The position numbers and the translations under genes are program-made. From a virus: a DNA stretch of 42,259 nucleotides. Positions 1 through 42,259 of the stretch are shown here, piece by piece. The stretch is taken from positions 1 through 42,259 of IMG/VR virus record IMGVR_UViG_3300043567_001340; one strand, 5' to 3'. Numbering within the stretch: position 1 is the stretch's first letter; each line of letters opens with the position of its first letter. The notes under the pieces were generated by a model. The model saw only the letters and a program-made list of their open reading frames with translations. It ran no database searches and was not told where the DNA came from.

Positions 1-126
1 ACGGGGGTTCGCCTCCATGTAGTGGGCAAATTCATCAACCAACTTCTCATCAGTCAATTCTTTTCCTTCATGTCTTCTACGGATGTTACTCAAGAACCAT
101 AACAAATCCGCTCTATTGATTTTCAT
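1..126 (-). CDS. Unknown protein, N-terminal part (runs off the window)
   Basis: An open frame on the minus strand starts with ATG at 126 and is still open at base 1, giving 42 residues beginning MKINRADLLWFLSN. It is rich in charged residues and predicted helical; no family is recognised. The start is supported by a TATCTTTG element (131-138) four bases upstream, which fits the TAnnTTTG -7 box of Bacteroidota promoters, although no TTG is seen at the usual 19-20 base spacing. Such a short leader would make the mRNA nearly leaderless. It lies just downstream of the HAD gene (stop at 142) and may instead be co-transcribed with it. Confidence 0.55.
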   Translation of the reverse strand, partial: MKINRADLLWFLSNIRRRHEGKELTDEKLVDEFAHYMEANPR

Positions 127-141
127 AAAACAAAGATATGA

Positions 142-672
142 TTATTTTTCCAACTTTTTGATACATTCTTCAACTTTATCTCTTAGTCTGCCACCGTGAC
201 CCCAATCCCCATCGACCTGTACGTGTCTCCACATAGGTATTCTTGGTTTCAGGTATTTGAACTCTTTGGATAAATTCATATCGTCAATTGCAATCCAATT
301 TGAAACTTTATTGACTTTGACCCATTGAGCAATTTGAAGTGCTCTTTCTTTCTCTGGTTGAGGACTCATTTTGTTAGTCAAATTTAGATGAGTTGTTAGG
401 TCGATTACAGGTGCATATACACCGTATGAGACAAAAATGTCTTTAAGTTGTCGTATAGAATAGAATTGTTTCCAATCTGAACTGACGACTAAATCGGCAT
501 TTGTTCGCTCACAAATTTCCTGTAATGCCTCACAATCTTCCCGTACCCAAGGATAAGGAATTTGGAATTTGCGAGAATTAGCACATTCGATATTGAAATT
601 TTGAGGTCCTAAATCCCACGTTCCCCAAGCCAAGGGTCCATCAACATCAATAAAAATGATTTTTCGTCTCAT
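142..672 (-). CDS. HAD-superfamily phosphatase-like protein
   Basis: A 176-aa HAD-fold protein. Motif I is IFIDVDGPL near residue 6 (the nucleophile Asp in DVDG), motif II is probably VVSSDW near residue 62, and motif IV is WIAIDDMN near residue 127 (paired Asp). Its small size and layout resemble the HAD domains found in phage RNA-repair and nucleotide-processing proteins (HAD_SAK type). The substrate cannot be told from sequence; a nucleotide or RNA-end phosphate is plausible. It follows tRNA-Ile and tRNA-Cys on the same strand with only 13 bases between its start and tRNA-Ile, so it is probably on the tRNA transcript. A cREC protein, another RNA-processing fold, occurs at 41820-42188. Confidence 0.7.
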   Translation of the reverse strand: MRRKIIFIDVDGPLAWGTWDLGPQNFNIECANSRKFQIPYPWVREDCEALQEICERTNADLVVSSDWKQFYSIRQLKDIFVSYGVYAPVIDLTTHLNLTNKMSPQPEKERALQIAQWVKVNKVSNWIAIDDMNLSKEFKYLKPRIPMWRHVQVDGDWGHGGRLRDKVEECIKKLEK

Positions 673-685
673 AACAAAATTGTTG

Positions 686-758
686 TTGGAATAGGCGGGC
701 TCGAACCGCCGACAACTACCGTATCAGAGTAGTACTCTACCAACTGAGCTATATTCCA
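686..758 (-). tRNA. tRNA-Ile(GAU)
   Basis: A 73-nt cloverleaf on the minus strand: acceptor TGGAATA/TATTCCA with discriminator A, D-arm GCTC..GAGT, anticodon arm CTACT-CTGATAC-GGTAG (anticodon GAU), T-arm GGCGG-TTCGAGC-CCGCC. CCA is not encoded. It sits 6 bases from tRNA-Cys and just upstream of the HAD gene, so the mature tRNA must be cut from a longer transcript. Confidence 0.93.
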
Positions 759-764
759 ATTTCG

Positions 765-836
765 AGGTCGGTACAGGATTCGAACCTGTGTAGAAAGTTT
801 TGCAGACTTCCACCTAAGCCACTCGGCCAACCGACC
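765..836 (-). tRNA. tRNA-Cys(GCA)
   Basis: A 72-nt cloverleaf: acceptor GGTCGGT/ACCGACC with discriminator U (the usual identity base for Cys), anticodon arm GAAGT-CTGCAAA-ACTTT (anticodon GCA), T-arm ACAGG-TTCGAAT-CCTGT. CCA is not encoded. It lies 5 bases after the stop of the 842-1651 gene on the same strand, so it is probably processed from that transcript. Confidence 0.93.
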
Positions 837-841
837 ATATT

Positions 842-1651
842 TTATTTTTTACCAAAATGTTCGAGTTTTGCATCAGACCTATTCTTGATGATTTTTTTGT
901 TGAACGTATATACAGGGTTTTGACAATATCTGATATCTGTGCAATAACATTTGTCCATTCCTAACATCATGTTGACATCATCTAAGGTCACCAATGGTGA
1001 TAACTCATTCAACATCGCGTAGAGTGCTGCATGTTCCATCCAGATATAATTTGTAAACATACGGAAAAACTTTTTTGGTACGATGTTGAAAACATTACCG
1101 TTTACACGATTATGTTTTTGCCAAGGCCAAAATTCTGTCTTACCATCACTTAGGTATGCTTCCTTAAATTCAGTAAACATTTGCCAATCTGTCTCAGGCC
1201 ATAACCAATTCATTTTATCATAGTCTACAGTCAGGTCATTGAGACTCTTGAGGAAAAAGGTGTCAGTTCTGATGATTGCATAGATATCATATTCGGGAAT
1301 TTTATTTTTCAATTTCTTAAATCTCCCTCCACTACGAAAGTTACCTGGAGGAACATTGTATCTCCAAAAATAATAATTCTTCATTACCTCCTCATCATGT
1401 AGACTAACCTCATCGTAATCCAAGAAAATGGCATTGTAGAAACGAAAATATTCGGCATACTTATCGTGTTTGTTAGTCAATAATGCAAACTCCACATCAT
1501 AACCTTGTTCTCTTAGTGGATTGAAAATATTCTCCTGATGATTTTCATAGTTTTCTTTCATATCCGTGGAATAGGTGTATGCACCATCATGAGAAAGTTC
1601 AAATTCGGAATATCCATTTCCGACATAAATCACTAAACATGTTTTTTTCAT
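842..1651 (-). CDS. Possible glycosyltransferase-like protein
   Basis: A 269-aa soluble protein that I do not firmly recognise. The N-terminus KKTCLVIYVGNG looks like the first strand of a Rossmann-type fold. DIYAIIRTDTFFLK (around residue 125) carries an acidic RxD motif of the kind that positions sugar nucleotides in some glycosyltransferases, and GNVFNIVPKKFF (around residue 185) resembles an acceptor-side loop. No signal peptide or membrane segment is seen. It lies between tRNA-Phe and tRNA-Cys on the same strand. A role in sugar transfer to host surface or virion is only a guess; a GT17-like protein (20427) and a sulfotransferase (2925) also occur in the window. Confidence 0.4.
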   Translation of the reverse strand: MKKTCLVIYVGNGYSEFELSHDGAYTYSTDMKENYENHQENIFNPLREQGYDVEFALLTNKHDKYAEYFRFYNAIFLDYDEVSLHDEEVMKNYYFWRYNVPPGNFRSGGRFKKLKNKIPEYDIYAIIRTDTFFLKSLNDLTVDYDKMNWLWPETDWQMFTEFKEAYLSDGKTEFWPWQKHNRVNGNVFNIVPKKFFRMFTNYIWMEHAALYAMLNELSPLVTLDDVNMMLGMDKCYCTDIRYCQNPVYTFNKKIIKNRSDAKLEHFGKK

Positions 1652-1667
1652 AATATTTGTTTTTTTG

Positions 1668-1740
1668 TGGTAATCGTTGGTTACGCTCCAACTCCTCAGG
1701 ATTTTCAGTCCTACGCTTCTACTAAGTTAGCTTGATTACC
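1668..1740 (-). tRNA. tRNA-Phe(GAA) with non-canonical D- and T-loops
   Basis: A 73-nt cloverleaf with a fully paired acceptor (GGTAATC/GATTACC, discriminator A), anticodon arm TAGGA-CTGAAAA-TCCTG (anticodon GAA) and a perfect 5-bp T-stem GTTGG/CCAAC. The T-loop is AGCGTAA, not TTCNANN: T54 and T55 are replaced, and T54-A58 is swapped to A54-T58. The D-stem has only three clear pairs (GCT/AGC) and its loop lacks the GG that normally docks into the T-loop. The tertiary elbow is therefore atypical. It may be a functional divergent tRNA or a decaying one; the perfect helices argue against simple decay. Confidence 0.75.
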
Positions 1741-1767
1741 GAATTATTGCTAAAATTTAAGATTTTG

Positions 1768-1839
1768 TAGCCCCGCACGGAGTCGAACCGAAATCTCCAC
1801 CGTGAAAGGGTGGCGTCCTAACCATTAGACGACGGGGCC
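1768..1839 (-). tRNA. tRNA-Glu(UUC)
   Basis: A 72-nt cloverleaf: acceptor GGCCCCG/CGGGGCT with discriminator A, anticodon arm CCACC-CTTTCAC-GGTGG (anticodon UUC), T-loop TTCGACT. The T-stem has one T-T mismatch. CCA is not encoded. A complete host-type promoter at 1848-1878 places its -7 box 8 bases upstream of the mature 5' end. Confidence 0.93.
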
Positions 1840-1847
1840 AAGAACTA

Positions 1848-1878
1848 CAAATTTACAACCAATATTTCAAAGAACCAA
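1848..1878 (-). promoter_or_regulatory. Host-type promoter, TTG-N20-TAAATTTG
   Basis: On the minus strand TTG (1878-1876), a 20-base spacer and TAAATTTG (1855-1848) match the Bacteroidota -33 TTG / -7 TAnnTTTG pattern. It would start transcription about 4 bases before tRNA-Glu and then read tRNA-Phe, the 842-1651 gene, tRNA-Cys, tRNA-Ile and the HAD gene. Confidence 0.7.
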
Positions 1879-1892
1879 ATAAACTTCCTAAA

Positions 1893-1930
1893 AACAAAAA
1901 ACCCCGAACCACTTACGTAGTCCGAGGTTG
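1893..1930 (-). terminator. Rho-independent terminator
   Basis: On the minus strand AACCTCGGAC (1929-1920) pairs over 10 bp (two G-U) with GTTCGGGGTT (1909-1900) around a 10-base loop, followed by TTTTTTGTTTTT. It ends the mini-gene/tRNA-Leu transcript and separates it from the tRNA-Glu promoter that lies immediately beyond. Confidence 0.8.
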
Positions 1931-1951
1931 TATATATAACTCTTCAGGAGT

Positions 1952-2038
1952 TTACATGTTTACCGAACTACGCATAGGAGTTTTCCAACAAATCTCTTGT
2001 TGACTACTAAACTCTATATGGAAGTTCATTGTTTTCAT
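1952..2038 (-). CDS. 28-codon mini-ORF with its own upstream box and terminator
   Basis: A minus-strand frame ATG (2038) to TAA (1952) encodes 28 residues starting MKTMNFHIEFSSQQEIC. A TATTTATA box (2051-2044) lies 5 bases before the ATG and a strong terminator (1929-1893) follows 22 bases after the stop, so the unit looks like a complete small gene. No family is recognised. The same layout occurs at 5066-5226 with an unrelated 27-residue peptide. The region also contains short inverted repeats (for example CAACAA..TTGTTG at 1987-2003), so a small RNA is the alternative reading. Confidence 0.4.
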   Translation of the reverse strand: MKTMNFHIEFSSQQEICWKTPMRSSVNM

Positions 2039-2043
2039 TCAGT

Positions 2044-2051
2044 TATAAATA
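2044..2051 (-). promoter_or_regulatory. TATTTATA box (putative late promoter)
   Basis: Minus-strand TATTTATA five bases before the mini-ORF start at 2038. It is one of about fourteen sense-oriented copies close to start codons in this window. Confidence 0.45.
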
Positions 2052-2078
2052 TATTCAAAATATTGAAAGTGTCAAGTG

Positions 2079-2164
2079 TACCTCGGGCCGGAGTCGAACC
2101 GGCACGGACATTACTGTCCAAGAGATTTTAAGTCTCTCTTGTCTACCTATTTCAACACCGAGGT
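2079..2164 (-). tRNA. tRNA-Leu(UAA)
   Basis: An 86-nt class II tRNA: acceptor ACCTCGG/CCGAGGT with discriminator A, anticodon arm AGAGA-CTTAAAA-TCTCT (anticodon UAA), a long variable arm GGACAGTAATGTCC and T-arm GCCGG-TTCGACT-CCGGC. CCA is not encoded. A TATTTTTG -7 box lies 6 bases upstream. Confidence 0.95.
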
Positions 2165-2170
2165 ATTAGA

Positions 2171-2178
2171 CAAAAATA
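2171..2178 (-). promoter_or_regulatory. -7 box TATTTTTG of tRNA-Leu
   Basis: Minus-strand TATTTTTG fits TAnnTTTG and lies 6 bases before the mature 5' end of tRNA-Leu, the same distance range as for tRNA-Glu and tRNA-Pro. No clear TTG is seen at the expected -33 position (CTG is nearby), so strength is uncertain. Confidence 0.45.
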
Positions 2179-2189
2179 ATAAAAAAATT

Positions 2190-2906
2190 TTATTCAGAAA
2201 ATTTTTCTTCGAAAATTGTTTTATTGATTTGCTCTTCAACATTTGCGGTGTGAAGTAACTCTATAGTTTTTGTATCGGAATCAAAGATAAACTGACCCTG
2301 AGAACCTTCATTTATTTCCCAACCTCCAAAATGATTTTCTAACTGACGATAACACCAATCTTCGACCTTGTCTGGAACACGAATATTATTACTGAAATTA
2401 TCCTCTATATAACCACTGTCACCACTACCATTGTAATCAAGAGTGAATTCTTTATCTTTGACGCCATTATCATCAAAAACCTTTGAAATAGAATCAAAGA
2501 GTTCGTCTAGTTGTTCATCATCTTCGTAAGAAACACCTTCGGTTTCTGAAGTTTCATAGTAGGTATAAAAATCAGATATAGTAATCGTTGAATTTCTACA
2601 ATCTATTTCAATCTCAAGTCTTCTATAATTTAATTCCTCATAAGGTTCTTCAATAAGATTTTTGGATTGTATAAAATCAAAAATTTTTTCAAAGATTTGT
2701 TGTAACTCTTCAGTAATATCTACTCTGTAGTTATTAGAAAAAGAGGTGAACTCCTCCCAATGAATATCATCAATTACATAATCATCAAATTCAATCTCAA
2801 GAAGTCCTTCACTCATACCTGAGGCTTTCAAGTATCTTGTATAACTTCGAAGATATTTTTTTTCTTCGGGAGATAGTACTGTGGGTAAAGATTGTTCTAT
2901 TTTCAT
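2190..2906 (-). CDS. Unknown acidic protein
   Basis: A 238-aa, very acidic protein without signal peptide or membrane segment. The N-terminal part (SPEEKKYLRSYTRYLKASG) is helical and basic; the rest alternates acidic strands, for example RRLEIEIDCRNSTITISDFY, and is probably an alpha/beta domain. No family is recognised. A TATTTATT box (2917-2910) lies 3 bases before the ATG, which would place it with the late-type genes. It is followed by tRNA-Leu on the same strand. Confidence 0.6.
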   Translation of the reverse strand: MKIEQSLPTVLSPEEKKYLRSYTRYLKASGMSEGLLEIEFDDYVIDDIHWEEFTSFSNNYRVDITEELQQIFEKIFDFIQSKNLIEEPYEELNYRRLEIEIDCRNSTITISDFYTYYETSETEGVSYEDDEQLDELFDSISKVFDDNGVKDKEFTLDYNGSGDSGYIEDNFSNNIRVPDKVEDWCYRQLENHFGGWEINEGSQGQFIFDSDTKTIELLHTANVEEQINKTIFEEKFSE

Positions 2907-2909
2907 AAA

Positions 2910-2917
2910 AATAAATA
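2910..2917 (-). promoter_or_regulatory. TATTTATT box (putative late promoter)
   Basis: Minus-strand TATTTATT three bases before the ATG at 2906, inside the 18-base gap after the sulfotransferase gene. Confidence 0.45.
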
Positions 2918-2924
2918 TGTTGGA

Positions 2925-3503
2925 TTATTTCCAAGAATTCTTATCATATCCAAATAATTCAAAATCATTTCTAAAATTATCAAAAATGTAATTTGATAGA
3001 CTTTCATCGTATTCTTTTTTCCAATAATCAAAATTATCTTCTCTGTATTGATTTGTTTTTATATTCTCAGAAAATATTTTTTTTAATTCCTTACTCATAT
3101 TTTCCTGAATAAATTTTATTTTCAATAAATCTTCTTCAATATTTTCTACTCTTACAATATAATCAGGTTTTTTTTTGAATGATAAGATAAATTTAGAAAT
3201 CCATAATTGATGTGGGTTTTGATTGTGTTTATTTAAATTTTTCAAATTTGTATGAATCCAATCATGAAAGGAAACGTTTGATAAATTTTTTTGTTCCTCA
3301 AACATTTTAAAAATGGACACCAATCTTTTATATGGGTTGTGAACGTTGGTTATTAAAACATAGTCATCCGAGTCTTTTGGAAAATTTTCATCGTGATATT
3401 TTGTACTATCAAAATTAAAATATTCCATAATTGGGACACAAGCTCGTGAAGCAGTACGAATCGGTGTGAACCATAAGATTTTATTTTTGTGAGAATAATT
3501 CAA
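2925..3503 (-). CDS. Sulfotransferase-family protein
   Basis: A 192-aa protein of the sulfotransferase fold, which moves a sulfuryl group from PAPS to an alcohol or amine. The 5'-phosphosulfate loop is FTPIRTASRA (residues 12-21) and the 3'-phosphate motif is ITNVHNPYKRLVSIF (about residues 51-65), equivalent to the family's RDPYxRxxSxF with Arg replaced by His-Asn. A second helix with WISKF and YIVRVENIEED fits cellular sulfotransferases. It is shorter than most (230-300 aa). It overlaps the next gene upstream (ATG at 3503, stop of the 3500-3853 gene) by 4 bases. The acceptor could be a surface glycan; no sequence evidence decides this. Confidence 0.7.
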   Translation of the reverse strand: MNYSHKNKILWFTPIRTASRACVPIMEYFNFDSTKYHDENFPKDSDDYVLITNVHNPYKRLVSIFKMFEEQKNLSNVSFHDWIHTNLKNLNKHNQNPHQLWISKFILSFKKKPDYIVRVENIEEDLLKIKFIQENMSKELKKIFSENIKTNQYREDNFDYWKKEYDESLSNYIFDNFRNDFELFGYDKNSWK

Positions 3504-3853
3504 TCTTCAAATTCAAGTTTTACAGTTTTCATCATCCAAATCGGTCTTTTATTTTCACTCAGATTATTCACCCATTCTTTAGCTGAAGGTATGTAGTTAT
3601 TACAATCTTCTTTCACATGTTGTTCACCGACATACCTTGTATACACAGTTTTACCATCACTGTTCTTGAATTCAGTCCCAAAACGTTGTTCCATCTCAAA
3701 AATTCCTTCAGAATGATGTCTGAACATTCTGTGGAGAGAATCACCAAACCAACCTTTTGTTTCATCTAACCACTCGTGTAGATGTATGTAATCTTCGGGT
3801 TTACCACCAAATTTTTTTGCGGAAGATTTGGCATGTAAGTTGGGATGTGCCAT
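3500..3853 (-). CDS. Small conserved protein (DUF6915-like)
   Basis: A 117-aa protein starting MAHPNLHAKSSAKKFGG and containing HEWLDETKGWFGDSLHRMF, HHSEGIFEMEQRFG and GEQHVKEDCNNYIPSAKEW. This pattern of conserved His/Trp/Glu residues matches a small protein family common in phages and bacteria that I know as DUF6915; its function is unknown. The many ordered His and Glu residues suggest metal binding, but that is inference. It starts 15 bases after tRNA-Thr on the same strand and its stop overlaps the sulfotransferase start by 4 bases. Confidence 0.65.
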   Translation of the reverse strand: MAHPNLHAKSSAKKFGGKPEDYIHLHEWLDETKGWFGDSLHRMFRHHSEGIFEMEQRFGTEFKNSDGKTVYTRYVGEQHVKEDCNNYIPSAKEWVNNLSENKRPIWMMKTVKLEFED

Positions 3854-3867
3854 TTCAAGAAATTTTG

Positions 3868-3940
3868 AGCCAGAGACAGGAATCGAACCTGCGACCTACT
3901 GATTACAAATCAGTTGCTCTACCTGCTGAGCTACTCGGGC
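3868..3940 (-). tRNA. tRNA-Thr(UGU)
   Basis: A 73-nt cloverleaf: acceptor GCCCGAG/CTCTGGC with a C4-U69 mismatch, discriminator U, anticodon arm ACTGA-TTTGTAA-TCAGT (anticodon UGU), T-arm GCAGG-TTCGATT-CCTGT. CCA is not encoded. The acceptor mismatch is the only defect. Confidence 0.92.
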
Positions 3941-3946
3941 TTGTTG

Positions 3947-4019
3947 AGCGGAAGACCAGGCTCGAACTGGCCACCCCGACCTTGGCAAGGTCGTGCTCTA
4001 CCGAATGAGCTACTTCCGC
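3947..4019 (-). tRNA. tRNA-Gly(GCC)
   Basis: A 73-nt cloverleaf with perfect acceptor GCGGAAG/CTTCCGC and discriminator U, anticodon arm CGACC-TTGCCAA-GGTCG (anticodon GCC), T-arm GCCAG-TTCGAGC-CTGGT. CCA is not encoded after it. Its 5' end directly abuts the CCA of the 40-nt minihelix element. Confidence 0.95.
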
Positions 4020-4059
4020 TGGAGTGCAGTGGGGTCTAGAACCCCTGAGGCCACTGCAC
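4020..4059 (-). ncRNA. tRNA-minihelix-like element ending in UCCA
   Basis: Between tRNA-Asn and tRNA-Gly the minus strand can fold as GTGCAGT/ACTGCAC (7 bp, acceptor-like), an inner arm GGGG-TTCTAGA-CCCC resembling a T-arm, then discriminator T and CCA, which is directly joined to the first base of tRNA-Gly. It looks like a tRNA without D- and anticodon arms. An alternative fold extends the outer stem to 9 bp (GTGCAGTGG/CCACTGCAC) with an 18-base loop. None of the ten full tRNAs here encodes CCA, so this CCA stands out. It could be a stable RNA like T4 species 1 and 2, a processing signal, or a tRNA relic. Confidence 0.45.
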
Positions 4060-4074
4060 GTTTTATCCCCTTTG

Positions 4075-4146
4075 CGTCCTCTCATGGTCTCGAACCATGG
4101 ACCCTCTCGTTAACAGCGAGATGCTCTACCACTGAGCTAAGAAGAC
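4075..4146 (-). tRNA. tRNA-Asn(GUU)
   Basis: A 72-nt cloverleaf: acceptor GTCTTCT/AGAGGAC with discriminator G (usual for Asn), D-arm GCTC..GAGC, anticodon arm TCTCG-CTGTTAA-CGAGA (anticodon GUU), T-arm CATGG-TTCGAGA-CCATG. CCA is not encoded. Confidence 0.95.
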
Positions 4147-4150
4147 GTGG

Positions 4151-4224
<74 letters not shown>

Positions 4225-4232
4225 AAGTCTCA

Positions 4233-4240
4233 CAAAATTA
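4233..4240 (-). promoter_or_regulatory. -7 box TAATTTTG of the tRNA-Pro/Asn/Gly/Thr run
   Basis: Minus-strand TAATTTTG matches TAnnTTTG and lies 8 bases before mature tRNA-Pro, the same spacing as the complete promoter of tRNA-Glu. The -33 region is AT-rich without TTG at the expected distance. Confidence 0.5.
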
Positions 4241-4282
4241 TAATAAAAAAAATTAAAAATTAAAATTATCAGAAAAATTTGA

Positions 4283-5032
4283 TTACTCTATCTCCCAAAA
4301 CTTCTTTCTTTTGTCAATATTTGATTGAAGTTTTACTAATTGTTGGTTGAATACTTTGATTTTATTATCAACAATTTTTTTCTTTGCTTCGAGATATTCC
4401 CAATAATCTTTACCTTCTTGTTTGAAACGAGCTCTATCAATTGCGCTTGTTTCATCTGAGAAAACTTTAGGTCTTCCTCTTCTTGGAGTTGAGATTTCAA
4501 CTTCAGGTTGGTCAATCACTGATGGAGGAGTTACGGGTGGTAAATCTTTACTAATGTCTTGTACAGGTTCCTGAGGTGCGGGTTTAAGTCTTCTTATAAC
4601 CTTTATACTCGGGTCGTTTAAGTCAATTTTTGGCTTGTTCTTTGAACCTAGTGGCCTACCTCTTTTTTTACCAATATTATCTTGTATTTCATCTTTTAGA
4701 TAATTTGCAATTTTGGTTTTTACAATAGGAAATCTTTCCATTGCAGTTTTGATAAAATTTTGAGCATCTCTTGGACTCAAACTATTCAAGAAACTATCAA
4801 TATAGTCTGTGGCTAAAACTAAATCATCACTTGATTTTGTGGCCTTTGTAGTATTTGTCGACAACCAACTTTGAAATTCCTGAAGCATTGGTAATGACTG
4901 AATTTTTACAGGATTATCTATTGTACTATCCAAAATCCAACTACCCATATTAGATGCAACCCAATTAAATTTCTCATCGGAATAGTATCTTGCCTCTGTG
5001 ATATAATCTTGGAAATAATTTAGAAATCTCAT
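4283..5032 (-). CDS. AT-hook DNA-binding protein with T4-like capsid-targeting N-terminus (putative internal virion protein)
   Basis: A 249-aa basic protein. Two AT-hooks with the GRP core are visible: KKRGRPLGSKNKPK (about residues 122-135) and TPRRGRPKVF (about 183-192), separated by a proline-rich stretch; the C-terminal 60 residues are a charged coiled coil. The N-terminus MRFLNYFQDYITEAR closely resembles the MKTYQEFIAEAR capsid-targeting sequence of T4 internal proteins, with a possible gp21-type cut after ITE (residue 13). I infer a protein packaged with, and bound to, AT-rich phage DNA, then injected. A TATTTATA box lies 12 bases upstream of the ATG. It could instead be a non-virion nucleoid-type protein. 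Confidence 0.6.
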   Translation of the reverse strand: MRFLNYFQDYITEARYYSDEKFNWVASNMGSWILDSTIDNPVKIQSLPMLQEFQSWLSTNTTKATKSSDDLVLATDYIDSFLNSLSPRDAQNFIKTAMERFPIVKTKIANYLKDEIQDNIGKKRGRPLGSKNKPKIDLNDPSIKVIRRLKPAPQEPVQDISKDLPPVTPPSVIDQPEVEISTPRRGRPKVFSDETSAIDRARFKQEGKDYWEYLEAKKKIVDNKIKVFNQQLVKLQSNIDKRKKFWEIE

Positions 5033-5044
5033 AAAAAATTTATT

Positions 5045-5052
5045 TATAAATA
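5045..5052 (-). promoter_or_regulatory. TATTTATA box (putative late promoter) of the AT-hook gene
   Basis: Minus-strand TATTTATA, followed by AATAAATTTTTT and the ATG at 5032 (12-base gap). The following A-rich then T-rich leader resembles those at 23335 and 31137. Confidence 0.5.
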
Positions 5053-5065
5053 TAACAAAATTTGA

Positions 5066-5077
5066 TATTTATTTATA
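5066..5077 (+). promoter_or_regulatory. Overlapping TATTTATT/TATTTATA boxes
   Basis: The plus strand reads TATTTATTTATA, holding two overlapping copies of the box (5066-5073 and 5070-5077), 15 bases before the mini-ORF start at 5093. Confidence 0.45.
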
Positions 5078-5092
5078 TAAATGAATTAAACG

Positions 5093-5176
5093 ATGTGTCT
5101 TTTGGAAAACGACAACATTTATGAGAACATGGTGATTGGAAATCGAATTAAATTCCGAACCATAAACAAGTATTAA
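5093..5176 (+). CDS. 27-codon mini-ORF between box and terminator
   Basis: ATG (5093) to TAA (5174-5176) encodes 27 residues starting MCLLENDNIYENMVIGNR; no family is recognised. The double TATTTATA-type box lies 15 bases upstream and a strong terminator begins 15 bases after the stop, so the stretch 5066-5226 looks like a self-contained transcription unit. It mirrors the 28-codon unit at 1893-2051. A non-coding RNA in the same place is the alternative; the short frame alone is weak evidence for translation. Confidence 0.4.
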   Translation: MCLLENDNIYENMVIGNRIKFRTINKY

Positions 5177-5190
5177 ATCATTCTATATCT

Positions 5191-5226
5191 GAAGGGGTCA
5201 ACATAAATGACCCCTTTGTTTTTTTA
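5191..5226 (+). terminator. Rho-independent terminator
   Basis: AAGGGGTCA (5192-5200) pairs perfectly with TGACCCCTT (5208-5216) around ACATAAA, followed by TGTTTTTTT. It ends the mini-ORF unit. Its 3' arm overlaps the -33 TTG of the next promoter. Confidence 0.85.
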
Positions 5227-5245
5227 ATAAAATAAACTATTTTTG
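5216..5245 (+). promoter_or_regulatory. Host-type promoter, TTG-N19-TATTTTTG
   Basis: TTG (5216-5218), 19-base spacer and TATTTTTG (5238-5245) match the Bacteroidota consensus. Start codon of the HNH gene follows at 5261. The TTG lies in the terminator hairpin tail, so termination and initiation signals are interleaved. Confidence 0.7.
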
Positions 5246-5260
5246 TTTAAAATTTTTATT

Positions 5261-5749
5261 ATGAGCCACGTCTTGGTTTTGAATTATGACTATACTCCCT
5301 TGAATGTAACAAGCGTCAAACGGGGGTTTGTTTTAGTTGACAAGGGTAAAGCTGAGATTGTAAAATCTGATGATAATCCTATTGTGACAGGCTACAAAAC
5401 TTATGTCAGACCCGTAATCATACGTTTATTAAAATACATAAGACATTTCACTAGAGTTTTACGTGCAAATAGAAACAGAATTTATAAAAGAGATAACCAT
5501 CAATGTGTTTATTGTGGTTCTTCGAGAAATTTGACATTAGACCACGTGATACCTAAATCAAGAGGTGGAAAGAATGAATGGACCAATTTGGTTACCTCAT
5601 GTCAAAAATGTAATCTAAAGAAAGCAGATAAGACCCCTGAAGAAGCAAGAATGGTTATGAGACAAAAACCATTTGCGCCAACCCTTGTAAATGAAAATCA
5701 TACTTTATCCAAAATTTGGAATGATTTCCAAAAATCATTTGTTTATTAA
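5261..5749 (+). CDS. HNH endonuclease family protein
   Basis: A 162-aa protein from the ATG at 5261 (MSHVLVLNYDYTP). The N-terminal 70 residues match the strand-rich domain that precedes HNH in a conserved Bacteroidota/cyanobacterial family. The HNH core is RDNHQCVYCG (zinc Cys pair), LTLDHVIPKSRGGKN (catalytic DH) and NLVTSCQKCNLKKADKTPEEA (second Cys pair). It would cut DNA; in phages such proteins act in packaging, recombination or homing, but nothing here decides. It heads a plus-strand operon with a host-type promoter 15 bases upstream, so early expression is likely. The upstream ATT/TTG extension lies inside the promoter and was not used. Confidence 0.85.
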   Translation: MSHVLVLNYDYTPLNVTSVKRGFVLVDKGKAEIVKSDDNPIVTGYKTYVRPVIIRLLKYIRHFTRVLRANRNRIYKRDNHQCVYCGSSRNLTLDHVIPKSRGGKNEWTNLVTSCQKCNLKKADKTPEEARMVMRQKPFAPTLVNENHTLSKIWNDFQKSFVY

Positions 5750-5771
5750 AATTTTATAATAGATTTATACT

Positions 5772-6047
5772 ATGGATTTAAGCTTCAAACAATTATCAAT
5801 TGCGTTTCTTGTTTTAAGTGTAGGGTTTCTACTCTCTCTTCTGAGGGTTCAAACTCTTACGAAAAAAAACGAAAACTTGAAAATCAAAATCAGTTCTATG
5901 GAAAAAAACATAGATAGTTTAGAAAATGAAATTTTTGTCAAAGAACTACAATTGTTCAGATACGAAAGAGCGGTTGAAATTTTTGAAGAAAGAAACCCGA
6001 ATGCCACGTCACAATTAAATGACATAATCTCAGACGAAACAGAATAA
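5772..6047 (+). CDS. Small membrane-anchored coiled-coil protein
   Basis: A 91-aa protein with one N-terminal membrane helix (about residues 8-26, LSIAFLVLSVGFLLSLL) and then a charged heptad-rich stretch (about 30-75) predicted as a coiled coil. The layout is that of an inner-membrane spanin or of FtsL/FtsB-type proteins, but no outer-membrane partner is adjacent. It lies 22 bases after HNH and 1 base before the next gene in the carbamoyltransferase operon. Function unknown. Confidence 0.65.
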   Translation: MDLSFKQLSIAFLVLSVGFLLSLLRVQTLTKKNENLKIKISSMEKNIDSLENEIFVKELQLFRYERAVEIFEERNPNATSQLNDIISDETE

Positions 6048-6048
6048 A

Positions 6049-6315
6049 ATGGAACAAGAATTAAAAAATGAGACTCCTGAAGAACAAACTTCAGAACCGA
6101 CAACAGACCCATCACTTTTATTTGCTAAAGCATTATCTTTTATTTTAAAAAATGGTGAGGGTATAGTGGTTGATACTAATAATGAAGTAAACTTTTCCGA
6201 AGAAGTGAAAAAAGTAATTGTTTTCAAGTTTTCAGATAAAATTCACATTTACAAATGTGACGAAGACATTGCTGAAGGCACCGCAGTTCATTTACAACAA
6301 GAGGAGGAAAATTAA
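6049..6315 (+). CDS. Unknown small acidic protein
   Basis: An 88-aa acidic protein. The first 20 residues are Glu/Thr/Pro-rich and probably unstructured; the rest alternates helix and strand (VIVFKFSDKIHIYKCDED). No family is recognised. It is tightly coupled between the coiled-coil protein (1-base gap) and the first carbamoyltransferase (2-base gap). Confidence 0.6.
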   Translation: MEQELKNETPEEQTSEPTTDPSLLFAKALSFILKNGEGIVVDTNNEVNFSEEVKKVIVFKFSDKIHIYKCDEDIAEGTAVHLQQEEEN

Positions 6316-6317
6316 AT

Positions 6318-7985
6318 ATGAAAGTTTTAGGTTTTTCGAATGGCCACGACAAAGGAGCGGTCATAATTGAAGACGGAAGGATACTTGTGGGTATAACACA
6401 AGAAAGACTATCGAGAATCAAACACGATGGAGCTTATCAAGGTGGTAAAATCCCTTTTGAGTCAATAAACTATTGTCTGAATGCGATAGGTTGTTCGATT
6501 AGGGAGATTGATTATTTTGTATATAGTACTACGGAAAATATTGATGATGTAGAAGACCAATTCTTTTCTAAATTTTCACATATAAGTCGAGAAAAGATAC
6601 AATTCATTCCACATCATTTAGCACACGCTTACTCAACATTTTTCAGTTCGGGATTTGACGAAGCGGCTGTTGTTGTTGCGGATGCTTCAGGTAGTATCAT
6701 AACTTATAAAAATAAAACCCACGAATGGTATGACCCCAAAAAGTGGGACTTGAATCCAGATTTTGATTGGGCTGAAGGAATTTCAATTCTTCATTTAAAA
6801 AAGGACACTTATGAAGAACACTATAAAAGATGGGTAAAGTTTCCGGTTCCTTGGAATACTAATGAAGAAACTTCCTTGGGAACAATGTATTCTGAGGGAA
6901 CTCTACAATTGGTATACGAACCCGCCAATCATACTTGGAGCGCCGGAAAACTGATGGGGTTGGCATCATACGGTGACCCAAAATTGGTTTCTGAAGCACC
7001 TGAGTTTGTGAAAGAAATTGACGGGGAAATATCTCTTTTAAATAACAGCATCTACCCAAAAGTTACTTGGGCGTCAGATTTCTTTTCAAGGTCGGTTGCT
7101 GCAGGAATATATCAAAGGGAACAAGAAAGAGCTTCACTAATTTTAGCGAAAATGGCAAAAAATATGACCAATTCAAAAAACATTTGTGTTGCTGGAGGTT
7201 CTTTCTTGAATTGTAATTCTAATGAACTAATTCTGAAATCAGGTTTGTATGAAAATTGTTTTTTCTTACCTCCTGCTGATGACAGTGGTATCCCATTGGG
7301 GTGCGCATGGTATGCACTTCAGAAAGTTACAGAAATCAAAAATACTTCAAAAATTTCTCCTTATTTTGGGAGACCATACCATAAAAATGAGATTATATCA
7401 GCACTGAACGAACACCCTGAATTAGATTTCATAGAATATAAAGATTTCAACGAATTAGTTGAGCAAGTAACCTATTGGTTGACACAAAACAGAGTTATTG
7501 GGTGGTTTCAGGACGGTTCTGAAATCGGACCTAGAGCGCTTGGTAATAGGTCAATTGTCGCATCCCCAATGACCAAATGGATGTGTGGTCACATAAATGC
7601 AGATATTAAAGGTAGAGAGTGGTACCGCCCTTTCGCACCCGCAGTCCTTTACGAATATCAGAATGAAATATTCGATATGGATTATTTTTCTCCTCACATG
7701 TTAGTGACTACAACTGTGAAAGAATCCTGGAGAGAAAGAATACCATCTGTAGTTCATATTGATAATTCTGCTAGAATTCAATCTGTAACAGAAAAAAATA
7801 ATTATAAATTTTATACGCTTATTAAAAGTTTTTATGAGAAAACTCAGGTTCCTGTTCTTTTGAATACAAGTTTCAACGGGCCGAGTGAGCCAATTGTCGA
7901 AACCCCAACAGACGCAATCAAAACTTTTATTACCCGAAATTTAAATTATTTGGTTCTCAATAATTTTTTAATTTGGAAAAACTAA
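6318..7985 (+). CDS. Carbamoyltransferase, TobZ/NodU/CmcH family (copy 1)
   Basis: A 555-aa enzyme of the two-domain O-carbamoyltransferase family, which uses carbamoyl phosphate and ATP to make carbamoyl-AMP and pass the carbamoyl to a hydroxyl. The N-terminal Kae1-like domain starts VLGFSNGHDKGAVIIEDG and has the iron motif HHLAHA (residues 99-104). The C-terminal YrdC-like domain has WFQDGSEIGPRALGNRS (about 394-410), RPFAP (about 437) and LLNTSFNGPSEPIVETP near the end. All key motifs look intact. A second, divergent copy follows after 1 base. Known targets are sugars, antibiotics and, in some phages, 5-hydroxymethylcytosine in DNA; the target here is unknown. Confidence 0.9.
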   Translation: MKVLGFSNGHDKGAVIIEDGRILVGITQERLSRIKHDGAYQGGKIPFESINYCLNAIGCSIREIDYFVYSTTENIDDVEDQFFSKFSHISREKIQFIPHHLAHAYSTFFSSGFDEAAVVVADASGSIITYKNKTHEWYDPKKWDLNPDFDWAEGISILHLKKDTYEEHYKRWVKFPVPWNTNEETSLGTMYSEGTLQLVYEPANHTWSAGKLMGLASYGDPKLVSEAPEFVKEIDGEISLLNNSIYPKVTWASDFFSRSVAAGIYQREQERASLILAKMAKNMTNSKNICVAGGSFLNCNSNELILKSGLYENCFFLPPADDSGIPLGCAWYALQKVTEIKNTSKISPYFGRPYHKNEIISALNEHPELDFIEYKDFNELVEQVTYWLTQNRVIGWFQDGSEIGPRALGNRSIVASPMTKWMCGHINADIKGREWYRPFAPAVLYEYQNEIFDMDYFSPHMLVTTTVKESWRERIPSVVHIDNSARIQSVTEKNNYKFYTLIKSFYEKTQVPVLLNTSFNGPSEPIVETPTDAIKTFITRNLNYLVLNNFLIWKN

Positions 7986-7986
7986 A

Positions 7987-9582
7987 ATGAGTAGAATTTA
8001 TGGTATGTTCACAGGCTCACACAGCCCGTGTATAGCTTACTTGGAAGATGGAGAAATAATTTTTTCTATAGAAGAAGAACGTTTGACTAGAATAAAGGCG
8101 GGTGATAATTACGACATTCAGGCCGAAATGTGTTTGAACAGGGCAGAGCTTGAAACCAACGTGAAATTTCATGAAGCGGATTATAGGGTTATTGCTCAGC
8201 CTGTACCCGACGAATTTTTGAGAAGAATTTCCAAAGGTAAACCTTATGAAAGGGTAAGTCATCACACCGCCCACGCTTACGGTGCATATTTTACAAGTGG
8301 ATTTGAAGGTAAAACGATAACCATAACATATGATGGCGGTGGTCAAGAATCAGTAATGAAAATTTTCCTTTGTGAAAATGGAAAAATGACCTTAGTGAAA
8401 AATATGCCATATGCTGGTTTTGCCAGCTTATCCCATTTGTGGGGTTTTAGTACGTCTAGTATGAGAGGTTATGATGAACATAATGAGGGAAAATGGAAAA
8501 TGTGTAAAGATGAGGGAAAACTTATGGGAATGGCGCCCGATGGATTTTATGATGAAAAAATATATAAAATCTTGAATTCATTAGTAAATTATGAAAATTT
8601 GAGATTTTTCCCCTCGGGTACCGCACCAAAAACACAGTTTATTTGTGATATGATGTTTGAAGATGGTTTTTTCGAAAGTCAAATAAACAAAGAAATGTTT
8701 TGTTTCAATTTACAAAAATTGACAAATGATTTGATGTTGAGATTTATAAATGATTTACACAAGTTATATCCAGAATATACAAAACTATGTTTCGCCGGAG
8801 GTCTTTTTGCAAACGTTAAACTAAATCAACACATAAACGAACTACCTTGGGTTGAGGAAGTTTACATTTTACCTCCGATGGGTGACGAGGGATTAGCTCT
8901 CGGTGCCGCAATTTTTAAATCTGTAGAATTAGGTGAATGGACTAAACCAAAACGTTTAAAAAATGTTTTTCTCGGTTCGAAGTATTCTGAAGAAAAAATT
9001 CAAAGGGCTTCAACTTCATTCAATTTTAAGAGAAGAGAGTATGATGTAAAAGAAATGGCAAGAAAAATTGCTGATGGTAATATAGTTGGATGGTTTCAGG
9101 GTGGGTCTGAATTGGGTCCAAGGGCTTTGGGTGCTCGAAGTATTTTAGTAAAACCCACAGATAAAGAAACACATAAAATTTTGAACGGGAGACTTAAAAG
9201 ATATGATACTATGCCATTTGCACCTATCGTCATGTCCGAACACTTTGATGAAATTTTCACTTGTTCTAAGTCAAAATATACTGCACAATTTATGACTATG
9301 TGTTATTCCACAAAAGAGGAGTGGATAGATAAAATTCCTGCAGTAATTCAAAAGTCAGATAAAACCGCAAGACCTCAAGTTGTTGTAAAAGAATCAAATC
9401 CTAAATTTTGGGAGATTTTAAACGAGTATTACTTGATAACAGGTATTCCTGTACTTCTGAACACTTCATTTAACTCCCACAATGAACCAATTATTGAACA
9501 TCCTCGCCAAGCATTTGAAACTTTATATAAAAAAATAATTGATGAACTCATATTAGAAGATTATGTATATTACTCTGAATAG
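7987..9582 (+). CDS. Carbamoyltransferase, TobZ/NodU/CmcH family (copy 2)
   Basis: A 531-aa relative of the preceding gene. It keeps the iron motif SHHTAHAYGAYF (about residues 88-99), YDGGG, GPRALGARS (about 373-381) and LLNTSFNSHNEPIIEHP. The conserved RPFAP of copy 1 is MPFAP here (about residue 409), so an Arg that helps bind carbamoyl phosphate or nucleotide may be lost. The two copies are clearly diverged, not a recent duplication, suggesting different substrates or a heteromeric pair. Its last 20 bases overlap the start of the next gene, which indicates translational coupling. Confidence 0.88.
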   Translation: MSRIYGMFTGSHSPCIAYLEDGEIIFSIEEERLTRIKAGDNYDIQAEMCLNRAELETNVKFHEADYRVIAQPVPDEFLRRISKGKPYERVSHHTAHAYGAYFTSGFEGKTITITYDGGGQESVMKIFLCENGKMTLVKNMPYAGFASLSHLWGFSTSSMRGYDEHNEGKWKMCKDEGKLMGMAPDGFYDEKIYKILNSLVNYENLRFFPSGTAPKTQFICDMMFEDGFFESQINKEMFCFNLQKLTNDLMLRFINDLHKLYPEYTKLCFAGGLFANVKLNQHINELPWVEEVYILPPMGDEGLALGAAIFKSVELGEWTKPKRLKNVFLGSKYSEEKIQRASTSFNFKRREYDVKEMARKIADGNIVGWFQGGSELGPRALGARSILVKPTDKETHKILNGRLKRYDTMPFAPIVMSEHFDEIFTCSKSKYTAQFMTMCYSTKEEWIDKIPAVIQKSDKTARPQVVVKESNPKFWEILNEYYLITGIPVLLNTSFNSHNEPIIEHPRQAFETLYKKIIDELILEDYVYYSE

Positions 9583-10207
9583 TGAACAAATTGTTTTTAA
9601 TACAAACCCTAGCGTACATGTTAGAGTCGCGGGTCCTGACAAATTATATTATGTTGAATTGAGAGAATATAAGAAGAACGAGGACCAATCTCTTTATATC
9701 GAGGGATACAAAATATCTTCAGGTTCATACCCAAGATGGAGAGTAGATTTCACTTGTCCAATAGAATTCTATTACGATTTTGAGATACAAATTTCCAAGT
9801 ATGTCCCAAATTATGGAATGTCCAAAATTTTTGTACACAGATTTAATGACTATGGTAAACATGTGTTATTTAATTTAGTCACTGAAGATAAGGAAGAGGC
9901 ATTTTTGTGGACGGAAAGAGTAAAAGTATATCAAAAAATACATGGGTGTAAAATAGTCCTAAATTCTAAATTCGACGAGATAAATAAAATGTTCGGAGAT
10001 TATTATTCCACTTTCGGAATAGATTTTTACAAAACTTATAACATAGGAAGGTTTCCCAAAACCTCAACCGATTTTAGAACTTTGGACCATAGAATGGAGG
10101 GAGTAATTTGGTATGGAAATTGGAAAACCTTTTGGTCATATCAACACCCAAGACCTTGGAAAACTTTGTCAAGTCAAGAAATTGTCGATGACATTTTGGG
10201 GTTGTAA
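9563..10207 (+). CDS. Unknown protein coupled to the carbamoyltransferases
   Basis: A 214-aa soluble protein. The first 90 residues are strand-rich with a probable Ig- or C2-like sandwich (PSVHVRVAGPDKLYYVELRE); the second half is aromatic-rich (FGDYYSTFGIDFYKTY, WYGNWKTFWSYQHPRPW). No family is recognised and no catalytic motif stands out. Its start overlaps carbamoyltransferase 2 by 20 bases, so it is probably made together with it and may bind the acceptor substrate; that is inference from position only. Confidence 0.6.
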   Translation: MYITLNSEQIVFNTNPSVHVRVAGPDKLYYVELREYKKNEDQSLYIEGYKISSGSYPRWRVDFTCPIEFYYDFEIQISKYVPNYGMSKIFVHRFNDYGKHVLFNLVTEDKEEAFLWTERVKVYQKIHGCKIVLNSKFDEINKMFGDYYSTFGIDFYKTYNIGRFPKTSTDFRTLDHRMEGVIWYGNWKTFWSYQHPRPWKTLSSQEIVDDILGL

Positions 10208-10226
10208 CTTTTTTTTGTTATTTTTG
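10196..10226 (+). promoter_or_regulatory. Host-type promoter, TTG-N20-TATTTTTG
   Basis: TTG (10196-10198), 20-base spacer, TATTTTTG (10219-10226), with the clpP ATG at 10244. The -33 element lies in the last codons of the preceding gene, so clpP can be transcribed on its own. Confidence 0.7.
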
Positions 10227-10243
10227 TTTCAAATTTAATACAT

Positions 10244-10921
10244 ATGAATTTGACGAACGATTTTACAAATTATTACACAAAACATTTAGGAAAGGGTTCC
10301 TTGGATTTACATTATTTTGGTCAACAAATTGAATCCTCTATGACCCCTTACATTCTTGAAGAAAGAGAAATGAGGGCAACTCAAATTGATATTTTTTCGA
10401 GGTTGATGAGAGATAGAATCATTTGGGTTGCAGGTCCCGTAGATGACCGAATGTCCACCATAGTTCAAGCTCAACTTATGTTTTTGGATAACTCAGATAA
10501 GACTGATATTACCATGCATATCGATTCGCCTGGTGGTTCAGTAAAGAGTGGTTTATCTATGGTTGACGTTATGCAGTACATTACCTGTGATATTAGAACT
10601 GTAAACACAGGAATGGCAGCTTCCATGGGTTCAGTCCTCTTAGGTGCTGGAACCAAAGGAAAAAGAGCATCTTTACGTTTTTCTAAAACTATGTTACATC
10701 AAACATCTGGTGGTGCTGGTGGTAATATTCAAGATGCAAGAATCAATTTTATAGAATGGGAAAAAACCAACAAAATTTTATTCCAACTACTTGGAGAATT
10801 TTGTGGAAAAACTTCCGAGCAAGTTACTGAAGACTCTCAACGTGACTTTTGGCTGTCGGCCGATGAAGCTGTTGAATATGGTATCATCGATGAAGTAGTG
10901 AAAACAAAAAAGAAGGGTTAA
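10244..10921 (+). CDS. clpP: ClpP-family serine protease
   Basis: A 225-aa ClpP homologue, slightly longer than bacterial ClpP through an N-terminal extension of about 40 residues. The catalytic triad is visible: Ser127 in GMAASMGS, His152 in MLHQ and Asp201 in SQRDFWLSADEAVEYG. HIDSPGGSVKSG forms the oxyanion-hole loop. ClpP works as a ring protease with an ATPase such as ClpX, normally supplied by the host. In phages, ClpP-like enzymes serve either as regulators of host proteolysis or as prohead proteases. Here it has its own host-type promoter and a terminator right behind it, away from the virion genes, which favours early expression; a prohead role is not excluded. Confidence 0.9.
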   Translation: MNLTNDFTNYYTKHLGKGSLDLHYFGQQIESSMTPYILEEREMRATQIDIFSRLMRDRIIWVAGPVDDRMSTIVQAQLMFLDNSDKTDITMHIDSPGGSVKSGLSMVDVMQYITCDIRTVNTGMAASMGSVLLGAGTKGKRASLRFSKTMLHQTSGGAGGNIQDARINFIEWEKTNKILFQLLGEFCGKTSEQVTEDSQRDFWLSADEAVEYGIIDEVVKTKKKG

Positions 10922-10936
10922 ACCCTTCTTTTTTTT
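10904..10936. terminator. Bidirectional terminator
   Basis: AAGAAGGG (10910-10917) pairs with CCCTTCTT (10923-10930). On the plus strand TTTTTT follows, on the minus strand TTTTTTGTTTTC follows, so it can end both clpP (whose stop lies in the loop) and the minus-strand operon ending at 10983. Confidence 0.85.
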
Positions 10937-10982
10937 GATTTGGAACACCCCCTTTTTGTTTTCCTACCATTTATACTGGTCA

Positions 10983-12296
10983 TCAGAGTGCTGACATTCT
11001 GACAACCAAATTTTTTGCATTTTCTGTGAATTTATCGTATAACTCACAAACCGAACTTTCTAATTTAGAATTCAGATTTTCTAAAAAACTTGAATTTTTT
11101 AGTGTGTCCATAAGACTTGTATTGACCACATCACTTTGGATTATATTTTCAGTGTTCATTTTTTTGGTAAGTTCTTCTGAAATTGCTGCCGATATAAAAT
11201 TTGTCAGAGATTTACAATCTCCCATAGATGGTATAATTTCTGTTCCTTTCGATTGAATATTCGTCAGAACTTTGCCCTTCAAATCTTCGTCTAAACCAAT
11301 TTTTGTCAATAATGAAATTAGAAGGGGTTCAGATATTGCACCAATCATATCTTCCATACTCTTACCGTATAAATTTTGAAATATATCGGTTAGATTTTCT
11401 TTTATAAGACCAATCTCTAATAACTCAGAGGATTCTTTCAAGAATCTAAAACCAAATTTAATTTTTCTAACTCTACTCATATTTTCAAAATCATCCATGT
11501 TTTCCGAGACAATTTTCAATCTACTTTCACATATCTTTTCAAGGATAAGTCTATTTTCTTTTAATACTTTAGTTTCATTCAAAACCTCCTTCACCAACGA
11601 ATTCAAATTTCTATTTTCAATGAGTGGTAAATTCACAATCTTGTATTTTCCTTTATCCTTATCTCTTTGAGCATAGTTAGCTATCGTTTGTAACATCGTA
11701 TTTATCTCTTGTTTGTTTTTCCTATTTAATTTTTTCATGTTCTCCTGTCTAGCACACTTGGACACACTATTTTTCACGACTTCATGGAATTGACCTAAAT
11801 CAGCTTGTGGAGCATTTTTGGAATATTTAAAAAATAATTTTATTGCTGAAACACAATCTTTCACTTCAATTTCTTTCAAAGGGTTAGCCTTTGCGGCTTT
11901 CAAAGCATCTTTCAAAGTCGTTAGTTCAGGGTCATTGTTATTTTCCTCTTCCTTAGGGGGTTCTTTTTTTTCTTCGGGTTTTTTCGATAACTCAGTTTGT
12001 AAAGGTCTACAAGTCCAAATGTTAAATTCTTTGGGGTCTAAAGTTTTAACTATTTTTCCTAATTGTTGTAATCCTTTAGCATCTTTTTGGTTCACGTCAG
12101 GTTCAAAAGTCACTTGAAAATCCGCTTGAGACTCATTCCCTTTAGCAAATAAAATAACGTTACCGTCTTTTTCTTGTGGTGTTTCTGGATTTATTGTTAT
12201 ACCCAATCTATCAAAACAACCTAACTCAATCGCTCTTGTTAAATTTGTTTTTTTGGTTTGTTTCTCGTCTTGTTCTTGTATAATTCTACGTTTCAT
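10983..12296 (-). CDS. Putative internal virion protein (unknown)
   Basis: A 437-aa hydrophilic protein, last gene of the 17721-10983 operon. N-terminus MKRRIIQEQDEKQ has the IxE-Q pattern seen at the start of its operon partners, with a possible cut after residue 8. Residues about 1-95 form a small domain (AIELGCFDRLGITINPE), then a Lys/Glu/Pro-rich linker (about 105-125), then a long helical region to the end. No family is recognised. Its start is 2 bases after the stop of the preceding gene. Packaging in the capsid is inferred from the operon and N-terminus. Confidence 0.6.
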   Translation of the reverse strand: MKRRIIQEQDEKQTKKTNLTRAIELGCFDRLGITINPETPQEKDGNVILFAKGNESQADFQVTFEPDVNQKDAKGLQQLGKIVKTLDPKEFNIWTCRPLQTELSKKPEEKKEPPKEEENNNDPELTTLKDALKAAKANPLKEIEVKDCVSAIKLFFKYSKNAPQADLGQFHEVVKNSVSKCARQENMKKLNRKNKQEINTMLQTIANYAQRDKDKGKYKIVNLPLIENRNLNSLVKEVLNETKVLKENRLILEKICESRLKIVSENMDDFENMSRVRKIKFGFRFLKESSELLEIGLIKENLTDIFQNLYGKSMEDMIGAISEPLLISLLTKIGLDEDLKGKVLTNIQSKGTEIIPSMGDCKSLTNFISAAISEELTKKMNTENIIQSDVVNTSLMDTLKNSSFLENLNSKLESSVCELYDKFTENAKNLVVRMSAL

Positions 12297-12298
12297 AA

Positions 12299-13630
12299 TT
12301 AAAATTTTGTTTTTTCGTCAGCAAATTTTGGTTTTGGAGGTTCTGGCGCTGGAGCAGGTTTAGGTTCAGGTTTAGGTGCGGGCTTCGGTGGTTCAGGTTC
12401 AGGTCCTGGTCTATTTTTATTTTGTGATAAAAGAAGTTCATATGTTTTTTTATCTATGGTACCACTTAAAGTTCTGTTTAACGAATATAATCCGTTTGTA
12501 CTTTGATAAATTTTGATTGCCTTTTCCATATAAGGTCCGAAAAATTCATCGGTAACTTCAGGTTGTTTATTTCCTCTTAGCACATCAAAAAGGTATGATT
12601 GAAATACAGGCATTTTTTGTATACTTGCAATAATCGGACCTTTCATACATTTTTTTATTTGTTTTCTTCCACTCAAAATATCTTTCTCATTTGGTTCAGT
12701 TACAAACGAACGACAATTTTTTATCTTTGATTGATTTTCTCCTCCGTCTGAACCATCATCTTGATTATTATCTTCATTTTCATCACCAGATATTCGAGCC
12801 CTAACAGGAAATTTTTCAACTTTACCATCATCCCATGTAATTTTAAATCCTTTATTATTTTCAGTACATTCCCATTTACCTGTTTTTATTGTTTTCATGG
12901 AATCTGAAGTCTTCCATTCAGCTTTATAGTTCTTGTACAAATAAAAATCAGTTTCTTCACCCTCATAAATGGTATCTACAGGAAAATATTTATAATCACC
13001 TTTTAGACTTGTTCCCATCATTATTGCACCCGAATTATCAAGAGCGGTTTTCACACAATTCCAAACTGCGGAGTCCTCTGCTGCAGGGTTGACGGATTCA
13101 TCAGTTTTTGTAACAGTTATTTCACTACCTTGACCGACTGGAGGTGGTGCCATAAGACGAACTACGTTTGCACCTTCCAAAGTTGTAAGAACACTAGCGT
13201 TCGGTGTAGATAAATTTATAATAGCTTGAGGTGGGTCCTCAGTAAAATCAAAAGTAACATCGATTCCAAAAGTTTGATTCCAAAAAACATCTTCAGTGTT
13301 GGTTGATTTGGTAAGTACGTATTGACCACCACCCATTGTCATTTTCAACTGATTTCTAAATTGTTTGAATTTGACTTTGAAATCCTGAATAATTCCAAAT
13401 CCTTTTTTAACATACACACCTACATATTTGTCGTCGATTGGTGGTTGTACAGAAGCCTTACATCTTATGAAGATTTTAGTTCCTTTTTTACACGGAGCAC
13501 AACCACTTCTTACAGGCGGTCTTCCTGACCCTGCCCATTCTTCATCGGTGAAATCGGTAGGAGGGTCAACGGGGTCACACGGAGGATAAACTATTTGTTC
13601 GACTATTAGTTTTTTTATATTAGTTTGCAT
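12299..13630 (-). CDS. Putative internal virion protein with peptidoglycan-binding-like C-terminus
   Basis: I chose the ATG at 13630 (443 aa, MQTNIKKLIVEQIVYPP), which overlaps the upstream stop by 11 bases; the longer form from 13654 adds 8 residues. The N-terminus ends in IVE-Q, a possible prohead-protease site after residue 11. The middle is strand-rich with paired Cys (CAPCKKG). About residues 340-400 resemble a PG_binding_1 helical bundle (FFGPYMEKAIKIYQSTNG, SGTIDKKTYELLL). The tail is a Pro/Lys/Glu repeat region (PAPKPEPKPAPAPEPPK). A protein that helps the genome cross the cell wall would fit, but this is inference. Confidence 0.6.
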   Translation of the reverse strand: MQTNIKKLIVEQIVYPPCDPVDPPTDFTDEEWAGSGRPPVRSGCAPCKKGTKIFIRCKASVQPPIDDKYVGVYVKKGFGIIQDFKVKFKQFRNQLKMTMGGGQYVLTKSTNTEDVFWNQTFGIDVTFDFTEDPPQAIINLSTPNASVLTTLEGANVVRLMAPPPVGQGSEITVTKTDESVNPAAEDSAVWNCVKTALDNSGAIMMGTSLKGDYKYFPVDTIYEGEETDFYLYKNYKAEWKTSDSMKTIKTGKWECTENNKGFKITWDDGKVEKFPVRARISGDENEDNNQDDGSDGGENQSKIKNCRSFVTEPNEKDILSGRKQIKKCMKGPIIASIQKMPVFQSYLFDVLRGNKQPEVTDEFFGPYMEKAIKIYQSTNGLYSLNRTLSGTIDKKTYELLLSQNKNRPGPEPEPPKPAPKPEPKPAPAPEPPKPKFADEKTKF

Positions 13631-15722
13631 AATCTTGTGTAAACGTTCCTTCAAAAAATCTGAATTTAGGGTTGTCGTAAATATCGACCGGTTTTGTTTT
13701 ATCGATTAAATAATATTTTCCAACATTATCTGTCATTTCCGCAGCATTAGTCAAAGAAGACATTGTCATAGTATTAGGTGGAGTTGTTAGAAACTTTTTA
13801 AAATCTACTAAATTTTCTTTAAGGTTTCCTGACATATATCTGAGCTCAGGATTTTCTTTTTCCTGTTTTCTAATTAGTTCGGCCGTTGCAGCATCTAATT
13901 CTTTTTCATTGTCCACCGGTAAACCTAGACTTCTAAGTTGTTTTTCCATATCCTCTCTTATGGGCTCGAAAGGTTCCAATGCCTCATCTTTCCAACGCTC
14001 AAATGGAATAACACTTTCCCCTTCACTTACAGACTTTTTAAGTGCACTGTATAACTCATCAATCCTTGTGGCCGGATTTAATAAAAGGTTCCACAACCCT
14101 TCTGGTATACCCTCTCCAAAACCTTCTTTTACGTCCCTAATGTAAGCTCTAAAAGGATAATTAGCTTTTACATTTTCAATCATACCATCCCATGTTGTTC
14201 TTTTTATTTCCGCAAATCTTTTGTTACATTCTGAGGGTGGGATAGGTTTACCATTCTCTTCTATGAGACCGACCTTACACAATTGCCTGTATCTTTCTAA
14301 TTCTTTGTTAAAATCATCTATAACAAAATAGTTTTGATAAATTGTTGCAAAATAGTTTTTTATCAAATTTTCTACTACAGGGACCCAAATCAAATAAATG
14401 AAGGCAAATTCTATTATTGTACCAGCTTTTGTAGTCCTCATACCTAATTCCATCATTTCGGCTTTGGTGAGGGGAGTTTTATAGAGAATTTCATTTTTTA
14501 ATCTAGGAATGAATTCAAAGAAATCTTGTTCTTTAAAAGATTTCATAATTCCACCTCGAGCTTTAGCATTTTTAATCGCTTGTAGGGTTGCACCAACAGC
14601 TGGAATTTTTTTCACATGAGCCTTGAGATAAGTCATGAAAATATAATCCATTTTTTTTGTCAAATATTCTGGCGGTGTCTCCAAGACCTTTTTAACTCCC
14701 GGGTTGTTTAAAAATACCTCCAATTCTTTCTTTGGAATTGCTGAATTCGTTACAAACCAATCTTGAATCATTTGTTTATATTGTTGTTCCATCATGCTCT
14801 TTCGTCCTCGTGATATTATTGCCCACATATTGTCCAAATTTTCCAATACATCAAAACTCATTTCCTCTCCTTGTGGGTCTAAGGTTTGTTGCTTCCTCAT
14901 AATTTCAGCAACTTGACCTTCAAGGTCGTCTACAATACTAGGAACTTCTATTTTCCATTTTTTTAACAATTTATTTGGTAATATTTCTGTTGCCCATGGT
15001 ACAAATTTATACCAAAGGTTTTTGAAATAATATGGTAACAGGGCATTACCAAGCGATTTGAGTTGTGCACCCGTTCCTGTTGTCCACCATGAGTTTGAAG
15101 CGGCACTAATTTTTCTACCAGCCACTTCTATTTCAGGTACATACTTTTTCAACTGTTGTACTAAATAATTTTCAATCAACTCAATAGAGCCGTCATCTAT
15201 ATTCAAAGGACGACGACCACCACTAGCAGTACCATCAGGAACTGTAAGAGTAGATAATTTATTTTTAATCCATTCTTCGGGAGTGTAATTTTCTGCGTTA
15301 GTGTCGATATAGTCTTGTGCGAATTCTTTCATCAATTGTGAAACAGTCTTCCCCTGACTTTTTGCTATATCTTGAATCGTTTTTTCTGCTAACGCTTGTA
15401 ATTCTTCATTACTTTGTACTATTTGTTTCAGAGTCAATCTTAAACCATCATCTGTAATGTCGGCAAATCTGAAATTTGGTTTGGAAACCAAACTTTTCAA
15501 TTCTTGAAATTCAGCATTCGCCAATTTTTTTAACGGTTTACCATTATGTGTAAGCTGATATATTGCACCCTTTTCCAAAGGCTCCGCGTTGGTAAAAATA
15601 CTTTTTAAAGCGGTAAGTAACGGTTTGGGCTGTTCTAAAAGTATAGGTAAATTATTTTCTACCCCCATTATTTCTTGGATTCTTTTGAGCTCAGTTATTA
15701 CTAATTTATCTTTACGTGTCAT
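13620..15722 (-). CDS. Large putative internal virion protein
   Basis: A 700-aa, mostly helical protein. The N-terminal 30 residues (LKRIQEIMGVENNLPILLEQ) end in LLE-Q, the shared prohead-protease-like pattern. One probable membrane segment lies near residues 430-450 (IIEFAFIYLIWVPVVENLI). The rest is charged helix with many Trp-Lys clusters and no catalytic motif that I recognise. Its ATG overlaps the stop of the preceding gene by 4 bases (ATGA). With its neighbours, which also carry membrane segments, it may be ejected with the DNA. No family recognised. Confidence 0.6.
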   Translation of the reverse strand: MTRKDKLVITELKRIQEIMGVENNLPILLEQPKPLLTALKSIFTNAEPLEKGAIYQLTHNGKPLKKLANAEFQELKSLVSKPNFRFADITDDGLRLTLKQIVQSNEELQALAEKTIQDIAKSQGKTVSQLMKEFAQDYIDTNAENYTPEEWIKNKLSTLTVPDGTASGGRRPLNIDDGSIELIENYLVQQLKKYVPEIEVAGRKISAASNSWWTTGTGAQLKSLGNALLPYYFKNLWYKFVPWATEILPNKLLKKWKIEVPSIVDDLEGQVAEIMRKQQTLDPQGEEMSFDVLENLDNMWAIISRGRKSMMEQQYKQMIQDWFVTNSAIPKKELEVFLNNPGVKKVLETPPEYLTKKMDYIFMTYLKAHVKKIPAVGATLQAIKNAKARGGIMKSFKEQDFFEFIPRLKNEILYKTPLTKAEMMELGMRTTKAGTIIEFAFIYLIWVPVVENLIKNYFATIYQNYFVIDDFNKELERYRQLCKVGLIEENGKPIPPSECNKRFAEIKRTTWDGMIENVKANYPFRAYIRDVKEGFGEGIPEGLWNLLLNPATRIDELYSALKKSVSEGESVIPFERWKDEALEPFEPIREDMEKQLRSLGLPVDNEKELDAATAELIRKQEKENPELRYMSGNLKENLVDFKKFLTTPPNTMTMSSLTNAAEMTDNVGKYYLIDKTKPVDIYDNPKFRFFEGTFTQDYAN

Positions 15723-17461
15723 TTTTTCTTTATTTTATAATATAAGTCACCATTTATAAATAGTGTCATGTCCACCTGTGATTCATCGTCCCATTCGTCC
15801 GCCATAACCCAACCTTCTTTTTTCAAAACCTCTAGTTCAGACTTCGACAATTTGATTTCTTGGTCTAATGTCATGAAATCTTCATACTTATACCCGTTTT
15901 TTTCAAAAATTTCTCTGACTTTGTTTTTGACAAAAAGTAAGTTGAGAGCTTCAGGTAAATTTTTCTTTGCGTTTGCGTTAATTTCTTGTTCGGTTCCTTT
16001 CCATTGCGGGTCGTTGATTACTTGTGATATATTTTCAGGTTTGTTAAAGAAATTCACCACCATTTCTTGTTTCAATTCCTCAGGAATGAATTCCCAAATT
16101 CCATCTAATTTATCTTTTTCTTCATCAGTAAGTTTTTCACTATCTACTGTGTTCAACTGAGACCCCCATTTATAATTCACCCCCGCAGCGGCAATAAAAG
16201 CGGTCGCTGCAGGTAAAAACATAGTTTTATACCAAATTCTGTCCCTTACAGGGATTTCCTTTATCAATTTTGGATATCTAACAAACATGTCGGCAAACTT
16301 GGCGTTTATTGCTTTGACAATATCTTTACCTCCACCACTTCCTTTTTTTATAAGTTCTTTGAATAAAACTTGGTCATTTCTAAAAAGATTATTTAAAACT
16401 TTTTGAGCTTCGGGGGATAAACTTTTCGTAAAATTTTTATATTGAGCGACTGAAGATTGAGCGGTTAAACCAGACCTAGCAAATTTTGTCTCTAACTCCT
16501 TTGCAATTTTTGGTGTGACCCCTTTTAATCCCTTGAAAAAATATAATCCAGGCAAAACAGCGAAAAACGCGGCCAATACGGCATCAACTTCTTCTCCTTT
16601 CTCAAAATTTCTCGTGGTATAAGCAGCACCTACACCGAGGGAAACAATCAAATCAATCCAAATAGAAGCTGCACAACCATTACACGCAGCGGTGGCCACT
16701 ACGGCAACCAAGAATTGTGCAAAATAAATTGCTCCCTCCCATTCATCTAAAATTTTTTCTGTTTCAGTTCTTGTATCTCTTTTTTCAGCATAAACAAAGG
16801 GCTGATTCTGTTCGTCGAAAAACCCTTTGAAACCGATAAAACTCGGCAGGTCTTTCTCAAGAAGTACACTATAACAAACGTAAGGTAAATAAGTTTTTTC
16901 AACTATATCCCCATCTTTGGTTACACTTTTAAGTTTGAATTGTTTAACCGAATTGGGAGGTATGATTTTTTGGAACTTTTCTATCAGGGTGTCCCTATTT
17001 ATTTTGTTTTTTGATTCAGGTGATAATTCATCTAAATACAAATCAACAGAACTCGCATAATCTTCATAAGTGGTAAAAAAAGAAATGTTTTTACTCGAAT
17101 CGGGTAGTAAAATCCAAGTAGCTTGATTATCTACGTCCTTGTCTATATCACAATTTATAGACGGTCTCTGATAAGCACAGAAATTTTTAGGTATGGCATC
17201 AAGACCTTTCAAACCGTACTTATTAGTACCCGGTAGAACAGCCTTATCAGGGAAGGCACAATCCTGAGGATAAACTTTTTTTACATCATTCACATCATTT
17301 GTCATAAATGGGGTAGGTGCACCAGGGGTACCCGCCCAAGCACCTCCAGCTTGCTCACTCAAAAATTTCAAATTTTCTGCCAAGGTTTTTTTTGAATCAT
17401 AATTCATCCTCAGAAGAATTGATTTCAAACTATCTTTAGGAGAAATATTTTTGTTTTTCAT
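15719..17461 (-). CDS. Putative internal virion protein with membrane segments
   Basis: A 580-aa protein. The first 36 residues form a helix ending LKFLSEQAGG (LSE-Q). Residues about 45-230 are a Cys-containing, strand-rich domain. Three hydrophobic segments follow: about 238-275 (FLVAVVATAACNGCAASIWI and onward), about 292-306 (VLAAFFAVLPGLYFF) and about 417-432 (FLPAATAFIAAAGVNY), then a charged helical tail. Such a soluble-plus-membrane layout suits a protein ejected into the envelope to form a DNA channel, as T7 internal core proteins do; this comparison is functional, not homology. It overlaps both neighbours by 4 bases. Confidence 0.6.
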   Translation of the reverse strand: MKNKNISPKDSLKSILLRMNYDSKKTLAENLKFLSEQAGGAWAGTPGAPTPFMTNDVNDVKKVYPQDCAFPDKAVLPGTNKYGLKGLDAIPKNFCAYQRPSINCDIDKDVDNQATWILLPDSSKNISFFTTYEDYASSVDLYLDELSPESKNKINRDTLIEKFQKIIPPNSVKQFKLKSVTKDGDIVEKTYLPYVCYSVLLEKDLPSFIGFKGFFDEQNQPFVYAEKRDTRTETEKILDEWEGAIYFAQFLVAVVATAACNGCAASIWIDLIVSLGVGAAYTTRNFEKGEEVDAVLAAFFAVLPGLYFFKGLKGVTPKIAKELETKFARSGLTAQSSVAQYKNFTKSLSPEAQKVLNNLFRNDQVLFKELIKKGSGGGKDIVKAINAKFADMFVRYPKLIKEIPVRDRIWYKTMFLPAATAFIAAAGVNYKWGSQLNTVDSEKLTDEEKDKLDGIWEFIPEELKQEMVVNFFNKPENISQVINDPQWKGTEQEINANAKKNLPEALNLLFVKNKVREIFEKNGYKYEDFMTLDQEIKLSKSELEVLKKEGWVMADEWDDESQVDMTLFINGDLYYKIKKK

Positions 17462-17721
17462 GCGGTTCCCAATTTATTTGCAACCCCCCTGGCAGGTCCT
17501 CCATGAATTTGAGCCCAAAACTGACCTTTCTTAGGTAAACTATTTGCAACCCCCCTTTTTGGACCACCAACAGTGTCTGCCCATTTGGAAGGATTATTAC
17601 CTTTTCCACCACCAGCACCTCCCGCTCCACCACCAGCTTCTTGTTCACCCATCTCTCGTTTTGAGGAATTTACTGTGTGTTTTTCGAAAAATTTTATCAG
17701 GTTTTCTACGTCTAAATTCAT
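17458..17721 (-). CDS. Small Gly-rich protein with a duplicated motif (putative virion protein)
   Basis: An 87-aa protein, first gene of the five-gene minus-strand operon. An N-terminal helix (MNLDVENLIKFFEKH) leads to EMGEQEAGGG, again an xGE-Q junction, then a Gly-rich linker. Two copies of an 18-20 residue unit follow: WADTVGGPKRGVANSL and WAQIHGGPARGVANKL. The start is supported by a TATTTATT box 3 bases upstream. The repeat may be a short adhesion or packaging motif; no family is recognised. Confidence 0.6.
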   Translation of the reverse strand: MNLDVENLIKFFEKHTVNSSKREMGEQEAGGGAGGAGGGKGNNPSKWADTVGGPKRGVANSLPKKGQFWAQIHGGPARGVANKLGTA

Positions 17722-17724
17722 TAA

Positions 17725-17732
17725 AATAAATA
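17725..17732 (-). promoter_or_regulatory. TATTTATT box (putative late promoter) of the virion operon
   Basis: Minus-strand TATTTATT three bases before the ATG at 17721; it would drive the five-gene operon 17721-10983. Confidence 0.5.
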
Positions 17733-17759
17733 CTTTGATTTCATCAAATTTGATTTCTA

Positions 17760-17767
17760 TATTTATA
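17760..17767 (+). promoter_or_regulatory. TATTTATA box of the lipoprotein gene
   Basis: Plus-strand TATTTATA two bases before the ATG at 17770. With so little space a transcript from it would be leaderless, or the box acts in another way. It lies back to back with the box at 17725. Confidence 0.4.
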
Positions 17768-17769
17768 GG

Positions 17770-18318
17770 ATGATTTTGAGAATACTAATACTATTTTTTT
17801 TAGTAAGTTTCACTTCCTGTGAGAAGTATGTAACAAATATTAGTACACTTACTCTAAGTGGTAAATACGTTGTGTCAAAACTTACCGTAATTCAAACCTC
17901 CCAACCAAACACCAAAGACACCACCTATCTTTCCGGCCAACTTTTCCACAATACAAGTTTACCAGACCCATTTGATTCAATTATAATAGATAATTTTTAT
18001 TTACATTTTGATTACGCAAGTATTAAAATGGTATGGCATAATAGAATACAAAATGGACAAAGAGACAGATGGGAATATGGGGAACAACCCGAAGAAATTT
18101 TTTATTCAAGGGTGCCTTGGAGTTACGATGCCTACACACTTGGAAAAATCCAATTTGATTATAAACCAAAAGATAGAGGTACTTACCACAGAATTTTATT
18201 CCAAGTGGATAGTGATTTGTTTGAAACCTTACAGTTATCAGGTTTAGATTTTGCCCCAAATGGGAAAGATGGTCCGCATTATAGACTTATAATTTCTTTA
18301 AACAGAGTAGGACCTTAG
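17770..18318 (+). CDS. Secreted lipoprotein, unknown
   Basis: A 182-aa protein with a signal peptide and lipobox: ILRILILFFLVSFTSC then EKY, with Cys17 as the lipidation site. The mature part looks like the small beta-sandwich lipoproteins common in Bacteroidota (GKYVVSKLTVIQTSQ, FYLHFDYASIKMVW, GKIQFDYKPKDRGTYH). It should sit in the outer or inner membrane of the infected cell. Possible roles include superinfection exclusion; there is no direct evidence. Its stop overlaps the stop of the convergent gene 18315-18617 by 4 bases. Confidence 0.75.
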   Translation: MILRILILFFLVSFTSCEKYVTNISTLTLSGKYVVSKLTVIQTSQPNTKDTTYLSGQLFHNTSLPDPFDSIIIDNFYLHFDYASIKMVWHNRIQNGQRDRWEYGEQPEEIFYSRVPWSYDAYTLGKIQFDYKPKDRGTYHRILFQVDSDLFETLQLSGLDFAPNGKDGPHYRLIISLNRVGP

Positions 18319-18617
18319 TAGAAATCTGCCTTAGGTAAATCTTGTGGATTTATTGTATAGTATTCGTTCAAAAATATAACAAGTTGGTCCTCATCTAGTT
18401 CAATTTTTTCGGATTCTCCTTCTTCCAAGTCTTCAAATTCATCATCGAAAAAATCAAAAGACTCAGTAACTAAATCAAATCCATAATCTTGCACGAAAGT
18501 GTAGTCAATATTATCGGTTCTTAGAACATCCTCATTATCCTCAATTGTTCTGAAAGATACTTCTAAAATATTTGCATCTGTATTCAAAAAATATGATACT
18601 ATCTCTTTGATTTCCAT
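18315..18617 (-). CDS. Unknown acidic protein
   Basis: A 100-aa very acidic protein (long Asp/Glu runs such as FFDDEFEDLEEGESE), with no Lys/Arg clusters. It might mimic DNA, as many small acidic phage proteins do, but that is inference from charge only. No promoter was recognised upstream. It is convergent with the lipoprotein gene. Confidence 0.6.
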   Translation of the reverse strand: MEIKEIVSYFLNTDANILEVSFRTIEDNEDVLRTDNIDYTFVQDYGFDLVTESFDFFDDEFEDLEEGESEKIELDEDQLVIFLNEYYTINPQDLPKADFY

Positions 18618-18735
18618 ATACCAACTAATTTATATACAAATATTTAAAAAGATAGTAAAAATCATATCCCACAAAAAAAATAATATTTTTTTTTCTCGAG
18701 TTTCTACCTATATTTTATTTAACAAATTTTATCAA

Positions 18736-19317
18736 ATGAGATTTAATTCACTAACAATAGATAACTTCTATGAAAATCCTCAAGAAGTTCGTGACTTCGC
18801 ACTAAAACAAGAATTCAAGGTTAGAGGAAATTATCCCGGTCAAAGAACAATTTCTTTTCTGAATGAACCTTTAAAAAATAAGTTCAGAGAGATTCTTTCT
18901 CCTTTTGCAGGTGATATTGTATGGTGGGGAGGTGAATATACCGGTTCATTCCAATATACAGTTGCTGCTGACCGTTCATGGATTCATGCTGATTCAACAA
19001 CAGATTGGGCAGCACTTATATATTTGACACCTGACGCTCCTCTTAGTTCAGGAACAGGTATTTTCAGACACAAAGCCACAGGTTGGCAACATTTCGACTA
19101 TAAAAGAGAGAATGAACCTGGTTATAAAGAGACCGCTCCTCCGGGCTCAGATTGTCAAGATTATACAAAATGGGAAATGGTTGACAGAATAGGTAATGTT
19201 TTCAATAGATGTGTAATGTACAGAGCCGACAATTACCACGTCTCTTTGGATTATTTCGGTAAAGACATGTATGATGGTAGATTATTCCAAGTGTTTTTCT
19301 TTAACACCGAACGTTAG
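18736..19317 (+). CDS. 2OG-Fe(II)-oxygenase-like protein (DUF6445-like)
   Basis: A 193-aa protein from the ATG at 18736; the longer open frame upstream (from 18607) is low-complexity and lacks a good start. It begins MRFNSLTIDNFYENPQEVR and has WIHADSTTDWAALIYLTP (metal-ligand HxD about residues 84-86), SGTGIFRHK, and RCVMYRADNYHVSLDYFG (second His). This is the layout of DUF6445-type proteins, seen in phages and bacteria and thought to adopt the oxygenase fold. Substrate unknown. A second oxygenase-like gene (19765) lies close by on the other strand. Its stop overlaps the convergent 19314 gene. Confidence 0.7.
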   Translation: MRFNSLTIDNFYENPQEVRDFALKQEFKVRGNYPGQRTISFLNEPLKNKFREILSPFAGDIVWWGGEYTGSFQYTVAADRSWIHADSTTDWAALIYLTPDAPLSSGTGIFRHKATGWQHFDYKRENEPGYKETAPPGSDCQDYTKWEMVDRIGNVFNRCVMYRADNYHVSLDYFGKDMYDGRLFQVFFFNTER

Positions 19318-19784
19318 TCTAATTTCAACTCCAAGTCCAAGACATACTTCAAATCTAAATCTGCAATAACTTGAATGAAACCCTCAGGGCAATAACAATA
19401 GTTTAAAGTACAACTCACTCGATTGTAATGGTTAAACGAAGAAAAAATGGGTGAATAAAATTGTCTACGATAAACATACTCAACGGGGTCAAAAATAGGT
19501 CGATAAAGTTTGTCCCCGTGTATATTTGTATCCATTAAAAAATCAATACTCTCTTCAGTGTACGATTCAAAGTAGGGTAAATCTAACTTATCGACGAATG
19601 GAATCATAGGGTTTGGATGTCCTGAATGATTTGTTTCGTCAAAATAAGAATAATACGCTAGTCTTGTTTTGTTCTGTTTTTTTTGGACAAAATGCCACAA
19701 ATAATGTTTGTGCTCTTTAGCTATTGTGGAAAAATCCTTTACGGTTACTTTTTCTCTTATCATTCTATCTGAAATTTGCACCAC
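19314..19784 (-). CDS. Unknown protein
   Basis: A 156-aa soluble protein rich in Tyr, His and Phe (HYLWHFVQKKQ, RLAYYSYFDETNHSGHPNP, RRQFYSPIFSSFNHYNR), with two late Cys in LNYCYCPEG. No family is recognised. Its start overlaps the end of the 2OG-Fe(II) oxygenase by 20 bases, so the two are translationally coupled and may act together. Convergent with 18736-19317. Confidence 0.6.
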   Translation of the reverse strand: MVQISDRMIREKVTVKDFSTIAKEHKHYLWHFVQKKQNKTRLAYYSYFDETNHSGHPNPMIPFVDKLDLPYFESYTEESIDFLMDTNIHGDKLYRPIFDPVEYVYRRQFYSPIFSSFNHYNRVSCTLNYCYCPEGFIQVIADLDLKYVLDLELKLD

Positions 19785-20358
19785 ACAACCATGTAACCAA
19801 GGAACGTCTGGTACCAGAGGTTAAAGGTTTTACCCTGTGTAAAAGAAATGAAGGAAAGAAACAAATCAAACCTAATTTTTTCGGTACTGTCAATAAATTT
19901 CCGCCCGGGTTCATTTCCAATTCACCACCTTCATATTCGCTTGGGTCTGATAGTTGAAGCACCACAGAAAGTTTTCTGTTAGAAATACCTGGGCCTAAGT
20001 CTGCATGCCAATCATAATGTCCACCATCACCATAATAAATTGTATACTGTAAACTATCATGATAACCCCAAATATCGAAATTCCACATTTCTCTGTTTGC
20101 AATTTTAGCTAAATCAGAGATTTTTTTATAAATCCAACTTGTTTCTGAATTATCTCCGAGCCAAGATATATCGCTAATTCTATATTCGTTTACTATATTC
20201 TTATCGTCAGATACGGTTGTACCTTTTTCTTTGGGAGCGTTATCTCCAATTTTTCTTATTTCAATTATTTCTTCAGGAGTAAATCCGTCTGTGAAATAAT
20301 AGTAATTCAAATGATTGGTATTATTTCTTTGGTCGGCTAAAAAATAGTTTGATGACAT
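19765..20358 (-). CDS. 2OG-Fe(II) oxygenase (prolyl-hydroxylase/PKHD type)
   Basis: A 197-aa protein from the ATG at 20358 (MSSNYFLADQRNN); the frame runs further upstream, but that part is AT-rich and unlike the family. The double-stranded beta-helix core is clear: YTIYYGDGGHYDWHADLG (metal ligands HxD), LSVVLQLSDPSEYEGGELE, then FFPSFLLHRVKPLTSGTRRS (distal His and 2-oxoglutarate Arg). PKHD-type enzymes hydroxylate proteins or small molecules using 2-oxoglutarate, oxygen and iron. Phages of marine bacteria often carry them, with unknown targets. It overlaps the 19314 gene by 20 bases. Confidence 0.85.
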   Translation of the reverse strand: MSSNYFLADQRNNTNHLNYYYFTDGFTPEEIIEIRKIGDNAPKEKGTTVSDDKNIVNEYRISDISWLGDNSETSWIYKKISDLAKIANREMWNFDIWGYHDSLQYTIYYGDGGHYDWHADLGPGISNRKLSVVLQLSDPSEYEGGELEMNPGGNLLTVPKKLGLICFFPSFLLHRVKPLTSGTRRSLVTWLCGANFR

Positions 20359-20426
20359 TTTTATAAATTTTTGTATATTAAAAATAGATACTTTTATCAA
20401 TAAACTCAATCTAATATTTTTTTATA

Positions 20427-21581
20427 TTGAAAAAAAAATCAATTATTGACTGTTGTTTCATATACGATGAAATTGACATGCTTAGATTCAGATTTTCGGA
20501 GTTATACGATTTTGTAGACTATTTCATAGTAGTTGAATCTAACCGTGATTTTGAAGGAGAAAAAAAAGATTTCAACTATCAGACGAAACAAATTTTTTTT
20601 CAAAATTGGTCAGACAAAATTATTTATTTGAAGTGTGACATTGAATCTCATCACAAAAATACTGATATTGAATTTCAAATTCCGAAAATTCAATCAGTAA
20701 TTTCCAATCAATTGAAAAGTATGAATTTAGACTATGAGGATTATATCCTTTTCTCTGAAGTGGATGAATTACCTCCTAAGTTTAATTTGAACGATTTTGA
20801 TAAAATTTTAACTTTTGAACCAATTGCATTTTTACAGAAAAACTTCATTTGTTCTACTGAGTATGTAAACAATGAAAACCATTTGGGAACATTTTGTTTC
20901 ACCTTTTCACAATTACTTAGAGACGATAAGATTATAGAAAATCTTTATTTCAACAAAAACGTAGTTTACTCTATACATTATAGAATAATTGAAGGGGGAT
21001 TTCATTTTTCAAAATTCGGTGACGAAAAATCAATTATTAAAAAAACTAAGTTGATTGAAAAAAAGGAAATAACCTTGGAGGATATAAATAATTTCAGAAA
21101 AACTTTGAGGTATTGGGATGATACTCATCCCTTTTTTAAAAACTACGAGGGCACATTACCTAAGAACATAATGATGATTCAAAATAATTTTTTTGAACCA
21201 ATTGAATCAAAAAAAAATTTAGTCATATTAAATTACAATCAGAATTTTTTAGATGTGTCGAATTTTTCGGAATATGACTTGGTTCTGAACTTTAATTTTA
21301 CCAAATCTTATGATTACCCTCATAAAGTTATTTTACCAAATAACCTAACTAATTTTAACATTTATATACCTGAAAAGAAATTTTACGAGTCATTGAAATT
21401 TGAATTAGAATTCGGACTGAATGAAATAAAAAATATTCTAACGAAATTAAATTGCCTAAATCAAGATATTTTCGAATTTTGTATTTTTGATGAAATTCTT
21501 CACAAAGATACATCAACCAAACTCACTTGGTTTGATATAAAAAATAATCGAATTTATGACTTATTAAAAAACCCCTCATAA
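20427..21581 (+). CDS. Glycosyltransferase, GT17-like
   Basis: A 384-aa protein. The N-terminal 215 residues follow the GT17 (beta-1,4-mannosyl-glycoprotein GlcNAc-transferase-like) pattern: IIDCCFIYDEIDMLRFRF, YFIVVESNRDFEGEKK and DYILFSEVDELPP, with the acidic E-D metal motif. The C-terminal 160 residues are AT-rich, Asn/Phe-rich and unrecognised. The family motif begins right after residue 4, so the TTG at 20427 is the likely start; the first ATG (residue 18) would cut the conserved strand. It may glycosylate host surface sugars or virion protein. No promoter was recognised. A terminator overlaps its stop. Confidence 0.75.
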   Translation: MKKKSIIDCCFIYDEIDMLRFRFSELYDFVDYFIVVESNRDFEGEKKDFNYQTKQIFFQNWSDKIIYLKCDIESHHKNTDIEFQIPKIQSVISNQLKSMNLDYEDYILFSEVDELPPKFNLNDFDKILTFEPIAFLQKNFICSTEYVNNENHLGTFCFTFSQLLRDDKIIENLYFNKNVVYSIHYRIIEGGFHFSKFGDEKSIIKKTKLIEKKEITLEDINNFRKTLRYWDDTHPFFKNYEGTLPKNIMMIQNNFFEPIESKKNLVILNYNQNFLDVSNFSEYDLVLNFNFTKSYDYPHKVILPNNLTNFNIYIPEKKFYESLKFELEFGLNEIKNILTKLNCLNQDIFEFCIFDEILHKDTSTKLTWFDIKNNRIYDLLKNPS

Positions 21582-21596
21582 GAGGGGTTTATTTAT
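21563..21596. terminator. Bidirectional terminator
   Basis: AAACCCCTC (21569-21577) pairs with GAGGGGTTT (21582-21590) around ATAA. On the minus strand six T follow, on the plus strand TTTATTTAT follows. It serves the convergent GT17-like gene, whose stop is in the loop, and the 21596-23323 gene. Confidence 0.85.
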
Positions 21597-23323
21597 CAAT
21601 TAAATTTTTTCATTCGTTCCATCATCTCGTTGATTTTGTTCTTCTGAACCACAATGTTTTCAACGATATCTTCACTCAGATTTGAAAATTCATCCTCACC
21701 TGTCATAGATGTTATATCTTCCCAAGAGGCTTCTCTGTCTATTTTATCAGGGTCTAACTCATTTGGTTCTAAATCCCAATAAGCATCTTCATTCTCTCCT
21801 TCATACCCACCGAGCTGTTCACCACCCCAACTATGAGTTTGATATGGACCCGCTTTACCTGGACCTGTGCTAACAAACGCATATGGTTTTTTTGCTGAAG
21901 TTTGTGATGCTTGAGCCCCTGAAATATCAACTTCTTCAAGTTCTTCATCCCAAGCAGAGGACATATCCTCATACACAGGGTAAACATCCCCACCATTTTC
22001 GTTACCTCCACCTGATACAAATTTATATGGTTTTTTTACGTCTTTCTCATCTAAATCCATATCATCAGCCGGAATTGTGAATGTATCATCAACGGGTCCT
22101 TCTGAATCGAAATTGAAAGCTGGGTCCACGTTACTCAAATCCATATCGGGAGCATTTCCACCTCCCGTGAAACCACCTTCTTTAAGTCCAATTGCAGCCG
22201 ATTTTATACTAGATATTGGTTTTTGTCTCAAAGTCCCTCCGTCACCAACAGGTCCGCCTGATTTAAAATTATAAGGTTCTTCTATTTCATCGTAGTGTTT
22301 TCCCATAGGAGCATTAGAGGTTGCATTTTCCTTACTCATGATTTTTTTCATGTGATGGTCTTTCTCAAATGAATTGTCGTAGTTATCACCACCTTCCACA
22401 TAATCAAACTCCCCTTTTAAGTCTAAATCTTTTACACTATAGATGTCACTGAGTTTACCCTTACCTTCACCAATATTTTTCTTCTTCAAATAATAATCCA
22501 ATTCATCAGCCCTTCTCTTGAATGCATTTAGGACCCTCATTTTATAAATTTCGTGCATTTCGGGGTTCATGTCCTCCAAGGTTCTAAACATTCTCATCGC
22601 AGAATCCAAATGTTGTTCATTTCTTGCGTCTTGTATTAGCCTGATTATTTTTTCAATTGCTTCAGGTTCGTAAGGTCTCCTATCTTTAACCTCTCTTTTT
22701 TTGAAAACCTTTTTAATGTCTGGTATATCAAAAATTCCTTCATTAGTTTCTTCTTTTTCTTTTTTTCTACCGTCTATTTCATCTTCCAAATCCATTAAAA
22801 AGTCTCCGAATTTTTTCAAAGCCCTTTCCAACTTTGTATCTTCATCACTCTCCATCCATTTTTCAAATCTAGATTTTTTTCTTTCCTTTGTATCAGTTTC
22901 CTCTTCCATTTCACCTTCCAATTTATGTCCACATTCAGGACATTCACCCCCTTCTAAAAATCCTCCACAATTGTCACAAATCCCTTTAACAACTATTTGA
23001 TTTTCATCGATTTCTTCCATTCTGTAACCACACTCTGAACATTCTCCTTCTCTCATTTCTGAACCACATTCGGAACACATAGTCTTTTCTTCAGTCATAT
23101 GTTGGTCAAACTGCTCATAAATCTTATTAGTGTATCCAACAAGTTTACCATCATTTGTCAAAGTAGCACCCAACTTATCTTTTGCAAAATCTTGAACATA
23201 AAGTGGTTGTTCATTCGATACTTTGGGTTGCATCGTTTGATAACCATTATAGAGCTCTTTATGTTTTGATAAAATATTTTCTTTTTCTTCGTTAGAAACT
23301 TGTTGTAAAAACCAAGGATTCAT
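21596..23323 (-). CDS. Zinc-ribbon and repeat protein (putative virion/scaffold-associated)
   Basis: A 575-aa acidic protein. The N-terminus MNPWFLQQVSNEEKENILSK precedes a short domain (LYVQDFAKDKLGATLTNDGK), then two zinc ribbons at about residues 82-135: CSECGSEMREGECSECG and CDNCGGFLEGGECPECG. A charged helical region follows (DTKERKKSRFEKWMESDED), and the second half is acidic low-complexity with four spaced copies of a PYxFxSxGP-type motif (EPYNFKSGGP, DPAFNFDSEGP, KPYKFVSGGG, KPYAFVSTGP). It ends in a coiled helix. A TATTTATA box is 11 bases upstream, as for other virion-like genes. The function is unknown. Confidence 0.6.
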   Translation of the reverse strand: MNPWFLQQVSNEEKENILSKHKELYNGYQTMQPKVSNEQPLYVQDFAKDKLGATLTNDGKLVGYTNKIYEQFDQHMTEEKTMCSECGSEMREGECSECGYRMEEIDENQIVVKGICDNCGGFLEGGECPECGHKLEGEMEEETDTKERKKSRFEKWMESDEDTKLERALKKFGDFLMDLEDEIDGRKKEKEETNEGIFDIPDIKKVFKKREVKDRRPYEPEAIEKIIRLIQDARNEQHLDSAMRMFRTLEDMNPEMHEIYKMRVLNAFKRRADELDYYLKKKNIGEGKGKLSDIYSVKDLDLKGEFDYVEGGDNYDNSFEKDHHMKKIMSKENATSNAPMGKHYDEIEEPYNFKSGGPVGDGGTLRQKPISSIKSAAIGLKEGGFTGGGNAPDMDLSNVDPAFNFDSEGPVDDTFTIPADDMDLDEKDVKKPYKFVSGGGNENGGDVYPVYEDMSSAWDEELEEVDISGAQASQTSAKKPYAFVSTGPGKAGPYQTHSWGGEQLGGYEGENEDAYWDLEPNELDPDKIDREASWEDITSMTGEDEFSNLSEDIVENIVVQKNKINEMMERMKKFN

Positions 23324-23334
23324 AATTTTTTCTT

Positions 23335-23342
23335 TATAAATA
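23335..23342 (-). promoter_or_regulatory. TATTTATA box (putative late promoter)
   Basis: Minus-strand TATTTATA then AAGAAAAAATT and the ATG at 23323. The sequence TATTTATAAAGAAAA is shared almost exactly with the box of the PPK2 gene (31137-31144). Confidence 0.55.
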
Positions 23343-23367
23343 TCTTTGAAAATATCTTTTTTTATAT

Positions 23368-23398
23368 TTGACTAGAAATAAAAATTGTTGTAATTTTG
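23368..23398 (+). promoter_or_regulatory. Host-type promoter, TTG-N20-TAATTTTG
   Basis: TTG (23368-23370), 20-base spacer, TAATTTTG (23391-23398). Predicted transcription start is near 23404, the first base of the structured leader, giving about 95 bases of untranslated RNA before the thyA operon. Confidence 0.7.
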
Positions 23399-23403
23399 TT
23401 TTT

Positions 23404-23485
23404 GGAAACAAGTGTGATTCAAATTTCTGTTAGTAACTTGGTAATTTGCTTGTAGCCTTATTTAAATCCGCTTGTTTCCATTTTT
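23404..23485 (+). ncRNA. Structured 5' leader of the thyA operon
   Basis: From the predicted +1, GGAAACAAG (23404-23412) pairs perfectly with CTTGTTTCC (23471-23479), enclosing 58 bases and followed by ATTTTTAAAA. Inside, CAAATT/AATTTG can form an inner stem, and an internal CTTGT can compete with the 3' arm for ACAAG. The terminal closing stem with a following U-rich stretch looks like a regulatory leader or attenuator. It does not match any riboswitch I recognise. The genes below it are two small unknowns and thymidylate synthase, so a nucleotide- or folate-related signal is possible but unproven. Confidence 0.45.
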
Positions 23486-23498
23486 AAAACATAATCAA

Positions 23499-23708
23499 AT
23501 GCTTACATTATTATTTAACACAACAACCAAAACCGTACAGGTTACCGAAAACACAAAAATCATTTTTTCCTGTTCTAATGTTCCAACTGTCAAAGTGAAA
23601 GAAGAGGGGTTCTACGAGGTAATGAAAGAAACCACAAATGAAGAATCAAGTAGACTACCTGTTGCAAGATTTCCTATCCAAAATACAATCATGTTGATTG
23701 AAAAATGA
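23499..23708 (+). CDS. Unknown small protein
   Basis: A 69-aa protein from the ATG at 23499 (MLTLLFNTTTKTVQVTE); an upstream TTG at 23472 lies in the leader helix and was not used. It is strand-rich and compact (NTKIIFSCSNVPTVKVKEEGFYEVM). No family is recognised. First gene of the operon leading to thyA. Confidence 0.6.
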   Translation: MLTLLFNTTTKTVQVTENTKIIFSCSNVPTVKVKEEGFYEVMKETTNEESSRLPVARFPIQNTIMLIEK

Positions 23709-23721
23709 ATTTGTTTTTTTT

Positions 23722-23913
23722 ATGAAAAATGATGAACTAATTGAAAGCTTACTCAAAGAAGCCGAAAAACTAAAGGTTAAAGACCACGTTCTACATTCCG
23801 TTGAAAATCTCATGAGATTAAATCCTCAGATGGATAAATTGAATGCTGTTCAACTCGCTTTAAATAACGCAAAACTACATTCAGGATTTTTTACTAAGAG
23901 AAACTATGAATAA
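23722..23913 (+). CDS. Unknown small helical protein
   Basis: A 63-aa protein from the ATG at 23722 (MKNDELIESLLKEAEKLK). Predicted as two or three helices (ALNNAKLHSGFFTKRN). It overlaps the thymidylate synthase start by 8 bases, so it is translationally coupled to it. No family is recognised. Confidence 0.6.
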   Translation: MKNDELIESLLKEAEKLKVKDHVLHSVENLMRLNPQMDKLNAVQLALNNAKLHSGFFTKRNYE

Positions 23914-24970
23914 TTTAGATGCAAGATATCAAGCACTACTTGAAGACATTCTTCATTGGGGTGTGGAAAAAAAAGATAGAACAGGAACAGGCACGTTATC
24001 AGTTTTTGGACGACAAATCCGTCACAATATGAGTGAAGGATTTCCTTTACTGACGACGAAAAAGATGGCTTGGAAGACTATGGTCACTGAACTATTGTGG
24101 TTTTTAAGAGGTGATACTAATATAAAATTCTTAGTTGATAATGGATGTCATATTTGGGATGGTGATGCTTACAAAAATTATCAAAAAGTATTCATGGGTC
24201 ATGAGGATATTCCATCAAAAGAATGGTTCATTGATGAAATCAAAAAAAATTCTGATTTTGCCAAAAAGTTTGGTGAGTTAGGTCCAATTTATGGTAAACA
24301 ATGGAGATGTTGGCAAGGTTGGATGGATTTGAATGATGGAGATAGAAGAGGTTCAATTTGGTATGACCAAATCTCGAGATTGATTTACCAACTTAGGAAT
24401 GAACCTGATAGCCGAAGACTCATGGTAAATGCATGGAATGTTGCTGAACTTGATGAAATGGTTTTACCCCCTTGTCACTATGGGTTTCAAGTTTATACAA
24501 GAGAACTTTCTTACTCTGAAAGGTATAGACTTTGGTTCAATAAAAACTACGAAACCGGTATGGAGTATGATGAAAACGTAGTTCCTGATTTCGAGAATGA
24601 TTATTACGACAAAACTCCAAAAAGAGCAATTTCTCTTATGTGGAACCAACGTTCTGTGGATACATTTCTTGGGTTGCCCTTCAATATCGCATCATATGGA
24701 CTTTTACTTATGTTGCTCGGCAAATTAACAAACATGATACCTGACCAACTTATTGGTAATTTGGGTGACACACATTTATACCTTGACCACATCGAACAAG
24801 CCAAAGAACAAATTGAACGTGAACCGTTCAATTTACCTACCTTAGATTTAGATTTTGATTTCAAATTCAAAGATGGATATTTGGTAGATTGGGATGAAAT
24901 TAAATTTGAGGATTTGAAATTGAAAAATTATAAATTTCATCCATCAATCAAGGCACCTTTATCTAACTAA
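23906..24970 (+). CDS. thyA: Thymidylate synthase (ThyA type)
   Basis: A 354-aa enzyme that methylates dUMP to dTMP with methylene-tetrahydrofolate. Catalytic Cys190 lies in LPPCHYGFQVY; the phosphate-binding Arg pair is in NEPDSRRLMVNAWN; Asn260 in LPFNIASYGLL is the residue that selects dUMP, whereas deoxycytidylate hydroxymethylases have Asp here. GDTHLYLDHIEQ and the C-terminal IKAP loop are intact. At 354 aa it is longer than the E. coli enzyme (264 aa), partly through an insert of about 40 residues between the Cys and Asn motifs (SYSERYRLWFNKN and onward). Supports phage DNA synthesis. Its stop overlaps the convergent gene by 8 bases. Confidence 0.95.
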   Translation: MNNLDARYQALLEDILHWGVEKKDRTGTGTLSVFGRQIRHNMSEGFPLLTTKKMAWKTMVTELLWFLRGDTNIKFLVDNGCHIWDGDAYKNYQKVFMGHEDIPSKEWFIDEIKKNSDFAKKFGELGPIYGKQWRCWQGWMDLNDGDRRGSIWYDQISRLIYQLRNEPDSRRLMVNAWNVAELDEMVLPPCHYGFQVYTRELSYSERYRLWFNKNYETGMEYDENVVPDFENDYYDKTPKRAISLMWNQRSVDTFLGLPFNIASYGLLLMLLGKLTNMIPDQLIGNLGDTHLYLDHIEQAKEQIEREPFNLPTLDLDFDFKFKDGYLVDWDEIKFEDLKLKNYKFHPSIKAPLSN

Positions 24971-25562
24971 AGGAAATATATATATCTAAAAATTTCTTAC
25001 TGATTTCTCTGGCCTTTGAATTTACCAAATCCATATTATCAACATCCATATTTTTGGCCGCCATATATTCTATCAAGTTTGAAATAAAAAGATTTCTAGC
25101 CTTTTCGGCATCGTTCAAGAATTCTTGAAAATCCTCATCATCTTCTTTACCTTCTCCGTAATACCGGTCAATATGGTCCTTACCTGCATAAATCAAAGGT
25201 GCTGCACCGAACATATTTACAATTCCTGTGTCCCTCAACTTGTATAGGAAATCTCTAAAAAATCTCCAATCAAAATGTTTGAAAATTTCTTTATTTCTTT
25301 TAAAAGACTCCAAAGCCGAATCCCTGGACTCATTGATTTTGTCGTCTACAATTTTTTTCCATGCGTCGGTGACAGTAAGTAAGGAAAGTGAAGAGCCATT
25401 ATCCCATTTTACTGAAATTATTTCCGAATCCTTTTCGAAAGGGTCTTTTGTTATTGCCGTAACTTTCCCCAAAGTACCAGGAGTTACAGAAGTTTCACCT
25501 TCCATGTATAAACACATTATTCTATCTCCAACAGACAAAGGAGCATTTGTTATACTTTTCAT
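24963..25562 (-). CDS. Unknown protein with SH3-like (DUF4314-like) N-terminal domain
   Basis: A 199-aa protein from the ATG at 25562 (MKSITNAPLSVGDRIM); the open frame continues upstream over the box region, which argues against the longer form. Residues 10-65 resemble the small barrel of DUF4314/KOW-like domains (VGDRIMCLYMEG, PGTLGKVTAITKD, ISVKWDNGSSLSLL). The rest is helical and acidic. The function is unknown. A TATTTATT box lies 5 bases upstream, back to back with the box of the 25596 gene. Confidence 0.6.
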   Translation of the reverse strand: MKSITNAPLSVGDRIMCLYMEGETSVTPGTLGKVTAITKDPFEKDSEIISVKWDNGSSLSLLTVTDAWKKIVDDKINESRDSALESFKRNKEIFKHFDWRFFRDFLYKLRDTGIVNMFGAAPLIYAGKDHIDRYYGEGKEDDEDFQEFLNDAEKARNLFISNLIEYMAAKNMDVDNMDLVNSKAREISKKFLDIYISFS

Positions 25563-25567
25563 ACTAT

Positions 25568-25575
25568 AATAAATA
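25568..25575 (-). promoter_or_regulatory. TATTTATT box (putative late promoter)
   Basis: Minus-strand TATTTATT five bases before the ATG at 25562. Together with the plus-strand copy at 25585-25592 it forms a divergent pair separated by 9 bases. Confidence 0.5.
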
Positions 25576-25584
25576 CTACGAGTA

Positions 25585-25592
25585 TATTTATT
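25585..25592 (+). promoter_or_regulatory. TATTTATT box (putative late promoter)
   Basis: Plus-strand TATTTATT then GTT and the ATG at 25596. The context TATTTATTGTTATG is close to that at 42216 (TATTTATAAGTTATG). Confidence 0.5.
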
Positions 25593-25595
25593 GTT

Positions 25596-26216
25596 ATGGA
25601 TTTTGTAATTACTGAAAATCAATTTAGAAGATTAGTGTTGGAAACCAACAGTGAGAAATTTTCCGAATACATGAAGGAAATGTATTCCTTTGCAAAAAAT
25701 ATTGTACACCGTGTAAAGAAAAAATATTCCATCAACACAAAATTATTACTTACATGGGGCGCGGCATTAGGTGGAATGGTCCTACCATTGGACCAACTGA
25801 TAAAAACAGGAAATTTTCAATTAGATGAAAATCAAGCCGCTTTGATATTGATTGGTTGTGCGGCGGCAATCTTCTACGATAACAAAAAGTATTTCAAAAG
25901 AATTCATGAAGAAATCAAAAATCAAAATTTGGAAGAACCTTTTGAGAAAGTTCTATCAGTAGGATTGCAGTTAAAAAAATCTTTCATGAATTTTATTCAG
26001 TCGTTGAGAATCAGCTTGAGTTCGATTTCAGAAATAGTATCCTACGGATTTCTAGTCCCAATAGTTATGGATATTGTTGATTTTTTGAAAACAGGAGATT
26101 TGGAAAAAAATTTGGATTTGATTGTTTCAAGAATTATAGGTTCAGGATTAGTTCTCGCCGTTTCCGAAATTTTGAGAGAATTATTATTACAAATAAAAAA
26201 CAGAATTTCTAAATAA
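25596..26216 (+). CDS. Membrane protein with possible capsid-targeting N-terminus
   Basis: A 206-aa protein. N-terminus MDFVITENQFRRLVLETNS resembles the helix-xxE pattern of other late-type proteins here, with a weaker match (VLE-T). Hydrophobic segments lie at about residues 50-66 (LLLTWGAALGGMVLPLD), 81-94 (AALILIGCAAAIFY), 147-162 (SYGFLVPIVMDIVDFL) and 180-195 (IGSGLVLAVSEILREL). It could be an injected membrane protein or a host-membrane protein. No family is recognised. Convergent with 26209, overlapping by 8 bases. Confidence 0.6.
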   Translation: MDFVITENQFRRLVLETNSEKFSEYMKEMYSFAKNIVHRVKKKYSINTKLLLTWGAALGGMVLPLDQLIKTGNFQLDENQAALILIGCAAAIFYDNKKYFKRIHEEIKNQNLEEPFEKVLSVGLQLKKSFMNFIQSLRISLSSISEIVSYGFLVPIVMDIVDFLKTGDLEKNLDLIVSRIIGSGLVLAVSEILRELLLQIKNRISK

Positions 26217-26952
26217 ATTCTGGATAGTCTGCCGGGTCAACACCGAATTTTTGTTCTACTTCAACACCATTTATTTTTCTAACAAAAAAATTAGCAACAT
26301 AGTACATTTCTGTTGAGGTCAATTGCATAGATGGTTCTATCACATCATAAATTATATTTTCAATTTCAACACGAAATGTATCATCATTTGAACATATTTC
26401 TTGCTGAATCATCGTTGCAAAATCATTAAATCTATTCCCATATTTTTGTATTACAGGAATTGGTTGACCATCAACTTCAAAACGTCTAAGATTCAAATCG
26501 AAACTGAAATATATTTCATCACTCCGTTCGACGTTTACAAAGTTTTCCGATGCTGAAAATTCAACCTCAAAAACAACTTCTTGTTTTTTTTGATTCTTAT
26601 ATTTGAAAAATTTTAGTTTTTTGTTTAATTGGAAAATGAGTTTTTCTCTGTCCTCCTGACTTACAAAAACGCTCAAAGGCTCCATGCCGTTAAATTCTAA
26701 ATCCAAACCAAACGATAATTTATTATCTAAACCAATCAATCTAATTTTATCGTATATTATTTGTTGGATATCGTCCAACATTTTTTGTTTACAATAAGAT
26801 TGAAATGGATTCTTTGTTGTAACATTTACAATAAAAGCAGGAGTATCTTCAAGACCTTCTTCATATGGTACTACATCCAAAAAATTATATTGGTAAGTAC
26901 CAACAATTATAGGTTTTCCAACAATTATCTTTTTAAAAAAATTTACATACAT
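26209..26952 (-). CDS. Unknown protein
   Basis: A 247-aa soluble, strand-rich protein from the ATG at 26952 (MYVNFFKKIIVGKPIIVG); the codons upstream of it overlap a TATTTATC box and were not used. It has mixed acidic and aromatic content (KNPFQSYCKQKMLDDIQQII, VFEVEFSASENFVNVERSDE). No family is recognised. It could be a virion structural component given the late-type box three bases upstream. Confidence 0.55.
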   Translation of the reverse strand: MYVNFFKKIIVGKPIIVGTYQYNFLDVVPYEEGLEDTPAFIVNVTTKNPFQSYCKQKMLDDIQQIIYDKIRLIGLDNKLSFGLDLEFNGMEPLSVFVSQEDREKLIFQLNKKLKFFKYKNQKKQEVVFEVEFSASENFVNVERSDEIYFSFDLNLRRFEVDGQPIPVIQKYGNRFNDFATMIQQEICSNDDTFRVEIENIIYDVIEPSMQLTSTEMYYVANFFVRKINGVEVEQKFGVDPADYPEFI

Positions 26953-26955
26953 ACT

Positions 26956-26963
26956 GATAAATA
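26956..26963 (-). promoter_or_regulatory. TATTTATC box (variant)
   Basis: Minus-strand TATTTATC three bases before the ATG at 26952; last base differs from the usual A/T. Confidence 0.4.
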
Positions 26964-27389
26964 TTACCAATAGTTTATTGACATTCCGAGACCATATTTG
27001 ATGTCCTGTGAATATCCAACAGCAAACGATAAATCGAACCCTTTAGGTGTTTTAAGAATAATTCTTAGAGGATTTATTTTTAACCACATCTCGGGTTGTA
27101 AATCTAATAAATTAAAATTTTTATTTATCGAGGCTCCTAATAAAACGGAGGTTTTATTTTTATAAGTTAAATTTAAACCTAGTCTGTTTATAATAGCAAC
27201 TGGTCTTGTATAGACGAACTGTTGACTAAAATATGTGATAAAACTACCTCCTACGTAAAAACCAACTCCTGAATTATTGTTGTAGGTAACAATAAGAGAT
27301 TTATCCTCAGGTACATAAAGAAGGTCAGATGTTTGTGAATAAGAAATCTGAAATGTTAGAATAAAAATTATAAAAAATATTGTTTTCAT
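26964..27389 (-). CDS. Small outer-membrane beta-barrel-like protein
   Basis: A 141-aa protein with a Sec signal peptide (FFIIFILTFQISYSQ, cut before TSD at about residue 19) and no lipobox. The mature part alternates short strands with Gly/aromatic ends (GVGFYVGGSFITYF, LGLNLTYKNKTSVLLGASI, FDLSFAVGYSQ) and ends in Trp (GLGMSINYW), as beta-barrel proteins do for assembly by BAM. A barrel of this size would have about eight strands. A complete host-type promoter ends 4 bases before the ATG, so it is probably leaderless and early. By analogy with Cor-like phage proteins it may block re-infection; this is inference. Confidence 0.6.
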   Translation of the reverse strand: MKTIFFIIFILTFQISYSQTSDLLYVPEDKSLIVTYNNNSGVGFYVGGSFITYFSQQFVYTRPVAIINRLGLNLTYKNKTSVLLGASINKNFNLLDLQPEMWLKINPLRIILKTPKGFDLSFAVGYSQDIKYGLGMSINYW

Positions 27390-27393
27390 ATCA

Positions 27394-27424
27394 CAAATAT
27401 AGTATTATTGTTTTGTAAAACCAA
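27394..27424 (-). promoter_or_regulatory. Host-type promoter, TTG-N20-TATATTTG
   Basis: On the minus strand TTG (27424-27422), 20-base spacer, TATATTTG (27401-27394), then TGAT and the ATG at 27389. The predicted transcription start falls at or next to the ATG. Confidence 0.7.
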
Positions 27425-27425
27425 C

Positions 27426-27512
27426 GGAGGTTTGGCAGAGCGGTCGAATGCGTCAGTCTTGAAAACTGAATTACTCGTGAGGGTAACTGGGGTTCGAATC
27501 CCTGAGCCTCCG
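27426..27512 (+). tRNA. tRNA-Ser(UGA)
   Basis: An 87-nt class II tRNA: acceptor GGAGGTT/AGCCTCC with discriminator G, anticodon arm TCAGT-CTTGAAA-ACTGA (anticodon UGA), long variable arm TACTCGTGAGGGTA, T-arm CTGGG-TTCGAAT-CCCTG. CCA is not encoded. It is the only tRNA on the plus strand, stands alone and is followed by a terminator. Confidence 0.95.
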
Positions 27513-27516
27513 CTAA

Positions 27517-27548
27517 AAGAAGGTGAATAACTCACCTTCTTTTTTTTT
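27517..27548 (+). terminator. Rho-independent terminator after tRNA-Ser
   Basis: AAGAAGGTGA (27517-27526) pairs perfectly with TCACCTTCTT (27532-27541) around ATAAC, followed by seven T. Confidence 0.9.
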
Positions 27549-27590
27549 GACTGTAATTCAATTTTCGATTATCATTTGAAAAAAAATATC

Positions 27591-28550
27591 ATGTCTCGTA
27601 TAAAAGAACTCAAAGAAAAGTATCCTCATCTAAACTTGTCTTTTTTTGATATTATGACAAGGTTGGACATTTCAAAATCAAACAAATATTTACCTCTAAT
27701 TTGTAAGATTTTTTCAAAAAGATTTGACGTAAATCATCAATATGAAAATGAAGTAAAATCCCGAATCGAAGAATACAAATCAAGATTGACCTCTTCAGGA
27801 CTTGACGTGGAAGATTTAGATGCAAACGAGATTTATGTAATAACCCATATGATTGATTATTTTACCAACGACAACCTAAACTCAATCACTCAATTTATGG
27901 AATATATGGAAAGGGGTTTGATTGAAAACAAAGATGTCCTAAAATACGATGATTTAGATTCAATCAGAGGAGCCATCGCACTCGCTTCAATGAAAGAATG
28001 GACTAAAGATTTAGAGGGTGAAATTATAAAAGAATATGAGGACGACAAGTGGGTTATTATCAGACCTTTGACCTTTGCCGCTTCCGCAAAATATGGTGCA
28101 ACAACAAGATGGTGTACAACTTACAGTAGAGAAAAACAATATTTCGAGAAGTATTGGAGGCGGGGTATTTTGGTTTATTTCATCAATAAAATTTCAGGTT
28201 ATAAATTCGCAGGATATAAATCTTTGGATGGAGAAAAAGAACTTAGTTTTTGGAATGCTGAAGATAGCAGGGTTGATTATCTTTTATTAGATGTAGATGA
28301 TTATTTGTTTTCCACAGTGAGAAAAATTTTCTCATCTAAAGAAACTAACAAAAATTTATGTTCCGCCGAAATACAGGAACAAGTTCATCAAGAATGTATA
28401 AACTATACTGAAGAGACTACTGAATCAAGAGTCATTCCTATTGAATTTGTCGAAGAAACCCAAAATTACAGGACATATCAAAACCAAATTCAAAATCTAT
28501 TCGTAACTGAAACTGCACCTCCAATTTACGAACAACCGGATATTGCGTAA
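27591..28550 (+). CDS. Unknown protein with WCT motif
   Basis: A 319-aa soluble protein from the ATG at 27591 (MSRIKELKEKYPHLN). Two parts: a helical N-terminal half (IEEYKSRLTSSGLDVEDLDA) and a central alpha/beta region with FAASAKYGATTRWCTTYSRE and LVYFINKISGYKFAGYKS. The pattern A-K-Y-G-x-x-T-x-W-C-T is one I associate with a widespread phage protein of unknown function, but I cannot name the family. The C-terminal 60 residues are acidic and Gln/Thr-rich. No promoter was recognised; it follows the tRNA-Ser terminator. Confidence 0.6.
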   Translation: MSRIKELKEKYPHLNLSFFDIMTRLDISKSNKYLPLICKIFSKRFDVNHQYENEVKSRIEEYKSRLTSSGLDVEDLDANEIYVITHMIDYFTNDNLNSITQFMEYMERGLIENKDVLKYDDLDSIRGAIALASMKEWTKDLEGEIIKEYEDDKWVIIRPLTFAASAKYGATTRWCTTYSREKQYFEKYWRRGILVYFINKISGYKFAGYKSLDGEKELSFWNAEDSRVDYLLLDVDDYLFSTVRKIFSSKETNKNLCSAEIQEQVHQECINYTEETTESRVIPIEFVEETQNYRTYQNQIQNLFVTETAPPIYEQPDIA

Positions 28551-28580
28551 AATAAAACCAACCTGATGGTGGGTTTTATT
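28551..28580. terminator. Probable bidirectional terminator
   Basis: AATAAAACC-A-ACC (28551-28563) pairs with GGT-G-GGTTTTATT (28568-28580): 12 bp with one A-G mismatch around TGAT. It lies between the convergent genes 27591-28550 and 28576-28842. The U-rich tails are modest. Confidence 0.55.
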
Positions 28581-28842
28581 CTTCAATTTCAACTATAAGT
28601 TTTCCTGTACCTTTGATAACTCTATGCCAAACAAGTTTTGGGATAAAGATTTGCTCGGCAACGGACAATTTGTTCGGCAATCCATCATCAATTTGAAAAG
28701 ACCACCCTCCGTCTTCAACAATTGTGACTTTTCGGTCTTTCAAATCTTGATGCCATTTCAACTCCTCTGTATCAACATCAGGATAGAAAGTTCTAATAAT
28801 TTTCCCAGATTCCGTTTTATTTTGTTCAAATGGAAAAGTCAT
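28576..28842 (-). CDS. Small cupin-like protein
   Basis: An 88-aa protein whose second half fits one cupin barrel: HQDLKDRKVTIVEDGGW, SFQIDDGLPNKLS, IFIPKLVWHRVIKG (late His) and GKLIVEIEE. At this size it would be a single small barrel, perhaps without a full metal site, since the first HxH motif is not seen. Similar small cupins occur in marine phages, with unknown role. It overlaps the upstream gene by 17 bases. Confidence 0.6.
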   Translation of the reverse strand: MTFPFEQNKTESGKIIRTFYPDVDTEELKWHQDLKDRKVTIVEDGGWSFQIDDGLPNKLSVAEQIFIPKLVWHRVIKGTGKLIVEIEE

Positions 28843-29167
28843 TTCTCTGTTTTCCTTTTCTGAAAAAGGGTCTTTTGTTCCAATGTACCTTTATCTTATT
28901 ATCTAAAGATAATAGTTTGAAAAAATCTTCTACATCTTTTTCTACAGATTTATGTTTTCTATGTGGGACATCCCAACCTTTAGACACAAAAGACTCAGGC
29001 TCAGTATCAATAAAAACATGAATTATTGGAGGATTATAACTTCCCTTTAGGATATCGTGAACAATAAACTTGACATCTTCACCTTCTGGTAAATCTTGTT
29101 TGATTCTAGAGGTTACAACTGAATCCAAATAATTTTGTAAATATTTTTTTATTCTTTCGACATCCAT
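28826..29167 (-). CDS. Unknown protein
   Basis: A 113-aa protein from the ATG at 29167 (MDVERIKKYLQNYLDS); the two codons before it overlap the upstream stop. It has an alpha/beta pattern (VKFIVHDILKGSYNPPIIHV, FIDTEPESFVSKG) and a basic tail (NKRPFFRKGKQRN). No family is recognised. The ATG overlaps the stop of the 29167-29793 gene, so the two are coupled. Confidence 0.55.
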   Translation of the reverse strand: MDVERIKKYLQNYLDSVVTSRIKQDLPEGEDVKFIVHDILKGSYNPPIIHVFIDTEPESFVSKGWDVPHRKHKSVEKDVEDFFKLLSLDNKIKVHWNKRPFFRKGKQRNDFSI

Positions 29168-29793
29168 CACCAAGCATTTTTAGAAGCCAAACCTAATTGT
29201 TTTGCATATCTTCCAACATTACATGACCAATAACCAGCGGTAGTTCTATCCTTTTTTTGGTCACATCTATGTCGTGCTCTGAAAGATTTGGCAGCACCTT
29301 TATTTCTATTCCTAACTTTCAATTTAGGGTCACCAAAGGTTACTTTTTTAACACCACCCCCTTTTGATTTAACATAAACCGCAAATTTCTTAGGACCACC
29401 CGGTGTTCTGAAAGGTTTATTTAATTTTACATTTTTACCTCTGTGTTTGGCTTCTTCGATGATTTCTTCCTCTGTCCATTCCTCTAAAATATAGGGTGCA
29501 TCCAAATAAACTATCTCTCCGTCTATTTTTACCTTCTTTCCTAAGTCTGATTCAACCATCAATGTATCTTCTTCATTTAATTCAATAGAACCGTTTTCCC
29601 AAAGAGTTCTCACCTCATTTACCAATTTAAAATATCCCTCTGAATAAACTCTAAAAATGTTATTTGTAAGTGATAATCCGTTTTCAATGTGATATTTTAA
29701 TGAATCAGAAATTTCAACATTTTCTTTCATCACTAAAGACCTGTCCAAGTATTCTTCTAAACTCTCTTTTATTAGGGTTTTCAGTTTATCCAT
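29167..29793 (-). CDS. Unknown protein with basic Cys/His C-terminal domain (DUF5872-like)
   Basis: A 208-aa protein. N-terminal helix MDKLKTLIKESLEEYLDRSL resembles the targeting-like helices of other late-type proteins, but without a clear IxE-Q junction. The acidic middle (EEWTEEEIIEEAKHRG) is followed by a distinct basic domain of about 85 residues: KLNKPFRTPGGPKKFAVYV, VTFGDPKLKVRNRN, SFRARHRCDQKKDRTT and YWSCNVGRYAKQLG. I associate this pattern with DUF5872-type proteins, common in marine phages; the fixed Cys/His may bind metal. A TATTTATA box lies 17 bases upstream. Likely virion-associated, by promoter class only. Confidence 0.6.
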   Translation of the reverse strand: MDKLKTLIKESLEEYLDRSLVMKENVEISDSLKYHIENGLSLTNNIFRVYSEGYFKLVNEVRTLWENGSIELNEEDTLMVESDLGKKVKIDGEIVYLDAPYILEEWTEEEIIEEAKHRGKNVKLNKPFRTPGGPKKFAVYVKSKGGGVKKVTFGDPKLKVRNRNKGAAKSFRARHRCDQKKDRTTAGYWSCNVGRYAKQLGLASKNAW

Positions 29794-29810
29794 AAAAAAT
29801 TGTTTTTTTA

Positions 29811-29818
29811 TATAAATA
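29811..29818 (-). promoter_or_regulatory. TATTTATA box (putative late promoter)
   Basis: Minus-strand TATTTATA 17 bases before the ATG at 29793. Confidence 0.45.
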
Positions 29819-29833
29819 GTTTTATTTTTAGTT

Positions 29834-30025
29834 ATGAAAAATTTAGTGGGATTTTTATTCCTTTTCTGTAGAATTTATTGTGGTTACAAAATATTCATGT
29901 GGTTATTCCAACGGAGTTATTATAAGAATAGTTTACCCATATCAGAAATTGAACACATATTAGTGTTCATAATTTTTGACATATGGATGATGATGTCCAT
30001 ACGAGATATAAACAAAGATTTTTAA
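29834..30025 (+). CDS. Small two-helix membrane protein
   Basis: A 63-aa protein with two hydrophobic stretches: residues 4-26 (LVGFLFLFCRIYCGYKIFMW) and 39-55 (IEHILVFIIFDIWMMMS). The upstream TATTTTTAGTTATG is a one-mismatch copy of the late-type box. No family is recognised; it could affect the host membrane. Its stop overlaps the end of the PPK2 gene by 4 bases. Confidence 0.5.
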   Translation: MKNLVGFLFLFCRIYCGYKIFMWLFQRSYYKNSLPISEIEHILVFIIFDIWMMMSIRDINKDF

Positions 30026-31125
30026 GGCCTCAAAACGGCTAAAACTTCAGGATAAACTCCCTCTAAAACTTTTTCGTTTTTACCTTCATATGGTATGTTC
30101 TGTAAAACATATCTTATTGAATTCAACCCTGAGATTCTTTTATCTTGTGAATCAATAATTACCCACGGGTGATTTACTGTTGAAGTTTTATCAAACAATT
30201 TTTCTTTGAATTCTGTGAATCTGTCCCATAAATCTTGCATTTGAGCGTCATTAGGGGAATACTTCCAATATTTTAATGGAGACTGTTGTCTCATCTGAAA
30301 TCTTCTTTTTTGAGTTTCTTTATCAATTGAAAACCATAGTTTAAAGAGATAATCTCCTTCTTTTACCAAATCGTTCTCGAAATCCTCAACGTTCTCCATG
30401 AAATCTTCATATTCTTCAGGGGTACCATATCCCATAACAGGCTCGACTAAACCTCTATTATACCAACTTCTGTCGAGGAAATTTATCATTCCTGGTTTGA
30501 TTTTGTCTCGGTATCTATTCCACCAATTTTTCCTTTCTTCGGGGTTGGGTATACCTAAAGCAATTACATTATAGTATCTTGGATTTAAATTTTCTGTAAA
30601 TTTTTTGATTGTGGAACCCTTACCCGCAGAATCTCTACCCTCGAAAACTATAATCACAGTTTTTCCCGTTTTTCTCAACCATTCCTGCATCTTCACTAGT
30701 TCAATTTGTAGAAAATATAATTCCTTCTTATAAACCTTTTTAGGTAAAATTGACGGTTCCTCGGGTTCAAATTCATAATCTTCACTTTCAGGTTCGACCC
30801 CATAACCACCTCTTTCTCTGAATTTCAAAGAGATAAGGATGTTTCTGAAATATTCTTCAATATTCTTTTTTTTATCCCCTTTTTTGAGAAGAATTTTTCT
30901 TAAACCTCTATCCACCATCTCAAAATCGATAATTCGGTCCTCCGACAATTTAGATATTTTCCAAAGTAAATTTTCTATTTTTTTGTTGTAGAGTTTCAGA
31001 AAGGTTAGAGTATCAACAACTTTTCTTAGATTGACGTTCATAAAAGGGGCATCGTTTGAAGTTTTTTTTGCTTCAGAAATCCCCATTACAATTTTTATTT
31101 TTTCAATTTCCTCGTGAATTAGCAC
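30022..31125 (-). CDS. ppk2: Polyphosphate kinase 2 (PPK2) with N-terminal extension and capsid-targeting-like leader
   Basis: A 367-aa protein. Residues about 128-367 are a complete PPK2 core: Walker A FEGRDSAGKGST (161-172), lid region GIPNPEERKNWWNRYRDK, Walker B NFLDRSWYNRGLVEPVMGY (about 215-233), YWKYSPNDAQMQDLW and VIIDSQDKR. PPK2 uses polyphosphate to phosphorylate nucleotides (NDP to NTP or NMP to NDP). The first about 125 residues are extra; they begin MLIHEEIEKIKIVMGISEAKK, a helix ending ISE-A as in the capsid-targeting sequences of the other late genes. The start is GTG; no ATG lies nearby. A TATTTATA box is 11 bases upstream. I infer a packaged, injected enzyme that can regenerate nucleotides from host polyphosphate. 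Confidence 0.85.
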   Translation of the reverse strand: MLIHEEIEKIKIVMGISEAKKTSNDAPFMNVNLRKVVDTLTFLKLYNKKIENLLWKISKLSEDRIIDFEMVDRGLRKILLKKGDKKKNIEEYFRNILISLKFRERGGYGVEPESEDYEFEPEEPSILPKKVYKKELYFLQIELVKMQEWLRKTGKTVIIVFEGRDSAGKGSTIKKFTENLNPRYYNVIALGIPNPEERKNWWNRYRDKIKPGMINFLDRSWYNRGLVEPVMGYGTPEEYEDFMENVEDFENDLVKEGDYLFKLWFSIDKETQKRRFQMRQQSPLKYWKYSPNDAQMQDLWDRFTEFKEKLFDKTSTVNHPWVIIDSQDKRISGLNSIRYVLQNIPYEGKNEKVLEGVYPEVLAVLRP

Positions 31126-31136
31126 AAAATTTTCTT

Positions 31137-31144
31137 TATAAATA
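31137..31144 (-). promoter_or_regulatory. TATTTATA box (putative late promoter) of ppk2
   Basis: Minus-strand TATTTATA followed by AAGAAAATTTT and the GTG at 31125; almost identical to the box region at 23335-23342. Confidence 0.55.
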
Positions 31145-31195
31145 TCCCATAAGTTAGATATGGAATATTTATGATTACCAAGTTATTGACAGAAA

Positions 31196-31687
31196 ATGAA
31201 AAAGTTTCTTATTGCATTTGTATTGCTTTCATTACCCATTTTTTCTTTTACACAAGATAGAAAAGTATGTCTTTCTTCCATAGAAAATAAAATACAAATT
31301 GGACAAATGTTGGGTAATCGAAATCTAACATTTGGCTTCAAAAATGTTTTATTGGAATATCTTCAGGATAAAGATTTTGAATTGGTTGATAGTTGTAATC
31401 TTGCTAATAACAGATTACAAATTGAACTTATTTTTTTTGATGTCTTGAACACCAAAACGGGCTTCTCTGTAATTCACAAGGAAAATGATGAAACAGTATT
31501 GAGAGTGAGAGCTAAATTATTAAATGAATCAGGAAAGAAAATTAAAGAAACTGTCGTAACTGAAAAATCTTCTGAAATTTCAATGTCAACGTTGATAATT
31601 TCAGAAGGAGGTAAAATAAATCAACAATCCGTCTCAAATGTGATTAAAAAATCCTGCGAGACATTAATCAAAAATTTATTCGAATGA
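31196..31687 (+). CDS. Secreted CsgG-like small protein
   Basis: A 163-aa protein with a Sec signal peptide (KKFLIAFVLLSLPIFSFTQ, cut near residue 20). The mature part parallels the CsgG-like protein at 34459: GFKNVLLEYLQDKDFELVD matches its VANIVLEYLSDLNRFTFTE, TVLRVRAKLLNESGKKIKE matches LGLQVRFTDAETGEIVAAS, and both end in a helix like SVSNVIKKSCETLIKNL. It may be a reduced paralogue without the full pore-forming insertion. It starts the envelope island and overlaps the next gene by 4 bases. A variant box TATTTATG (31166-31173) lies 22 bases upstream. Confidence 0.55.
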   Translation: MKKFLIAFVLLSLPIFSFTQDRKVCLSSIENKIQIGQMLGNRNLTFGFKNVLLEYLQDKDFELVDSCNLANNRLQIELIFFDVLNTKTGFSVIHKENDETVLRVRAKLLNESGKKIKETVVTEKSSEISMSTLIISEGGKINQQSVSNVIKKSCETLIKNLFE

Positions 31688-33585
31688 TGAAAAAAATTTT
31701 ATCAATTATTTCATTATTGTCGATTCCGTTTTTGGGACTTGCACAATCTCCCGAAATTGGTCATTTCCAACAACTATCTACTGTGAGACGTGGAGACACT
31801 TTAGATGTGGCTTGGTATTTCAGACCATCGGGAAATAATATAAGAAGTTTCCAAGTGGATTGGCAATATAAAAAAAGGTTGTTTACTCATATTGAAACAA
31901 CGGTGGATGCTTCTCTGAATGGTAGGTCTGCAGAAATTTCCTATAGGTCATGGGAAAATCAAAAATATAGCTCTTACGCAAATGGGAACTATACCTATAT
32001 TTCCGACACCAATTGGACTGTTGGAAGAAATTACTTGGTGGTTCCCGCAGGTGCTTCAGCTTTATCAAACGGTTATATCATACATAACAAATACAAAATA
32101 AACGCAGTCATACCAAATTTCGAATCTGATTCAGTTTATGTTAACTGGGCTAGAATGTTTGATGTAAATGGCATAACAATCGGAGACAACGTGGCTGTTT
32201 TGAATAACAGAACTATGAGAGTGAAACTTCTCGGAAATCTAACAATTTCTGGAAAAGTTTGGTTACCTCCATCGGCAGTATCAAGAGGATGGGTCCCAAC
32301 TCTTTATTGTTATGAGAACGCAACAGGAAACTTGGTTTCAACCACAATACCGAACATAAACACAGGTCTATATACTCTTGATAATATCGACGAATATACA
32401 AGATATAAAATTGAATTGAGATTCAATCCTGATAGTTTGGTTTCAATAAGAGATAACTCAGTCACAATTACCGATGCGGTAAAATCTTTTAACGAATTTA
32501 TAAACGCTGATTTAAATCAAACTTATCCGAGGACACATTTACAAAACGGTTTAGCTTATTTGATTGGAGATATAAATTGGAATCAAAAATTTGATGGTGG
32601 TGACCCATATGGTATTTACGCTTCAGTTTCAGGACTAAGACCAATAGCAACAAATAGTTTAATTAAAGTTTTTACAAAAAACGAATTTGATAGTTTGGCT
32701 TTGGGTGCAAATCAATGGACAAATTGGACTACTTACTCTTCAAGATTAAATTTTGTTCTTGATACTGTAATAACTTCAAACATTACTGTTGATTTAAAGT
32801 ATTATATCCAAGGTGATGTGGATAGAAGTCACTCTTCTCCTGTTTACGATGCGAACGGTAACCTCGTAAGAGCAGCAATTTACACCGGAAGATTTACTGT
32901 TGAAATTCCAAATTCTTACTCTGTGGGTCAACCGATGTTTGTACCCTTCAACGTTTCAACAAATGGTTTAGTAAATTATGGATTACAATTTGAAATGAAA
33001 TACGAACCAACCAAAGTCAAATTTTCAGAAATTATCTCGAAAGTTCCAAACGAATGGTTACAATATGTAACACATGATGAACGTACTGGAATAATAAGAT
33101 TCGGGGGAATGAATAATCAAAAAAAGGGGGGGATAAGTGGTTTATCCACCCCCTTTAATTTAAAATTTACGCCAATAGACCCAAGCGAAGATATCTCATC
33201 GTTTGTTTTTGTTAGACAACTAATGGATGCTTCTAACTCTGAAGGAGAGCACTTCAATATTGAATTAGCATCTGAAAGAATAGTTTTGACTTATAGAGCC
33301 GCAGGACCAATACCTACATTTTCAAAACCGATTGCAGAAATTAGACCCAATCCGAACACAGGACAATTTGAGTTGACTGTAACATTTCCGAATAATTATT
33401 GGATGAAGGGTTACGTTTATGATTATCAAGGAAGAAAAGTTATGGACTTAGGAGATTTCAAAACAGATGATTTTACAAACGTAATCACAAGAGCCATTAA
33501 CGCCAAAAATCTAGCTCAAGGAAAATATTTGCTAGTTATGGCTAATAATGAACAAAGAATAACTAAACCATTTGTAAAAATTTAA
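31684..33585 (+). CDS. Secreted multidomain protein with T9SS C-terminal sorting domain
   Basis: A 633-aa protein. Signal peptide MMKKILSIISLLSIPFLGLAQ. Middle: a carboxypeptidase-like/SdrD-type strand region (SGKVWLPPSAVSRGWVPTLY), dockerin-like IGDINWNQKFDGGD, then a cohesin-like module (VGQPMFVPFNVSTNGLVNYG, FEMKYEPTKVKFSEI). Residues about 550-633 are a type A T9SS sorting domain: IRPNPNTGQFELTV, VYDYQGRKV, LAQGKYLLVM and KPFVKI at the end. The T9SS exists only in Bacteroidota, so this protein should reach the surface of the infected host. A canonical A-AAA-AAG slippery site with a hairpin lies at codons 479-481. Paralogous in part to the protein at 36627. Confidence 0.8.
   Translation: MMKKILSIISLLSIPFLGLAQSPEIGHFQQLSTVRRGDTLDVAWYFRPSGNNIRSFQVDWQYKKRLFTHIETTVDASLNGRSAEISYRSWENQKYSSYANGNYTYISDTNWTVGRNYLVVPAGASALSNGYIIHNKYKINAVIPNFESDSVYVNWARMFDVNGITIGDNVAVLNNRTMRVKLLGNLTISGKVWLPPSAVSRGWVPTLYCYENATGNLVSTTIPNINTGLYTLDNIDEYTRYKIELRFNPDSLVSIRDNSVTITDAVKSFNEFINADLNQTYPRTHLQNGLAYLIGDINWNQKFDGGDPYGIYASVSGLRPIATNSLIKVFTKNEFDSLALGANQWTNWTTYSSRLNFVLDTVITSNITVDLKYYIQGDVDRSHSSPVYDANGNLVRAAIYTGRFTVEIPNSYSVGQPMFVPFNVSTNGLVNYGLQFEMKYEPTKVKFSEIISKVPNEWLQYVTHDERTGIIRFGGMNNQKKGGISGLSTPFNLKFTPIDPSEDISSFVFVRQLMDASNSEGEHFNIELASERIVLTYRAAGPIPTFSKPIAEIRPNPNTGQFELTVTFPNNYWMKGYVYDYQGRKVMDLGDFKTDDFTNVITRAINAKNLAQGKYLLVMANNEQRITKPFVKI
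33120..33156 (+). other. Candidate -1 ribosomal frameshift site (A-AAA-AAG plus hairpin)
   Basis: In the 31684 frame the codons are CAA AAA AAG GGG, so A-AAA-AAG (33120-33126) is the dnaX-type slippery heptamer in the correct frame, within a run A7G7. Downstream GGATAA (33131-33136) pairs with TTATCC (33142-33147) around GTGGT, 4 bases after the heptamer; the stem can extend with GGGGG/CCCCC and AAA/TTT past one bulged A. A -1 shift would add 10 codons and end at TAA (33156-33158), giving about 491 residues without the T9SS sorting domain. An internal terminator or slippage of the A7G7 tract are other readings. Confidence 0.5.
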
Positions 33586-33590
33586 AAAAA

Positions 33591-33914
33591 ATGTCAGAAG
33601 AAACACAAGTACAAGACCAAAACGACGGAACATGGTCGGGTCTTAAAAAAACAATCGTAGGTACCCTCGGAACTGTTGTAACAGGTGGAGGTGTATGGTT
33701 AGGAACATTACTTTATGGTGGAAATCATGAGGAAAAACAACCTGATGCACCCGTCCAAGCACAACCAACAATCGTAATCAACAACTCTCAACAACAAGCA
33801 ACACCTGCGGGTGGAACTACTAAAGTTATCGAGCGTGTTGTGGAAAAACCTGCAGCAAAACCTGCTGAACCAGCTCCTAAACCAAAACCTTTCCAAGAGG
33901 AACCAAAATGGTAA
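33591..33914 (+). CDS. Small membrane protein with Pro/Ala-rich periplasmic tail
   Basis: A 107-aa protein: short acidic N-terminus, one hydrophobic segment (about residues 20-43, TIVGTLGTVVTGGGVWLGTL), then a Gln/Pro/Ala-rich tail (VEKPAAKPAEPAPKPKPFQ). The layout recalls spanins and TonB-like periplasm-spanning proteins, but no coiled coil or lipoprotein partner is seen. It lies 5 bases after the T9SS protein and 3 bases before the holin-like gene, so a part in lysis or envelope work is likely by position. Confidence 0.6.
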   Translation: MSEETQVQDQNDGTWSGLKKTIVGTLGTVVTGGGVWLGTLLYGGNHEEKQPDAPVQAQPTIVINNSQQQATPAGGTTKVIERVVEKPAAKPAEPAPKPKPFQEEPKW

Positions 33915-33917
33915 TGT

Positions 33918-34457
33918 ATGCAACCAAACACAGGATTTAAGGAGTTATTAAACTCCATGATGAAAAGAAGATGGTGGATTACCGCCTTAGTGTTAGGTGG
34001 ATTTGTCGTAATTATGGGTGCCATATTCATGGCAATTTTCGAACAAAGTGCTATCAGTGGTGAATGGAAAGAATTACTTCTCCTTTTACTTGGTGCTTTC
34101 ATCGGGTCTTATGGTAAAATCATTGACTATTGGTTCAGTGATACCGACAAAGACAAAATGTTAGTCCAAAAGATGGATGAAGAAGATGGTGTATCATTTT
34201 CCAACACCCAAGATGGTAGTGTTCAAGCACCTCCACAACAACAATCTATTACCCCCCAAGTCACCCCTCAAGTTACCCCTCAAGTCGGTGTAGAAATCGA
34301 TGAAGATGGTGATGGTATCATGGATGGTATTGACGAGGATGGTGATGGAGTTATAGACATGTATTTTGAACATCGTCAGTGTGAGCACGTATGGGGTGAC
34401 GCTGATGGAGATGGTGATGAAGAGTGTCTTAAATGTGGTTTGATTAAACAAGATTAA
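33918..34457 (+). CDS. Holin-like membrane protein with calcium-loop and zinc-knuckle tail
   Basis: A 179-aa protein. N-terminal half: basic start (GFKELLNSMMKRRWW) and two membrane helices, about residues 20-41 (ITALVLGGFVVIMGAIFMAI) and 51-70 (WKELLLLLLGAFIGSYGKII), as in class II holins that open the inner membrane at lysis. A spacer with three TPQV repeats follows. Then come EF-hand-like loops DEDGDGIMDGIDEDGDGVID and DADGDGDEE, and Cys/His pairs HRQCEHVW..ECLKCGL that could hold zinc. The tail is unusual for a holin and may sense calcium or anchor cell-wall material. The endolysin lies about 3.6 kb downstream. Confidence 0.6.
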   Translation: MQPNTGFKELLNSMMKRRWWITALVLGGFVVIMGAIFMAIFEQSAISGEWKELLLLLLGAFIGSYGKIIDYWFSDTDKDKMLVQKMDEEDGVSFSNTQDGSVQAPPQQQSITPQVTPQVTPQVGVEIDEDGDGIMDGIDEDGDGVIDMYFEHRQCEHVWGDADGDGDEECLKCGLIKQD

Positions 34458-34458
34458 A

Positions 34459-35175
34459 ATGAAAAAAATTTTATTTCTAACTTCTTTGTTTCTAACGTCT
34501 GCGGTTTATTCTCAGACGTTAGGGACTACGAAGACTGAGCAGTATAAGGCTAGCTTCGAAACAAAAATCAATATCGACTCACTTATGGATTATGATGGTC
34601 CTCAAGTACCAATTCAAATCCTTACTATCGGTATAAGTGATGAGGTTTATGAGCAGTATCCTGAACTAAAGGAGAAAAAGGTTGGACTCGGTGTTGCAAA
34701 CATTGTTTTGGAGTATCTCTCTGACCTCAACAGATTTACATTCACTGAGGATAAGACGGAGATAAAAAACAGAATGGTAAAGCAGTTCCAAGCGTCTCAG
34801 GCAGGTATTAGTCAGGACAAGTTGGACGGTAGAGGAAAGATTAGACTTGCACATTATTTTGTGACTGTGGAGGTTTATGACTTTTCTGTATCAGAAGATG
34901 AGACTGTAAATCTAAAGGATGGGGTAAAGAATACTGTCAATACAAGACTTGGTCTTCAGGTAAGATTTACAGATGCTGAGACAGGTGAAATTGTTGCGGC
35001 AAGTGGTCTCGGTGAAGCTAAGACTGTTAGAGAACTTACACTTCTCAATGATGATAATTTGAGTGAAGTAAAATTCAACCAATCTACAATTGGTATAACA
35101 ACAAAGAAGGCTTTGGACATTGCATGTTCAAGAATTCTTGTAAGACTTATCAAAAAGGGTAAGTTTCCGAGATAA
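34459..35175 (+). CDS. CsgG-family outer-membrane secretion channel protein
   Basis: A 238-aa protein with a Sec signal peptide (KKILFLTSLFLTSAVYSQ) but no lipobox Cys, unlike E. coli CsgG. Family features: KKVGLGVANIVLEYLSDLNRFTF with the following helix TEIKNRMVKQFQASQAG (the CsgG 'ERQGLQNLLNERK' region), AHYFVTVEVYDFSV, and LGLQVRFTDAETGEIVAAS, the hallmark strand pair. CsgG forms a nine-fold channel that exports curli subunits. No curlin-like subunit is seen here; candidates for export are the T9SS and lectin proteins beside it. It starts 1 base after the holin-like gene and ends against the next start. CsgG relatives have been noted in some marine myoviruses. Confidence 0.75.
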   Translation: MKKILFLTSLFLTSAVYSQTLGTTKTEQYKASFETKINIDSLMDYDGPQVPIQILTIGISDEVYEQYPELKEKKVGLGVANIVLEYLSDLNRFTFTEDKTEIKNRMVKQFQASQAGISQDKLDGRGKIRLAHYFVTVEVYDFSVSEDETVNLKDGVKNTVNTRLGLQVRFTDAETGEIVAASGLGEAKTVRELTLLNDDNLSEVKFNQSTIGITTKKALDIACSRILVRLIKKGKFPR

Positions 35176-36630
35176 ATGTGGAAAAGATTAAAAACATTTT
35201 TAAGTATTTCCTTTATCTTGTTTCTCAGCTTCAAAGCTGAGGCACAAAATGTTGTCTATACATTCATCGACCCCTGCACAAAAGAAGTAACAAACTTTTC
35301 AATTCCAATTCAAGGGGGTACGGTAGTATATTTTTATGGTCGTTCGGCATCATTTACCGCACAAGATGTGGCAAGTGGTGCCTTTGCCGCTTGGGTCAAT
35401 CAAGCATATGCCGATTACAGAAAATTGACCCCATGCTCAGTTCAATCGGTTACAGTTACAAGAAATCAAATTACAGCACAAGTTATCGGTAATGTTGTTA
35501 GTAGTGTTGTGGGTCAAATAAATTCCTCTGTGATGCAGGGTTCATCTATGGGTGGAAACGACGCAGCATCCAAAGGAAGTAACAGCAGTTCAGAAAAGAA
35601 AAAAAATAAAAATGAAAGTAGTAATTCTAGCAATTCCACTTCTGTTACTAATTCTAATGGGAATGGTTCTACAAGTTCATCAAATAACTCAAGCGGTCAA
35701 GGCAACGGGTCTGTTCCTGTGGGAGGTTCTCAAACTGGTGGCCAAGGTTCTCAAACTGGCGGTAATAATAGTGGGGGGAGCGGTAATAATAACACTGGTG
35801 GGAATGGTGGCGGTGGTGGCGTATCTTCAAATTCTAATTCGGGAGGTAGTGAGAAAGATAAGGAAAAAGGTTCGGAGGTAGTTGCAACAACCCTAATGAA
35901 CGTAGAGGTCAGAAACGACAAAGGTTCTGAAAGTGGTGGTTCGAGTGGTGGAGGAAAAAAGGGTAATGGAAAATCAGGAAACCAAAATCCTCTTATCGTT
36001 TCTTCTGATTTGACCTCAGCACAAAATTTAGATAAATCTTTTACTGGTATTGCAAACATCGGAATGTCAAGAACCTCTCTTATGGGAACAAGTTCTTGGG
36101 GTGTAACAGGAATGGTTTGGTTTAACTTCAAACAATTTGCAATCAACTCAAGATACACCAAGATAAAAATGAATCAATCAGGAACCCTCAAATTCGTTCA
36201 TAACGTCAATTTAACGGGGGCATATTCCTACGGTAACGTATTTTCATTCTTGGGTTATAGTATGATAATAAACGCAAAGAAATGGGGTATTACAGGATTT
36301 AACGTCAGTGGAGCAATTGCAAAACTACCATCGGATAGTAATTTGTTTATCAGTCCGTCATTTACCGCATTTTATACGAGACCATTTTCACCCAATAAAA
36401 AACTTACAATATCTCCTGAAATTTATTTAATATCAACTCCCGTTGTTTATTCTTCTGTAGATAAAATCACCGTGACAGATAGAACATTTAGTGCTTTTTT
36501 GGGAAGTGGATTTGATTATCAAATTTCAAGGAGGTTCAAGTTCAACGTAAATTACAAAGCCAATCTTTCAACAAATCCTGACTTTCCAATCCTTTCCTTT
36601 TTTCTAATTGGTAGTAAAGTAAATCTATGA
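35176..36630 (+). CDS. Outer-membrane beta-barrel protein with Ser/Gly/Asn-rich linker
   Basis: A 484-aa protein with a signal peptide (SISFILFLSFKAEAQ, cut before NVV). Residues 24-115 form a small domain with two Cys (YTFIDPCTKEVTNFSIP, KLTPCSVQSVTV). About 120-275 is a low-complexity Ser/Gly/Asn linker. About 290-484 is a beta-barrel-like region of amphipathic strands (WGVTGMVWFNFKQFAINSRY, FVHNVNLTGAYSYGNVFSF) ending in ISRRFKFNVNYKANL and FLIGSKVNL. It probably sits in the outer membrane with the first domain exposed. No family is recognised. The gene overlaps the next one by 4 bases. Confidence 0.65.
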   Translation: MWKRLKTFLSISFILFLSFKAEAQNVVYTFIDPCTKEVTNFSIPIQGGTVVYFYGRSASFTAQDVASGAFAAWVNQAYADYRKLTPCSVQSVTVTRNQITAQVIGNVVSSVVGQINSSVMQGSSMGGNDAASKGSNSSSEKKKNKNESSNSSNSTSVTNSNGNGSTSSSNNSSGQGNGSVPVGGSQTGGQGSQTGGNNSGGSGNNNTGGNGGGGGVSSNSNSGGSEKDKEKGSEVVATTLMNVEVRNDKGSESGGSSGGGKKGNGKSGNQNPLIVSSDLTSAQNLDKSFTGIANIGMSRTSLMGTSSWGVTGMVWFNFKQFAINSRYTKIKMNQSGTLKFVHNVNLTGAYSYGNVFSFLGYSMIINAKKWGITGFNVSGAIAKLPSDSNLFISPSFTAFYTRPFSPNKKLTISPEIYLISTPVVYSSVDKITVTDRTFSAFLGSGFDYQISRRFKFNVNYKANLSTNPDFPILSFFLIGSKVNL

Positions 36631-38066
36631 GAATAATTTTTACCATATTATTTTCTTTCATTTTTTGTTTTGGATTTTCACAATCTATTTCCGCTCCTGT
36701 TGGTAGAACTTATCAAATCAACACTTCGGGTCAGGATGCTAGCGGATTTATTGTAAATGGTTTTACCTCTGAAACACTACTTACTTCAGTAGGGCTCGTA
36801 AATCCTCCCGCAGGTGTAACATTTTCAATAACAACAACAGCAGGATTATCCTTCGCAACAGGGTATAACAGTTGGTCCAATATTACGAGAATCAGTTTTA
36901 CAGGTACCCAATCGAATATCAACAATGCATTGGCTTCTCTAAAGATAAACACAGGTTCATCTACAGGTAATGTACAGATATCCGTCTCAACTACTGTAAA
37001 TCCATCAGGGTATTACTATAACGCGACAAACGGACACTTTTATCGTCCCATTTCAGGTACCTCAACATATACTGCAGCGAAAAACGCTTCTGCAACGCAA
37101 ACATTCAAAGGTCAAACAGGTTATCTGGTTACAATAACATCACAGGATGAACAGAATTTCATAGGTGCGAACGTACCTGGAAACAACATTTGGATAGCCC
37201 TTTCCGATAGACTTCAAGAAGGTTATTGGAGAGTAGATGCAGGACCTGAAAATGGTACTTTAATCAATATAGGAAACTACAACGGTAATCCGCAAGCAGG
37301 GACTTATCAAAATTGGTGTGGTGGGGAACCTAATGATGCTGGCGGTGAGGATTATGCAGTCACAAAATGGGGTGGTGGAAATTGTTGGAATGATTTACCG
37401 GATGGAGCTGGTTGGACGAGTGGGTATGTTGTGGAGTTTGGTACTTGGTCAAATCCCTCTGATGCTACATTCACAGAATATTATGCAGCCAATACAATTA
37501 ACATGGTTGCGGTTACAAATACTCTCAGCGGAACAATATCTATTCCGACGTTATCCACACTACCGACGGTAACTTTATACAGAATTGTAAATGGCTCTGA
37601 TGTATTAGTGGAGACCAAAACAGTTTCATCATCAGGTTCTTATTCTTTCACTCTTCCCGCACAGAACTCAACTTATAAATTGGTACCTAATTTAAGTGTT
37701 CAAGGAATTACAACGGCAGATTTCAATTTAGCATTTCAAGAGGTACAAAATGTAAATACCCCAAATAATACTGCGCCTGGATTAGTGATGACGGGAACAA
37801 AACAATGGAAAGCAGCAGATTTCAATCAGAATGGAATTTTGGATTTGGGTGATTCTTATTTAATCTTGTCTCACGTTACTGGATTTAGACCCTCAACACA
37901 AGTTTTGTGGTTCTCACCAACCAATTATGATTCAATAACCAAAAATAATTTTGGAACAATACAACCTGTCACCTTTTTTACAATTTCCGTGACAACATCA
38001 AACGTGACTCAAAACATAAAATATTGTGTTTTGGGGGACGTAAATTTATCTCACTCGTCTCAGTAA
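36627..38066 (+). CDS. Secreted C-type-lectin-domain protein
   Basis: A 479-aa protein with a signal peptide (IIFTILFSFIFCFGFSQS). Residues about 130-275 are a C-type lectin domain: GHFYRPISGTSTYTAAKNAS, GYLVTITSQDEQNFI, WIALSDRLQEGYWRVDAG, NWCGGEPNDAGGEDYAV (EPN sugar/calcium motif) and CWNDLP (WND). The last 180 residues parallel the middle of the T9SS protein at 31684, including dockerin-like ADFNQNGILDLGDSYLIL and the final CVLGDVNLSHSSQ against YIQGDVDRSHSSP. It stops there and so lacks the cohesin-like module and T9SS domain. It may bind host or neighbour-cell glycans. Confidence 0.8.
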   Translation: MRIIFTILFSFIFCFGFSQSISAPVGRTYQINTSGQDASGFIVNGFTSETLLTSVGLVNPPAGVTFSITTTAGLSFATGYNSWSNITRISFTGTQSNINNALASLKINTGSSTGNVQISVSTTVNPSGYYYNATNGHFYRPISGTSTYTAAKNASATQTFKGQTGYLVTITSQDEQNFIGANVPGNNIWIALSDRLQEGYWRVDAGPENGTLINIGNYNGNPQAGTYQNWCGGEPNDAGGEDYAVTKWGGGNCWNDLPDGAGWTSGYVVEFGTWSNPSDATFTEYYAANTINMVAVTNTLSGTISIPTLSTLPTVTLYRIVNGSDVLVETKTVSSSGSYSFTLPAQNSTYKLVPNLSVQGITTADFNLAFQEVQNVNTPNNTAPGLVMTGTKQWKAADFNQNGILDLGDSYLILSHVTGFRPSTQVLWFSPTNYDSITKNNFGTIQPVTFFTISVTTSNVTQNIKYCVLGDVNLSHSSQ

Positions 38067-38068
38067 TA

Positions 38069-38076
38069 TATTTATA
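38069..38076 (+). promoter_or_regulatory. TATTTATA box (putative late promoter) of the endolysin gene
   Basis: Plus-strand TATTTATA, two bases after the stop of the lectin gene and 16 bases before the endolysin ATG at 38093. Confidence 0.5.
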
Positions 38077-38092
38077 GAAAAAGTAAATTACT

Positions 38093-38932
38093 ATGCTACT
38101 AAAAGTGGGGTCTAAGGGAGAAGACGTAAAAAAACTCCAACAAAAACTTGGTTTGGGTGCTGATGGTGTTTTCGGAAAAGGAACCGAAGAATCAGTTAAA
38201 AACTTTCAAACAAAATCAGGATTGACTCCTGACGGAATTGTGGGTGAACAAACTTGGCAAAAAATTATGGGTCAAGGCGTTCTTATTACAGAACCCGCAC
38301 CTGTCGCTCAAGTGGCTCAACCTGTTGCTAACGTGGGTGGTTTGAAATTAGAAAAATTGAAAGGTCATATTCCTGATAATGTAATTGCTCAAATACCTGA
38401 TACAGCAAAAACTTTTGGTATTGACACCCCATTGAAACTTGCTCACTTCTTGGCTCAATGTGGTCATGAGTCGGGTGGATTCAGACTTACTCAGGAAAAT
38501 TTGAACTACTCAGCACAAGGTCTAAAAAACATTTTTCCAAAATATTTTCCAGGAAATCTTTCAGAGTCATATGCACGTAACCCTCAGAAGATTGCATCCA
38601 AAGTTTATGGTGGTAGAATGGGTAATGGACCTGAATCAACAGGTGAGGGATTCAAATTCAGAGGAAGAGGTTACATTCAGCTCACAGGAAAAGACAATTA
38701 CACGGCTTTCGGGAAAGCTATAAACGAAGATATTACAGGTAATCCTGATTTGGTCTCATCGAAGTATCCTCTGTTGTCAGCTGCGTGGTTTTTCAGTAAA
38801 AACTGTCTAAAGAAATGTGTGGATGACTCAAATGCAACAGTTACGTCTGTTACAAAGTGTGTGAACGGTGGAACTATCGGATTACCAGACAGATTGAAAC
38901 ACTTTAAAGAATACTATAATTTGTTAAAATAA
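38093..38932 (+). CDS. Endolysin: peptidoglycan-binding domain plus GH19 chitinase-like domain
   Basis: A 279-aa enzyme without signal peptide. Residues 1-60 are a PG_binding_1 domain (KGEDVKKLQQKLGLGADGVF, GIVGEQTWQKIMG). After a short Pro/Ala linker, residues about 95-279 are a GH19-type lysozyme: LAHFLAQCGHESGGF with catalytic Glu126, GEGFKFRGRGYIQLTGKDNY, and the C-terminal CVNGGTIGLPDRL. It would hydrolyse peptidoglycan glycan strands once the inner membrane is opened, presumably by the holin-like protein at 33918. A late-type box lies 16 bases upstream and a strong terminator downstream. Confidence 0.92.
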   Translation: MLLKVGSKGEDVKKLQQKLGLGADGVFGKGTEESVKNFQTKSGLTPDGIVGEQTWQKIMGQGVLITEPAPVAQVAQPVANVGGLKLEKLKGHIPDNVIAQIPDTAKTFGIDTPLKLAHFLAQCGHESGGFRLTQENLNYSAQGLKNIFPKYFPGNLSESYARNPQKIASKVYGGRMGNGPESTGEGFKFRGRGYIQLTGKDNYTAFGKAINEDITGNPDLVSSKYPLLSAAWFFSKNCLKKCVDDSNATVTSVTKCVNGGTIGLPDRLKHFKEYYNLLK

Positions 38933-38977
38933 TGGTCTCAATGCTATCAAAACTTGTATTTTTTTCAATTTTTGATA

Positions 38978-39012
38978 TATTTATGAGTGTTATCACCGTA
39001 AGGTGTTCTCAT
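38978..39012 (+). ncRNA. Structured RNA element after the endolysin gene
   Basis: ATGAG (38983-38987) pairs with CTCAT (39008-39012), and inside CACC-GTAA-GGTG (38994-39005) forms a hairpin with a GNRA tetraloop. It overlaps a TATTTATG box variant (38978-38985) and is followed 13 bases later by a terminator. It is either a 3'-UTR structure of the endolysin mRNA or part of a short separate RNA of about 75 nt. No known family is recognised. An open 30-codon frame from 38983 runs through the terminator and is probably meaningless. Confidence 0.35.
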
Positions 39013-39025
39013 ATATCCTTTCCAA

Positions 39026-39062
39026 AAGACCCGCAAATTTTTTTGTGGGTCTTATTTTTTTT
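39026..39062 (+). terminator. Strong rho-independent terminator
   Basis: AAGACCCGCAAA (39026-39037) pairs with TTTGTGGGTCTT (39042-39053), 12 bp with one G-U and loop TTTT, followed by eight T. Ends the endolysin transcript. Confidence 0.92.
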
Positions 39063-39072
39063 ATTATCTTTG
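39043..39072 (+). promoter_or_regulatory. Host-type promoter, TTG-N19-TATCTTTG
   Basis: TTG (39043-39045), 19-base spacer, TATCTTTG (39065-39072), with the ATG at 39087. The TTG lies inside the terminator hairpin, the same arrangement as at 5191-5245. Confidence 0.7.
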
Positions 39073-39086
39073 TAAAAATAATTTTT

Positions 39087-39287
39087 ATGGATAAAAGAAG
39101 CTCTCATTGGTTAGACTCACTCGCATGGGTAAGAAAAGTCTATTTTTCATGTCAAACAAAGGAACAAGAAGATGCCGCAGAAAGATTATTATTGAACTTC
39201 GAGAGGCTTTACAAAAACGAAGATTTAATCACTTTGTCTTGGGCTCTTCGAGATGAATATTTAAAATTCAAATATCAAAAGAAATGA
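39087..39287 (+). CDS. Unknown small protein
   Basis: A 66-aa helical protein from the ATG at 39087 (MDKRSSHWLDSLAWVRK); the open frame upstream crosses the terminator and promoter. It contains CQTKEQEDAAERLLLNFERL and a basic end. No family is recognised. First gene of the last plus-strand operon; overlaps the next gene by 4 bases. Confidence 0.65.
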   Translation: MDKRSSHWLDSLAWVRKVYFSCQTKEQEDAAERLLLNFERLYKNEDLITLSWALRDEYLKFKYQKK

Positions 39288-39541
39288 AAAGTCCTCTTTG
39301 TTTCCTCGGTATACATTTTTGGGAATACAGAAAAGAAAAACATCAATGTACTGGTCACCCTAATGGTAGAGAATTTGTCAGGGTAATTGTTAGAGAATGT
39401 ACTTGTTGTGGACATAGGGAACATCATCCTCTACCAAGAATTGGTAAAAGTTTAAACCTCTGGAAATCATTTGACGATGTAGGAAAGAACGATTGTATAG
39501 ACATTAAAAGATTGAACGATGAAAATTTTGTTAAAAAATAG
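39284..39541 (+). CDS. Small putative zinc-binding protein
   Basis: An 85-aa protein with ordered Cys/His: CFLGIHFWEYRKEKHQC, HPNGREFVRVIVRECTCCGH and EHHPL. The spacing could form one zinc site. No catalytic motif is seen. Overlaps both neighbours (4 and 23 bases), so it is translationally coupled. Confidence 0.6.
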   Translation: MKSPLCFLGIHFWEYRKEKHQCTGHPNGREFVRVIVRECTCCGHREHHPLPRIGKSLNLWKSFDDVGKNDCIDIKRLNDENFVKK

Positions 39542-40145
39542 TTTTTTTGAATCATTAAAAACTATATCACGCCATGAGACTTGGTGGTACAAAACATATG
39601 AAACAGTCCGATTTAAAATTCCTGTGTTTCTGAAAAATATTTGGTTTTTCAGAAAAAATCTGTGGGAGTTTCGTGGTTGGGATTATTCTTTCAACCTATC
39701 TCTATTGGCAAAATCCTTAGAAAAGACCTCTGATGTTTTAAGAAACGGTCATGAGGTAGAAATAACTCGTTTGAAAAAAGTTGAAAAAATTCAAAGAGTT
39801 ATTAAAATAATAAATGACATGAGAGAGTCAACCTACATAAACAGAGCGGAAACCGAACTAGGAGAACTTATTTTACACGATTGGGATTTTCAAGAAGTTG
39901 AAAGTGGTGGCTATCAAATGTTAGACAAAGAAACTCCTGAAGAAAAAGAACATAATCGTAAGGTGTTTGAAAGAGCCAGAGAAATCGAGAAAGATGAGTT
40001 CGAAGAACTTTGGATAATACTCAAGGGTCAAAACTACGATGAGTTCCATGAAACATTCAAACAACTTTCTGAAGAAGAAAAAATGAAACACGACCATTGG
40101 GAAAATTGGTTCGATGGTTCAGGTATAAAAAATTGGTGGGATTAA
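39519..40145 (+). CDS. Conserved phage-type protein of unknown function
   Basis: A 208-aa charged helical protein. It includes KIPVFLKNIWFFRKNLWEF, DYSFNLSLLAKSLEKTSDVL, GHEVEITRLKKVEKIQRVI and an acidic C-terminal half (ETPEEKEHNRKVFERARE, DHWENWFDGSG). The order 'F-L-K-N-I-W .. W-D-Y .. L .. N-G-H-E' is one I associate with a small phage protein family without known function. No membrane segment is convincing. Overlaps the preceding gene by 23 bases. Confidence 0.6.
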   Translation: MKILLKNSFFESLKTISRHETWWYKTYETVRFKIPVFLKNIWFFRKNLWEFRGWDYSFNLSLLAKSLEKTSDVLRNGHEVEITRLKKVEKIQRVIKIINDMRESTYINRAETELGELILHDWDFQEVESGGYQMLDKETPEEKEHNRKVFERAREIEKDEFEELWIILKGQNYDEFHETFKQLSEEEKMKHDHWENWFDGSGIKNWWD

Positions 40146-40166
40146 AAAATTTATTAGAAAAGAGAT

Positions 40167-40355
40167 ATGAAAAAATTATATAGAAGTACTATCGATAAAA
40201 GAATAGGTGGTGTTTGTGGCGGTCTTGCAGAGTATACAAATAGTGACCCGACAATTTGGAGAATACTTTTTTTGGCTTTAATTTTTGCACCCTTCCCTAC
40301 CGTACTATTTTATCTTTTAGCCTGTATTGTTATCCCTCAAAACAAAATTTTATAA
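40167..40355 (+). CDS. PspC-domain membrane protein
   Basis: A 62-aa PspC domain: KKLYRSTIDKRIGGVCGGLA, then EYTNSDPTIWRILFLALIF and a second hydrophobic stretch (FPTVLFYLLACIVIP). PspC proteins sit in the inner membrane and take part in the phage-shock/envelope-stress response; a phage copy may buffer or sense membrane stress during infection. Length is that of a single stand-alone domain. It lies in an operon of small early-type genes. Confidence 0.88.
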   Translation: MKKLYRSTIDKRIGGVCGGLAEYTNSDPTIWRILFLALIFAPFPTVLFYLLACIVIPQNKIL

Positions 40356-40357
40356 AA

Positions 40358-40519
40358 ATGATTGCATTCTGGTTTTTTATGTTTATCTTCGTTTTGACAA
40401 TTTCAATCGTTTGGGTTCGAGGGATTGATAATATGAAAAAAAATCATCCTGATTACAAAGGTGAAGACTTTCTGAATTGGGACAAAATGAAGAAATATGA
40501 GAATGACCTTTATAAGTGA
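40358..40519 (+). CDS. Small single-helix membrane protein
   Basis: A 53-aa protein from the ATG at 40358 (MIAFWFFMFIFVLTISIVW), with one N-terminal membrane helix and a charged soluble tail (NHPDYKGEDFLNWDKMKKYE). It lies 2 bases after the PspC gene and overlaps the phosphoesterase gene by 23 bases. No family is recognised; possibly a partner of PspC. Confidence 0.6.
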   Translation: MIAFWFFMFIFVLTISIVWVRGIDNMKKNHPDYKGEDFLNWDKMKKYENDLYK

Positions 40520-41171
40520 CACTCATGGTAAACATAAATACCTAACCTCCAAGGCGTATAATAACATACTCGGAAGCGGGGACTGTATAATTCACGCTGG
40601 GGATATTTCTAATCTTGGAAAAGTTGGTGAAATCAAGGATTTTCTTGATTGGTTCTCAAATACAGATTACACTCACAAAATCTTTATCGCAGGTAATCAT
40701 GATTTTGGTTTTGAGGTTGTTCAGGATATTGCTCCTGAATACAAAGAAAAGGGTGTTCATTATCTATTCGATAGTGAAGTAGTAATCGATGGTGTCAAAT
40801 TTTATGGTAGTCCTTGGCAACCTGAATTTTATAATTGGGCTTTCAATCTTCCAAGAGGAGAAAAGTTGGCAGAAAAATGGAAGAAGATACCTGGTAACAC
40901 TGATGTTCTTATTACTCATGGACCCGCACATGGAATGCTCGACCATACTCCTCAAGGAGAACTCGTGGGTTGTAAAGACCTATTCAATAGGGTTATGGAA
41001 GTACAACCAAAAATTCACGTTTGTGGTCATATCCATTGGGCGTATGGTCAAAAAAATTTTTTTGGTGTTGAATTTTTAAACGCCTCAGTTTTGAATGAGA
41101 GGTATCAATATGAAAATGAACCAATAAAAATTATTTTTGATACGGAAACTAAACAAATAGACTATGAATGA
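40497..41171 (+). CDS. Calcineurin-like metallophosphoesterase
   Basis: A 224-aa enzyme with the full dinuclear metal motif set: FISDTHG (residues 5-11), HAGDISNLG (about 33-41), AGNHDFGF (about 66-73), LITHGPAHGM (about 140-149) and VCGHIHWAYG (about 174-183). This family hydrolyses phosphomono- or diesters; this short, single-domain form resembles phage enzymes of unknown substrate. The start at 40497 or the ATG two codons on (MTFISD) are both possible. Overlaps the gene after it by 8 bases. Confidence 0.9.
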   Translation: MRMTFISDTHGKHKYLTSKAYNNILGSGDCIIHAGDISNLGKVGEIKDFLDWFSNTDYTHKIFIAGNHDFGFEVVQDIAPEYKEKGVHYLFDSEVVIDGVKFYGSPWQPEFYNWAFNLPRGEKLAEKWKKIPGNTDVLITHGPAHGMLDHTPQGELVGCKDLFNRVMEVQPKIHVCGHIHWAYGQKNFFGVEFLNASVLNERYQYENEPIKIIFDTETKQIDYE

Positions 41172-41643
41172 AAATGCTGTAATCGAATTAAAAAAACTTG
41201 GCCCTGAATCGACCGTAAAGGTGACAATCGACCTTTATCGAAAATCTTTATTAGAGGTCTGTTATCATACAGGTTCGAAATTTGATAAAAAATTCACCTG
41301 TGATTCAGAAACTACTTGGAGAGGTGCTAGTCTTGTCTGTGAACAATTTACTGTTTCAGAACTAATAGAATTACTCGAAACCAAGGAATTGACTGAGATG
41401 CAAGATGTAGATTTTCCTGACCTTTCAATAGAAACAACTACAGATGGCGAGGTTGACATTACCAACATTGAGTGGGAAGAACCCTTGACCGAAGAAGAAG
41501 AGTCAGGATTCGTCTCTAATGACCTATATTGGGATTCAGAAATTACTGACTCAGAGTTGAATTTTAGTACAGGTAGTATTTTTAGCATGGTTATTGAATC
41601 TGATGATAATTTAATTGCAAAAATTTCCGATGAAAAAGAATAA
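41164..41643 (+). CDS. Unknown acidic protein
   Basis: A 159-aa acidic protein with an early strand region (STVKVTIDLYRKSLLEVCYH) and a long Asp/Glu/Ser-rich second half (ITNIEWEEPLTEEEESGFV). No family is recognised. Overlaps both neighbours by 8 and 14 bases. Confidence 0.6.
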   Translation: MNENAVIELKKLGPESTVKVTIDLYRKSLLEVCYHTGSKFDKKFTCDSETTWRGASLVCEQFTVSELIELLETKELTEMQDVDFPDLSIETTTDGEVDITNIEWEEPLTEEEESGFVSNDLYWDSEITDSELNFSTGSIFSMVIESDDNLIAKISDEKE

Positions 41644-41920
41644 AATAAACGATGGACATTTTGTCGAAGCTCTCGACAGATTATTTTTTGTTACAGATAT
41701 TATGGACAGGTATCTTATGTCACACCCTGTAATAAAAAAGGATAAAGAAATAAAAAAATTGATTAAATTTAGTATCATCAATCTTTTAGAAGCCTATCAA
41801 AGGGTGGGTAATAACACTTATGAAAAAGAATTTGAAAGACCGTCAATTAGTGAAGTTGTTTCTGGACGACGTGAGAAATCCGAAGACAACAGGCTGGACC
41901 GTCGTCAGAAACTACGATGA
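41630..41920 (+). CDS. Unknown small protein
   Basis: A 96-aa helical, basic protein from the ATG at 41630 (MKKNKINDGHFVEALDRLF); a TTG 15 bases upstream is less likely. It includes IMDRYLMSHPVIKKDKEIKK and a basic tail. No family is recognised. Its last 101 bases overlap the cREC gene in another frame, an unusually long overlap, so one of the two ends may be misjudged. Confidence 0.5.
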   Translation: MKKNKINDGHFVEALDRLFFVTDIMDRYLMSHPVIKKDKEIKKLIKFSIINLLEAYQRVGNNTYEKEFERPSISEVVSGRREKSEDNRLDRRQKLR

Positions 41921-42188
41921 ATTTGTAAAACATATCGAAGAAAACGGTTTACCTGAAGAAGTTTCCTTTGACCATGATTTAGCTGATGTTCATTATGACC
42001 CTGAAACGTTCAAACAAGGGTTTGTATATCACGAAAAAACCGGATATGATTGTGCTAAATGGTTATGCGAATATTGTTGGACTAATGGACTCCCTGTCCC
42101 CACTTGGAATGTTCATTCCGCAAATCCTGTTGGTCGTGATAATATTGTTCAACTCATCGAGAACTTCCAAAAAAAATTGAATTATTAA
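41820..42188 (+). CDS. cREC (cyclic-phosphate processing receiver-like) domain protein
   Basis: A 122-aa receiver-like protein: VKLFLDDVRNPKTTGWTVV (acidic pair at the first strand), then EEVSFDHDLADVHYDPETF (FDHDL motif) and TGYDCAKWLCEYCWTNGLP, WNVHSANPVGRDNI. This is the layout of the cREC family, proposed to process cyclic-phosphate RNA ends in phage RNA-repair and conflict systems. It may work with the HAD protein at 142-672, but they are far apart. The start at 41820 overlaps the preceding frame by 101 bases; the conserved part begins near 41850 (residue 11). A terminator follows its stop directly. Confidence 0.75.
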   Translation: MKKNLKDRQLVKLFLDDVRNPKTTGWTVVRNYDEFVKHIEENGLPEEVSFDHDLADVHYDPETFKQGFVYHEKTGYDCAKWLCEYCWTNGLPVPTWNVHSANPVGRDNIVQLIENFQKKLNY

Positions 42189-42215
42189 AGGTGAGAGAAA
42201 TCTCACCTTTTTTTG
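42187..42215 (+). terminator. Rho-independent terminator
   Basis: AAAGGTGAGA (42187-42196) pairs perfectly with TCTCACCTTT (42201-42210) around a GAAA tetraloop, followed by TTTT. Ends the 39087-42188 operon. Confidence 0.88.
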
Positions 42216-42223
42216 TATTTATA
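42216..42223 (+). promoter_or_regulatory. TATTTATA box (putative late promoter)
   Basis: Plus-strand TATTTATA directly behind the terminator and 4 bases before the ATG at 42228. Confidence 0.45.
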
Positions 42224-42227
42224 AGTT

Positions 42228-42259
42228 ATGGAATCTCAATTCGAAATAGCCGACCGTAA
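42228..42259 (+). CDS. Unknown protein, first ten codons (runs off the window)
   Basis: ATG at 42228 opens a frame MESQFEIADR that continues past the window end. The start is supported by the TATTTATA box 4 bases upstream and the terminator of the preceding operon. Too short for any family call. Confidence 0.45.
   Translation, partial: MESQFEIADR

Follow-up and report, generated by a model that had tools for sequence, protein, structure and literature searches.

In bacteriophage T4, internal proteins are targeted to the head by approximately ten N-terminal residues, and the prohead protease gp21 cleaves after L/I-X-E (PMC9026906). Foreign proteins fused to this capsid-targeting sequence (CTS), enzymes included, are packaged and delivered into the host (PMC9026906). 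The jumbo phages phiKZ and SPN3US also package many inner-body and ejection proteins, which are processed after a Glu; their propeptides mostly exceed 100 residues, and the parts of these reports covered here mention no polyphosphate kinase among them (PMC5694885, PMC13282480). Polyphosphate kinases of PPK2 class I convert NDPs to NTPs using polyphosphate, and PPK2A prefers NDP phosphorylation over the reverse reaction by about 75-fold (PMC8776046). Viral ppk2 has likewise been described from metagenomes, where virus-encoded ppk1 and ppk2 are treated as auxiliary metabolic genes for polyphosphate accumulation; the part of that report covered here does not mention a packaging signal, a phage lineage or ejection (PMC13188868). 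CTS-packaged enzymes, packaged T4 and phiKZ proteins and viral ppk2 are already known, whereas the literature searched, which lay mostly outside subscription papers and preprints, contained no description of polyphosphate kinase as a packaged protein.

The window, the whole stretch of DNA analyzed here, is a viral record of 42,259 bp and represents a fragment of its phage's genome. It encodes a PPK2 with the following features:

30022..31125, minus strand: whole PPK2 coding sequence, 367 aa, GTG start (ORF, Pfam, orthologues)
30025..30747, minus strand: PPK2 catalytic core, residues 127-367, class I-like (Pfam, phmmer, alignment, Foldseek)
30748..30816, minus strand: acidic, disordered linker, residues 104-126 (AF2 pLDDT <50 over 104-131)
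30817..31041, minus strand: four-helix domain specific to phage PPK2s, residues 29-103 (AF2, profile searches)
31072..31125, minus strand: N-terminal tag, residues 1-18 (MLIHEEIEKIKIVMGISE), predicted capsid-targeting sequence with predicted cleavage after E18 (tag HMM, alignment, phi-x-E retention in 35/36, AF2)
31137..31144, minus strand: TATTTATA motif, likely promoter core of tagged and structural genes (motif scan)

The GTG start is correct, because dozens of orthologues place an ATG at the same position; a wrong start codon for this gene was thus ruled out. The core is complete with its Walker A and B motifs, as an earlier note on this DNA had claimed: the Pfam family PF03976 matches residues 129-351 (E=6e-71, 239 bits against a cut-off of 22.3), and Walker A GRDSAGKG (163-170) and DRSWYNR (218-224) vary little or not at all across an alignment of 40 relatives, each of which has intact catalytic motifs; the catalytic Asp and Arg residues of the family are retained. 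In a phmmer search against solved structures, the single-domain chains of the class I enzymes from F. tularensis and S. meliloti scored 225 and 210 bits, respectively, compared with 149 for L. fusiformis (class II) and 93 or less for M. ruber (class III). The same two class I enzymes were the best Foldseek matches of the core, with F. tularensis on top (5LL0/4YEG; S. meliloti 3CZQ; 45% identity over about 230 columns), and Walker A, DRSWYNR and the Asp at D117 of F. tularensis, aligned with phage D218, are common to these enzymes and the phage protein. As the top phmmer chain was 3czp, a two-domain protein of P. aeruginosa whose score is summed over both domains, membership of class I, the NDP-phosphorylating type, is likely by sequence rather than proven. 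Elsewhere in the window, at 6318-9582 (plus strand), two adjoining proteins resemble carbamoyltransferases by eye.

The phage enzyme differs from its cellular relatives in the 126 extra residues that precede the core, arranged as tag, variable linker (residues 19-28), four-helix domain and acidic linker. The earlier note had described about 125 extra residues beginning with a capsid-targeting-like helix; a targeting sequence is predicted for the 18-residue tag, which ends in the IxE-A site that it had pointed out (ISE/A at residues 16-19, the slash marking the predicted cut), and the remainder comprises linkers and the four-helix domain rather than targeting sequence. In AF2 models, which were built from close-clade sequences only (without rows from the phages of 635-735 kb), the tag forms a helix over residues 2-14 with low confidence (pLDDT about 57), and the model of residues 29-125 has pLDDT values mostly >90 over its first 70 residues. 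The four-helix domain has no significant structural match in the PDB or in BFVD (predicted viral structures). Its profile recognizes several phage subclades (E 1e-29 to 6e-8). In the 635-735-kb group the match is at the right place but weak: the best rows gave E values of 4e-4 to 0.01, and a profile-profile comparison gave E 2.5e-5 with a probability of 75%. Neither this extension profile nor the tag profile matched at the corresponding place in the cellular PPK2s examined, so the extension did not prove to be a common cellular feature, a finding that the earlier note had said would refute its idea. Long N-terminal parts do exist in betaproteobacterial PPK2s, but these too gave no match to either profile at the corresponding place. 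A seeming match to residues 6-349 on a bacterial contig (L168) consisted of separate pieces joined together, and its ORF has no such extension.

PPK2s of the phage kind are encoded on approximately 350 viral-contig stretches, and close relatives of the window's enzyme on 136. The phages concerned are huge, T4-related and all uncultured; the gene is also carried by the 635-735 kb records LR756501-3 and LR745206, which we take to be Mahaphages. In a tree of 93 rows (48 phage and 45 cellular cores), all 48 phage PPK2s fall into one clade with support of 100 and a long stem (0.44), and the extension is recognized in several phage subclades; the phylogeny and comparison of relatives suggested in the earlier note agree with a phage-specific lineage. 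Compared with the cellular class I enzymes examined, this lineage forms its own clade and carries both the four-helix domain and the targeting-like tag, which the cellular enzymes lack. For genome-wide comparisons, a relative of 321,283 bp (G001) serves as a proxy for the phage of the window, to which it is linked through orthologous contigs; in G001 and LR756502, genes were called simply as the longest ORFs.

A tag HMM built from residues 1-24 of PPK2 alone matched six further G001 proteins, always at the N-terminus; immuto, a 642-kb genome and the cellular PPK2 loci gave no match. With the exception of one weak pair (E 0.002), the six proteins have no similarity beyond the tag. By these comparisons, the PPK2 tag is exchangeable between unrelated proteins. 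Tags of the A, B and C types begin 28 of the 328 G001 proteins against 0.4 expected from internal windows, a count based on regex rules written after inspecting N-termini, so that the HMM count alone is free of that bias. Among unique sequences, the A-type tag occurs in 58/100 phage and 0/93 cellular PPK2s, and a strict T4-type tag in 16/100 and 1/93, respectively. The A-type tag and the T4 CTS are alike in design, being short with a phi-x-E end, but not in letters. Within a hypervariable stretch, phi-x-E is retained in 35 of 36 tag variants (shuffles: mean 6.9, maximum 15). The PPK2s of the 635-735-kb phages carry T4-like tags (FIKFINE/E, FSNFIREE, NYDNFMNE/S), a style found at 24 of 811 LR756502 N-termini against 2.2 expected. 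An ortholog test of common tagging between G001 and W01 gave a weak result, on which no conclusion is based: Fisher p was 0.18 under the strict rule and 0.03 when the phi-x-E rule was loosened. A tblastn search of the tag peptides against cultured phages gave no match and is uninformative at such a short query length; a search with a long degenerate DNA pattern also gave none.

Two further genes of the window have N-termini of these kinds:

13620..15722, minus strand: 700-aa protein unrelated to PPK2, same tag type (ITELKRIQEIMG), TATTTAT upstream (ORF, tag HMM, motif scan)
4283..5032, minus strand: 249-aa protein with the T4-like N-terminus MRFLNYFQDYITE/A, TATTTAT upstream (ORF, motif scan)

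Tag-like N-termini with TATTTAT upstream were also seen at 25596-26216 (plus strand; MDFVITENQFRRLVLE) and 29167-29793 (minus strand; MDKLKTLIKESLEEYL). In G001 (L095-L111), mainly at 183-242 kb, the N-terminal peptides of dozens of short proteins fall into a few types (MNLNENISRVKELMG..E; KIIRLTESDLIRLVKRVIKEQ; MKYIITESQ..L.EQ; MRELIKKILREA), and almost every one of them ends in phi-x-E; these proteins constitute a candidate packaged protein set. The tagged G001 proteins that could be recognized include a glucosaminidase, an L,D-transpeptidase (YkuD), a dual-specificity-phosphatase-like protein, a DHH plus TseH-like protein, an SprT/M91-like protein and a weak match to a phiKZ internal protein; no replication enzyme was present among the 30 tagged G001 proteins scanned. 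Tagged neighbors on L105 (18406-19546, minus strand) and L106 (574-1470, minus strand) include, by eye, a protein resembling P-loop kinases and a weakly similar pair that look ParB-like; a Pfam search gave no family for them.

The head genes of the relatives provide further evidence. Homologues of the gp21-type prohead protease were found in G001 and relatives (E about 1e-22 to 1e-24), and the propeptide region of the capsid protein ends LINE/A in G001, G003 and G006, a site assigned by comparison with T4; these three genomes thus contain both the protease and a capsid site that matches the tag. In the 635-735-kb phages, the capsid protein site is INE/N or MNE/N. The 42-kb window itself holds neither gene and is connected to them through orthologous contigs. 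The phage PPK2 thus resembles the T4 internal proteins and Alt in its short N-terminal peptide with a gp21-type phi-x-E end, in the diversity of the cargo and in the accompanying gp21- and gp23-type head genes; it differs in that the cargo is a metabolic kinase and that packaging is predicted from sequence. Separately, the window encodes a ClpP-like protease at 10244-10921 (plus strand), which also matches phage head maturation protease families (PHROGs) and is not preceded by TATTTAT. The counterpart of this protease in G001 shares 49% identity with a protein in LR756502.

In several related phages, PPK2 is fused to other domains, one of which has a separate homologue in the window:

24963..25622, minus strand: DUF4314 protein (Pfam; blastp to L379, L387, L346 and L347)

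Two fusions (L379, L387) have the order DUF4314, helices, PPK2 and C-terminal domain, and two (L346, L347) contain further inserts; both end domains match the window's DUF4314 protein in blastp (E 6e-19 to 2e-8). As both parts flank PPK2 in related phages, a common role of the DUF4314 protein and PPK2 is suggested. Other PPK2s are fused C-terminally to a phage lysozyme (L394) or to a Hydrolase_2 cell-wall hydrolase (L395), with INE/Q or VNE/Q at the joints. In each fusion examined, phi-x-E precedes the helices and immediately follows the PPK2 core, a post hoc observation on a motif present in 27% of internal 22-mers; the arrangement would fit cutting by the head protease.

The glucosaminidase and YkuD enzymes among the tagged proteins, together with the lysozyme and Hydrolase_2 fusions, would also accord with a tag that directs PPK2 and the other proteins to the baseplate, tail or membrane instead of the head, in which case the enzyme may still be virion-borne. 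However, the tags end in a prohead-protease-type site that matches the site of the capsid protein in both phage groups, and the same enzyme bears T4-like tags in some phages; we therefore consider such a destination unlikely. Packaging of PPK2 in the phage head is the reading in which we place considerable confidence.

The TATTTATA motif lies on the strand of the PPK2 gene, with its 5' end 19 bp upstream of the start codon. Its TATTTAT core is found upstream of 47/49 PPK2 orthologues, compared with 1.1% of random G001 60-mers, and the most enriched words upstream of G001 genes contain it. In G001 it precedes 31 of 37 tagged but 70 of 291 untagged genes (p=1.7e-12); in the replication block, 3 of 40 untagged genes have it. 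The signal is directional, since the reverse complement shows no significant difference between tagged and untagged genes. Genes with TATTTAT upstream further include those for the scaffold-like protein, gp21, portal and sheath; within 60 bp upstream of the capsid gene it was not found. The box described in the earlier note as late-type is thus present far beyond chance, whereas its lateness is a functional guess from the accompanying genes, as TATTTAT corresponds to the T4 late box read on the opposite strand. Expression of PPK2 only early in infection, which the earlier note had also named as refuting its idea, is not supported by the sequence, the motif being shared with other tagged genes and certain structural ones and not with the replication block; synthesis from this promoter-like motif would be late.

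Late synthesis would also suit an ordinary auxiliary metabolic enzyme acting in the infected cell, for example by supplying ATP for late DNA packaging, with an N-terminal peptide that has no targeting role. PPK2 is indeed known as a virus-encoded metabolic gene (PMC13188868), and class I enzymes yield NTPs from NDPs (PMC8776046). This explanation, however, accounts neither for an N-terminal peptide common to unrelated proteins nor for the persistence of phi-x-E and its presence at the fusion joints, and we regard it as very unlikely.

A head-packaged PPK2 could act as follows. The enzyme would be made late in infection from the TATTTAT motif, loaded by the phage into its own head through the N-terminal tag and cut at E18. 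Given a T4-type address tag at its start, it would then probably be injected with the DNA into the bacterium, where it would most likely move phosphate from host polyphosphate to NDPs, generating NTPs before phage gene expression. The proposal of the earlier note is partly supported: its packaging idea is independently strengthened by the tag on unrelated proteins, the gp21-type protease with its capsid site, the phage-specific tags and the phi-x-E fusion joints, while presence in the particle, ejection and use of polyphosphate within minutes of infection are inferred. If PPK2 is packaged, NTP formation is somewhat favored as the reaction. PPK2 reactions are reversible, and PPK2A with Mn2+ makes polyphosphate at PPK1-like rates (PMC8776046), so a packaged enzyme might mainly run in reverse, draining host nucleotides or supplying a counter-ion or chaperone polymer; the 75-fold preference of PPK2A for NDP phosphorylation (PMC8776046) and the proximity of the phage core to class I enzymes make this highly improbable. 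The reading as a whole, in which a head-packaged PPK2 is ejected and makes NTPs from host polyphosphate early, we judge to be probable.

A broader proposal, to which we give slightly less than even chances, is that an ancient phage-only PPK2 is a standard head-packaged, ejected enzyme of huge T4-related phages that draws on host polyphosphate to power infection in its first minutes, in some phages being made as a polyprotein (DUF4314-PPK2, PPK2-lysozyme) cut by the prohead protease. The tag could serve as a sequence rule by which to predict the proteins that huge uncultured phages package, with approximately 30-40 candidates in one 321-kb genome. If the packaging reading is true, these phages would inject an enzyme of energy metabolism that taps the polyphosphate store of the host; polyphosphate physiology would thereby be tied to phage success, and the enzyme may offer a route around nucleotide-depleting defenses.

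Follow-up and report, generated by a model that had tools for sequence, protein, structure and literature searches.

The window, the whole 42,259-nucleotide stretch of viral DNA analysed here, contains seven envelope-directed genes (A to G) that form one conserved unit and are followed by an endolysin gene (H). The eight open reading frames occupy positions 31196–38932, are all on the plus strand, and are separated by 0–26 nt or overlap by 4 nt, with F beginning directly after the end of E (35175/35176). An initial interpretation from the DNA letters (the sequence-only reading) had described seven consecutive, tightly packed plus-strand genes; the positions, strand and packing are borne out by the ORF list, and the number seven holds for the genes preceding the endolysin, which is the eighth. 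It had also counted five Sec signals, and the N-termini of A, B, E, F and G are Sec-type when read by eye; a signal-peptide script was left unused because it does not discriminate, reporting signals on most C and D proteins as well. None of the window A–G proteins has a PHROG match at an E-value ≤0.001. The genes are as follows.

A, 31196..31687, plus strand: small secreted protein, paralogue of E (hhalign; Sec-type N-terminus by eye)
B, 31684..33585, plus strand: secreted multidomain surface protein (Pfam sorting tail just under cut-off, relatives over)
C, 33591..33914, plus strand: single-TM protein with a Pro/Gln-rich tail, without a Pfam family
D, 33918..34457, plus strand: two-TM-like protein with an acidic D.DGDG tail and, in the window clade, a C.H...C..C motif (alignment A6)
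E, 34459..35175, plus strand: secreted protein with a CsgG-superfamily fold (model, Foldseek, VIA)
F, 35176..36630, plus strand: secreted N-terminal domain, helix, low-complexity linker and 12-stranded outer-membrane barrel (model, Foldseek, VIA)
G, 36627..38066, plus strand: secreted C-type lectin, possibly with a dockerin-like C-terminal part (Lectin_C, family profile)
H, 38093..38932, plus strand: endolysin with a peptidoglycan-binding domain and GH19 (Pfam, phrog_181)

Conservation of the gene set

Relatives of E are present in hundreds of viral stretches, with 551 matches in one search and 113 in another. The loci compared here come from the best 80 of each set; the most distant relatives lie outside this sample, and the two sets may overlap among those beyond the best 80. 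Across the 161 loci examined the same neighbours mostly accompany E. Thinning by E similarity leaves 52 loci, 41 of which have 8 kb on both sides, the other 11 being left out of the flanked counts. A, C and F are each found near E in 40 of these 41 flanked loci, and a B/G-type surface protein likewise in 40, given as the union because the B and G profiles overlap and the two letters are interchangeable. D is near E in 24 and absent nearby in 17.

Neighbouring genes of the unit always share the strand of E in the clusters of the thinned loci, and F starts no more than 130 nt past the E stop codon in 38 of 51 loci. In the 20 long records E is always single-copy; C, F and G lie within 9 kb of it in every one, and A does so in 19. 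Some of the far-off ORFs assigned to F in loci L073, L075 and L078 might belong to other barrels. Of 24 gene comparisons, 20 gave an estimable dN/dS ratio, and all 20 lie at 0.03–0.40, reflecting purifying selection. Because the gene set and its strand recur in diverged loci and dN/dS is low, the pattern is beyond chance. In one locus (L044) B, C, F and G are all missing and E is accompanied by D and a brief stretch of A, so E may be able to work independently of the other genes.

A search for the same gene order in other phages, proposed by the sequence-only reading, recovers the unit in diverged viral loci including Flavobacterium phage immuto, the one named phage species carrying it, whose host is a Flavobacterium and whose E gene is annotated 'hypothetical protein'. 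Searching named phages by tblastn with the window C and D proteins gives no match, yet immuto carries a C. In a scan of species genomes for E with two peptide patterns, 3 of 27 candidate stretches are retained, all of them MAG contigs; one E-like MAG contig is labelled Sphingomonadaceae and is possibly mis-binned.

Predicted folds and membrane proteins

E is the most conserved of the families aligned, with a mean column identity of 71% (alignment A4, 45 sequences, L148 excluded). The sequence-only reading hinged on structure prediction giving a CsgG fold, and the E model (pLDDT 75.5, pTM 0.70) has a CsgG-superfamily fold: Foldseek matches it to CsgG 4uv2_P with an E-value of 7.9e-7, and VIA aligns it to CsgG with a Z score of 11.7 and an rmsd of 3.3–4.4 over 147–172 residues (three top rows), with PelC, FlgT and TraT as further fold relatives. 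The second CsgG-like protein of that reading, A, is a paralogue of E in hhalign (A1 against A2; probability 96.7%, E-value 3.8e-10).

The description of E as a CsgG channel fares less well, since it shares only the fold. Neither E nor A of the window matches PF03783 at an E-value ≤1; the family is absent from all four records in one scan with a working positive control, and in a set of seven records is found only in the control, HTVC008M (180.4 bits), the six records bearing the unit being without a match. E compared by hhalign with Flavobacteriaceae CsgG gives 7.6% (E-value 0.0046), and its profile run against the PDB by sequence returns only chance-level HtrA matches. The window E has no lipobox, its signal ending ...AVYSQ with no Cys. 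A crude script called 20 of 52 E proteins lipoproteins, which reading the letters by eye did not support; by eye a Cys lies at or near the signal site in about five of the 52 thinned E proteins (L098, L099, L100, L107 and L148), and some E relatives may be lipid-anchored. The monomer model has one long hairpin (residues 133–152 and 155–172) whose tip is charged, and a loop at 198–204 is modelled at low confidence. Given the missing CsgG signature, the missing lipobox and the charged hairpin tip, E is likelier to form a periplasmic ring than a pore.

On the models, F would be the better channel candidate. It has an N-terminal domain at about residues 25–84, a helix at 88–123 and a 12-stranded barrel at 273–482, preceded by a stretch (118–266) with pLDDT under 50, in agreement with the outer-membrane barrel and roughly 150-residue linker of the sequence-only reading. 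Foldseek matches the model to FapF 5o65 (E-value 3.6e-6), and VIA gives Z scores of 22.5 for NalP, 22.1 for EspP and 18.2 for FapF. The 12-stranded barrel is a common fold. FapF and the type V autotransporters share with F the order of small N-terminal domain, helix, linker and 12-stranded barrel; F differs in having no Pfam family at an E-value ≤1 and in a gap of about 150 low-confidence residues between helix and barrel. A BFVD search with F returns a range of outer-membrane-type barrels from phages, without a more specific match.

In the PelC–PelB exopolysaccharide exporter, a CsgG-fold protein acts together with an outer-membrane barrel that is a protein of its own. E aligns well in fold with PelC (VIA Z score 10.1), although PelC is a lipoprotein and the window E lacks a lipobox; no polysaccharide genes were noticed by the unit, and the matches that the fold searches list for F do not include PelB.

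The window C protein matches no Pfam family, and its tail is probably periplasmic. D has two hydrophobic stretches (alignment A6, 27 sequences); its designation as holin-like is not confirmed, and a known holin was set aside as its identity, with no holin Pfam match in the 27 members. A second small two-TM family is present in 30 of the 52 thinned loci, often beside E. H is an endolysin, as had been proposed for the end of the cluster, with matches to PG_binding_1 (50.5 bits), Glyco_hydro_19 (36.6 bits) and phrog_181 endolysin (E-value 1.9e-64).

Sorting tail, cohesin-like domain and lectin of B and G

B is composed of an N-terminal part, a dockerin-like part, a GDVDRSHSS junction, a cohesin-like domain and a T9SS C-terminal sorting domain. 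The window B scores 26.5 bits against Por_Secre_tail, just under the cut-off of 27, and three of the five B-type relatives scanned are over it (34.6, 35.2 and 44.3 bits); the L079 B has no tail match in Pfam. The B family profile matches PDB chain 8glk_D in the tail part (E-value 1.1e-6), and a profile of our own, built partly from 9 of the loci it scores as positive, finds a fused T9SS-type tail in 38 of the 52 thinned loci, all of which agrees with the T9SS sorting domain originally assigned to B. Among the 14 tail-less B loci, 11 have a small lipoprotein at the place of the tail (L075 has two lipoprotein ORFs). The best-matching lipoprotein subgroup aligns to the tail profile at 90.7%, three control families giving 0.2% or less, and the sorting tail seems, from these profile matches, to move from B to the lipoprotein. 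The cohesin of the window B is under its cut-off (13.5 against 24.1 bits); it is over the cut-off in two of the five B-type relatives, L138 and immuto (36.7, 42.0 bits), and without a Pfam match in the B proteins of L011 and L079.

The window G matches Lectin_C at 27.3 bits (cut-off 22.6) and contains both the EPN and WND motifs, confirming the C-type lectin domain; the immuto G scores 57.3 bits and that of L035 16.6, under the cut-off. The G family profile matches C-type lectin chains with a best E-value of 1.6e-22, and both motifs are present in 34 of 46 G proteins and missing in 11 of the 41 flanked loci. The window G ends at GDVNLSHSSQ, with no T9SS tail found on it. It might be taken for a truncated copy of B; this was dropped because several loci share a G that terminates at one and the same GDxxLSxSS point (11 of 46 G proteins fit the pattern), others ending elsewhere. 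The C-terminal part of G is possibly dockerin-like. A loose dockerin pattern fits 32 of 46 G proteins; Dockerin_1 has no match in the window or immuto G, and stays under its cut-off of 22.9 in the L035 G (16.9 bits) and the L138 B (19.1 bits). A match to the ScaH dockerin (E-value 0.0025) belongs to the B profile and not to G. In immuto the lectin, a second protein, and the cohesin with the tail are three separate proteins, a split that would fit parts meeting in trans. A diversity-generating retroelement acting on the lectin was also considered and set aside, with no reverse-transcriptase match in any of eight records.

Possible roles of the unit

The reading we favour, though tentatively, is that these genes serve the phage as an envelope module, altering the surface of the Bacteroidota cell it infects and displaying a lectin complex there. 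A, B, E, F and G would be exported by Sec. The host T9SS would carry B to the surface, where its cohesin would hold the lectin G through the dockerin-like part. E and A would assemble into a ring in the periplasm, beneath the F barrel or attached to it, with C tying the ring to the inner membrane, such that A, C, E and F would be a trans-envelope export or assembly unit. The altered surface binding would most probably, as a guess, obstruct or hide receptors that a second phage would need, with holding cells or particles together a less likely use. If such a structure is built, infected cells would bear phage lectins, with a bearing on co-infection and attachment; phages would be making purposeful use of host type IX secretion, and pelagiphage curli would be joined by another, independent instance of phage proteins with the CsgG fold. 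Immuto is cultured, and the surface-structure idea is thus directly testable.

That the same parts amount to a phage-specific surface-assembly machine, in which the E/A ring, the FapF-like F barrel and the C tether finish or export a T9SS-borrowing lectin scaffold whose tail is exchangeable for a lipoprotein anchor, is conceivable but doubtful. Such a chimera, retained by phages, would combine type IX parts with others resembling types VIII and V and would provide a new surface for the infected cell.

Several known systems resemble parts of this surface-remodelling reading. TraT, a surface-exclusion lipoprotein acting against conjugation, is related in fold to E (VIA Z score 7.2–7.3) and may share an exclusion role, although it scores below CsgG and PelC and in a range that VIA calls common. 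The display arrangement recalls cellulosomes, with a cohesin on the anchored protein in some relatives and a dockerin-like stretch on others, but here the dockerin scores are under cut-off or absent and the anchor is a T9SS tail or lipoprotein. The curli (type VIII) clusters that pelagiphages and Melnitz carry also encode a CsgG-fold protein for export, close to further genes for the envelope; the HTVC008M CsgG, however, is the PF03783-matching control above, and its annotated neighbours are CsgF and a curlin-associated gene, whereas the unit described here has neither PF03783 nor a curli partner and encodes instead a lectin, a T9SS-type protein and a barrel separate from E.

The sequence-only reading regarded the combination of CsgG and a T9SS-routed protein in a phage as undescribed. 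Each half is in print: PMC7029224, PMC9004378 and PMC9599517 report phage CsgG/curli clusters, and PMC7468147 and PMC6949934 report phage proteins with T9SS C-terminal tails, in three variable genes of Cryophage and in crAss-BACON cluster 2 proteins near the head section. The tail in the present unit differs from these in belonging to a recurring multi-gene envelope module and in seeming to move to a lipoprotein. The claim thus narrows to the combination: in the literature consulted, no report was found of a T9SS-sorted phage protein together with a phage CsgG.

A lysis module, in which D (joined in relatives by the second two-TM protein) acts as holin and H as endolysin, C, E, A and F take the place of spanins in breaching the outer membrane and the surface proteins are passengers, is unlikely. 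H lies directly 3' of G here and in several gene orders, is within 8.5 kb of E in 21 of the 41 flanked loci and sits between D and E in L048; an endolysin adjoining the unit in the window clade fits lysis too, as does the second two-TM family so often adjoining E, and a lysis role for phage CsgG is put forward in the Melnitz report (PMC9004378). However, of the 19 long records with a match to H, 9 have it within 12 kb of E and 10 have it farther away, while C, F and (in all but one record) A stay within 9 kb. The endolysin was consequently dropped as a fixed part, and because it is often distant the lysis idea, including the new lysis route once suggested, is weak. The absence of D near E in 17 flanked loci, the want of any holin or spanin family match in the window or the 27 D members, and a lectin, cohesin and T9SS tail with no evident use also speak against it.

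Rather less credible is a sticking module, in which infected cells are clumped together or tethered to polysaccharide by the lectin complex and progeny are likelier to find hosts. The C-type lectin, the adhesin-like parts of B and the resemblance of the E and F models to the bacterial amyloid export parts CsgG and FapF would suit it, and sibling capture is proposed for phage curli in PMC7029224 and PMC9599517. Against this, no curlin, CsgE or CsgF family is found among the eight cassette proteins (Pfam, E-value ≤1), and clumping was not seen by the Melnitz authors in the system they studied (PMC9004378).

An uptake module bringing nutrients or ions into the infected cell, with F as porin and E and A as accessories, is improbable: F does resemble the sugar porins KdgM (VIA Z score 17.9) and NanC (16.3), and a TonB-dependent-receptor-like gene lies near the unit in some loci, but in just three of the twelve loci listed, and the lectin, the cohesin, the T9SS tail and the constant presence of A and C are left unexplained. 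Some phage receptor-binding proteins use C-type lectin folds; that the products are tail or capsid proteins serving adsorption is nonetheless very improbable, because the five export signals and the T9SS tail would remove them from the cytoplasm, where virions assemble, A–G match no structural PHROG at the threshold above (G has a chance-level baseplate match at an E-value of 0.17), and the immuto module sits between replication/nucleotide genes and tRNA genes.

Organization and recurrence of the envelope genes

The region from 31196 to 38932 is filled by eight ORFs named A to H in order, bearing out the sequence-only reading of a plus-strand gene row that ends in an endolysin and, as judged by eye, its five proteins with Sec-type N-terminal signals (A, B, E, F and G).

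31196-31687, +, A, shorter paralogue of E (by hhalign)
31684-33585, +, B, putative T9SS-sorted protein
33591-33914, +, C, with hydrophobic stretches
33918-34457, +, D, with hydrophobic stretches
34459-35175, +, E, predicted CsgG-like fold
35176-36630, +, F, predicted outer-membrane barrel
36627-38066, +, G, C-type lectin by family profile
38093-38932, +, H, endolysin with GH19 and peptidoglycan-binding domains

None of A-G has a PHROG match at E<=0.001. The window, an IMG/VR virus record of 42,259 bases, probably represents only part of a larger phage; two contigs of 317 and 321 kb (L012 and L013) hold a relative that carries the same genes, with an E 93% identical to that of the window.

Queried with the window E, the protein search yielded 551 viral stretches, of which the best 80 were kept; with the E copy of Flavobacterium phage vB_FspM_immuto it yielded 113 (best 80 of 113 kept), which may overlap the first set. 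The ORFs of 161 loci were searched with a profile of each gene, and this gene-order comparison, proposed from the sequence alone, found the same set again and again, in orders such as ABCDEFG(H), GBBCEFA(H), BCEDFAGH, BCEFGAH and AGGCDEF. Thinning by E similarity left 52 loci, 41 of them with at least 8 kb of flank on each side. In these 41, E is accompanied by A (40), B (34), C (40), D (24), F (40), G (36) and H (21), and B or G is present in 40. Locus L078 lacks A; L044 lacks B, C, F and G but retains E, D and a short piece of A. F lies no more than 130 nt behind E in 38 of 51 loci, and D sits between them in eight. In 20 long records E is single-copy throughout, and within 9 kb of it lie C, F and G (20/20 each), A (19/20), B (17/20) and D (15/20). 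Comparison of the window with three relatives gives dN/dS values of 0.03-0.40 in 20 of 24 gene comparisons, the other four being saturated. The recurring set is a module rather than a chance arrangement.

Predicted structures of E and F

E has the highest mean column identity of the aligned families (71%, 45 sequences; D 45%, A and B 32%, F 28%, G 19%), a ranking in which the sequence samples differ between families and C and H stand outside the comparison. Its model (pLDDT 75.5, pTM 0.70) has CsgG as its best fold match (Foldseek E 7.9e-7; VIA Z 11.7), followed by Cj1090c, PelC and others, FlgT and LptE, with TraT lower, so that the CsgG-like character first read from the sequence holds at the level of fold. 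It does not hold at the level of sequence, by which E is no CsgG: PF03783 (CsgG) has no match in the window, nor in five long contigs and immuto, which were scanned together with HTVC008M (180.4 bits), and hhalign gives E 7.6% probability against Flavobacteriaceae CsgG. Likewise, of the two CsgG-like proteins proposed, A is indeed a paralogue of E, but without a CsgG sequence match. The window E lacks a lipobox, and a cysteine lies near the cleavage site in about five of 52 relatives. The E model contains a single long hairpin with a charged tip. We consider a periplasmic ring, like that of PelC, more likely than a pore.

The F model (mean pLDDT 66.2, pTM 0.50) agrees with the proposed outer-membrane barrel behind a long linker. 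It comprises an N-terminal domain from residue 25, a helix at 88-123, a low-confidence stretch at 118-266 and a barrel at 273-482 of twelve long strands, alongside two short ones; Cys 34 and Cys 87 are conserved in all 36 sequences compared. The top Foldseek match is FapF, and the top VIA matches are the autotransporter barrels of NalP and EspP (Z about 22; FapF Z 18.2), with sugar porins close behind. From the model, the F barrel is likely the channel of the module, although a 12-stranded barrel alone is no proof of export.

B, G and the sorting tail

The T9SS type A sorting domain assigned to B is over the Pfam cut-off in three of five B-type relatives (cohesin in two of five), but falls just under it in the window B, where cohesin is also weak. 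The lectin assignment of G stands, with EPN and WND motifs both in 34 of 46 G proteins; its end may be read as dockerin-like, with at best below-cut-off scores. Immuto encodes a second protein separately from its cohesin-plus-tail protein, an arrangement that would fit pairing between proteins.

The fused tail occurs in 38 of the 52 thinned loci, a count that leaves out the stand-alone tail ORF of L081 and includes nine loci that helped build the tail profile. Eleven of the other 14 (L049, L055, L064, L069, L071, L072, L074, L075, L078, L079 and L081) carry, between B/G and C, either a single lipoprotein or a pair, each 109-124 residues long. Thirteen of these from ten loci fall into three subgroups, which match each other at 96-98% probability. 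The best (five sequences, including L081) matches the tail profile at 90.7% and the remaining two at 14.9 and 32.5%, with controls C, D and A at 0.2% or less; the L081 lipoprotein reaches 26.8 bits with Por_Secre_tail (cut-off 27). These alignments and the L081 score suggest that the sorting-tail domain was transferred to a lipid anchor. The three loci with neither tail nor lipoprotein are L044, which has no B/G, L098, whose short contig begins close to E, and L100, with a cut B.

Distribution, possible role and neighboring genes

E matches four of 50,697 phage records, all immuto (51.7% identity); the module genes of that phage carry lectin, cohesin-domain and hypothetical-protein annotations. 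The family looks phage-specific, because a scan of species genomes with two peptide patterns of E yielded three MAG contigs only. Immuto and the T9SS tail point to Bacteroidota as the probable host phylum of the IMG/VR contigs. The pairing of CsgG and T9SS, called undescribed in phages in the sequence-only reading, has each part already in print in PMC7029224, PMC9004378 and PMC9599517 (phage CsgG) and in PMC7468147 and PMC6949934 (phage proteins with T9SS tails); no description of the module itself was found in the literature searched, most subscription journals and bioRxiv preprints lying outside it.

For Melnitz CsgG a role like that of a pinholin has been proposed (PMC9004378), and for pelagiphage curli uptake, superinfection protection and sibling capture (PMC7029224, PMC9599517). 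Some loci have H next to the module. A GH19 match is present in 19 of the 20 long records and within 12 kb of E in 9 of these 19; A, C and F lie close to E in 19, 20 and 20 of the same 20. Because H is often far from E while A, C and F stay close, we rank surface display above a lysis role.

Several other genes lie near the module in relatives. Whole TonB-dependent-receptor-like genes occur in L055 (12684-15164), L075 (12618-15098, assigned by likeness) and L078 (6431-8707, with a lipoprotein-like ORF behind it); Pfam finds plug and OMP barrel in L055 and L078, and CarboxypepD_reg also in L055. Another family of small two-TM, holin-like proteins (NEKSVVGF...; L055 9629-9925, L064 9754-9990; weak, below-cut-off Pfam matches) occurs in 30 of 52 thinned loci and often adjoins E. 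A small secreted-looking protein with HESRH/HESKH (HExxH-like) occurs in 15 of 52 (L115 7118-7570, minus strand; L152 14190-14651, the latter copy matching no Pfam family), and a secreted-looking DNA/RNA non-specific endonuclease is flanking in L082 (9935-10510, 91.1 bits) and ten other thinned loci.

Other genes in the window
685-4224 and 27426-27513, ten tRNA genes, nine in one minus-strand region
6318-7985 and 7987-9582, two adjacent Nol-like carbamoyltransferases
20427-21581, Glycosyltransferase family 17, 64.3 bits
30022-31125, -, Polyphosphate kinase 2, 239.1 bits, directly upstream of the module and divergent; 26 of the first 81 loci also carry it
40167-40355, small membrane protein with PspC domain, 81.1 bits, soon after the module
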